From Methanobacteriota archaeon (GTDB lineage Archaea > Thermoplasmatota > Poseidoniia > Poseidoniales > Poseidoniaceae), in the NCBI GenBank assembly GCA_002710015.1, contig PAOW01000017.1, positions 1-41,775 on the forward strand: 41,775 nucleotides of DNA, in the 5' to 3' direction. The position numbers were made by a program, and so were the translations under genes. This document shows positions 1-41,775 of this stretch, in pieces (position 1 is the stretch's first letter; each line of letters begins with the position of its first letter). The notes below the pieces were generated by a model. It was given only the letters and a program-made list of their open reading frames with translations, did no database searches and had not been told where the DNA came from.

Positions 1-507
1 GCCGGAATCTTTCACCACGTTTCTCTACTTGTTTTGGGAACTGAAGATGCTGCGATATTTGCAAATCGTTCTATGCGATTAAGAGAAAAATCAGAGGACG
101 TTGAAGGGATGATTTACGGCCATGCTCTTCTGGCTCACATTGCAAAGGCCGATAATGACTTTGAGAAAAGTCAGCTTCACTTGCAAAAAAGACTCGACAT
201 AATACCAGAATCTGCAAAGTTTGAGAAAATGGAGGCTTTGGCAGACCTTGCACACTCTTACTCGTCTTTAGGAGAATTAGAACAAGCCCAAGCAATGTTG
301 GTTGAATCACTCACAATTGCTGAACAAATAGATGATTTGTCAGGAATCTTGGTCGCACGCTGGGGCCTAGCAGATCTTGCTGAGATATCGAACCAACCAG
401 ATGAAGCAATGGTCCAATTATCAGATATTATGACCAAATTCATGGAAGCAGGAGAGATAGTACCAGAACCCGTGAGGCAAAGGATTTCCAAACTTACGTC
501 CGAATAA
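1..507 (+). CDS. TPR-repeat protein, 3' fragment (5' end outside window)
   Basis: Frame is open from base 1 (AGIFHHVSLLVLGTEDAAIF...); helical repeats such as ALADLAHSYSSLGELEQAQAMLVESLTIAEQIDD are TPR-like. Confidence 0.7.
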   Translation, partial: AGIFHHVSLLVLGTEDAAIFANRSMRLREKSEDVEGMIYGHALLAHIAKADNDFEKSQLHLQKRLDIIPESAKFEKMEALADLAHSYSSLGELEQAQAMLVESLTIAEQIDDLSGILVARWGLADLAEISNQPDEAMVQLSDIMTKFMEAGEIVPEPVRQRISKLTSE

Positions 508-549
508 CGTTGATACATTGGTTCATTTTCCGATAGTTGGAGGGGTAAG

Positions 550-1764
550 ATGGAGTTTGATATTTTCTTCTCAATTTCTCAGACTCCTGACCACAATGGG
601 TATACTCCAACAGAAAAGGAGATGTTCTCAAATTATTACAGCCAACTTGCTGCTGCTGATAGATTAGGGTTTGGAGTTGCATGGGTTGCTCAAGCCCATC
701 TTTCAACTCAGACTCAGCAACTTAATTCCAAGCCCGTAGTTCCACATTGGAAAGGAGAAATTGGTCTTTGCACAGATTTTTGTCAACTTGCTCTTGAATC
801 CTTTCGAAGAACTAAAAATATCGATATAGGTTCTGCCGTGATAAGTTTGCTAGCCAGTGGTGGGCCAATCGCACAGGCTGAGAGAATCGCAAATGCAGTC
901 CAATTTTTATCCCATATTGATGATACCAGAAAACTGCATTTAGGGTTTAGTGCCGGAAGGTTTGAGTTTATGGCAAGACCGTATGGAGTATTCCCAAGAA
1001 ACGAGTTGGAGGAGGTCTGTTGGTCAGCTTTGAAGAGGAAAATATTCATGGAGGCGAGTGAAATTTTCTTGCGTCTCTTGAGAGGAGATATATTGAGATC
1101 TGATGATGTGATGGAGACCATTTTGACACGAGAAGATTTCAAAACCGAAGACGATTGGAATCAATCTAAACAAATTTGTGATGGAGAATCTGCTGATAGA
1201 ATTCGAATAGAAAGGAGATACAATTTCGAAGAAATATCCATAGTGCCAAAAGAGTGGCCAAGAGATAGGTTAGAACTAATCGCAGGAACACATGACGAAA
1301 AGGCTCAAGAATTTGTGAACAAGTTTTTACCAGTCAAGGTCTTTAATTTGTCAATAACCTCAGCAGATGTAATCAAATCAACACATGACAGAATGAGAAA
1401 AATATTCGCAGAAAAGGGCTTGGATTGGCAGAGAAGAGATATGCCTAGGACTACGTTTGTTTTCATTAACGCAGAAGAAGGTCTAACTCCCGAAGAACAG
1501 TCAATTGCTGCCAAAGAAGAAGCAAGGCAGGCATTGGGGGAATATTGGAAAGCATTGGAGGGAACACTTGACCCACAGAAGGTGGAGAAGGCTGCAGATA
1601 ATGCTTTGATTGGAAACCCCAGTGAAATTGTGAACCAAATAAAACAGCGCTTCGATCCTGATGACAGGTTAATGTGCTGGTTCGATTTTTTCAATCATGA
1701 TAATGACCGTGTCATTAGAAACATGGAAGCATGGTGGCGTGAGGTTGTGCCAATGTTGGGGTGA
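550..1764 (+). CDS. Luciferase-like (LLM class) flavin-dependent monooxygenase
   Basis: 404 aa; N-terminus MEFDIFFSISQTP...AADRLGFGVAWVAQAH and IDIGSAVISL...RIANAVQFLSHIDDTRKLHLGFSAGR are typical of the bacterial luciferase-like fold. Confidence 0.75.
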   Translation: MEFDIFFSISQTPDHNGYTPTEKEMFSNYYSQLAAADRLGFGVAWVAQAHLSTQTQQLNSKPVVPHWKGEIGLCTDFCQLALESFRRTKNIDIGSAVISLLASGGPIAQAERIANAVQFLSHIDDTRKLHLGFSAGRFEFMARPYGVFPRNELEEVCWSALKRKIFMEASEIFLRLLRGDILRSDDVMETILTREDFKTEDDWNQSKQICDGESADRIRIERRYNFEEISIVPKEWPRDRLELIAGTHDEKAQEFVNKFLPVKVFNLSITSADVIKSTHDRMRKIFAEKGLDWQRRDMPRTTFVFINAEEGLTPEEQSIAAKEEARQALGEYWKALEGTLDPQKVEKAADNALIGNPSEIVNQIKQRFDPDDRLMCWFDFFNHDNDRVIRNMEAWWREVVPMLG

Positions 1765-1768
1765 TAAG

Positions 1769-2884
1769 ATGAGTTTACGTCATGATAAAAATTCGGCTGT
1801 TGCTCCTGGAAGACCCGGTTCAGCGATTTATCCAGACTCACCGCTTGGGGAAGACGTCGAAGGGATACCAACCGGTAGAGACGTTGAATGGATGCCTCTA
1901 GTTGATTACAGGCGAAACGGCGTATCAGAAACCACAATTCATGGGGCAGTTGCTTGGTGTCATGGTGATGAGGTAATCCATTCATTTGGCGGGAATGTCT
2001 TGTGTTATGGCAGGTCTATGATGAAGCCATTCATGATAAAGGCCTTCACAAAGGAATTAGGTAGCCTTTCTTGGGAACAAAAAGCCATTTCAGTCGCTAG
2101 TCACAATGGAGACACTGAACACGTAGCTGCCGCGCAGTCACTGCTTGCAGAAGCGGAATGGCCTTTGATGCTTACACCTGTCGATGTTCCATTGATTCAA
2201 TTTGGAAGGCAGGTTAGGAGGCCAAGGCGCTGGTACCATACATGCAGTGGTGAACATGCTGCGATTCTAGCAGGATGCAGGGCTAAGGGATGGAATAGAG
2301 CAGGGTATACATTACCAACTCACAAGGTCTTCGAAGCTTACATGGAGCAATTACGAAGATTCTTGGGGGAGGATTGGCAACCACTCAGGATAGCCAAAGA
2401 CGGTTGTGGCCTTCCAACAGTTTCGAACACGGTTGCTGAATTAGCTAAAATTTATGCAGGTCTTGTCAGAGATAAAGAATCAGACTGGATTTGGGAAGCT
2501 ATGTGTAGACATCCCGATTTAGTCGGTGGTTTCAACAGGTTAGATTCAACAATCCTAAAGATTGGTGATGGCAAAGTAATCGCTAAAGAAGGCGCTGACG
2601 GTTTACTTGGAATGGCGATTGAGCACCCTGATTATCCTGATGGCCTGGGTATTGTTGTGAAGATTGCACATGGTTGGAATTCGCAAGCAACATGGTATGT
2701 AGCAAGAGCAATTTTGGGGTGCCTTGGAATTGAATTAAGAAACCCATATCCACTCAACAGACAGAAGGCATTTATTGTTCCAGGAATAGTACCTGAATCA
2801 ATGATTGATACTCTCAAAACAATACCAACATGGGATGAGTGGGATCCAGACCAAGACCGTTGGCATTATGAGGTGAATACATGA
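1769..2884 (+). CDS. Asparaginase_II-family (Rhizobium-type L-asparaginase) amidohydrolase
   Basis: Listed ORF starts at 1697, but ATG at 1769 (MSLRHDKNS) follows the upstream stop; motifs MKPFMIKAF, SVASHNGDTEHV, CSGEHAAILAGCRAKGW, KDGCGLPT. Confidence 0.8.
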   Translation: MSLRHDKNSAVAPGRPGSAIYPDSPLGEDVEGIPTGRDVEWMPLVDYRRNGVSETTIHGAVAWCHGDEVIHSFGGNVLCYGRSMMKPFMIKAFTKELGSLSWEQKAISVASHNGDTEHVAAAQSLLAEAEWPLMLTPVDVPLIQFGRQVRRPRRWYHTCSGEHAAILAGCRAKGWNRAGYTLPTHKVFEAYMEQLRRFLGEDWQPLRIAKDGCGLPTVSNTVAELAKIYAGLVRDKESDWIWEAMCRHPDLVGGFNRLDSTILKIGDGKVIAKEGADGLLGMAIEHPDYPDGLGIVVKIAHGWNSQATWYVARAILGCLGIELRNPYPLNRQKAFIVPGIVPESMIDTLKTIPTWDEWDPDQDRWHYEVNT

Positions 2885-4260
2885 TTCAGGTCAAGAACCT
2901 AGTCGGTGGACAGTTTTTTTCAACCGAAGAGGTTTTTGATGACATTTCCCCAATCAACAACACAGTCATAGCATCAGTTCCCAGAACAAAAAGTGTGCAA
3001 TCTGCTGTTTCTGCGGCCGAAATCGCATTTGAAGAATGGAGCAAACTATCAATTGAAGAAAGGTGTGACTGGCTAGATAAAATCGCAGATGGTTTAGAAG
3101 CAAGGATTGAAGAAATTGCTAAGTTGGAGGCATTGGACACCGGAAAACCAATCGATGTTGCTCTAAATGTTGATTCTAAACGGTCTGTTAACAATTTTAG
3201 ATTCTTTGCGGGTTTTGGTAGGGATTTGAAAAATGAAACATTTGAAATGGACGATGCAACAAATTATGTTGTAAGAAAACCAGTTGGAATTGTGGGGCTA
3301 ATTTCACCATGGAATTTACCTCTCTATTTGTTGACGTGGAAAATTGCTCCAGCCCTGTTAATGGGCAATGTTGTAATTGCAAAGCCTAGTGAACTTACAC
3401 CTCTCACAGCACATCTCTTGGGCAAGATTTGCGTGGAAATTGGATTACCAAATGGTGTGTTGAACATAGTAAATGGGTATGGTCCCGAAATCGGTCAAAA
3501 AATAGTCGAACACCCTAAAATAAAGGCTATTTCATTTACCGGGGGAACCGCAACTGGAAAGCAAGTGGCTGCAACCGCTGCTCCTCTATTCAAGAAATTG
3601 AGTCTCGAATTGGGTGGCAAAAACGCCTCAATCGTGTTAGATGATGCTGACCTAGAAATTGCTGTTCCAGGTGTTCTGAGAGCATCATTTTTGAATTCAG
3701 GTCAGATTTGTTTATGCGGGTCAAGAATTTTAGTCCATTCTTCACTTTACGAGTCTTTCTTATCCAGATATCTTGAGGAATTGGAACGTTTTGAGATTGG
3801 GCCTGTGATTAGCAACCAGCACAGAGAAAAAATTCTCTCTTACATTGAACTTGCAAAATCGGAGGGTGGTAGTATAATCTTTGGAGGTAACGTGATCGAA
3901 AAGGCAGGTGCTTGGATAGAGCCAACTGTTATCACAGATTTATCTCATAAATCAAGGACTGCAACTGAGGAAATTTTTGGTCCAGTTGTGACCATTCACA
4001 GCTTTGATTCAGATGAGGAGGCAATAGAGATGGCAAACAGCACAGAGTATGGCCTTGCAGGTAGTGTCTGGTCGAGAGAGAGGGGAAGAACTGTCGCAGA
4101 GAGAATTGAATCGGGAATGGTTTGGGTTAATACTTGGTTGCATAGAGATTTGAGAGTTCCATTTGGAGGTATCAAAGACAGCGGAGTTGGCCGCGAAGGT
4201 GGCATGTGGTCAATCGGTTTTTTCAGTGAAGCAGTCAATATTTGTGTCATGGAAGATTGA
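2881..4260 (+). CDS. NAD(P)-dependent aldehyde dehydrogenase, probably semialdehyde dehydrogenase of a 2-aminomuconate/2-hydroxymuconate pathway
   Basis: 459 aa; ISPWNLPLYLLTWKIAPALLMGNVVIAKPSELTP, FTGGTATGK, LELGGKNASIVLDDAD, NSGQICLCGSRI, EEIFGPV, PFGGIKDSGVGREGG; overlaps upstream stop by 4 nt. Confidence 0.9.
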   Translation: MIQVKNLVGGQFFSTEEVFDDISPINNTVIASVPRTKSVQSAVSAAEIAFEEWSKLSIEERCDWLDKIADGLEARIEEIAKLEALDTGKPIDVALNVDSKRSVNNFRFFAGFGRDLKNETFEMDDATNYVVRKPVGIVGLISPWNLPLYLLTWKIAPALLMGNVVIAKPSELTPLTAHLLGKICVEIGLPNGVLNIVNGYGPEIGQKIVEHPKIKAISFTGGTATGKQVAATAAPLFKKLSLELGGKNASIVLDDADLEIAVPGVLRASFLNSGQICLCGSRILVHSSLYESFLSRYLEELERFEIGPVISNQHREKILSYIELAKSEGGSIIFGGNVIEKAGAWIEPTVITDLSHKSRTATEEIFGPVVTIHSFDSDEEAIEMANSTEYGLAGSVWSRERGRTVAERIESGMVWVNTWLHRDLRVPFGGIKDSGVGREGGMWSIGFFSEAVNICVMED

Positions 4261-4296
4261 AAACGGTACGACCTCTCGGGTATGTGGGGCACACAA

Positions 4297-5112
4297 ATGT
4301 CAGTTCACGCAAATGCAAAGAAAGTGACTACACATACTCTCCAGGAAATGAAAAGAGCTGGTGAAAAAATCACGATGCTTACAGCTTATGATTACAGCCT
4401 TGCCAAATTGGTTGACAGAGGTGGAGTAGACGTTATTCTTGTTGGTGATTCAGCATCAAATGTAATGGCTGGAAGAGATACAACAGTACCAATGAGTCTA
4501 GAACACATGATATATCACGCGCAATGTGTTGAGAGAGCAGTTGACAGAGCTTTGATTGTGGTAGACATGCCATTTGGTTCTTATCAAGGTAATTCTGCTA
4601 TCGCATTAGAGAGTGCTATTCGAATCATGAAAGAGTCTGGAGGGCACGCAGTTAAACTTGAAGGTGGCTCAGAAATAGTCGAAAGTATAAGCAGAATTCT
4701 GTCTGCAGGAATACCCGTTATGGGTCACCTTGGACTAACTCCACAATCGATTTACAAGTTTGGGACTTACACAGTGAGAGCCAAACAAGAAGCGGAGGCT
4801 GCAAAACTGATAGCGGATGCTAAAATTCTAGAAGACGCTGGATGCTTTGCTATTGTATTCGAGAAAATACCTGCTGATTTGGCAAAGCAGGTTAGTGAAG
4901 CAATCTCTATCCCGACAATTGGAATTGGTGCGGGTTCAGATTGTGACGGTCAAGTTTTAGTCTTGCATGACATGCTTGGAATTACAACTGACTTTAGTCC
5001 AAGATTTTTGCGTAGATACCTTGATCTAGAAAATCAAATTACAGGCGCAGTTGAACAATATTGCCAAGATGTAAGAAGTGGAGATTTCCCAAATTCAGAG
5101 GAATCATATTAG
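4297..5112 (+). CDS. panB: 3-methyl-2-oxobutanoate hydroxymethyltransferase (alternative start ATG 4282)
   Basis: [95 protein letters not shown] are PanB signatures. Confidence 0.93.
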
Positions 5113-5571
5113 TTTCTCAACAAGCACTGCATAAGGTAGTAGACAGGCAGAAATTCCAAAACCATGCCATACTCCATATCTGAAGGGTGGGTGTGACTTT
5201 TTGGGCCATGTTGCACACTGCCAAATCCACACAAAGAATGGAGCTGCCATATTGAAATAATTTGGACCAAGAGCCCAAAATATTGCCATAGACACACACA
5301 CTACACCAACTCCAATGGCATGTTCCTTGATGTTTCCGGAGTTTGTTAGGACACACAGAAGAGGTGCTGTCAATAGCGATGCTAACAAAGCGATAGACAT
5401 TGGTCCAGGTGGCATTCTTTCATCCACGATAATTACAGTAGATGCGATTAACACAAACGAGAACACAGAAGGCCACATAACGTGACGAAATTTCAAGTCC
5501 ACAATATCCCCCATGTGATGGCCGAGGAGGAACCGATGAATAGAAGATGCGGAACGTTTTGGGAATTGCAT
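5104..5571 (-). CDS. Small multi-spanning membrane protein, unknown function (start may be the internal ATG at about 5514)
   Basis: Up to 155 aa with several hydrophobic segments ([41 protein letters not shown]); 9 nt convergent overlap with panB. Confidence 0.6.
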
Positions 5572-6463
5572 GGCGAAAGGAGAAATCGTAGCGGGCTGTT
5601 TAGCTCCACACCCTCCTCATTTGGTGTATGCAGAAAATCCTCAGCAAAATGAACCGGTATCTGAAGGCGGATGGGAGCAGTTACGATGGGGCTATGAGAG
5701 GCTAAGAAAATCTCTCGAAGATGTAGATTATGATGTAATTGTCATACTATCGCCGCATTGGCAAACTTACATAGGAACTCACTTTGTTGGAGTTGAAAAA
5801 TGTTCATCAAAAAGTGTAGATCCCGTCTTCCCTAATCTGTTTAGATTCAACTACGACTTAGACATAGATGTCGAGTTGGCGCAAGCGATTCATGACAAAG
5901 CGGAAGAAAATGGCATGGCTGTGAAGATGATGAAAAATCCAGACTTTAGAGTCGATTATGGAACATTGGTATCCTGTCATATGGTAAGACCTGAGTGGGA
6001 TAAGCCGATTGTTTCCATATCATCAAACCGTAGTCTGTCATATTATTCGGTTGAAGTTATGCAAGAGATGATGCTAGAACTGGGCAGATCTACTGCCAAA
6101 GCGATTGAAGAAAGTGGGAAAAAGTGCCTCCTAATCGCTAGCAATTCTCTCTCACACCGCCACTTTGTTACGGAAACAAATCCTCCAGAAGACATGAGCA
6201 AAGAACACATTACAAGCCATGCAATGCATCTTTGGGACATGCGGATGATTGAATTGATGAGAGAAGGCAAGTCACAACAAATAATCGATGAGATGCCAGA
6301 ATTCTGTGAACAAGCAATCGCTGAAACCGATGGCGGGGCATTCACTTGGCTTCTATCTGCTATGGGAGTTCCAAATGAACCAGCAATATTGCACGGCTAT
6401 GGCACGATTATTGGAACTGGGAATGCTATCATGGAATGGCCGGTTCGAAACTGGAGTGCTTGA
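5570..6463 (+). CDS. LigB-family extradiol ring-cleavage dioxygenase, catalytic subunit (2-aminophenol 1,6-dioxygenase beta / AmnB-like)
   Basis: 297 aa; GCLAPHPPH (His14), VILSPHWQ (His63), SNSLSHRHF and acidic AETDGGAF region match LigB metal/catalytic positions. Confidence 0.82.
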   Translation: MAKGEIVAGCLAPHPPHLVYAENPQQNEPVSEGGWEQLRWGYERLRKSLEDVDYDVIVILSPHWQTYIGTHFVGVEKCSSKSVDPVFPNLFRFNYDLDIDVELAQAIHDKAEENGMAVKMMKNPDFRVDYGTLVSCHMVRPEWDKPIVSISSNRSLSYYSVEVMQEMMLELGRSTAKAIEESGKKCLLIASNSLSHRHFVTETNPPEDMSKEHITSHAMHLWDMRMIELMREGKSQQIIDEMPEFCEQAIAETDGGAFTWLLSAMGVPNEPAILHGYGTIIGTGNAIMEWPVRNWSA

Positions 6464-6465
6464 GG

Positions 6466-7854
6466 ATGAATGGAGAAGTAGTAAAATCGTTGATAATCCC
6501 AGCACATCCTCATCCTGTATTATGTCCTGAGAAGAATGAAGGATGGCAGAGAGTCAGGGACGCATTTGATGATGCCAGGAGACAAATTGAGGAAAGCGAT
6601 GCCGACCTAATCATAATTTATTCAACACTTTGGCCAAGTGTAATCGGTCATCAAATCCAGGCAGATCCAAATCCTGAATGGGTTATGGTCGATGCAGATT
6701 TTCACGATCTTGGGAGTATACATTACTCTTTGCGAATAGATTCAGAATTCGCGAAATCTTGGAATGAAGCGAACATTGCGAGAGGCTTGGAATCTAGAAC
6801 AGTTGCATACGATGGATTCCCAATCGATGTCGGTTCAGTTGTAGCATTAAAATTATTAAATCCGTATAACAGAATACCTGCGGTGATTTGTTCAACCAAT
6901 GTTTACTCAAACCGTGCAGAAACAACAATTCTTGCAAAATCTTGTATGGATGTCATCAAGGCTCAGGGCAGGAAGGCGGTTGCAGTTTCAGTGATGTCTT
7001 TATCAAATCGGATGTTCACAGAAGAAATAAAACCAGAAGAAGATAGAATTCATTCATTGAAAGATGATGAGTGGAATCGCAAAATATTGGAATTTTTGTC
7101 TGAAGGGAGACTTGAAGATGTTAGTCAGTTAAGTCGAACTATTCATGACCAAATAAGAGTAAAAAAAGTCGTAGCGTTCAAGCCTATGTGGTGGCTATCA
7201 GCTATGAATGCAAATCGAAACGATCTAACTGGTTCTGTTTTAGCATATGAGCCAATTCATGGCGCAGGTGCAGCAGTAGTTGTCTTAGATCCAGAATCCA
7301 ATGGAACAGGAGATAAGGAATATGACGAGGATGATGTTGAGTATTATGGGGGAGATAGAGATGTCCTCGACTCTAGTTCCAAGGTCATCAATAATGAGTC
7401 AAATAATGCCGGTCCTGATTTATTCGACCCTGTTGAAGGAGAAAATGCGGTTAATTCTGAAAAAGCCCCAAAACCAGTAGGTGCGTATCCCCATGCTAGG
7501 AGAGAAGGAGACCTAATCTATCTATCAGGAGTAGGCCCCAGACAACCAGGGGACAATTCAATTCCAGGTGGGCCAATTAAAGATTCAGATGGCAACATGC
7601 TTGACTATGACATAAAAGCTCAAACTAGAGCAGTGGTCGACAATATTGCAAGAATTTTAGAAGAGGCTGGATCATCTCTTGATAAAGTGATAGACGTCAC
7701 TTCGTTCTTAGTTGATATGGATAGAGATTTCCAAGGATATAACGAGGTATGGGCAGACACACTTGGACAAGTGGGACCGACAAGAACAACCCTTGCAATT
7801 AGAGCATTACCCACTCCAATAGCCGTCGAGATGAAAGTTATCGCAAGAGCATAG
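6466..7854 (+). CDS. Fusion: non-catalytic LigB-like subunit (AmnA-like) + acidic linker + RidA/YjgF domain resembling 2-aminomuconate deaminase (AmnD-like)
   Basis: ATG 6466 lies just after the upstream stop (listed ORF start 6436 is in the same frame). N-half aligns with the LigB fold but has YSTLWPS instead of SPHW. C-half KPVGAYPHARREGDLIYLSGVGPRQPG...DIKAQTRAVVDNIARILEEAGSSLDKVIDVTSFLVDM...GYNEVWADTLGQVGPTRTTLAI is RidA-like. Confidence 0.8.
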   Translation: MNGEVVKSLIIPAHPHPVLCPEKNEGWQRVRDAFDDARRQIEESDADLIIIYSTLWPSVIGHQIQADPNPEWVMVDADFHDLGSIHYSLRIDSEFAKSWNEANIARGLESRTVAYDGFPIDVGSVVALKLLNPYNRIPAVICSTNVYSNRAETTILAKSCMDVIKAQGRKAVAVSVMSLSNRMFTEEIKPEEDRIHSLKDDEWNRKILEFLSEGRLEDVSQLSRTIHDQIRVKKVVAFKPMWWLSAMNANRNDLTGSVLAYEPIHGAGAAVVVLDPESNGTGDKEYDEDDVEYYGGDRDVLDSSSKVINNESNNAGPDLFDPVEGENAVNSEKAPKPVGAYPHARREGDLIYLSGVGPRQPGDNSIPGGPIKDSDGNMLDYDIKAQTRAVVDNIARILEEAGSSLDKVIDVTSFLVDMDRDFQGYNEVWADTLGQVGPTRTTLAIRALPTPIAVEMKVIARA

Positions 7855-7989
7855 TTTCCACTTTTCGGGGATAAGCATCCTAGAACTGTAGTAACCAATA
7901 AGTTCTTTATTCGATTGGGTAGTGATAACGGAATTAAACACGCATTAAAACGGAAACTGTCTAAAATTTGGAATAAAAGGGGAGAATAA

Positions 7990-9393
7990 ATGGACATTAA
8001 ATCTACATCTGATAAATTGCTGAAAGGCGATATTTCCGGAGTAGTGTCTGACATAAAGTCCTCGATTGAGAGGTCATTATCGTTGATCGGTGTTATCATC
8101 GTGACAGTAGCTGCAAGTATTGGATCTGGTCTGTTTGTCTTACCTTCGTTTGCTACTGCCGTAATGGGGTCTGGTATCTGGTTGGCATTCTTAATTGCAG
8201 GTATTGTGTTCCTACCGGGAACTTACTCAAAATCAGAATTAGCATCAGCGATGCCTGACAATGGCGGTGCCTATGTCTATCTTGAGCGTTCCTTTGGTCC
8301 ACTGGTTGGAACAATATCTGGACTTGGACTCTGGGCCTCTTTCTTACTAAAATCAGCATTTGCTCTTATTGGGTTTAAGGCATACATGTATGCTGTAACC
8401 AATTATTTTGACATTACTACAAACGGAACTTTCGTAGTCATGTCTGCGTTGGTTTTAATCACCATTTTGAATATACTTGGTATCAAGAAAGTAAAGGCAT
8501 TTCAAACCCCGATTTTGGCTTTCACCACTGGACTGATATTGATCATATGCATATTCCAATTATTTGATGCGAGTTTTGACTTTTCCCGCCCGATTGAAGG
8601 AGCGATAGATCAAACTAAGTCAGACCCATTTTCAGTTGTTGAAGCGTCTGCACTAGTGTTTGTGGCATATGCAGGAATTTACAAGGCGGGAGCACTGGGC
8701 GGTGAGGTTAAGGACCCAGAAAAGAATTTACCACAGGGTATGCTGATTTCTCTATTGTTGATTACTCTGCTTTATGTTGTGGTTACATTCATAATGATGG
8801 GTTCAATTGAAACCGGAGTCTTGTTAGAAAACGGGGAGCCTAAAGAAGACCCAATATTTGCGTTTGTGGATGCAGTAGCATCCTCTAAAGTCAGCATTGC
8901 TTTGGCGTGTCTAGCAGTGCTGACCATGATTTCTGGTGCTCTATCTGGCTTATTAGCAGCCTCAAGATTCCTATTTGCAATGGCAAAGAGTAGTCTTCTA
9001 CCGGGGACGCTAGGTGATACTAACAAGAAGTTCAAAACTCCACATTGGGCCATCATATCCACTGCGGTCGCAATGGGAATTTGTATTCTAACACTACCAG
9101 TTAAGGACGTTGCAAAGCTTGCCTCAGGCTTCCAAATAATGGTAATTGTCGCCCTTAATGTCTGTGTAATTGTATTGCGCAAATCCAAGGATAAGGCTTC
9201 GTGGTATAATCCAAAATTCAAATCACCTCTTTACCCGTATGTCCAGATATTTGGAATAATCGCTGGTGGTTTGCTAATCATAATAATGGGAGAAAAGGCA
9301 CTATATGGAGCGCTTGCTGCAATAATTTTGGGAGTTTCAACCTACGCAATCTATGGTAAGAAGAACTACGTTGCAATAGAATCCTCTGAATAA
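7990..9393 (+). CDS. APC-superfamily amino acid permease
   Basis: 467 aa, about 12 TM segments; VAASIGSGLFVLPSF, PDNGGAYVYLERSFGPLVGTISGLGLW, FVAYAGIYKAGALGGEVKDPEKNLPQGM. Confidence 0.88.
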   Translation: MDIKSTSDKLLKGDISGVVSDIKSSIERSLSLIGVIIVTVAASIGSGLFVLPSFATAVMGSGIWLAFLIAGIVFLPGTYSKSELASAMPDNGGAYVYLERSFGPLVGTISGLGLWASFLLKSAFALIGFKAYMYAVTNYFDITTNGTFVVMSALVLITILNILGIKKVKAFQTPILAFTTGLILIICIFQLFDASFDFSRPIEGAIDQTKSDPFSVVEASALVFVAYAGIYKAGALGGEVKDPEKNLPQGMLISLLLITLLYVVVTFIMMGSIETGVLLENGEPKEDPIFAFVDAVASSKVSIALACLAVLTMISGALSGLLAASRFLFAMAKSSLLPGTLGDTNKKFKTPHWAIISTAVAMGICILTLPVKDVAKLASGFQIMVIVALNVCVIVLRKSKDKASWYNPKFKSPLYPYVQIFGIIAGGLLIIIMGEKALYGALAAIILGVSTYAIYGKKNYVAIESSE

Positions 9394-9425
9394 AACCCGT
9401 GGAGTGCTGTGACAAATATATCTGA

Positions 9426-12020
9426 TTAGGACACTCTAGTCCAAGATCCATCTTCTCCAACTAACCATGATGTCAGTTCACCGTTAGAGTCAATATACCA
9501 ACCAGTTTTACCTTGTTCCGTACCTGGTGCCGCTTGCATAACCCCGGTCCTACTTGCCTCAGCGGCTAATCTTGTTCGCAAGTCCTCAGTGGATTCTTTC
9601 TCAGTTTCCTGTTCAGATTCTTCTTTGACTTCTTGCTTGATTTCTTCCTCGGTAATATTTTCATCAATCGTAACTTCAGTATTTTCTAACCCCATTTCAA
9701 ATTCGTCTTCATCATCTAAGTCCTCGTCATAGTCATCATCCCAATAATCCTCAGAATCATCAAATCGAATTCGTCTGATAAGGACTACCATTATTGCAAT
9801 GAAAAGGAAAATTATTATCGAAACCAAAGTCAATGCAGTATTCGAGTCACCCAATCCTCCTCCAAACAATACAGCGTCCACGTCAAAGAATTTCTGAGCA
9901 ATCAAGCCTTCCCATTTGACTGTGCAGGATTCAGATTGCCCGGATTGGTCTATTGAAACCTGATATGTATCCTCAGCAATGTGACTGGCACTACCAGCAC
10001 TACAGCGTATGTCAACCTCACTCGGCTCAACATCTACTATGTTTCCAGCTTGGTCGATAGCGTATACTCTAAGAATCATATTTTCTCCTTCTCTTGGAGT
10101 ATCTTCTGGGATTTCTGCGAGCAATCTGACAGGATTTCCATCGGTAACTATCACTACGGTGTCATAAACAGCAAAACCAGCTGACATTCTTAGATTCCAT
10201 TCACCGGTTTTACCTCCTTCAACAATCCAATATCCATCTCCCTGAGATGAGGGTGATATTATTCCAAGTGGGTCTCCAAATTCAAATTCAACATCGTTTG
10301 CGAGAGCATCATTTCCGTGAACATCAAATGAAGTGACGGCAAATTCCACTTGCTCTCCGCTTTTTACAGACATTGGATTTTCTAAATTTATTGTCAAATG
10401 TCTGGCGGTCCCTGCAACAACCTCTACGTCAGTAATTGCGAACACACCTTGGGCAGTAGCTCTCACTTCATGCATTCCTAGTGAGGTTGGTGCCCAATTG
10501 TCACCTGCAAGCCGAATCTCCATAGTCAGGTCAACACCATCAATCACCCATGTTACCGGGACGCTGCCAAGTAAGTTCCCATATTCATCTTCAAATTTAG
10601 GCTGCAAATTCAGAACTCCATCAGAGGGTATCTGAGTCCCACTTTCTGGTAATATTATCCTTGCAAGTTCTCCTGGATTTATTGTCAAAGTTTTGTTAAT
10701 AGAATGTGTAATCTGAGTTTCGTTATCGAACCATACAGCTGAAAGAGAATAATTGCCAATTTCTCCGGGTCGCAACAAAATCCAGTCTTCCTTCTCTTCA
10801 AAAATAAGATTGTCATCGATAGTCCATGCACCGTCAACAGATCTATCATTGCCTGCCGCATCATATGCAGAAATAGATGCAACTATTGAATCACCAGACC
10901 TCAAGATGTTCTCGGAAAGAAGTATGTCTATACCTGTTATAATTCCATAGGAAACATCCACTTCCAAAGTAGCAGAGAATCCCTCATCACTCACACCTAG
11001 GGTCCACAAACCAACTCGACTAGGTATCCATATCACATCGCTTCCTTGAACAGATAGCGAGCCAGTTGGCACGCTCCAATTGGCCAACGGCAGGTTTACT
11101 GGGCCCGAATTCCCTAGAATATCTGTGCGTATTGCGGATATTATTACAGGAGATCCTGTTCTTGCCTCAGTTGTGTTTATCCCTATACTGAGACCGGTAG
11201 CTTGTGCTGGTAAAACCCGGATAATTCCTGAGCCATTTGCTCCAGATGAACTTGATACAGAAACATTCCAAATTCCCGGAGTCCCTCCAAAATAAACTCC
11301 ACTCTGTGATATTGAACCATTTTCAACCGACCAAGTTAATTCCCCTGCTCTCTCAATTTCAACGAGATTGCCATAAGCGTCGACTGCTGTTGGCATAATG
11401 TGCAAAACATTTCCACTCTGGACAGTTAATCCGTAGGGAACAACGATTTCGGTAGGGCTTCCCGCAGATACGTTGAATGTTATCCTTGTCTCAAGCTCTA
11501 GATAGATTACACGCATAACTGCAACACCAATTCTATCTGGTTCCCATGTTCCATTATCATAATCAATCTGTCCGTTCTGACATCTCCATACAAGGTCACC
11601 CTCAACGTGATTATTTGCTCTATCAACCAGTGTCCCATTGAGATTCACTACATCATCTACACTAATCTCTGTTGAATCAATAAATGTATCAATACCCACA
11701 GGCATCCCCGGGTCTACATTTATGGTTGTAGTTGAATTGATATTTCCTGAACTTGCTGTAATTGTGGTTATCCCCGCCTTTCCAGGAACAAACAAACCTG
11801 TTGAATCAATACTACCATCGCTTGCTGACCAATTAATTTGTTCATTTATCGGATTTCCACTTGAATCCTTTACTACAGCATCGAATCTGACAGCTTGGTC
11901 AGCATCAACAGAAACTGGGTGTGAATCAATGACTATGCTTGCGGGAGTTGATGCAACTACGCTACCTGCAATTTGGACCAGTATAATCGAAATCATAAAT
12001 ATGGAAATTCGATTTTTCAA
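9426..12020 (-). CDS. Secreted/membrane-anchored surface protein with about 7-8 Ig-like (BIG/invasin-type) repeats, C-terminal TM and acidic tail
   Basis: 864 aa; N-terminal signal peptide; repeated phrases (DAYGNLVEIERAGELTWSVENGSISQSGVYFGGTPGIWNVSVSS); TM TLVSIIIFLFIAIMVVLI; tail ends GWYIDSNGELTSWLVGEDGSWTRVS. Confidence 0.85.
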   Translation of the reverse strand: MKNRISIFMISIILVQIAGSVVASTPASIVIDSHPVSVDADQAVRFDAVVKDSSGNPINEQINWSASDGSIDSTGLFVPGKAGITTITASSGNINSTTTINVDPGMPVGIDTFIDSTEISVDDVVNLNGTLVDRANNHVEGDLVWRCQNGQIDYDNGTWEPDRIGVAVMRVIYLELETRITFNVSAGSPTEIVVPYGLTVQSGNVLHIMPTAVDAYGNLVEIERAGELTWSVENGSISQSGVYFGGTPGIWNVSVSSSSGANGSGIIRVLPAQATGLSIGINTTEARTGSPVIISAIRTDILGNSGPVNLPLANWSVPTGSLSVQGSDVIWIPSRVGLWTLGVSDEGFSATLEVDVSYGIITGIDILLSENILRSGDSIVASISAYDAAGNDRSVDGAWTIDDNLIFEEKEDWILLRPGEIGNYSLSAVWFDNETQITHSINKTLTINPGELARIILPESGTQIPSDGVLNLQPKFEDEYGNLLGSVPVTWVIDGVDLTMEIRLAGDNWAPTSLGMHEVRATAQGVFAITDVEVVAGTARHLTINLENPMSVKSGEQVEFAVTSFDVHGNDALANDVEFEFGDPLGIISPSSQGDGYWIVEGGKTGEWNLRMSAGFAVYDTVVIVTDGNPVRLLAEIPEDTPREGENMILRVYAIDQAGNIVDVEPSEVDIRCSAGSASHIAEDTYQVSIDQSGQSESCTVKWEGLIAQKFFDVDAVLFGGGLGDSNTALTLVSIIIFLFIAIMVVLIRRIRFDDSEDYWDDDYDEDLDDEDEFEMGLENTEVTIDENITEEEIKQEVKEESEQETEKESTEDLRTRLAAEASRTGVMQAAPGTEQGKTGWYIDSNGELTSWLVGEDGSWTRVS

Positions 12021-12071
12021 ACAAGCCCTCCCCTACCAGTTATATTCATTTACACACTTATTTGTTACTGC

Positions 12072-15000
12072 TCATTCCCAAGCTTCCCAGTCTGCCCTAT
12101 CTTGGTCCCAATAATACCACGTGCCGTCGTCGGCTTCAGCCCATGCTGTGCCATCTTCATCATCAATTCGATATTCGACCGCCCAGTCTGGTTGACTTGG
12201 AGTGTATGATTGGGGTGGTGGTTCACTTGGACCTGGACCTACCGGACCCGGTCCACTTGGACCAGCCGCTTGAGGCTGGTCATCATCATCATCGTCATCA
12301 TAATCATCATCATCGTCGTAATCAGATTCTCCTGATCTGAGTATCATGATAATTACAACTAGTAGAACTAGAACAACCAAAATTGCAAGTATTCCTCCTG
12401 CATAATACAAGACTCCTCCCGCTTCAAAGAATCCCATGAAGGTGCCTTCGACATTTATTTTTCCAGAGGCTTCCTTTCCGTCGACTCGTATTGTAACAGT
12501 CTGCTCCTCATCATCAAGTGTGGTTATTGTCCAATTTCCATTATCTCCTGCTTTAGCAGTCATACGCCCGGATAATTCTATCTGGGTATTTGGAGGAACT
12601 GGAATTTGGTTTTCCCAAGCATCATATGTTTTCACTTCGATATCGAAAGATTCCAACTGAAGTACTGATTCTTGTAGGATTGTTAACTCGATTCTATCCA
12701 CTGTTTGGTGCGCTGATACGGTTACAGTCCATTGGTTCTGGACACCGCTCGGTGCTCGGTAGTTGAATGTGTGAACTCCCTTTGTGGTCGCACTCCATGT
12801 ATACTGTCCTTCAGATCCTACAACAGGCTGCATTGTAGACGGAGGAACTGGTTTGTTATTTTCAGTCCAAATTACGCTCTCAGGGAATGTATTACCATCT
12901 TCATCCGTTCCTGTTATCTCTATGTTGTATACATCCCCTGCTTTAGCAGTATTTGCCAATACATCGATATCAATAGAAACCGAAACTCCATGGTTTACCG
13001 TGATATCAACAGTTTCACTAATGTTGTATCCACTTTCAGAAATAGCCCACGCAGTAATACTGTAATTCCCAACTTTAGTTGCTTCCCATACTCCAAGATT
13101 ATCATTGATAAGTGTAGTTATGTTTGTGGATAGACCAGTATCTAAATCGTCTAAAGTGTAGGATATGATTGAAGAATCGATAATGTTCCCATCGCTATCA
13201 TTTAGTAGAGGGATGAACGTTAAATCTTCGTCAGCATCTATGTTCTGAACCAAATTGCTAGGCTGAATAAGTGATACGCTAACCAATTCACCGTGGTCGA
13301 CCGAGATTGACAGGGTTACCTGAATTGGACTGCTTAGATTTTCATCAGAATAGCTTGCCCTTAATGTGTATAGGGAATCCGAAGCAAATACTGGAACAAA
13401 CATCGTAGAAGAGCCATATGTCATTTCTTGTAGAACACTTTGGTCATTGTAAATTACGTGCTCAACTGTCCATGCAACATTTTCTGTCCAACGGTTTCCG
13501 TCAGAGTCAATCGCTTTTACCTTAATTTCAATTTCGTCATCAGCTGTTATTTCTTGTAATGAACCGGTGGAATCCACAGAGTCAATTACTAGGACTAGGC
13601 CAGTTATCGCACCTTCAGTGACCTGAATTGTGACACTATTTTCAGTGCCAGCATAACTTGCTGTGAGTGTCTTAGTTCCTCGCCTTTGTGCATGCCATTC
13701 TGCTGGCAGCCCCTCGGTTATCATACCGTCACTGATAGTCCAATTTTCCATCGGAATTAACACAGGTAAACGGTTACCCATTATGTCAACTCTTGTTGTA
13801 TTAAGCCAAACGATATCATCTGCGGTGACTGCCGTGCTTGATGCTGCAATTTCTAGGTTTGCAATTTCACCATGAGTAACTTGGACTGGTATGGTATGAG
13901 TAATTCCACCAGTAGATTGCATGGTAATGTTGTAGTTACCAACAGTTATTGCGAAGTATGTACCGTTTGCTTCTGTAAATACACCGCCGCCAGCAGTCCA
14001 TGTAATTCCTCCACCCACTGCCAAATCTAGTTCATTGCCAAATTGATCGAGTAGTGTCCAATTCAGCTGGCAGGTTTTACCAGCGTGAATTATCTCCTCA
14101 CATCCTGTGGTTCTGTAACTAACTGGTGCGCCACCGACAACCTCAACATTGACTGTTATTATCTGCCCCATCCATTCAACAGAAACAGATTGTGAGCCCG
14201 CACTGTATGGATAGAATGTAGCCCCGACCATACTTCCGTTGCTCGGTGTGTAAGCAATAGTCAAACCCGGTACTGTATTTCCATGTTGGTCAACTACGCT
14301 TGCTTGTATTGTAAATGATTGATCAGCAGATATTGTTTCTTCAACATCATCTACAACTAGAGTGGTTGGTAGCCCAGGAGTTACGGATATACTCTGTGTA
14401 TCACATATGACTCCGAAACAAGCGGTTATGTTGTGGACTCCTACCAGTTGTGGCGTAAATAGTCCATTAACATCTATCGCACCATTTGTTGAACTCCATG
14501 TGACATTTTCTGCAATATTCCCTCCAACAGCATTAGTTAATATGTGTGAGAATTGAACCGGTGTGTCTGCATCTGTTGTTGATGAAACGGGAGTGATGGA
14601 TACAGTGTTTACATCTGTGTAGTTAATCTTGATCATTGGTCTCAACTCTAACGAGTCTTCACTGGAGTAGAACTCTACATGTGCAGCGTTTGCACCACTG
14701 GCTGGAGCGGCGATTAGAATCCAAGCATGGTCTCCGTTCATTGTCATTCCATTGTGACCTATGTCAATCCACACATCCGTATCTCCAGGTTGTATGGTTA
14801 CACTGGATATTGGATTAGCATCATATTCGATACCTGCGGCCATACCGCCAGCACTCCAAGGCGTTCCTGACTGTGAATTATTCCAAGTCGATGCGGACTC
14901 AGACCATGAGTTGGTGATGAGTCGATGAACGTAAAATGTCATTGGTACTGGGGTCGGCACATCAATCTGAAGGTTTAGTGATGCAGAATGTATCTTAGCA

Positions 15001-18000
15001 CTCATAGGAAGCGGAATTTGGCTGTTATCGAGTGCTATGATTGATCTACATTCTGAATTAGAGCCCTCACAATTAAATCCAACACTAAGATGATCGGCTC
15101 CGTGATTTGTGTTTGGTGAGTTACTACCAATGTAGGAATCCCTTATGTTGGTGTGTCCTAAATCTGCAACCTCATTACCGGTTTGGAATGTGTAAGTCCA
15201 AGTATGGTCATCATTGTATGTGTTGTTCACAGGTGCCCCAATAGCGAATGCCCTTCTGCTGGAGGAAGGCCCGGGTATGGATTCATTTATTGCTTGAACC
15301 CACCAACTGTATACTTCTCCAGCTACTAAGTCTTGTGAGAATGTGAAAGTTGTTCCATTTATTTCACTGTCTTCCCATGACTTGTATTTCACCTGTCCAT
15401 CACTTGTCGCAATCGTAACTACATATCCTGTGGCATTTACGACACTGTTCCATGTTAGTTGCGGTTTGTCTAGTGATTCTAGTTCCCAAGTAGAAGTGTT
15501 GTAAAGTATTGCTCCGTCATTAGGATATGTTAGAACAGGCTGAGCAGGCGGAATTATTCCGTCGACATTGTCTACGTAGTCTAGAATTAGGCGAGGTCTG
15601 AGTGACTCTTGAGCCGAGTTGTCATAGAATGTGTGACCAGATGATGGATTTCCAACAGACTTTAGCATAACGGTAAGAGTATCATTTCCATTGGCAGCAT
15701 TTGACTGCGCTAGTGATGTTATATCCCAAATTTGGACTCCAACTGTCGGAACTACAAACATTGTTGAGCGAGTAATTTCAGTATTCGAGCAATTGGGACT
15801 GGAATTCCACGTTACATTGTCCTCATCGAAATTGTCACAGGCATGAGCACTAACAGTTAGCGACGAAGTTCCTGAAACGTTATAGCGATACAAGGAGAGA
15901 AGCGCTGATGTAGGTGTCATAGTTGTAGGGAAAGGTAATTCACTGAGGTCAAAGGTAAGGATAATCTTTGATTCCCCAGATCCGCCAGAAGAGATTCCCA
16001 AATCCAATCTTCCATTGTTCCCTAGCTTCGTATTGGCTCTATTTGAATCAATAGTTGCATCAGGAATTCCTGGTAAACTACCAGTTTCATCAAACACGGA
16101 ACCATCGTAGAGAGTTACCGATTGGTTACCACTTCCATCATCGCTTCCGACAATGCCGGGTACTCTGTATGAGTGGACCTCTGACCACTTTCCAAGGCGG
16201 TGATCTTGATCAGCTCTAACTCTCCAGTATACCCAATAATCTCCGTTGGATAGGTTTTCGATAGTGTAAGACAAATTAGTTAGATCCCATATTCCGTCAT
16301 AGGTTGAGGAATTTGATAAATCGAATAGGAAGGTTTCATTTTCGTCAGTGAAATCGTCCGATGTTGAAATCTGCATTAGCCATTTACTTTGGTTTGTCTC
16401 AGCCGAAGACCAATTCAGTGTGTTTGAATCAGCACCCCTCGGTCTAGATGCGGTCTCATTCCAAATTGTGCTTCCATCAGCAGGTGCCATGTTAGTAGCA
16501 GCAGAAGGTAACCATTGAGTTCCAGTTCTCCAAGTTAATTCTAGCTCAGGTCTTTTTGTCTCGTCAGATATGTAATCACTACTAGCGAAATGCCACTCAT
16601 CTGTGGTATCATCGATAACGATGAAAGCGAGATTTATCTTGTCAGTTCCATCAGCATGTGCGTGTTGGACAGCATATGTGATGTCAAATTCAACGGTGTT
16701 ATCTTGGTACTCAAGGTATACAATTTCGAATGGCACCTCACATGACTCATCTGGCCATGCTGTTGACGAACCATTAGGACTATTGAAGGTCGCACTCGCA
16801 TTCCAGTTTTGTGTAACCTCACAAACAGCTATCCTAACAGTCTCCTGATTAGTTTCTCCACCACTTAGTTTACTGAGTGTTAAAGTGGCGTGAATATACT
16901 CATGTGTAGATGGTATAGGAATTGATGACCAGTCCACTTGGAGTAGAGATATGCTTTCATAATTGAGAGATGAGGTTAGATTTGATCTGCCCATTATCAG
17001 TCTATCACCAGATTCGTATCCTGAATTTGTTGACCCTGAATCTAGATATGTGTCCATAAAGATTGATGGATAATCAAGCCCCTCTACGATTTGTCCTTCT
17101 TGTAAAGCAATGCTTGCATCGGTTGAATTTATTTGCTCTCCTGTTAACGTGGGTATATGGAAAACAGTGCCATTACTTCTAGCACCTAGTATATCATCTG
17201 TTATCGGCTGCACAAACCACTTGTATGAATCACCAGTGGTTAGATTGTCAGGGCTTGTCCATGATTGATTTGTTAAATCCCAACCCTCTGATGATTCTCT
17301 GCTGTCGTATACAGTCCAACCCTCTCTTTCATCTGAGTAATCATTCCATATTACGACCCTCCAATCATCAACATTCGAGTTATTTGGATGGCTCCATGTC
17401 AACATTGGGGTTGCACCAGGTAGCAAAGCATGCGACGATGTGTCCCAAATTATCTCATCAACGCTAGGGCTTGTATTGTTTCCAGAAACCTCCGGGGACG
17501 ATGCATTTCCTGTTGTCCATGTCAGATTCACCCAAGGCCTCTCATTTTCATTACCACTAGTAGACGTGAAAATTGTTTGACCCTGTCCAATAGAACCGGC
17601 AATGGTTAGGAGTGCATGTGAGTTTCCATTCGCAAATGATTGTTGTATAATTTCAGTTATGTCAAATTCCATCCAATCAGCTGACGCACCAACTTTAATG
17701 TCGGCTATTTGTCCTCTATCTGCGCTTCCAATAGCACCAGGTGATGACCAATTATTTACTCCATCGTAGGTGGTTCCTGTTGCATTGGTATTCCAAGATA
17801 CCAAGGAGGAGTGAATTGAAATTGCATTATCTGTATCAGAGCCGAATTGCGCATATAGATTCAAAACAGCCTTGGAGATATGTGCGTTTTGAGGATTTGG
17901 CAGCTCAGTCAGTGGTATTTTCATTAGACCTGTAGCATTTTGTCCGGTGCTACTTGTTCCAACTCTAAATGTGGATGATGATGATTGGTCATTTGTTGAA

Positions 18001-21000
18001 GCTAGTCCGGTGTCAGCCACCCAAGTGTCTATGAAATTTGGTATGTTCAAATCAGGCATAGCTTCCCTGTGATGCAATTCAACCGCTGCGGAATCACTGC
18101 TTAAACTCCATGTTGTTAGGTCTGGTAATAAGAAGTGGAATGTGTTTGACCAGTTTCCAATTTGGTTGGTGATACTTGTAGCTCTAACTCGCCAATACCA
18201 TGTTTCCCCTAGATCTAAAGATGAGGCTACATCAAACGTCATATTTGTAACATCAAATCCAGAGTCTGTCCAACTTGTGGCCATGATTAGGTTTGCAGAA
18301 TTGAATGAATTTGTAGTATCCATCTCAATAGACCATCCTCCAACGTTAGTTGTTGCAGTGGAGTATGACCATTCAAGCTGTGGTGTATCTAGTGGAGAGG
18401 GGTTAATTCCGCTCTCAACAGACCATGAACCATTTAGCGGTGAGGTCAAAACAGGTTCAGAAGGTATTGCATCTGAACCTGGTAGGTATACGAACGAGAT
18501 TTCAGGTCTGTTTGCTGAATTAACATTGTTTGGATAGAACAATGCGCTTCTATCAACTCCGCTACCAACACCAACAATTCCTACAATTAGATCAACAGCT
18601 CTGTCTTCACGCATGGCGTTTTGAACTGCAAGTGTGACGTCAAATTCTACCCAGTCGCCAGCAGAATATGAGTTTCCTAAGGACTCAGAATCTTGTAGTC
18701 CTGCTCTTTCCCATCCCTTAGCACCTGATGTTCCCCATGAATTTACACCATCAAAACTTGACCAAGTTGCTTTTTCTTCCGTCCAATTATTTTGTCTGCT
18801 CTCCCATACTCCGACAGTAGGAGTGCCTGAAGGATAATCTGCTAATCGCATCTTCAAGGTTGCAGTTTTCACAGCATAGCCGTCTGGAATGAGGTGACTC
18901 TTCAAATCACATCCCATTAATATCGTGCTCTCAGACGGGAATGTGTTGTAAGCAACTTGCATATCTTCTTCGTCATTGTAGTTACTGTTAGGTGTTCCAC
19001 TGTCTATGTATGTGTCCATACAACTTGGAGCATCACCTGCTGTTGTAGCATTCCCATGTGATAGTCGCAATCTATGATCATCATCCTGTAAGTATTCAGA
19101 TTCTAAACTGGATACCAAGAAAGAGGAAGTTGACCACCATGAGTGATGGTGGCTTGAAGAATCAATCTGTGCAAGTCTCCAATGATACATTACACCTTCA
19201 TCAAGAGAATCGGAAGAGGATATTGACCAATTACCATCAGTCTCGCTAAATTCGCTGGAAGTTGCAGTATTGAATGAGTGAATTATGTCTCTATATTCAG
19301 CATCGGTTGAAACTTCCATCAACATGTCACCAGCCCAGTTTATTGTTCCATCCCACGAGAGAGTAGGCATGGTATTTGCAGATAGGTTGTGGCCGGATAG
19401 ATTCCAAACAGGATGGCCGTCAAGTGGACTGAGATGAGTTGGGATTGCTGGCGGCCCATTGCTACCCCAATCATATGTAATCTCAAGTTTAGGTTTATTA
19501 CAGGAATTTGCTTCACTACTGCACAAATTGACAAATTGAGAGGTTGATACGTCTTGTCCCCAAGTCGAAGCAACCATCATCAAATCGAGAGATTCAGTTG
19601 ATAGTGTGGTAGTTTGAGTTGCGGAATTACTCTGATCGTTCCAGTATTGTAAAGCAGCAGTAATATTTACATCGATTGTTGCAGAGCTTTGGTCTCCAGT
19701 AAAGTCACCTATCGACATAGATGGCAATCTTCCTCCGTCATCCCAATCATTGACTCCGTCGTACTTTCTCCACGTTACAGAAGATTCTTCCCAGTTTTCT
19801 GCATTCATTATGTGAAGGCTAACATCTGCTGAACCTGTGTATGCGCTTCTGGACATTACAAGATTAGCCGAAATTATTGATGAATTTGAGTGTAGACCTA
19901 TATCGTCCATGTTTATGCGCATTAGTCCATATTGGTTTGAGTTTGAAGAAGAACCGACTGTGATGTTTTCAGAACTGCCCATGTTGGTATTTCTTGCAGC
20001 ACTGCTCGAATCTACAAAAGTATCTTCTATGGTGTTCTCGGATAAGCTTAGGTCATCAAAATCAATAGAAATTTGTCCATAGCCATCTGAGATTGTTACG
20101 TCATGGTATGGTAAATGGAAATATCCAATTTCCCAATCTCCTATGGTATCTGTGGAGTCAACCGAACGGATTCTGTAATGTATTGTAGTTCCGTTGCTTA
20201 GAGAATCTTGCGTCGGTATCGTAATAGAACCACTGTTAGTGTTTATTGTGAACATGGAACTATTGTCGTCAGAGTTGTAATACCAAGTATCGTCATTTTC
20301 GTCCTTGAACTGTGGGCTTAGAGATAACTGAACTTGTGCATCCGTGCCTGTAAATGCATCCCATGTTATCTCAGGATTGGTTTCAGCAGTCAGCACAAAC
20401 TGAGTAGTATCCATCAACGCCGCACCGTCTTCTACAAAGTTAGGGTTTAGTGTTCCGCCATTAGTATGAGAGCCATTTTGGTGCGTAACTGATAAGCTAG
20501 GTCTGCTGTTGGTGGACAGAGATTCTGACATGTGACATGAGTAAGGTGCTCCTGTTGCAGCAACCAATATGTTGAATGTACTTTTATTGTTGATAACAGC
20601 ATCTTGAGCAATTGCTGTAACATTAATTTGGAATGTATTGTTATCGTATCCGTAGAATGGAGGCTCCCAATCACCTCTGTCGCTGGTATCATCAGCACCG
20701 TCCATACTCCAGAATACCCCATTATCAGGCCCAGTCCATGAGGCTGAGGACTCAATCCAAGCCCTCTTCAAAGTCGCTGCGTAAATGTTGATGCTGTCAA
20801 TTTCTAAAGGATTGATACCACATGTCAGACTGAGGGTTGCGCTTGTCACCATATCTCCTGAGGGAACTGTATTATTGAATGAGATTAATATCCTTGATTC
20901 ACCAGTAATCGTCTGGCCTAAATCCACGGTTTCGCTACTGCCGTAATTTGTGTTGGGCGAAGATGAATCTATTGCAGTGTCATTAAGTAGCGTCATCGCA

Positions 21001-21152
21001 GTGGTTGTTTTAAGGATGGAAATCTCATCTTCAAGTTCGAAGTCATTCCATTCAGGAACAGCTTGTGGTACAGCCAAATCTGCAAATAAAAACATAATTA
21101 CCATCAGTAATGCACTAGAGATTTTGCGACTGTTACGGGTGTTAATTGACAT
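12072..21152 (-). CDS. Giant (about 3,026 aa) surface protein: alternating DNRLRE-type and Fn3-like modules, then Ig-like repeats, TM, Asp-rich stretch, Trp-rich tail
   Basis: ATG at 21152 (listed ORF begins at a TTG at 21161); signal peptide SSALLMVIMFLFADLAVPQA; repeats such as DTFVDSSSAARNTNMGSSENITVG and YYWRVRATSITNQIGNWSNTFHFLLP; TM LYYAGGILAILVVLVLLVVIIMIL. Confidence 0.9.
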   Translation of the reverse strand: MSINTRNSRKISSALLMVIMFLFADLAVPQAVPEWNDFELEDEISILKTTTAMTLLNDTAIDSSSPNTNYGSSETVDLGQTITGESRILISFNNTVPSGDMVTSATLSLTCGINPLEIDSINIYAATLKRAWIESSASWTGPDNGVFWSMDGADDTSDRGDWEPPFYGYDNNTFQINVTAIAQDAVINNKSTFNILVAATGAPYSCHMSESLSTNSRPSLSVTHQNGSHTNGGTLNPNFVEDGAALMDTTQFVLTAETNPEITWDAFTGTDAQVQLSLSPQFKDENDDTWYYNSDDNSSMFTINTNSGSITIPTQDSLSNGTTIHYRIRSVDSTDTIGDWEIGYFHLPYHDVTISDGYGQISIDFDDLSLSENTIEDTFVDSSSAARNTNMGSSENITVGSSSNSNQYGLMRINMDDIGLHSNSSIISANLVMSRSAYTGSADVSLHIMNAENWEESSVTWRKYDGVNDWDDGGRLPSMSIGDFTGDQSSATIDVNITAALQYWNDQSNSATQTTTLSTESLDLMMVASTWGQDVSTSQFVNLCSSEANSCNKPKLEITYDWGSNGPPAIPTHLSPLDGHPVWNLSGHNLSANTMPTLSWDGTINWAGDMLMEVSTDAEYRDIIHSFNTATSSEFSETDGNWSISSSDSLDEGVMYHWRLAQIDSSSHHHSWWSTSSFLVSSLESEYLQDDDHRLRLSHGNATTAGDAPSCMDTYIDSGTPNSNYNDEEDMQVAYNTFPSESTILMGCDLKSHLIPDGYAVKTATLKMRLADYPSGTPTVGVWESRQNNWTEEKATWSSFDGVNSWGTSGAKGWERAGLQDSESLGNSYSAGDWVEFDVTLAVQNAMREDRAVDLIVGIVGVGSGVDRSALFYPNNVNSANRPEISFVYLPGSDAIPSEPVLTSPLNGSWSVESGINPSPLDTPQLEWSYSTATTNVGGWSIEMDTTNSFNSANLIMATSWTDSGFDVTNMTFDVASSLDLGETWYWRVRATSITNQIGNWSNTFHFLLPDLTTWSLSSDSAAVELHHREAMPDLNIPNFIDTWVADTGLASTNDQSSSSTFRVGTSSTGQNATGLMKIPLTELPNPQNAHISKAVLNLYAQFGSDTDNAISIHSSLVSWNTNATGTTYDGVNNWSSPGAIGSADRGQIADIKVGASADWMEFDITEIIQQSFANGNSHALLTIAGSIGQGQTIFTSTSGNENERPWVNLTWTTGNASSPEVSGNNTSPSVDEIIWDTSSHALLPGATPMLTWSHPNNSNVDDWRVVIWNDYSDEREGWTVYDSRESSEGWDLTNQSWTSPDNLTTGDSYKWFVQPITDDILGARSNGTVFHIPTLTGEQINSTDASIALQEGQIVEGLDYPSIFMDTYLDSGSTNSGYESGDRLIMGRSNLTSSLNYESISLLQVDWSSIPIPSTHEYIHATLTLSKLSGGETNQETVRIAVCEVTQNWNASATFNSPNGSSTAWPDESCEVPFEIVYLEYQDNTVEFDITYAVQHAHADGTDKINLAFIVIDDTTDEWHFASSDYISDETKRPELELTWRTGTQWLPSAATNMAPADGSTIWNETASRPRGADSNTLNWSSAETNQSKWLMQISTSDDFTDENETFLFDLSNSSTYDGIWDLTNLSYTIENLSNGDYWVYWRVRADQDHRLGKWSEVHSYRVPGIVGSDDGSGNQSVTLYDGSVFDETGSLPGIPDATIDSNRANTKLGNNGRLDLGISSGGSGESKIILTFDLSELPFPTTMTPTSALLSLYRYNVSGTSSLTVSAHACDNFDEDNVTWNSSPNCSNTEITRSTMFVVPTVGVQIWDITSLAQSNAANGNDTLTVMLKSVGNPSSGHTFYDNSAQESLRPRLILDYVDNVDGIIPPAQPVLTYPNDGAILYNTSTWELESLDKPQLTWNSVVNATGYVVTIATSDGQVKYKSWEDSEINGTTFTFSQDLVAGEVYSWWVQAINESIPGPSSSRRAFAIGAPVNNTYNDDHTWTYTFQTGNEVADLGHTNIRDSYIGSNSPNTNHGADHLSVGFNCEGSNSECRSIIALDNSQIPLPMSAKIHSASLNLQIDVPTPVPMTFYVHRLITNSWSESASTWNNSQSGTPWSAGGMAAGIEYDANPISSVTIQPGDTDVWIDIGHNGMTMNGDHAWILIAAPASGANAAHVEFYSSEDSLELRPMIKINYTDVNTVSITPVSSTTDADTPVQFSHILTNAVGGNIAENVTWSSTNGAIDVNGLFTPQLVGVHNITACFGVICDTQSISVTPGLPTTLVVDDVEETISADQSFTIQASVVDQHGNTVPGLTIAYTPSNGSMVGATFYPYSAGSQSVSVEWMGQIITVNVEVVGGAPVSYRTTGCEEIIHAGKTCQLNWTLLDQFGNELDLAVGGGITWTAGGGVFTEANGTYFAITVGNYNITMQSTGGITHTIPVQVTHGEIANLEIAASSTAVTADDIVWLNTTRVDIMGNRLPVLIPMENWTISDGMITEGLPAEWHAQRRGTKTLTASYAGTENSVTIQVTEGAITGLVLVIDSVDSTGSLQEITADDEIEIKVKAIDSDGNRWTENVAWTVEHVIYNDQSVLQEMTYGSSTMFVPVFASDSLYTLRASYSDENLSSPIQVTLSISVDHGELVSVSLIQPSNLVQNIDADEDLTFIPLLNDSDGNIIDSSIISYTLDDLDTGLSTNITTLINDNLGVWEATKVGNYSITAWAISESGYNISETVDITVNHGVSVSIDIDVLANTAKAGDVYNIEITGTDEDGNTFPESVIWTENNKPVPPSTMQPVVGSEGQYTWSATTKGVHTFNYRAPSGVQNQWTVTVSAHQTVDRIELTILQESVLQLESFDIEVKTYDAWENQIPVPPNTQIELSGRMTAKAGDNGNWTITTLDDEEQTVTIRVDGKEASGKINVEGTFMGFFEAGGVLYYAGGILAILVVLVLLVVIIMILRSGESDYDDDDDYDDDDDDDQPQAAGPSGPGPVGPGPSEPPPQSYTPSQPDWAVEYRIDDEDGTAWAEADDGTWYYWDQDRADWEAWE
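12276..12324. repeat. Low-complexity trinucleotide tract (cat/cgt/cat-rich) encoding the Asp-rich juxtamembrane segment
   Basis: ctggtcatcatcatcatcgtcatcataatcatcatcatcgtcg reads DYDDDDDYDDDDDDD on the minus strand. Confidence 0.8.
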
Positions 21153-21192
21153 GCGACTCAACCACTCATAGCAGGAGCCAGTATAGTTTCCT

Positions 21193-21221
21193 TTCGGCTG
21201 GCCACCCGTAGGGTGGCCGAA
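21193..21221. promoter_or_regulatory. GC-rich inverted repeat in a divergent intergenic region
   Basis: TTCGGCTGGCCACCC-GTA-GGGTGGCCGAA: 8-bp perfect GGCCACCC/GGGTGGCC stem, or 11-bp TTCGGCCACCC stem with a TGG bulge. Confidence 0.6.
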
Positions 21222-21285
21222 GCAAATGTGTTTAATTTCTTAGAAGGCGAAGGTTCAAGTTATTCCTATTACGACATCAGGATAC

Positions 21286-22239
21286 ATGAGCGAGTTATGG
21301 GTTGAGAGGCACCGCCCAAAGACTGTCAAAGATATTCGTGGACAGTCATCAGTTGTGCAGCGGTTAATCTCGTATGCCGGAGTGGCCGATTTCCCACACT
21401 TGCTTTTTGCAGGTCCGCCTGGCACTGGTAAAACAACGGCAGCAATGGCCTTGACTAGAGATATTTTTGGAGAAGAATTCAGGAATAATTTGTTGGAAAT
21501 GAATGCAAGTGATGAGAGAAAATTAGAAAGTATCAGAACTAAAGTCAAGCAGTTTGCAAGGACAGCTCCTTATGGTGATGCAAAATTCAAGATAATTTTC
21601 TTAGATGAGGCAGATGCTTTGACCCATGATGCACAAGGAGCATTGAGGAGGATAATGGAACAGTATGCTCAAACGTGCAGGTTCATACTCTCTTGTAATT
21701 ATTCAAGTAAAATCATTGAACCAATTCAGAGCAGATGTGCAGTATTTAGATTCCGTCCCCTTGCAGACGCTGAAGTGTTAAATCAGGTGAAATCAGTTGC
21801 AGAAATTGAGAACATAAAATTAGACGAAGAAGCTGCTGAGGCTCTTGTTCGTATTTCTCAAGGAGATATGAGAAAGGCAATTACAGCATTGCAAGTTGCT
21901 GCGGCACTAGAATCAAACGTTACTCGCTCATTAATTTATGAAACCAGTGCAACCGCACCTCCTGAAACTTTACATCAGTATCTTTTGTCATGTAGGCAAG
22001 ATGGTTTTCATGCTGCGAGGAGGAGATTGAGAGAAATGCTAGATAAATACGGCCTTGCCGGAACAGATTTTGTCAATCAATTGCATAGAGAATTGTATGG
22101 GGCAGACTTCCTTTCTGAGATTCAAAAATTGGAATTAACAGAACTTATGGCTGAGATTGACTTCAGGCTTGTAGAGGGTGGGGGAGAATCAATTCAGTTA
22201 GATGCCCTTACAGCAAGGCTTTCAAGACTACTCAGTTGA
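21286..22239 (+). CDS. rfcS: Replication factor C small subunit
   Basis: WVERHRPKTVKDIRGQ, LLFAGPPGTGKTTAAMAL, NLLEMNASDERKLESIRTKVKQFA, IIFLDEADALTHDAQGALRRIME, RFILSCNYSSKIIEPIQSRCAVFRF. Confidence 0.97.
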   Translation: MSELWVERHRPKTVKDIRGQSSVVQRLISYAGVADFPHLLFAGPPGTGKTTAAMALTRDIFGEEFRNNLLEMNASDERKLESIRTKVKQFARTAPYGDAKFKIIFLDEADALTHDAQGALRRIMEQYAQTCRFILSCNYSSKIIEPIQSRCAVFRFRPLADAEVLNQVKSVAEIENIKLDEEAAEALVRISQGDMRKAITALQVAAALESNVTRSLIYETSATAPPETLHQYLLSCRQDGFHAARRRLREMLDKYGLAGTDFVNQLHRELYGADFLSEIQKLELTELMAEIDFRLVEGGGESIQLDALTARLSRLLS

Positions 22240-23121
22240 TTCAGGAACTAATTCTTCAATGATTAACTTCATTTTTACAGTTCTAGAATTTTCCCAAGGG
22301 TTTCCGTCTTCCGTGACCTTAACTACGACTTCATATTCTCCAACTTCAAGATTATTTGGGATTTGAATAGCAACAGGGTGGTCGATATCTTTGTGTTCTC
22401 TAACCTTGTCGAGTGCTTTTGGATCTTCAATACTTGCAAATGAATTATCCACAGAATCTCCATTGAAAGTTATCGAATAATCGGAGTCTTTTGCATCATA
22501 ATTGTCGCTAAATGCTAACACGATATAGTGGACACCTTCGTATCCATCTGTGAGAGTGACTGAGCCTTTACTTGATTTGGTGAAGTCGTAGGATGAGTTA
22601 TCCTCTGAAATCATCCCCCAGCCATCGTCAACCTGTGGGGCGACTATGTCGGCAAATGGAGCGTTCGTGAGTAAAAAGGTGATAGCTAACCAAGTAAACA
22701 CATGCAAAAATGATGCCTTGAACCAAGTTCCTTTAGTGTAATGTTCGACAAATTTTTCGGACAAGATAGCTCTATGAATAGAAGGTAGTAAGAATATACA
22801 CATTAGTGGTATGAACCAGAGTAAATCTTTGTTATCCTCAGAGTTAGGCATAGCGATATATCTCATAATTAGAGAGACAGTAACTGCGAATAAAATTACC
22901 AGCCACATAGACACAGTATCTGCTTTTTCTTTCTTTACGTGCTTGACAGGATCGAATGATTCTATGCCCATGTCTGCACCAGAGCGATTTTTTTTCCGCT
23001 CTTTCTCACCTTTTCCGCGATTCCGCTTCTCACTAGCGGCTGCTGCCATGGCGGTGTTAAGGTCGACCATTGGTCCTCGGGAGAGGAACAAGTGCATGAA
23101 GGCTGTGGTTGTTTCAACCAA
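22228..23121 (-). CDS. Membrane protein with lysine-rich N-terminus and extracellular domain, unknown function (start may be ATG at about 23070)
   Basis: 297 aa with about 3 TM segments; convergent 12-nt overlap with rfcS 3' end. Confidence 0.65.
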   Translation of the reverse strand: MVETTTAFMHLFLSRGPMVDLNTAMAAAASEKRNRGKGEKERKKNRSGADMGIESFDPVKHVKKEKADTVSMWLVILFAVTVSLIMRYIAMPNSEDNKDLLWFIPLMCIFLLPSIHRAILSEKFVEHYTKGTWFKASFLHVFTWLAITFLLTNAPFADIVAPQVDDGWGMISEDNSSYDFTKSSKGSVTLTDGYEGVHYIVLAFSDNYDAKDSDYSITFNGDSVDNSFASIEDPKALDKVREHKDIDHPVAIQIPNNLEVGEYEVVVKVTEDGNPWENSRTVKMKLIIEELVPESTE

Positions 23122-23211
23122 ATAAAAGAATCATTCTGAGCTATTATGTCGGTCGAAATTTACTATTCATCCGCATCCTTCAAAGAGGTGAGCACGGTGG
23201 GCGGAATGCTT

Positions 23212-23340
23212 GCCGGGGTGGCGTAGTTGGTAGCGCGTCGGACTCATAGGGCAGTTCAAATGAACTAATTGTGACGTACCAAGGCCCCTTCACGTGTCTG
23301 AGACATCCGAAGGTCGCGGGTTCAAGCCCCGCTCCCGGCA
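23212..23340 (+). tRNA. tRNA-Met(CAT), elongator-like, with a 56-nt intron at 37/38 (exons 23212-23248 and 23305-23340)
   Basis: Acceptor GCCGGGG/TCCCGGC, D-arm GCGTAGTTGGTAGCGC, anticodon arm TCGGA-CTCATA^A-TCCGA, T-arm GCGGGTTCAAGCCCCGC; poly-T follows. Confidence 0.9.
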
Positions 23341-23428
23341 CCTTTTTTCTCTCTACTAGCAGCAATTAATGTTAGATTTTAAACAAAATAATATAACTAA
23401 CAATTCCTACATCAGGCTAGGTAAGGTA

Positions 23429-26194
23429 ATGAAAAAGTTATTCGATGAATTAACTAGACTAAGTTCCGATAATCCAAAGTCTGCATTGGCTATGATATTT
23501 GTATTCATACTTGCATTAGTACCAAATGCTATGTTCATAAATTTTGACAATAGTGAGGATGCGTTTTTCCCCGATAATGATACCGTACGACTGTTGAACG
23601 AAGTCGAAGATGTGTATCAGGCATCAATCGACATAATTCGGTTCATTGATGAAATTGAATCAGGTGATTTATACGAAGAATCGACCTGGAATCAAATGGC
23701 AATCCTTGAAGCAATAATGCTTGAAAATCCGGATTTAGATAGGCATCAATATCCTCTATTTGGTGTTCAATCACATAGCGGCATGGCTAGTTCCGTGATT
23801 CAGTGGCAGAGCACACAAGACCCAGTCTATGCTAATCAATGGATAGATAATTTATCGCAATACGTCAACATCAGCATAGCAGCAGATAATGAGACAATCT
23901 CTTCAGAGTTAGCGAATCTTACCGATTATGCTTCAAACATACCCAGGCCAATTACTGTAACAGGAGAGTTATTGAGAGATTGGAATTTTGGAAATCCAGA
24001 AAATTGGATTGACCGCTTTGATAGTGGAGAAAATATAAGTCTCAAACTTGCAGAATTAACCTCTGGACTAATAGATATTAAATTGAAATTTAATGACAAT
24101 AACACAGGAAGTCAGGTCGATGCGGTAATCGGCCAACTAGCTATTTTGATTCAGTTACAATCCATTGATTACCGAGATATTGCAATACAAAGCCTTCCAG
24201 TTGATGATCGAAATGACCCTTGGGCTTCTAGCGGACCAGTAATCACCTCTTTCGTTGTAGTTACAGAGCCAGAAGACCACGGTGAGGAGGTAATAGATAA
24301 AGTCCAAGATAACATTACTCTATGGGCGGAGGATCTTCAAGAACAAGCAGTTGAAGAGACTGGTGATTCAGAGATTTCAGTATTTTCTTTTTCCCAGTTA
24401 GCGACTGGTCAGAATGCAAACCTTGGCAAAGAATTAGGAATACTAAACTCCTTGTGTCTACTTCTTCTTGGATTTATTCTGTGGACAAAGTTCCGTAGTA
24501 AAAGGGATACTGCAAACGTACTAGTTTTGACTGTATTAGCCATATTGTCAACATATGGAATGGCAGGTCTTCTTACAACATTAGGGATGAATTTAGTATT
24601 CAATGCAGCAATGAATTCCATACCAATATTGCTTTTAGCCATTGGTGTCGACTATGGTTTGCACGTTGTTGCACGGATTAGAGAGGAGTTACAAGACCAA
24701 GAATTGAAGAATCCAATGGGTCGAAAAACATTGAAAGATTTTTCAAATGAAGCAAGAAGAATTGCAATCCGACAAGGAACCATACTAACCTCAGCAGCGT
24801 TGATGGTTGCTATCTTCACTGACATTGTGGGTTTCCTATCATTCAGATTTTCATCGCAGCAATTCTTGGTATCATTTGGAACGGTAATAGCAATTGGTTT
24901 ATTTTTCATATATCTATTGAGCATAACCGCACTTCCGGCTTTGCTAATGATCATTCCACCAAAGAAACTTCCTTTGGAGAAGTCTGGTAGAAATGAGATA
25001 GGCCCTCTCTCTACGAAGCTCGGGGCAATAACCAAAGCACCAGCGATGGTTCTTCTGGTGACCGTGTTGATTTCAGTGCCCATGTTTTATGGATTCCAAC
25101 AACTTGAGGTCGGCTTTGATACAAGAGAAAATTTCGACGAAAGTGTTCCAGTAGTGCAAGACTTCTTTATTATCGCTGACGAATTTAGAAGCAGCCCTGC
25201 ACCTTTGTATGTAGTTCTAGATGGCAATGTCATTTCATCAGAAGGTAGGGCATTATATGATGCAGTAATTCAAGATTTATCTTCTAATACAAAGGTAACA
25301 GAAACGCCAGTTGGTGTATGGAGTATTTTGGAAAAATCTAGGGCGTCGAATAATCAGTTAGATGTCCTCATGGCTCAATTATCTGATGATGAGACATCAT
25401 ACATTGGACTTAAGAGTTGGTTGATGACAGAAGAAGGAAGAAATTTGACATCAGGGAATCTAAATCAAGACTCTACTCAGACAATAATATCATTCCAAGC
25501 AGCGACGCTAGACTGGCAAGCAACAGCAGATTTTGAAAGCGAATTGAGTAATGATTTAACAAGTCACACAGAAGAAAATTACACGGATTACAATATCAGG
25601 CTATCCGGGAGGTCTCTGATTTTGGCTCAGATTACAGCCGACGTTGCAGAGTCGGCCGTAATCTCAACTGCAACCGTTGCAGGTGTAATCTTGATGATGT
25701 TGATTGGTATTAATACAGTAAGGCAAAGGAATGTTATCGATGGTGTTGCCAGAGGATTTGTTACCTGGGTTCCGTTGATGGTTGTCGTTGTTTGGGTGTA
25801 TGGGATTATGGGTCTCACAGGATATCAACTCAATTCTCAAAGTGTTACGATTGGAGCCTTAACTCTCGGGTTAGGTGTTGATTATGCAGTTCACCTAACT
25901 ACACGCTTAGAAGAGGAGGTAGAGCATAACCCATCGGCAAGTCCAGAAGATTGGACTACTAAGTCTGCTGCTACAACAGGAAGGGCAATGTTTGGGGCCG
26001 CACTTACGACAGCTGGAGGATTTTCCGTTCTGAATCTTTCATCACTCGTCCCGTTGCAACTATTTGGACAGGTGTTCGTTGTAGCGATTATACTGGCATT
26101 AATCTCTAGTTTGATGGTTCTACCAGCACTATACACACCATTCTTGAAGAAGGACGCAGCACGTATATTGGCTGAAAATATGGAAAGCGAATAG
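23429..26194 (+). CDS. RND/MMPL-superfamily exporter (HAE3-like)
   Basis: Two 6-TM sterol-sensing/MMPL halves: MNSIPILLLAIGVDYGLHVVARIREEL and VTIGALTLGLGVDYAVHLTTRLEEEVEHN; ATG 23429 (MKKLFDEL) preferred over 23369. Confidence 0.88.
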   Translation: MKKLFDELTRLSSDNPKSALAMIFVFILALVPNAMFINFDNSEDAFFPDNDTVRLLNEVEDVYQASIDIIRFIDEIESGDLYEESTWNQMAILEAIMLENPDLDRHQYPLFGVQSHSGMASSVIQWQSTQDPVYANQWIDNLSQYVNISIAADNETISSELANLTDYASNIPRPITVTGELLRDWNFGNPENWIDRFDSGENISLKLAELTSGLIDIKLKFNDNNTGSQVDAVIGQLAILIQLQSIDYRDIAIQSLPVDDRNDPWASSGPVITSFVVVTEPEDHGEEVIDKVQDNITLWAEDLQEQAVEETGDSEISVFSFSQLATGQNANLGKELGILNSLCLLLLGFILWTKFRSKRDTANVLVLTVLAILSTYGMAGLLTTLGMNLVFNAAMNSIPILLLAIGVDYGLHVVARIREELQDQELKNPMGRKTLKDFSNEARRIAIRQGTILTSAALMVAIFTDIVGFLSFRFSSQQFLVSFGTVIAIGLFFIYLLSITALPALLMIIPPKKLPLEKSGRNEIGPLSTKLGAITKAPAMVLLVTVLISVPMFYGFQQLEVGFDTRENFDESVPVVQDFFIIADEFRSSPAPLYVVLDGNVISSEGRALYDAVIQDLSSNTKVTETPVGVWSILEKSRASNNQLDVLMAQLSDDETSYIGLKSWLMTEEGRNLTSGNLNQDSTQTIISFQAATLDWQATADFESELSNDLTSHTEENYTDYNIRLSGRSLILAQITADVAESAVISTATVAGVILMMLIGINTVRQRNVIDGVARGFVTWVPLMVVVVWVYGIMGLTGYQLNSQSVTIGALTLGLGVDYAVHLTTRLEEEVEHNPSASPEDWTTKSAATTGRAMFGAALTTAGGFSVLNLSSLVPLQLFGQVFVVAIILALISSLMVLPALYTPFLKKDAARILAENMESE

Positions 26195-26578
26195 TTAGAC
26201 GGATCTGTCTTCAAGTAGTTCAAGCGGAATAATTTCGAGCGCTTTGATATTTGTTGCTTCTAAATCAACAGGGCATGCTGCACCATTATTGCGTGCGTCC
26301 AGCCACGTCCTTGCACATACACACCACGAATCTCCAGGTTTGAGTCCGGGGAAGTTGAATCTAGGAGCGGGGGTTATGAGATCATTACCTTTAGATCTAG
26401 CAAATTCTAGGAATTCTGCAGTAACAATTGCACAAACAGTGTGAGAACCCCTGTCCATATCATCAGTGTTACAACTTCCGTCTCTATACCATCCAGTCAT
26501 AGGTTGACAAGAGCATACTCCTAGGTCTTGGCCAAATACATTTTTTTGAGTAGTCATGCTTAGTGCTAGGAAAATCAA
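26195..26578 (-). CDS. DUF2237 family protein
   Basis: QKNVFGQDLGVCSCQPMTGWYRDGSCNTDDMDRGSHTVCAIVTAEFLEFARSKGNDLITPAPRFNFPGLKPGDSWCVCARTW. Confidence 0.85.
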   Translation of the reverse strand: MIFLALSMTTQKNVFGQDLGVCSCQPMTGWYRDGSCNTDDMDRGSHTVCAIVTAEFLEFARSKGNDLITPAPRFNFPGLKPGDSWCVCARTWLDARNNGAACPVDLEATNIKALEIIPLELLEDRSV

Positions 26579-26608
26579 TATTTCAAACTGTGTGTCAACC
26601 TGAACAAT

Positions 26609-27967
26609 CTACCAACCGCTCAATATTCCAGCACCAATCAACATGATAATTAGGCCGATAGTCATGATAAAAGAAAGGATATAAGCAATTATTTCAATGA
26701 TAATTCTAGTTGATTTTTCATCAGCTATGTTGTATGGATAGATTTTCGCTAATTCTTCTCTTCCGCCCTTAATACCAAACAATACACGTGTGAATCTTGT
26801 CCTCCTCACGATTTCAAAGCACACCATTACCCCTATCATGACTAATATCGTTCCAATTGCCATTCCTAAGTAATATCCTAAGCCTAACAACCCGAATACG
26901 GCAATCGGTAAGAATGTCAGATGCATGTGTACAATGTAGGTTGGATAAACTGCTTCGTTTAGATAAGCCAATTTTTTGCTAGGCTTATTGAGTAGTTTTG
27001 ATGCCCAACTGAATACGAATAAACACCAGAACCAAGCATGGAATTCTTGTATGAAACCTGCTATTATTGTTTCTTTGGAAAATGCCTGAAAATCATCCTG
27101 TACCCATCCCCCAGCCATTATGTTAGGTGTGCTGCTTGTTTCATTTACTATATACCAAAGGAACGATAGAATTGGAATTGAAATAGACACGGGAATACGA
27201 ATCTTATCTATGATTTTGAAATAATCATCTTTTGCACAGATTAGTAGGTATCCAAAGAAGAAAAACATCATGTATCTGGGGAATTCCCACCACATTCCAA
27301 CTTCACCAAATGCCCATGGTTTGAACATTATTGCGTTTAATGAAAGTAATAAACTTGGTATAATCATAAGCCCAACTCCATATGGTATGTTGATTACTTT
27401 TCGTACAATTGAAACAACAAAGCCTTCAGGATTTTTTCTAACAATTGCAAATATTGGAGTGAGAATTATTGAGTAAATTAGCAGATTATAGATGAACCAC
27501 AAGTGAGCATATGGCATAGTTTCTGAGCCGGGAAAAATTGTGAACAACAACTTGGTTGAATTTATTGGATCAAATAGTCCCATGAAAAGGATGTAGGTTC
27601 CAAACAGTAGAGGTATACCCAACCTTATCGCTCTTTCTTTGAGGTAAGTAATCCAAGTTCTACGTCTAAATGCGAAGGCAGTTCCCATGCCTGAGATTAC
27701 AAATAATGCTGCCAAGCGCCATTGATGCATTATTCCTAGTATGATGAATAAAGGGAAGTTGAAAATCTCCATTTTACTGGTTTCACCCTTCAGTTGCCCT
27801 AGTGAAAAGACAGCGTAATGGAACCAGATTAGTAACGCAAAAAGAATCACTCTAAGCCAATCGATGTCATAGCGACGTTCCTTTTTTTTGATACTACCAG
27901 AAATAGAATCTTGTGCAACTTGCATTTGATTTGCAATTTGCAAATTCTGCTTTTCCAGTAAAACCAT
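26609..27967 (-). CDS. Acyltransferase 3 family membrane protein
   Basis: RRYDIDWLRVILFALLIWFHYAVF N-terminal motif; about 10 TM; AHLWFIYNLLIYSI. Confidence 0.8.
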   Translation of the reverse strand: MVLLEKQNLQIANQMQVAQDSISGSIKKKERRYDIDWLRVILFALLIWFHYAVFSLGQLKGETSKMEIFNFPLFIILGIMHQWRLAALFVISGMGTAFAFRRRTWITYLKERAIRLGIPLLFGTYILFMGLFDPINSTKLLFTIFPGSETMPYAHLWFIYNLLIYSIILTPIFAIVRKNPEGFVVSIVRKVINIPYGVGLMIIPSLLLSLNAIMFKPWAFGEVGMWWEFPRYMMFFFFGYLLICAKDDYFKIIDKIRIPVSISIPILSFLWYIVNETSSTPNIMAGGWVQDDFQAFSKETIIAGFIQEFHAWFWCLFVFSWASKLLNKPSKKLAYLNEAVYPTYIVHMHLTFLPIAVFGLLGLGYYLGMAIGTILVMIGVMVCFEIVRRTRFTRVLFGIKGGREELAKIYPYNIADEKSTRIIIEIIAYILSFIMTIGLIIMLIGAGILSGW

Positions 27968-28006
27968 TTAATCAACCTGTAATGAATGTTCGACTTCTGG
28001 AATCTA

Positions 28007-28258
28007 TTAGAACGAACTGAATGTGTAGTATAGGATAAGTATCACGGGAATCCATATGCATAGATGCAATATCAAAAAGTTTCTATTTTGCTTGGATTTT
28101 TCAGCCGCATCAGGAATATACATCTCAACGTATCTGCATTGTTTGCAAGCAATCATCATAAGGCCTTCAGTTCCTTGAAATTTTGCTCTTCTTTCAGAAG
28201 TAAGACTAATGCTTCCACACTTAGGACACTTACCTGATTTCAGGTAATCACCTGCCAG
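28007..28258 (-). CDS. Zinc-ribbon + TM mini-protein frame lacking an upstream ATG/GTG/TTG start
   Basis: Read on the minus strand: ..GDYLKSGKCPKCGSISLTSERRAKFQGTEGLMMIACKQCRYVEMYIPDAAEKSKQNRNFLILHLCIWIPVILILYYTFSSF*; CxxC...CxxC; not in the ORF track. Confidence 0.5.
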   Translation of the reverse strand: MAGDYLKSGKCPKCGSISLTSERRAKFQGTEGLMMIACKQCRYVEMYIPDAAEKSKQNRNFLILHLCIWIPVILILYYTFSSF

Positions 28259-28466
28259 ATATTATAAAATTCCACACTATCATTGACATACTTATTACTG
28301 ACAAAAGTATGATGTTAAACCAAAACATCTTCGGAGATTCCATTCTTGTAAGCCACCCTCTACCTCTGGCATGGAATCCTTGTTTGATCCAGCAAAAACC
28401 CACATATACCATCAATAATATTGGGATTACTAGATTCAATATTTTCGTGGTCTCCATATCCTTCAC
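28248..28466 (-). CDS. Small two-TM membrane protein
   Basis: 72 aa, two hydrophobic segments; lies between same-strand genes. Confidence 0.5.
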   Translation of the reverse strand: MKDMETTKILNLVIPILLMVYVGFCWIKQGFHARGRGWLTRMESPKMFWFNIILLSVISMSMIVWNFIISGR

Positions 28467-28470
28467 CTAC

Positions 28471-29286
28471 TCACAGACCACCCTGTGGTGGTTCATCGTA
28501 TGTTGGCTGTGACATGTGTGTTGTTTGTGGCATGTCATACTTTTTTGGTTCCTCGAATTGAGGATTTGTCATTTGAGTAGCTTGCGGATTTGTCATCATA
28601 TTATTACCCGGTGGCATATACATCATCGGCTGTTGGTTGTCATCCTTCAAGGTCAGTGCCAAAATGCCTCCAATAATCAAGAATAATACTCCACAACATA
28701 TCAGGCCTGAGCCGCCAACAGTGCCTGCGATTGCTCCTAGTATATCTTCAACAACTTCCTCTCCAACTTTGTCATCGTAGGTTACCCAAACGTTTTGATT
28801 TGACTCAAACTCAAAAGTTCCGGATGTGCATCCATAACAAGCACGACCAATTTTCACAAGATTTTGATCCTTCCTTTCATGATTCTTATTTTTCCCTGCT
28901 GCTGCACAGTCTGATGACTCGTTACCGTCATAGTTGTATACCACCTCATAGTAGAAGTCACCATTTATTTCGGATGCATTTTCAGCCCAAGTCTCATCAA
29001 CACTCGGCTTAGCAGTTACTGTGACCTCAGTGTTGTCACACACGTCCCAAATGCCATTCATGTCCGTGTCTTCATATACACCTTTAACCCAAAAAGTTAG
29101 ACCGAGTTCTCCGATTCCGTCACTATCGTCAATCTCTATTGTTCCGGAATTTTCTCCACTGATTTCATATTTTTTCAATTCATCTTCGATGTCTTCAGCT
29201 GCTCCCACACCAAGCACAAAAGCTCCTACACCTAGGAGCAAGAATACTACTCCGAAAATTAAAACAACTTTAGTTGCAGTTCTCAT
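28471..29286 (-). CDS. Membrane protein: N-terminal TM, ectodomain with an EF-hand-like loop, second TM, Pro/Met/Gln-rich tail
   Basis: 271 aa; TM VVLIFGVVFLLLGVGAFVLGVGAA and VGGSGLICCGVLFLIIGGILAL; loop DTDMNGIWDVCD; tail MYMPPGNNMMTNPQATQMTNPQ. Confidence 0.7.
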   Translation of the reverse strand: MRTATKVVLIFGVVFLLLGVGAFVLGVGAAEDIEDELKKYEISGENSGTIEIDDSDGIGELGLTFWVKGVYEDTDMNGIWDVCDNTEVTVTAKPSVDETWAENASEINGDFYYEVVYNYDGNESSDCAAAGKNKNHERKDQNLVKIGRACYGCTSGTFEFESNQNVWVTYDDKVGEEVVEDILGAIAGTVGGSGLICCGVLFLIIGGILALTLKDDNQQPMMYMPPGNNMMTNPQATQMTNPQFEEPKKYDMPQTTHMSQPTYDEPPQGGL

Positions 29287-29295
29287 TTTTTCACC

Positions 29296-30216
29296 TCAAT
29301 TACTCAGACTTCCAGTGTTCACAACTGGAGTAGTGTCGGTCTCAGAGCAGAGCACGACCAATAGATTACTAACCATGGTAGCCTTTTTGTCCTCGTCCAA
29401 CTCGATTATACCTTTAGTACTTAGTTGCTCAAGTGCTAATTCAACCATACCTACTGCGCCATCTACGATCTCACGTCGGGCTGCTACCACCGCGCTTGCC
29501 TGTTGTCGTCTTAGCATTGCTTGTGCAATTTCAGTCGAGTAAGCAAGGTAACTGATTCTAGCTTCCAAAACCTGTATACCTGCTCTTGCAAGTCTTGCTT
29601 CGACCGATTGCTGGAGTTGTTTGGCAATCTCATCTTGGTGACTGGATAGCGTTATTCCACCAATGTCCTTTTCTTCAATTGCATCATATGGATATTTTGT
29701 TGCCATTTCTCTTAATGCAGCTTCGCTTTGAATTTGGACGTAATGTCCATAATTTTCAACTTCAAACATAGCTTCAGCAGCATCATAAACTCGCCAAACA
29801 ACCACTGCCGCTATGTCAATTGGGTTTGCATTTACGTCGTTTACCTTCAGTTTGCTAGATTCGAAGTTGTTTATTTTGAATGAAATCTTTGACTTGCTGT
29901 AAAGTGGGTTTAAGAAAAATCTGAAACCTTCCGTCTTCAATGTGGCTTTGTATTTTCCAAAGAATTGCAAAACTACGGCTTCGTTTGGATTTACAATCAC
30001 GTATGAATTCCAAATAACGAGCCATAATGGCCCGGTTATGACAATAAGTAAAGCTGCAGGCCCTAAGGCTAGTAAAATAAGATTAGTAAATCCTAATCCA
30101 ATATGCAATAGTAACCCAAGGAATCCGTTTATGGAGGTTGCTTGTCTATCTTTGAAGAGTGGTTGGTTTGCGTGAACCGTACCGGTGTTATCCACAATTA
30201 TTGGAGATGGCTGCAT
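29296..30216 (-). CDS. SPFH/Band 7 (stomatin/prohibitin-like) protein
   Basis: Start ATG 30216 (MQPSPIIVD; listed ORF start 30231 is a TTG); NPNEAVVLQFFGKYKATLKTEGFRFFLNPLYSKSKISFKINNFES, VDVNANPIDIAAVVVWRVYDAAEAMFEVENY, ARAGIQVLEARISYLAYS. Confidence 0.9.
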   Translation of the reverse strand: MQPSPIIVDNTGTVHANQPLFKDRQATSINGFLGLLLHIGLGFTNLILLALGPAALLIVITGPLWLVIWNSYVIVNPNEAVVLQFFGKYKATLKTEGFRFFLNPLYSKSKISFKINNFESSKLKVNDVNANPIDIAAVVVWRVYDAAEAMFEVENYGHYVQIQSEAALREMATKYPYDAIEEKDIGGITLSSHQDEIAKQLQQSVEARLARAGIQVLEARISYLAYSTEIAQAMLRRQQASAVVAARREIVDGAVGMVELALEQLSTKGIIELDEDKKATMVSNLLVVLCSETDTTPVVNTGSLSN

Positions 30217-30234
30217 TGTAGTTCGGAGCAATCT

Positions 30235-30256
30235 CGTTAATATATACTCTGAGTAT
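30235..30256 (-). promoter_or_regulatory. Candidate TATA element overlapping a palindrome upstream of the SPFH gene
   Basis: Minus strand AGTATATATTAAC about 20-30 nt upstream of ATG 30216; palindrome ATACTC-T-GAGTAT at 30244-30256. Confidence 0.45.
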
Positions 30257-30325
30257 TGTAAAACTCATTTGTTATCGATATAGAGAGAAAGCTGCTGTCT
30301 TCGAGAAACAATCAATAGATTAGAT

Positions 30326-33211
30326 CTAATCTTTGATTTCTTCTTTTAGTCCGGGGTCGAGATTTTTTGGTTCCTGTTTCCATTTGGCTTCTCCATCATC
30401 TGAGCCTGATGATTTAGAGGGGCTTGATTTGAGCATCATAGTTAGGCCTAGTAGGACAAATAATCCAGACGCAACCCAAAGGGACAAACCAACATAGTCA
30501 GCCCAGTGATCGAAATTTGTGAACCACGCAAGCATATCCTGGTTTGTAACAATTTGAGATTCCATAGTTTCAGCGGTTTCATCATCTAGAACTCCTGAGG
30601 TTTGTATCATGAAAACCTCCTGTAAATCTGTTTGCAGAGGAGGTTCCTGTTGTTCTGTTGTTGGTCTGCTATCAAGCCAAAATATGGATTCGGATTGTCC
30701 ACCTATTACAGCTCCACTAATTTTCTCAGCCTTCATCTCTACTTCGCTTCCAAAGTATACGGGTAATACTCCCGGAACAGCATCTAGTAATTCTCCGCTA
30801 TTCACGAGCTTTGCTTGGATTGATCTACTTAGAGGGTCCATAGATGCAGTGCAGTAATCAACTGGTATTCCCTTTAATTTTGTTTCAGAAATGCAATTAA
30901 TTTCCGCTACACCGTAGCCTGATAGGTCCACTAGGTCGCCCTCGCCAGTCAGGAAACCACCGGTTGTCTCACTTTGCTTTTCAGCGGGAATTAATCCATA
31001 CGTGTTATCTTCTTTTGTATCGTTTCTCCAACTGACATAATCAGTGTCTCCAACTTGAATGGTTTCAGCCTTGTCGCATGTATCAGTTTCTCCTGTGCAA
31101 ATAGTGATTTTTATTGGATCCCCTGTAGATTTCCCTCCTTCCACATATGCTGCTGACCCGTAAAATGTTTCATTCGCTTCTAAGCTTGTCCAACCCTCTG
31201 TCATATTTTCGTGATCACCAGTAGCAAGGTATGCGTTTACGGGGTCATGCCAGCCAAGCAACCAGTTGTTCATAGGCTGAGTGAGGTATTCGGAAGTTCC
31301 AAATGAATCAATTAGGAATTCTGGGATGAAATTTTTGAATATTATTTCCATCATCAATAACCTTGCAGCCCCAGCAGCCTCAATATCGATATCGTAAATG
31401 TCGGCAATAGTTTGGTTGTTCCATTCTTTCGCCTCAGCAGTATTACTGTTGGTGTAGTTTATTGGCAGACTGAGTCCACTTAGTTCACCATACAAGAACA
31501 TAGTTGCGCCTTTGCTGGTAGTCAATCCCCATTCTCCAAACAACATTTTTGCACTTTGATTTTGTGTTAGATTTATTGGGTCAGCTCCAGGGAATCCATA
31601 CTTGTTAGTTCCCCAATTACCACCTAAATTTAATGAGTATTCCATGTAACTTTCATCAATTGGATTTATTGACCCAAAGGTTTGATTGACAAATTCAGAG
31701 GCGGTGATATATCCTTCTCCTCCAACTAAAATAAGGGGTAAGGATTCTGCGTCATTAGCCCACTTTGAACAAAATTGACGTAATTTCGCAAACTGATATG
31801 ATGTAATATTGAAGGTTTCTATTGCGGTATCTTGGTCCATGTCGAGGAATTCAGATAATCCGAAAGATGTTCCAGATTCACTTACGGCTAGGATACCCAT
31901 CGGCTCATCACTGCCGTTACCCATCATCAATACTGATTGGGCTACTTCATCGTCGATTTCCAAACCAAATAGCCTTTCGAATCTCTCTGATAACGTGACA
32001 TTATCTTCTGAAATATTAGTTTTATAATCATCATTTCCTGCACCATAGTCAAGCATCAATTTTCCTAAACCACCATACAATGTCCAATCCCGTGACAGCG
32101 TAATGTTATGGTCTGTTGGGTGAGCAAACTTCCACAGTTCGGCTCTTTCTAGTGTGACTGAATCATCTGGATTGTCAATCATCTCTTGAAGAGTACTCGG
32201 TTCTCCCATAGCAGCATAAACCAAAGGCCCCATGTAGTTGATGAAAGATAGACTTTCGTTACTAGGTCCAACCGCATTGTAGAAAGCATATTCTAGATCA
32301 ATAGTCGATACAAAGCTCGAAGATTCGTTGTCCTCGATACCATTTGAATTCAAGTCTCCAACAAGTTCGCCAGCACTGTTGTAATACCAGTATTCGTCTT
32401 CCTCTAGAACTCCATCACCGTCATCATTCCAAACACCATCAACCCACTTAGGTTCAACGAACCCTTCTCCTAAGAATGTTTTAGAAGCATCATCTAAGAA
32501 CGCATCGCCATATGCTTCATCAAACGCCTCAAACATTCCGTCCAAAAAGTATGATTCAGCGCTGTTGTGTAGATTTGTATCTATAATGTTGGAACTACCT
32601 GCCCCCTCAACAGCGCTCAACTGTGTCATATGCTCATTATCAATTTCATCTGCAACCCCCATGGCTGCCGAAACCTGTTGTAGATAGATATCGATTATAC
32701 CAGATGAAAAACCTGTTTTTGTTATATCCATAATTGCATTTACGCCCGTTCCAGTAGCTCCAACAACTTGAGCATTGAATGCAATGTTCAATTGTGTAAT
32801 GTCTATATCACAGGGTACTGCTGTGTCTGGTGAGCAGGAATATGAGGTTGATTGTGTATATGTTAGCAATCCATTTTTGATATCATAATTGTCTACTTCC
32901 TTTTTCAAAGTGACATCATATGTAATCGGCCCTATTCTTTCATACTCGGGTGTGCTCTTATTGGATGTCACATCATCTAAATTTATGATATGCCAAGCGT
33001 AAAAATCTCTTTCACTAGTAGATTCTTTCCACTCATCATTTACTTCAGTACAGAGAATATTTTCACAAATATCATCTTTCACTTTTGTTTTTACAGCATC
33101 CTTTACAGCATCGGGAACTTCTCCTGTTGCATATGCGCCTAATCCAAAGTTTAACCCAACTAAAACTAAACCAGTGACTACTAAGATAGCATTGAGAGGT
33201 CTCACACCCAT
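30326..33211 (-). CDS. 961-aa two-TM membrane protein with CD36/SR-B/LIMP-2-like ectodomain features
   Basis: N-TM then AWHIINLDDVTSNKSTPEYERIGPITYDVTLKKEVDNYDIKNGLLTYTQSTSY. C-terminal part: INCISETKLKGIPVDYCTASMDPLSRSIQAKLVNSGELLDAVPGVLPVYFGSEVEMKAEKISGAVIGGQSESIFWLD...VFMIQTSGVLDDETAETMESQIV, then TM. Confidence 0.65.
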   Translation of the reverse strand: MGVRPLNAILVVTGLVLVGLNFGLGAYATGEVPDAVKDAVKTKVKDDICENILCTEVNDEWKESTSERDFYAWHIINLDDVTSNKSTPEYERIGPITYDVTLKKEVDNYDIKNGLLTYTQSTSYSCSPDTAVPCDIDITQLNIAFNAQVVGATGTGVNAIMDITKTGFSSGIIDIYLQQVSAAMGVADEIDNEHMTQLSAVEGAGSSNIIDTNLHNSAESYFLDGMFEAFDEAYGDAFLDDASKTFLGEGFVEPKWVDGVWNDDGDGVLEEDEYWYYNSAGELVGDLNSNGIEDNESSSFVSTIDLEYAFYNAVGPSNESLSFINYMGPLVYAAMGEPSTLQEMIDNPDDSVTLERAELWKFAHPTDHNITLSRDWTLYGGLGKLMLDYGAGNDDYKTNISEDNVTLSERFERLFGLEIDDEVAQSVLMMGNGSDEPMGILAVSESGTSFGLSEFLDMDQDTAIETFNITSYQFAKLRQFCSKWANDAESLPLILVGGEGYITASEFVNQTFGSINPIDESYMEYSLNLGGNWGTNKYGFPGADPINLTQNQSAKMLFGEWGLTTSKGATMFLYGELSGLSLPINYTNSNTAEAKEWNNQTIADIYDIDIEAAGAARLLMMEIIFKNFIPEFLIDSFGTSEYLTQPMNNWLLGWHDPVNAYLATGDHENMTEGWTSLEANETFYGSAAYVEGGKSTGDPIKITICTGETDTCDKAETIQVGDTDYVSWRNDTKEDNTYGLIPAEKQSETTGGFLTGEGDLVDLSGYGVAEINCISETKLKGIPVDYCTASMDPLSRSIQAKLVNSGELLDAVPGVLPVYFGSEVEMKAEKISGAVIGGQSESIFWLDSRPTTEQQEPPLQTDLQEVFMIQTSGVLDDETAETMESQIVTNQDMLAWFTNFDHWADYVGLSLWVASGLFVLLGLTMMLKSSPSKSSGSDDGEAKWKQEPKNLDPGLKEEIKD

Positions 33212-33264
33212 GATTGGGCCTGTTGTGTTTAAGAATTGAATCTTGTGATTAAAAATTCAATTTC

Positions 33265-34704
33265 TTATTCAGTTCCAGATATTGTACCGTCAGATTCCAA
33301 CCTGTAAAGACGGACTGTGCTTGTTGCACCCCTCATAGCCAGTGGTGAACCAGATATTGCGACGATTCTCTCACCCGATTTTACTACACCATCTTTGGCG
33401 AGTTTTTGTATTGCTTCTTGCATAGTTTGTGAACCTCTCTCATATTCCTTAATAATGACAGACTGGACACCGGGTAGCAAATTCATACGCCTCGCAGCTC
33501 GAATTCTGTCAGTGACTGCTGTGACTAGAACATCAGGGCGATATCCAGAAACCAGTCTGGGAGCATTTCCATGTCTTGTTGCTACCACAATGTGTTTTGC
33601 TCCAGACATTTTTGCCAATTCAACACCTGCGTGGGCAACAGCACGTGTTGCGCGGAATCGAGATGGTCCTCCAGGTATTAGTCCCGTTGAAGTTAACCCA
33701 TCCTCAGTTGCTTCAGCGATTTTTACCATAGTTTCAACAGATGCTATTGGATAGTTCCCAGACGCAGTTTCTCCAGATAGCATTACAGCAGTACCTCCAT
33801 GTCTAATCGCAGTAGATACGTCACTTACCTCTGCTCTAGTTGGTCTGGGAGCTAGAGTCATAGACTCGAGCATCTGTGTGGCAACGATCGCAACCATTCC
33901 TCGAGTTAATGCGGCATCGATGATTTGTTGTTGCGCAAGTGGGACTTGTTCCATCGGTATTTCAACACCTAAATCTCCTCTAGCGACCATAACGCCATCT
34001 GCAGCATCCAATATTGAATCTAGATTTTCTAATGCAGCAGGATGTTCAATTTTTGCGATGATAGGTGTATGCAATCCTGCTGACCTTATTGCATCCCTAG
34101 CAGGTTTGAGATCCTCAGCTGTTCTAACATAGGATACAGCAACCCAGTCAGCACCAGCCTTTATCGCGTGATCTAAGGCAAGCAAATCCCTCTCTCCAAC
34201 GGCAGGTAAATCCACCATTGTTCCTGGGACGTTTATTCCCTTTCTACTGGTTAATGTCCCTCCATCCTCAACAAGACAGTCGACAAATGAGGCTTTTTTA
34301 CCACCCGTTGAAATTACTGAGAGGCGTATGATTCCATCTGCTAACAGAATTTGGTCACCCTTGGTTAATTCTTGGGATAATCCATCATATTCAACTGGAA
34401 ATTCTTCACCCTCGTGAGTCTTTAAGCCACACAATAATCTGATATTATCTCCTGATCTCAAAACTCTTGAACCTTCAAATTTGCCTAACCGTAGTTTTGG
34501 ACCAGGCAAATCCGCTAGAATACAGGTTGTCCTATTTGCATTTTCTAAAGAACGTATTCTGTCATACAGTATGTCTTTTTCTTCTGGTTCTCCATGAGAA
34601 TAATTCAATCTGAATACGTTAACACCCGAGGAAAACATAGTTGCGAGAATTTCTTGATCCCATGATGAAGGGCCGATTGTAGCAACCACTCTTGTCCTTC
34701 TCAT
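33265..34704 (-). CDS. pyk: Pyruvate kinase
   Basis: RRTRVVATIGPSS, VFRLNYSHGEPEE, ADLPGPKLRLG, VMVARGDLGVEIPMEQVPLAQQQII, ATQMLESMTLAPRPTRAEVSDVSTAIRHGGTAVMLSGETASGNYP. Confidence 0.97.
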   Translation of the reverse strand: MRRTRVVATIGPSSWDQEILATMFSSGVNVFRLNYSHGEPEEKDILYDRIRSLENANRTTCILADLPGPKLRLGKFEGSRVLRSGDNIRLLCGLKTHEGEEFPVEYDGLSQELTKGDQILLADGIIRLSVISTGGKKASFVDCLVEDGGTLTSRKGINVPGTMVDLPAVGERDLLALDHAIKAGADWVAVSYVRTAEDLKPARDAIRSAGLHTPIIAKIEHPAALENLDSILDAADGVMVARGDLGVEIPMEQVPLAQQQIIDAALTRGMVAIVATQMLESMTLAPRPTRAEVSDVSTAIRHGGTAVMLSGETASGNYPIASVETMVKIAEATEDGLTSTGLIPGGPSRFRATRAVAHAGVELAKMSGAKHIVVATRHGNAPRLVSGYRPDVLVTAVTDRIRAARRMNLLPGVQSVIIKEYERGSQTMQEAIQKLAKDGVVKSGERIVAISGSPLAMRGATSTVRLYRLESDGTISGTE

Positions 34705-34754
34705 GCTACGCCCGTTTCGTAATCTTTCAAAAAGAAGACGATATGTGGGTTTTA

Positions 34755-35294
34755 TTATTCACGAATTCCTGTGCCATATGCTAAGAATTCAAGCGTGCCG
34801 GATTTATTCATATTTTTGCCTTTGACTTTGTTCATAACCATTGAAGTTTCAACTCTTACATTGATTACTTCATCCCATCCCTCGCCAATTGCTTGTTCTC
34901 TGAGTCTCTGCATTACCTCACTACGGCCATAAGCAAGGACTTTGTCATAAGACTCGATCTTTCCTCCAAATATGGATCTGATTGTGCCAAGAAATAACTG
35001 CCACCATGACGGTGCAACAGTGATATTTGACATAACTAAACCGGCTTTTGATATCTTTCTATCAGGAACGGGTGTTGACAATGTGTGTAGGTTGTCCTTT
35101 CCTAGAGACTGCATCACATACTTTTCTCTTGAAAGAAGTTTTTTGTGGTTGCTTGCATGATGAAATCTTGCAAAAATCATAGAATAAATGAACGCTGTCA
35201 GTGGGAAAACAGTGAATACTACTAAGAGTATTAATATTAACACATAACCGATTAATTCTGCATCAAGTGCCAAATAATCACCCTTCTGTAACAA
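34755..35294 (-). CDS. TM-anchored, divergent YbjQ-like domain protein
   Basis: N-terminal TM; VMSNITVAPSWWQLFLGTIRSIFGGKIESYDKVLAYGRSEVMQRLREQAIGEGWDEVINVRVETSMV...LEFLAYGTGI parallels the neighbouring YbjQ protein. Confidence 0.7.
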   Translation of the reverse strand: MLQKGDYLALDAELIGYVLILILLVVFTVFPLTAFIYSMIFARFHHASNHKKLLSREKYVMQSLGKDNLHTLSTPVPDRKISKAGLVMSNITVAPSWWQLFLGTIRSIFGGKIESYDKVLAYGRSEVMQRLREQAIGEGWDEVINVRVETSMVMNKVKGKNMNKSGTLEFLAYGTGIRE

Positions 35295-35610
35295 TTACTC
35301 CAGTTCCATAAGCGAATAATTCAGCGGCTCCACCAGCAACGCTGCTTGTTGCAAATCTAACATTTACAACGGCGTTTGCGCCTCGTTGTGCAGCATCCAT
35401 CATCATTCTTCCAAGAGCTTCATTTCTAGCTTCCATCAATAACTCAGTATATGCTTTTAATTCTCCTCCGACTATATTTTTCAAACCAGCTAGAATGTCC
35501 TTACCTATGTGTTTTGCACGGACTGTTGAACCGGTTACTACACCTAGAGATTGGGTTATGGTAAATCCGGGGATTGTTTCAGTATTGGATGTCATTACGT
35601 TTTGCATCAT
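35278..35610 (-). CDS. YbjQ/UPF0145 family protein
   Basis: TQSLGVVTGSTVRAKHIGKDILAGLKNIVGGELKAYTELLMEARNEALGRMMMDAAQRGANAVVNVRFATSSVAGGAAELFAYGTGVIV. Confidence 0.92.
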   Translation of the reverse strand: MMQNVMTSNTETIPGFTITQSLGVVTGSTVRAKHIGKDILAGLKNIVGGELKAYTELLMEARNEALGRMMMDAAQRGANAVVNVRFATSSVAGGAAELFAYGTGVIVTEG

Positions 35611-36266
35611 TCCTGTTCAAGGTTTGAAGTCAAATTAACATTTAGGTGAAAACCACTTTCCGGAATATCTCTGGTAGCATGATACATATTTGATACTACA
35701 ACTGCAATGGCAATGAAAAATATGCCACAACATCCTGATGAGAATACAGATGTTTTAGCAAGCCAAGAATAATCAGCACCTCCGGGGACACTCTCCATAT
35801 ATTGGGCGATTATATCAGATGAGATGTAAGCATTCAAAACATCTCCAATTAATTTTACAACTCCAAATGCAATCCCAAAATGCAGCATTTTCTTATCTTG
35901 CACCCAAAAAAATGCTATTGTTGGGATTCCAATGATTATAGAGAGCGCTGCGAATATCTGTGATATTTCTTTGACATTTGCTTCCTCAAATTCATCAATC
36001 ATCGATTGATATGATAGGAATTCATCCCATTCTTGTAGGGATCTATTGTATTCTGCTTGTTCCTCTGATGATGCATTCTGTTGGTAGTCTCCAGGTTCCT
36101 CAGGCTCATTACCGAAAGAATAGTGATTGATTCCTGCTACTCCAAAGTATTCCATGTAGAATATGTTCACAGCAGATCCTAGGACTATTAATCCAAATAA
36201 AATCGCCATTATTCTAGCCCACCAAGGGCTGTGGTCATTCATTGATTCAAGACCCATTTTACTCAC
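35607..36266 (-). CDS. Multi-TM membrane protein, unknown function
   Basis: 219 aa; several hydrophobic segments; 4-nt overlaps with both neighbours (translational coupling). Confidence 0.65.
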   Translation of the reverse strand: MSKMGLESMNDHSPWWARIMAILFGLIVLGSAVNIFYMEYFGVAGINHYSFGNEPEEPGDYQQNASSEEQAEYNRSLQEWDEFLSYQSMIDEFEEANVKEISQIFAALSIIIGIPTIAFFWVQDKKMLHFGIAFGVVKLIGDVLNAYISSDIIAQYMESVPGGADYSWLAKTSVFSSGCCGIFFIAIAVVVSNMYHATRDIPESGFHLNVNLTSNLEQE

Positions 36267-37723
36267 AAAATTGGTTGATTTCTAAGCCACTCTAAATCTG
36301 AGATATACAATTGCCTAATGTCATCTAGTCCCAGAACTAACATTGCCAATCTTTCCAGACCCATACCCCATGCACATACAGGGTCTTTAATTCCCAGTGG
36401 CTCTGTAACCTCAGGTCTGAAAATCCCAGCTCCGCCTAATTCGAGCCATTTTCCTTTCCATTTGACCTCTACTTCTAATGATGGTTCTGTGTAAGGGAAA
36501 TATGCTGGTCTAACACGAACTTCTGGATATCCCATTTTCTCATAAAACGTTTTCAATGTAGAAACTAACATCCCTAGGTTGGCACCTGGTTCCATAATTA
36601 TCCCTTCAATTTGATGGAACTCAGGGAGATGTGTTCTATCAATACTTTCTTTTCGAAACACTCTATCTACTGCAAAGACTCTACACGGAGTTGTAGGGTT
36701 TTTTGCAAGATATTGTATTGTATTGACGGTTGTGTGCGTTCTAAGCAGCCCCCTTTGCGAGATATCTTCGCTAAAGTTACCACCCCAGCCTGAAGATTCA
36801 GTATCTCCTCCAGTTTCATGAATGTTTTTCCATTTACGCAATAATTGCTTGTCAAGATTAATTGTGTCTGGGTTGTCAAGATAAAATGTATCTTGCATTT
36901 CTCTTGCAGGGTGGTCTTGTGGAATGAATAGTGCATCCATGTTCCACCCGGCAGTTTGTACATAGTTATCTACGAGTTCTGAAAAACCCATTTCGAGAAA
37001 AATTGATCTTATCCTTTCAATCAACGCCTGCATTGGATGACTTCGGCCAGAAATCGGCATAGATGCCTCTAATTCGACATCGTAAGGTCTGAATTGTGCA
37101 TCCTTCCAATCGTCGCTTTGAAGCAATTCAGGAGTTATATCAGCAATTTGCTTAATCTCGATAAGGGCTTCAGATGGGACATTTTTACCATCGTGGGTTA
37201 TTTTCCAGGTTGTATGGATTAACTCAACAATTTCAATTAGATTTTTTCGAGCATTAAAATGTTCAACCAGTGGGTCCTCAAAGGATGGATTCTCTAGGAA
37301 TTTTGTTCGAAGTTCAATTTCGTTATCAATTGCTTTTACATCATCGAATTCAAATTGCCCGCCTGTGATAGAAACTCCCAATCCTTTCAACAACCCAATT
37401 CCTGGGCCAGACTCATATCTCTCAAAGGAATTAGAAATATCTTTCATTGATACACTAGGATTATCTTTGATGAAAGTCCAAATACGCTTTTCTAGTAATC
37501 CATTTTCCAGCGCCTTGAGACCTTCATCTCCCAAAATTACACTTTTTTTGCTGGTTTTACTAGTTTTAACAAGACCATGATTAGTAAGGCCATGTCCAGC
37601 AGAAACTGCGATTGCTTGGTCCTTCCATTCACACTTATCGAGAATTTCATCTAAAGTCCACTCACCGTGTCTTGTTTGTAAAGTACGGAGCATCCTACGC
37701 TCAGGATTTGTCAACTCCGCCAT
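36263..37723 (-). CDS. pheS: Phenylalanine--tRNA ligase alpha subunit (archaeal/eukaryal type)
   Basis: HPMQALIERIRSIFLEMGFSEL, WNMDALFIPQDHPAREMQDTFYL, LLRTHTTVNTIQYLAKNPTTPCRVFAVDRVFRKESIDRTHLPEFHQIEG, YFPYTEPSLEVEV, CAWGMGLERLAMLVLGLDDIRQLY; start MAELTNPERRML preferred. Confidence 0.96.
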   Translation of the reverse strand: MAELTNPERRMLRTLQTRHGEWTLDEILDKCEWKDQAIAVSAGHGLTNHGLVKTSKTSKKSVILGDEGLKALENGLLEKRIWTFIKDNPSVSMKDISNSFERYESGPGIGLLKGLGVSITGGQFEFDDVKAIDNEIELRTKFLENPSFEDPLVEHFNARKNLIEIVELIHTTWKITHDGKNVPSEALIEIKQIADITPELLQSDDWKDAQFRPYDVELEASMPISGRSHPMQALIERIRSIFLEMGFSELVDNYVQTAGWNMDALFIPQDHPAREMQDTFYLDNPDTINLDKQLLRKWKNIHETGGDTESSGWGGNFSEDISQRGLLRTHTTVNTIQYLAKNPTTPCRVFAVDRVFRKESIDRTHLPEFHQIEGIIMEPGANLGMLVSTLKTFYEKMGYPEVRVRPAYFPYTEPSLEVEVKWKGKWLELGGAGIFRPEVTEPLGIKDPVCAWGMGLERLAMLVLGLDDIRQLYISDLEWLRNQPIL

Positions 37724-37844
37724 GTAAATGCCTAGGTGAGATAGGTTTTGAATATCTTGTTTTTTTACTATCACCTAATGCCAAATAGATGGATACATTT
37801 AATCCTCAACATAGGCTAGGTTGAGAAATTCAGTCATAGAAAAG

Positions 37845-37920
37845 TGGAGCCAACGGAGGGACTCGAACCCCCGACCGTCGGATTACAAATCCGAAGCACT
37901 ACCAGCTGTGCTACGTTGGC
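37845..37920 (-). tRNA. tRNA-Thr(TGT), CCA encoded
   Basis: Reverse complement GCCAACGTAGCACAGCTGGTAGTGCTTCGGATTTGTAATCCGACGGTCGGGGGTTCGAGTCCCTCCGTTGGCT-CCA folds as cloverleaf; anticodon TGT. Confidence 0.93.
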
Positions 37921-37994
37921 GACATGTGGACCCAATCTTTTTTGATTCTTGAAGTCGTCGGCAATACAATATCCTTTAACATCCTGCGTTGACT

Positions 37995-39272
37995 ATGTCT
38001 GGAGACAATTTATTGAATGTCGCTGGAATTGCAAAAGAGGGTAGTGACACCATATTCAGTTGGTTCGCACGTTATCAGAATGCCAAAAAAGAAGGTAAAG
38101 ATGCAGTCAATGGCACAGTAGGTGCGCTGTTAGAGGATGATGGTAGTCTGGCAGTGAACAAAGTTGTTGATGCCGCTATTAGAGAATCTCCTCCAATAGA
38201 GTTTTCTGCATACGCTCCTCTTGCAGGGCTTCCTGACTTTCTAGACTTGTGCAAGACCTTAGCCTTTGGAGATGCAAGAAATACCCTTGAAGACCTTGGT
38301 TTTAATTTCTCATCTACCGCAAGCCCGGGTGGCAGTGGAGCATTATTTCTAGCAGCAAATAATTTTCTTGAGCGTGGTCAAACCGCTTTACTGCGCGACA
38401 GATATTGGGGGCCGTACAAAGGCTTCTTGCAAAATAACGGGCAAGATTACGTCACGTGGCCTTTAATTCCCAAAAATAAAGATTCATCTCATCCACACTT
38501 TGCTAGAGAAGAATTTGAATCTCAGTTAGAGATGTTATGTTCAAAACAGAACAAAGTAATGGTATGGCTTAACGATCCAGCGCACAATCCTACTGGACTA
38601 TCAATGACACCAAATGGTCGTTCAGTATGCCTTAACTCATTTGTTAATTCCGCCATCAAAAATGAAGATGTTGGCCATACTCTTCTAATTGACTCTGCAT
38701 ACAGTCTTTATGCCGACGAGCCACATGCTTGGGCTGACACGATTTTAGAGGAGATTGAAAACGGTTTAATGTGGCCTGAAAACCTGTTAATCTGCGTTGC
38801 TGTTTCTCTGTCTAAATCCCACACAATCTATGGGTTGAGGACTGGTGGTTTGGTTTGTCTCCATCCTGACAAAGAGGTCACTGATAGACTGAACACAGTC
38901 ATGAGTGTAACGGGAAGACAAACTTGGAGCGCCACACCAAGGGTTGGTCAATACAGTATCAGTAAAATGCATTCAACCCCTGAAGGAGGGGACGCTTGGG
39001 GAGTTGAAAGAGACAGACTAAAGGAGCTTCTAGATACGAGGAGAAAATCATTAATCGAAGAATGTAACAACAGAGGTGTATCATTGAATCCAACTATGGA
39101 TGGTTTCTTTGCATGGATTGAGTCTGATGACTCGGTTAAAATAGCAGAAAGATGTGCAGAGCACGATGTATACTTGGTTCCTCTGTCAGGAGGAGTCAGA
39201 ATCGGATTGTGCGCTCTAGCAGCCAACGATATGCCAAAAGTTGCTGAAGCTCTAAAGATTGCAATGGGTTGA
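37995..39272 (+). CDS. PLP-dependent aminotransferase class I/II, aromatic-type
   Basis: 427 aa; FSAYAPLAGLPDFLDLCKTLAFGD, TASPGGSGALFLAANNFLERG, VWLNDPAHNPTGLSM, LLIDSAYSLYADE, SLSKSHTIYGLRTGGLVCL. Confidence 0.87.
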   Translation: MSGDNLLNVAGIAKEGSDTIFSWFARYQNAKKEGKDAVNGTVGALLEDDGSLAVNKVVDAAIRESPPIEFSAYAPLAGLPDFLDLCKTLAFGDARNTLEDLGFNFSSTASPGGSGALFLAANNFLERGQTALLRDRYWGPYKGFLQNNGQDYVTWPLIPKNKDSSHPHFAREEFESQLEMLCSKQNKVMVWLNDPAHNPTGLSMTPNGRSVCLNSFVNSAIKNEDVGHTLLIDSAYSLYADEPHAWADTILEEIENGLMWPENLLICVAVSLSKSHTIYGLRTGGLVCLHPDKEVTDRLNTVMSVTGRQTWSATPRVGQYSISKMHSTPEGGDAWGVERDRLKELLDTRRKSLIEECNNRGVSLNPTMDGFFAWIESDDSVKIAERCAEHDVYLVPLSGGVRIGLCALAANDMPKVAEALKIAMG

Positions 39273-39273
39273 T

Positions 39274-39654
39274 TTGGTGAAGAATGTCAGGGAAAATTTC
39301 CTTATTTCTGGAATTGTGTTGATAGTTTCTGGTGCAGTCCTTTCTCTCTCTGTCAACATAATTATGGGAGCAATTTCAGGAGTCAGTGGTATCCTTTGTT
39401 TTATCGCTGGAATGTCAACACCTTCTCAGATGGGTATGAGTCCAGAAGCTGTTGAATCATGGACTCCATCTATGGAGACTTTACCGGATGCTGGAAGATT
39501 CATGTATCGTGTAGATGTAACCATGGATGAACCCATCAAGACTACGATATTGTGTGGACCTTGTGGAAATCTAGATGTTATCGAAGGCTCAAAACCAGAT
39601 AGATACACTTGCACGTCCTGCGGTAAATTGCTGTGGGGCGACGAATCTGAGTAA
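39274..39654 (+). CDS. Small membrane protein with C-terminal zinc ribbon
   Basis: Two TM segments then CGPCGNLDVIEGSKPDRYTCTSCGKLLWGDE; start uncertain (TTG 39259/39274 or GTG 39277). Confidence 0.65.
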   Translation: MVKNVRENFLISGIVLIVSGAVLSLSVNIIMGAISGVSGILCFIAGMSTPSQMGMSPEAVESWTPSMETLPDAGRFMYRVDVTMDEPIKTTILCGPCGNLDVIEGSKPDRYTCTSCGKLLWGDESE

Positions 39655-39701
39655 CGGGTCTCAATCACAATCCTCATCATCATTATCTATCTGGAAGAAT
39701 C

Positions 39702-40568
39702 ATGTCCGCTGTTCGGTTAGATGGAAAAGCCTGCGCAGCGAGTTTGGAAGAGAGACTAAAACATCGAATATCAAACTGTAAAAATCAGCCACATTTGGCT
39801 GTTATCATAGTTGGAGATGATCCTGCATCCCACGTTTACGTACGAAATAAGATTCTATCCTGCGAAAGGTTAGGCATCAAATCAACTCACATCCAATTGC
39901 CTGATGAAACTGGCCAAGAAGAAGTTCAGAAGATCATTCTTGAGTTGAATGAGGATAGTACACTACATGGTATTCTAATACAATCTCCACTACCTTCGCA
40001 TCTAGATGAAGGCTCATTGACTGATTTAATTGACCCCAGGAAAGATGTTGATGGTTTTCATCCGGTAAATCTCGGACGAATTGTCCAGGGAAGATTAGAC
40101 GGTATGATTCCATGCACACCCTCTGGCGTCATGGAAATGCTGAGATGGGCAAATATTGAGTTAGAGGGCAAAAAAGCAGTAGTAATAGGGCGTTCGTTTA
40201 ATGTTGGCATGCCACAAGCTCTCCTTTTGGCTGCAAAAGGTGCAGATTCAACAGTCACAATCGTTCATTCTAGGACACTGGATGCAAAATCGGAATGCTT
40301 GTCGGCAGATATTGTAATAGCGGCAGTTGGCCGTCCTGAAATGGTTAGAAAAGACTGGATAAAACCCGGTGCTGTTGTGATTGACGTGGGTATTAATCGG
40401 GTCGAAGATTCAACAAGGGATAGAGGTTGGCGTTTAGCAGGAGATGTTCATCCTGACGTCTCAGATGTGGCATCAATAGTTTCTCCTGTTCCTGGTGGTG
40501 TTGGACCTATGACGGTAGCTATGTTGATGGCAAACACAGTTTCGTCGGCTGAAAGCCAACATTCTTGA
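39702..40568 (+). CDS. folD: Methylenetetrahydrofolate dehydrogenase/methenyltetrahydrofolate cyclohydrolase
   Basis: PHLAVIIVGDDPASHVYVRNKILSCERLGI, GILIQSPLPSHLDE, DPRKDVDGFHPVNLGRI, PCTPSGVMEML, VVIGRSFNVGMPQALLL, VSPVPGGVGPMTVAMLMANT. Confidence 0.97.
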   Translation: MSAVRLDGKACAASLEERLKHRISNCKNQPHLAVIIVGDDPASHVYVRNKILSCERLGIKSTHIQLPDETGQEEVQKIILELNEDSTLHGILIQSPLPSHLDEGSLTDLIDPRKDVDGFHPVNLGRIVQGRLDGMIPCTPSGVMEMLRWANIELEGKKAVVIGRSFNVGMPQALLLAAKGADSTVTIVHSRTLDAKSECLSADIVIAAVGRPEMVRKDWIKPGAVVIDVGINRVEDSTRDRGWRLAGDVHPDVSDVASIVSPVPGGVGPMTVAMLMANTVSSAESQHS

Positions 40569-40590
40569 GTTCCAGCCGTCTCATACCAAC

Positions 40591-41331
40591 ATGGACCCGA
40601 GGTATCCAAAGGTTGGCTTTGCTGCTAACACGGCGACGCTCATCCTTTTGATATCGATTTTATTTTCCGCATTCCTCCCTTTTGTCACAGAAAAGGGGTG
40701 GGGGCTTACAGAGACTGTATTGGCGGTAACTACTGTGGTTACAATTGGGATTTCCTGGTGGGCAAAGAGAGAAAATGTCACTCCAGTAGTCCATTCACAC
40801 GGTGATTCAGAATCTCAATATCAAGCGTTAGAGGACTTACCAACAATGGTCAGTTTGGAAGACAATGAGGATCTTATCAATCCTAATACAGCGGCAGTAA
40901 TAGCCTCGATATTAGGAGAATCATCATATCAAGAAGATGCCTCTGTTAAGGGTGCGATAGAGACACTGAGCACTGGAGATATTGGGAAATCATCTGCTGA
41001 AGCAGTGGCCATGAATAAGTCCATAATAGACTCAGATGTAAAAGAATCAATCGATTTAGGCCATGGCAGCGAACCTGCAATATCGGATACAAGTATACCA
41101 GAAATCCCCGATATTCCTGACGAACAGTCCGGTTATGCCAAATTTGACATGCGTGGTTTCCAAACCCATGGGATACCGTCAATACCACTTCCTAACATCG
41201 ATGATGACAAACAACAAAATGTTGAGATTGACCTACCTGAGATGCTTGATTTAGACGACTTGTTTGAAGATGATAAAGAGGAATCCAATCTACCTCCTTT
41301 AAACCTTCCAGAGCTTCCAGATTTTGAGTGA
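40591..41331 (+). CDS. Two-TM protein with long acidic soluble tail, unknown function
   Basis: 246 aa; TATLILLISILFSAFLPFV and LTETVLAVTTVVTIGISWW then Asp/Glu/Pro-rich tail with PEIPDIPDE, LPEMLDLDDLFEDDKEE. Confidence 0.65.
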   Translation: MDPRYPKVGFAANTATLILLISILFSAFLPFVTEKGWGLTETVLAVTTVVTIGISWWAKRENVTPVVHSHGDSESQYQALEDLPTMVSLEDNEDLINPNTAAVIASILGESSYQEDASVKGAIETLSTGDIGKSSAEAVAMNKSIIDSDVKESIDLGHGSEPAISDTSIPEIPDIPDEQSGYAKFDMRGFQTHGIPSIPLPNIDDDKQQNVEIDLPEMLDLDDLFEDDKEESNLPPLNLPELPDFE

Positions 41332-41335
41332 TAAC

Positions 41336-41775
41336 ATGTGGACTGAAAAAGTAGATTTACATAGCCACTCATACCATAGTGACGGATTACACTCTCCTAG
41401 AGAGATGGCACAAAGAGCGTATAACTCCGGAGTCAGGGTTTGGTCACTCACCGATCACGATACAATCTCTGGATGGGACGAAGCAAAATCAGCTTGTAAA
41501 GAAATAGGGATTAGATTTTTGCCGGGTGTTGAAATAACCTGTGAAGTGGAAATCGATAGTGCCACACACAACACAACATCGTGGCATTTGCTAGCATACT
41601 TTCCCGATGGCGCTTCTGAGGAGTTTGAGAATTGGCTTACTGATGTTAAAGAATCAAGGGTTCCTCGGATGATGAATATGCTATTAGCACTTCAAGAATT
41701 TGACATATACATCACTATTGAGGAGGTGGAAAAATATGCAGAGGGGACTATCACTAGACCTCACTTAGCTAGAGC
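41336..41775 (+). CDS. PHP-domain phosphoesterase, truncated by window end
   Basis: MWTEKVDLHSHSYHSDGLHSPREMAQRAYNSGVRVWSLTDHDTISGWDEA...FLPGVEITCEVE; ATG 41336. Confidence 0.9.
   Translation, partial: MWTEKVDLHSHSYHSDGLHSPREMAQRAYNSGVRVWSLTDHDTISGWDEAKSACKEIGIRFLPGVEITCEVEIDSATHNTTSWHLLAYFPDGASEEFENWLTDVKESRVPRMMNMLLALQEFDIYITIEEVEKYAEGTITRPHLAR

Follow-up and report, generated by a model that had tools for sequence, protein, structure and literature searches.

The gene at positions 6466 to 7854 of the window (the whole stretch of 41,775 nucleotides analyzed here, on contig C17 of a 1.7-Mb archaeal genome) raises two questions: whether a ring-cleavage subunit and a deaminase are truly joined in one polypeptide, and which pathway such a protein would serve. 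An initial annotation, made from the sequence alone, had taken the gene for a fusion of AmnA with a 2-aminomuconate deaminase-like RidA domain and had named 2-aminophenol and 3-hydroxyanthranilate as the substrates to assay. Both family calls stood, but the occurrence of the fusion in bacteria and the tryptophan setting of the operon had been missed. We propose, with a probability of about 0.65, that the fusion protein serves ring cleavage and deamination within a degradation of tryptophan via 2-aminophenol. What is known of the substrates of Marine Group II archaea, which are abundant in the plankton but uncultured, comes mostly from genomes; for these archaea the proposal predicts a specific, near-universal route of amino acid catabolism, each enzyme of which is open to testing.

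Architecture and family assignment of the fusion gene

The gene is one uninterrupted open frame (Table 1). A second in-frame ATG lies at position 6436, and the alignment of homologues favors 6466 as the start. The LigB-fold subunit, linker, and RidA domain that had been read within this single frame were all recovered, with PF02900 matching the first half at 43.5 bits (cut-off, 26.3) and PF01042 matching the last part (residues ~328 to 462) at 86.3 bits (cut-off, 27.3). AlphaFold models the protein as two folded parts with a disordered linker between them. In the linker (about residues 287 to 327), pLDDT is mostly 28 to 50 and stays below 50 across residues 294 to 321, and the alignment bears out the acidic character ascribed to it earlier.

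Table 1. Genes and gene parts of the predicted operon in the window
Positions	Strand	Feature	Evidence
34..507	+	3' part of TPR protein, cut by contig start; conserved operon neighbor	TPR families
550..1764	+	Luciferase-like flavin monooxygenase (LLM), proposed kynurenine Baeyer-Villiger monooxygenase	PF00296, 24.2 bits (below cut-off); fold
1697..2884	+	Asparaginase-II-like hydrolase, proposed aspartate beta-(2-aminophenyl) ester hydrolase	PF06089, 170.9 bits
2881..4260	+	2-Aminomuconate 6-semialdehyde dehydrogenase-like protein (AmnC role)	PDB matches all AMSDH
4282..5112	+	PanB, ketopantoate hydroxymethyltransferase; conserved Poseidoniia neighbor	TIGR00222 over cut-off; neighborhoods
5570..6463	+	AmnB-like catalytic beta subunit, 2-aminophenol 1,6-dioxygenase	8ihg_A, E 5e-115
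6466..7854	+	AmnA-AmnD fusion, 462 aa	AmnA-type alpha subunit, linker, AmnD-type RidA domain
6466..7314	+	Alpha-subunit half (AmnA-like, LigB fold, metal ligands absent)	3vsg_A, E 1.5e-42; tree; residues
7315..7446	+	Linker	Conserved GDKEYDEDDVE..GDR.VLD, then variable acidic disordered stretch (alignment, pLDDT)
7447..7854	+	RidA (AmnD-type) half	6izh, E 6.6e-26; tree, 97/99
7990..9393	+	APC-family amino acid permease	PF13520, 149.3 bits; neighborhoods

The best phmmer match of the alpha half (the first ~283 residues) is 3vsg_A, the alpha subunit of 2-amino-5-chlorophenol 1,6-dioxygenase, and together with the alpha-domain tree this match bore out the presumed relationship to AmnA. As had been recognized, the half lacks the SPHW metal motif; it has T-L-W at positions 54 to 56, and the threonine and tryptophan are kept across the alpha family.

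For the RidA half, the best match in the PDB is 6izh, a 2-aminomuconate deaminase, with the runner-up at an E value of 6.2e-21. The suggestion that this half is closer to AmnD than to housekeeping RidA was upheld by the RidA tree, where it groups with AmnD/AmnE, apart from generic and archetypal RidA, with support of 97/99. The RidA domains of the pathway join AmnE and bacterial AmnD-type proteins (97/99); the outer part of this tree is weak because some housekeeping rows are very long-branched. All four of the cleft residues conserved in AmnE, Ser35, Gly36, Arg117, and Lys135 (PMC6742747), are present in the window's RidA half. Lys135 and an Arg-Thr-Thr motif (AmnE numbering) are common to this half and AmnD-type proteins and are absent from four other RidA sequences compared. 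Arg56, a hexamer residue of the AP-3 enzyme, is Asn in the window's RidA half; it is probably not a defining AmnD trait, because a residue other than Arg also occupies this position in two of four proteins from the AmnD clade.

The RidA tree ruled out a generic RidA identity. The half could alternatively function as a generic imine deaminase that protects the dioxygenase rather than as a 2-aminomuconate deaminase, given that RidA proteins are promiscuous and that an AmnD-unique catalytic residue is not proven. The strongly supported AmnD/AmnE grouping, the shared Lys135 and Arg-Thr-Thr motif, and the two further RidA-family genes in the window's genome all speak against such a role, which we regard as very improbable. 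On the sequence evidence, the gene is an AmnA relative fused to an AmnD-clade RidA.

The enzymes encoded upstream agree with the amn assignment. AmnB is 53 to 58% identical to bacterial AmnB proteins, and His14, His63, Glu252, His196, and Tyr130 are conserved in all homologues covering the site; the first four, corresponding to the two iron-binding histidines, the iron-binding glutamate, and the catalytic histidine, are also present in the CNB-1 protein. AmnB and the AmnA half are thus predicted to be a 2-aminophenol 1,6-dioxygenase with its active-site residues kept. For the dehydrogenase, the seven best PDB matches are all AMSDH (E values, about 1e-126 to 1e-132). Its best NCBIfam model, TIGR03216, scores below the cut-off of that model. 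The catalytic Cys (GQIC) and Glu (ELGG) align with those of AMSDH, as do the Asn of SPWN and the Arg of RDLR.

Occurrence of the fusion and organization of the cluster

The fusion was found at full or nearly full length and in one open frame, with 60 to 91% identity, in over 150 further Poseidoniia (Marine Group II) genomes, including full-length, single-frame matches in the window's own family. A search with the fusion matched 305 of the 340 genomes of the class and 37 of the 38 high-quality genomes. In most genomes examined of the second family (MGIIb) and of MGIII, the beta, alpha, and RidA genes are separate and adjacent. A scan of species-representative genomes with the neighboring LLM brought up loci from other phyla, and 12 loci outside the class Poseidoniia contained the fusion in one frame, among them loci of an uncultured proteobacterium, a Thermoplasmata archaeon from groundwater, and members of the Acidobacteriota, Planctomycetota, and Myxococcota. 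This conservation in a single frame, within the class and outside it, ruled out a frameshift or an assembly error joining two genes, the artefact considered in the initial annotation, and the bacterial loci ruled out a fusion confined to archaea.

As stated earlier for the known 2-aminophenol pathways, AmnA and AmnD are encoded by separate genes in the reference clusters examined, those of Comamonas CNB-1, Ensifer, B. cenocepacia, and Novosphingobium; in the Ensifer locus (L084), RidA genes precede AmnB and are not fused. In the alpha-domain tree, the pathway alphas are all separate from the classical amn alpha subunits, and about three changes between the fused and split states are needed. 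An early fusion with later splits would fit this tree; separate gains are also possible. Compared with the amn pathway of Pseudomonas AP-3, Burkholderia LB400, and Comamonas CNB-1, the cluster thus has the same four lower families (AmnB, AmnA, semialdehyde dehydrogenase, and RidA-type deaminase) but joins two of them in one polypeptide, with alpha subunits that form a clade of their own. It differs further in its upstream enzymes, namely, tryptophan 2,3-dioxygenase (TDO), a deformylase, LLM, and the asparaginase-like hydrolase, and no DmpG-type aldolase was found. Neither the AmnA-AmnD fusion nor a junction of the upper kynurenine pathway with the lower amn pathway is described in the open-access papers searched; other literature may contain an earlier account.

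The natural operon extends beyond the part contained in the window, because contig C18 ends with the other half of the TPR gene, which is preceded there by genes for an SDR and an alpha/beta hydrolase. The true start of the asparaginase-II-like hydrolase gene is probably at 1769, past the LLM stop. PanB is probably not a pathway step. The APC permease gene is a conserved neighbor of the fusion at most of the Poseidoniia loci inspected, and the permease possibly takes up the substrate.

In MGIII genomes, the cluster opens with TDO. The collinear order TDO-SDR-LLM-Asn2-ALDH-AmnB-AmnA-RidA (Asn2, asparaginase-II-like hydrolase; ALDH, aldehyde dehydrogenase) was found in MGIII archaea and at bacterial loci, including those of Acidobacteriota, Planctomycetota, and Myxococcota. 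Among 45 loci from neither Poseidoniia nor Actinobacteria, 20 have LLM, Asn2, ALDH, AmnB, and AmnA all on one strand, and contig ends cut many of the rest. Several MGIIb genomes (L075 to L079) have AmnB-AmnA-RidA away from LLM-Asn2-ALDH; a conserved membrane protein of ~480 aa with a weak PAP2 match is encoded upstream of their AmnB-AmnA-RidA genes. The conserved SDR encoded before LLM (L083:1652-2413, L080:14566-15357) has SNxxR in place of the classical catalytic YxxxK (73 sequences) and has no place in the scheme proposed below.

Probable association with tryptophan catabolism

Of the 340 genomes of the class, 307 encode TDO (306 over the Pfam cut-off of PF03301), and the window's own genome does so at C33:48662-49660; the members tested do not reach the stricter NCBIfam equivalog cut-off. 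In a set of 64 Poseidoniia genomes, kynureninase scored over its cut-off only once. It did not do so in any of 22 further genomes with LLM from outside the Actinobacteria, although AmnB is encoded in 21 of these. The single Poseidoniia kynureninase (L119, G333:C29:6106-7323) may be a contamination or an acquisition.

The step that would follow TDO is represented by three unrelated deformylase-like families. A candidate arylformamidase, KynB, is encoded next after the cluster at 11 of 13 bacterial or Thermoplasmata loci and scores 194 to 202 bits on TIGR03035 in the bacterial loci (cut-off, 223); it was found in none of 49 Poseidoniia genomes. Of these 49, 23 encode a formyltransferase-like protein and 25 an alpha/beta hydrolase, never both, so that 48 carry one or the other and a single genome (G280) carries neither; the genomes being related, no P value is attached to this exclusivity. 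The formyltransferase-like protein occurs in MGIIb and MGIII and the alpha/beta hydrolase in most MGIIa, with three genomes of the window's family having the former instead of the latter. These archaeal candidates (L083:905-1642, L081:4848-5564, L065:17090-17836, and L066:12565-13368) have the appearance of a non-homologous gene replacement. Three unrelated families of this kind in one slot fit the prediction of an N-formylkynurenine deformylation step, for which the archaeal proteins are assigned as candidate deformylases.

One alternative, given that AmnB, AmnA, the aldehyde dehydrogenase, and RidA match the amn genes one by one, is that the cluster degrades free 2-aminophenol or other aromatic amines from seawater, in the manner of the amn clusters of pollutant-degrading bacteria, and that its link with TDO is incidental. 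We consider this improbable: in many phyla the cluster has TDO and a formylkynurenine deformylase at its flanks, nearly all archaea of the open ocean carry it, there would be no explanation for LLM and the hydrolase, and the DmpG aldolase that is specific to amn clusters downstream was not found. The operon very probably belongs to a tryptophan pathway, rather than to the use of free 2-aminophenol or 3-hydroxyanthranilate, and the assignment of the cluster as a whole to tryptophan is one that we hold with good confidence.

Proposed route from kynurenine through 2-aminophenol

With the classical kynurenine pathway (TDO, formamidase, KMO, kynureninase, and 3-hydroxyanthranilate dioxygenase), the cluster has in common TDO, a deformylase, and the intermediates 2-aminomuconate semialdehyde and 2-aminomuconate. 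It differs in having LLM and the hydrolase in the place of kynureninase and a LigB-type 2-aminophenol dioxygenase for ring cleavage. Any route from kynurenine to 2-aminophenol must exchange the side chain of the ring for a hydroxyl group, which a Baeyer-Villiger oxidation with aryl migration does. In this reaction, kynurenine (C10H12N2O3) plus one oxygen gives aspartate beta-(2-aminophenyl) ester, hydrolysis of which yields aspartate and 2-aminophenol. LLM and the hydrolase, otherwise without explanation, fit these two steps.

A sequence search of the PDB with LLM gave no match. Its AF2 model (pLDDT, 91) has its best PDB folds in the luciferase family, to whose fold type II Baeyer-Villiger enzymes also belong. 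One of these, 3,6-diketocamphane monooxygenase (4uwm), ranks 26 to 27 among the matches with 14 to 16% identity, and the fold match of LLM to luciferases and other monooxygenases is equal to or better than that to Baeyer-Villiger enzymes. On this model, LLM is a candidate Baeyer-Villiger enzyme. Elsewhere, LLM genes occur in other settings. In Actinobacteria, where AmnB does not accompany it, LLM is encoded close to the genes for the alpha and beta chains of tryptophan synthase (L123:9001-10227, L166:8995-10236) or beside TDO and a methyltransferase (L124:9001-10206); these genomes carry kynureninase-like genes, and a separate biosynthetic use of LLM is possible there. A homologue with 43% identity lies on the Streptomyces clavuligerus megaplasmid (L088:9001-10245), with no pathway partners within 9 kb.

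The hydrolase scores far above the PF06089 cut-off (25 bits) and, like class 3 (Rhizobium etli-type) asparaginase (7os3, 8cly), has both Ser-Lys pairs, with Ser107, Lys110, Ser135, and Lys297 present in 75 of 75 sequences. Its zinc site is Cys/Glu/Cys in 64 of the 75 and Ser/Gln/Asp in the other 11, in contrast to Cys/Lys/Cys in class 3 asparaginase; that is, the lysine is replaced by Glu or Gln and the cysteines are replaced in part. The protein is for this reason not filed as an asparaginase, and its chemistry may differ, since the zinc site departs from that of the solved class 3 enzymes and also varies. The altered site is consistent with a changed leaving group, the proposed substrate being an aryl ester, and the action of the family on the beta-carboxyl of aspartate would suit ester cleavage.

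In the proposed scheme, TDO would convert tryptophan to N-formylkynurenine, which would be deformylated to kynurenine by KynB in bacteria, by the formyltransferase-like protein in MGIIb and MGIII, or by the alpha/beta hydrolase in most MGIIa. LLM would then carry out a Baeyer-Villiger reaction in which the aryl group migrates and an oxygen atom comes to lie between the ring and the former keto carbon; the product would be L-aspartate beta-(2-aminophenyl) ester, and the asparaginase-II-like hydrolase would split this beta-aspartyl ester into L-aspartate and 2-aminophenol. AmnB and the AmnA half would open the ring to 2-aminomuconate 6-semialdehyde, the aldehyde dehydrogenase would oxidize the semialdehyde to 2-aminomuconate, and the RidA half would deaminate the latter to 4-oxalocrotonate and ammonia. 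We find the complete Baeyer-Villiger and ester mechanism reasonably likely. Weighing against the scheme are the fold match of LLM, which does not favor Baeyer-Villiger enzymes, the altered and varying zinc site of the hydrolase, the SDR that has no place in it, the separation of the two gene groups in several MGIIb genomes, and the lack of a DmpG-type aldolase. Only a little less confidently, we suggest a widespread undescribed tryptophan route in which a Baeyer-Villiger LLM and an asparaginase-fold esterase replace KMO and kynureninase in nearly all MGII/III archaea and several bacterial phyla, often with a fused ring-cleavage/deaminase subunit.

Luciferase-like enzymes catalyze several kinds of oxygenation. 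LLM could accordingly be a ring hydroxylase that converts kynurenine to 3-hydroxykynurenine, with the hydrolase standing in for kynureninase and AmnBA cleaving a 3-hydroxyanthranilate-type aminophenol, and the linkage with TDO and the absence of kynureninase would fit such a route equally well. The hydrolase family, however, acts on the beta-carboxyl of aspartate rather than on the C-C bond of an aryl ketone, the dioxygenase belongs with the 2-aminophenol enzymes, and a carboxylated ring would need a decarboxylase before the AMSDH step, whereas none of the 3-hydroxyanthranilate type was seen in the cluster. We therefore judge ring hydroxylation unlikely and favor the Baeyer-Villiger route.

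It is also conceivable that the pathway is not mainly degradative but makes a product such as picolinate, the cyclized form of 2-aminomuconate semialdehyde. In Burkholderia LB400, picolinate is reported to form from 2-aminophenol (PMC3790839), and the actinobacterial LLM homologues beside tryptophan synthase genes or TDO and a methyltransferase would agree with a biosynthetic use. The dehydrogenase and deaminase, however, would drain the semialdehyde and are conserved with the ring-cleavage genes, which leaves a mainly biosynthetic pathway with very little probability compared with the degradation of tryptophan.

Within that degradation, the joining of AmnA to AmnD would keep the deaminase beside the ring-cleavage enzyme and hold unstable intermediates close. 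Such tethering is sensible given the instability of 2-aminomuconate, which could not be prepared for the crystal study of AmnE (PMC6742747); a channeling benefit is plausible, at roughly even odds. The gene would offer a natural covalent fusion for studying how 2-aminomuconate is handled. If the scheme is true, it would provide a new chemical solution within a textbook pathway, assign two uncharacterized enzyme subfamilies, and offer a biological source of 2-aminophenol.

In the ARO bacterial microcompartment of Actinobacteria, AmnAB and a semialdehyde dehydrogenase likewise act on 2-aminophenol, the precursor of which was stated as unknown; that system differs from the present cluster in being encapsulated in a protein shell (PMC10470539). 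A connection through Pseudonocardia was considered and dropped. Its locus (L166) is the sole LLM locus with a microcompartment shell gene and the genome is without AmnB, so no link to ARO is claimed.

Beyond 4-oxalocrotonate, no DmpG-type downstream aldolase scored over its cut-off, and the FAH-family matches present are too general to assign. A PF07063 2-oxoadipate dioxygenase/decarboxylase gene directly after KynB in one bacterial cluster (L139:16043-16849) gives a hint of a reduction of 4-oxalocrotonate to 2-oxoadipate. Elsewhere in the window, the reverse strand encodes a 3,029-aa protein (positions 12072 to 21161) with matches to CBM96 carbohydrate-binding and disaggregatase-related repeats, and a 961-aa protein (positions 30326 to 33211) with a CD36 family match of 49 bits, over the Pfam cut-off, which is unusual for an archaeon.
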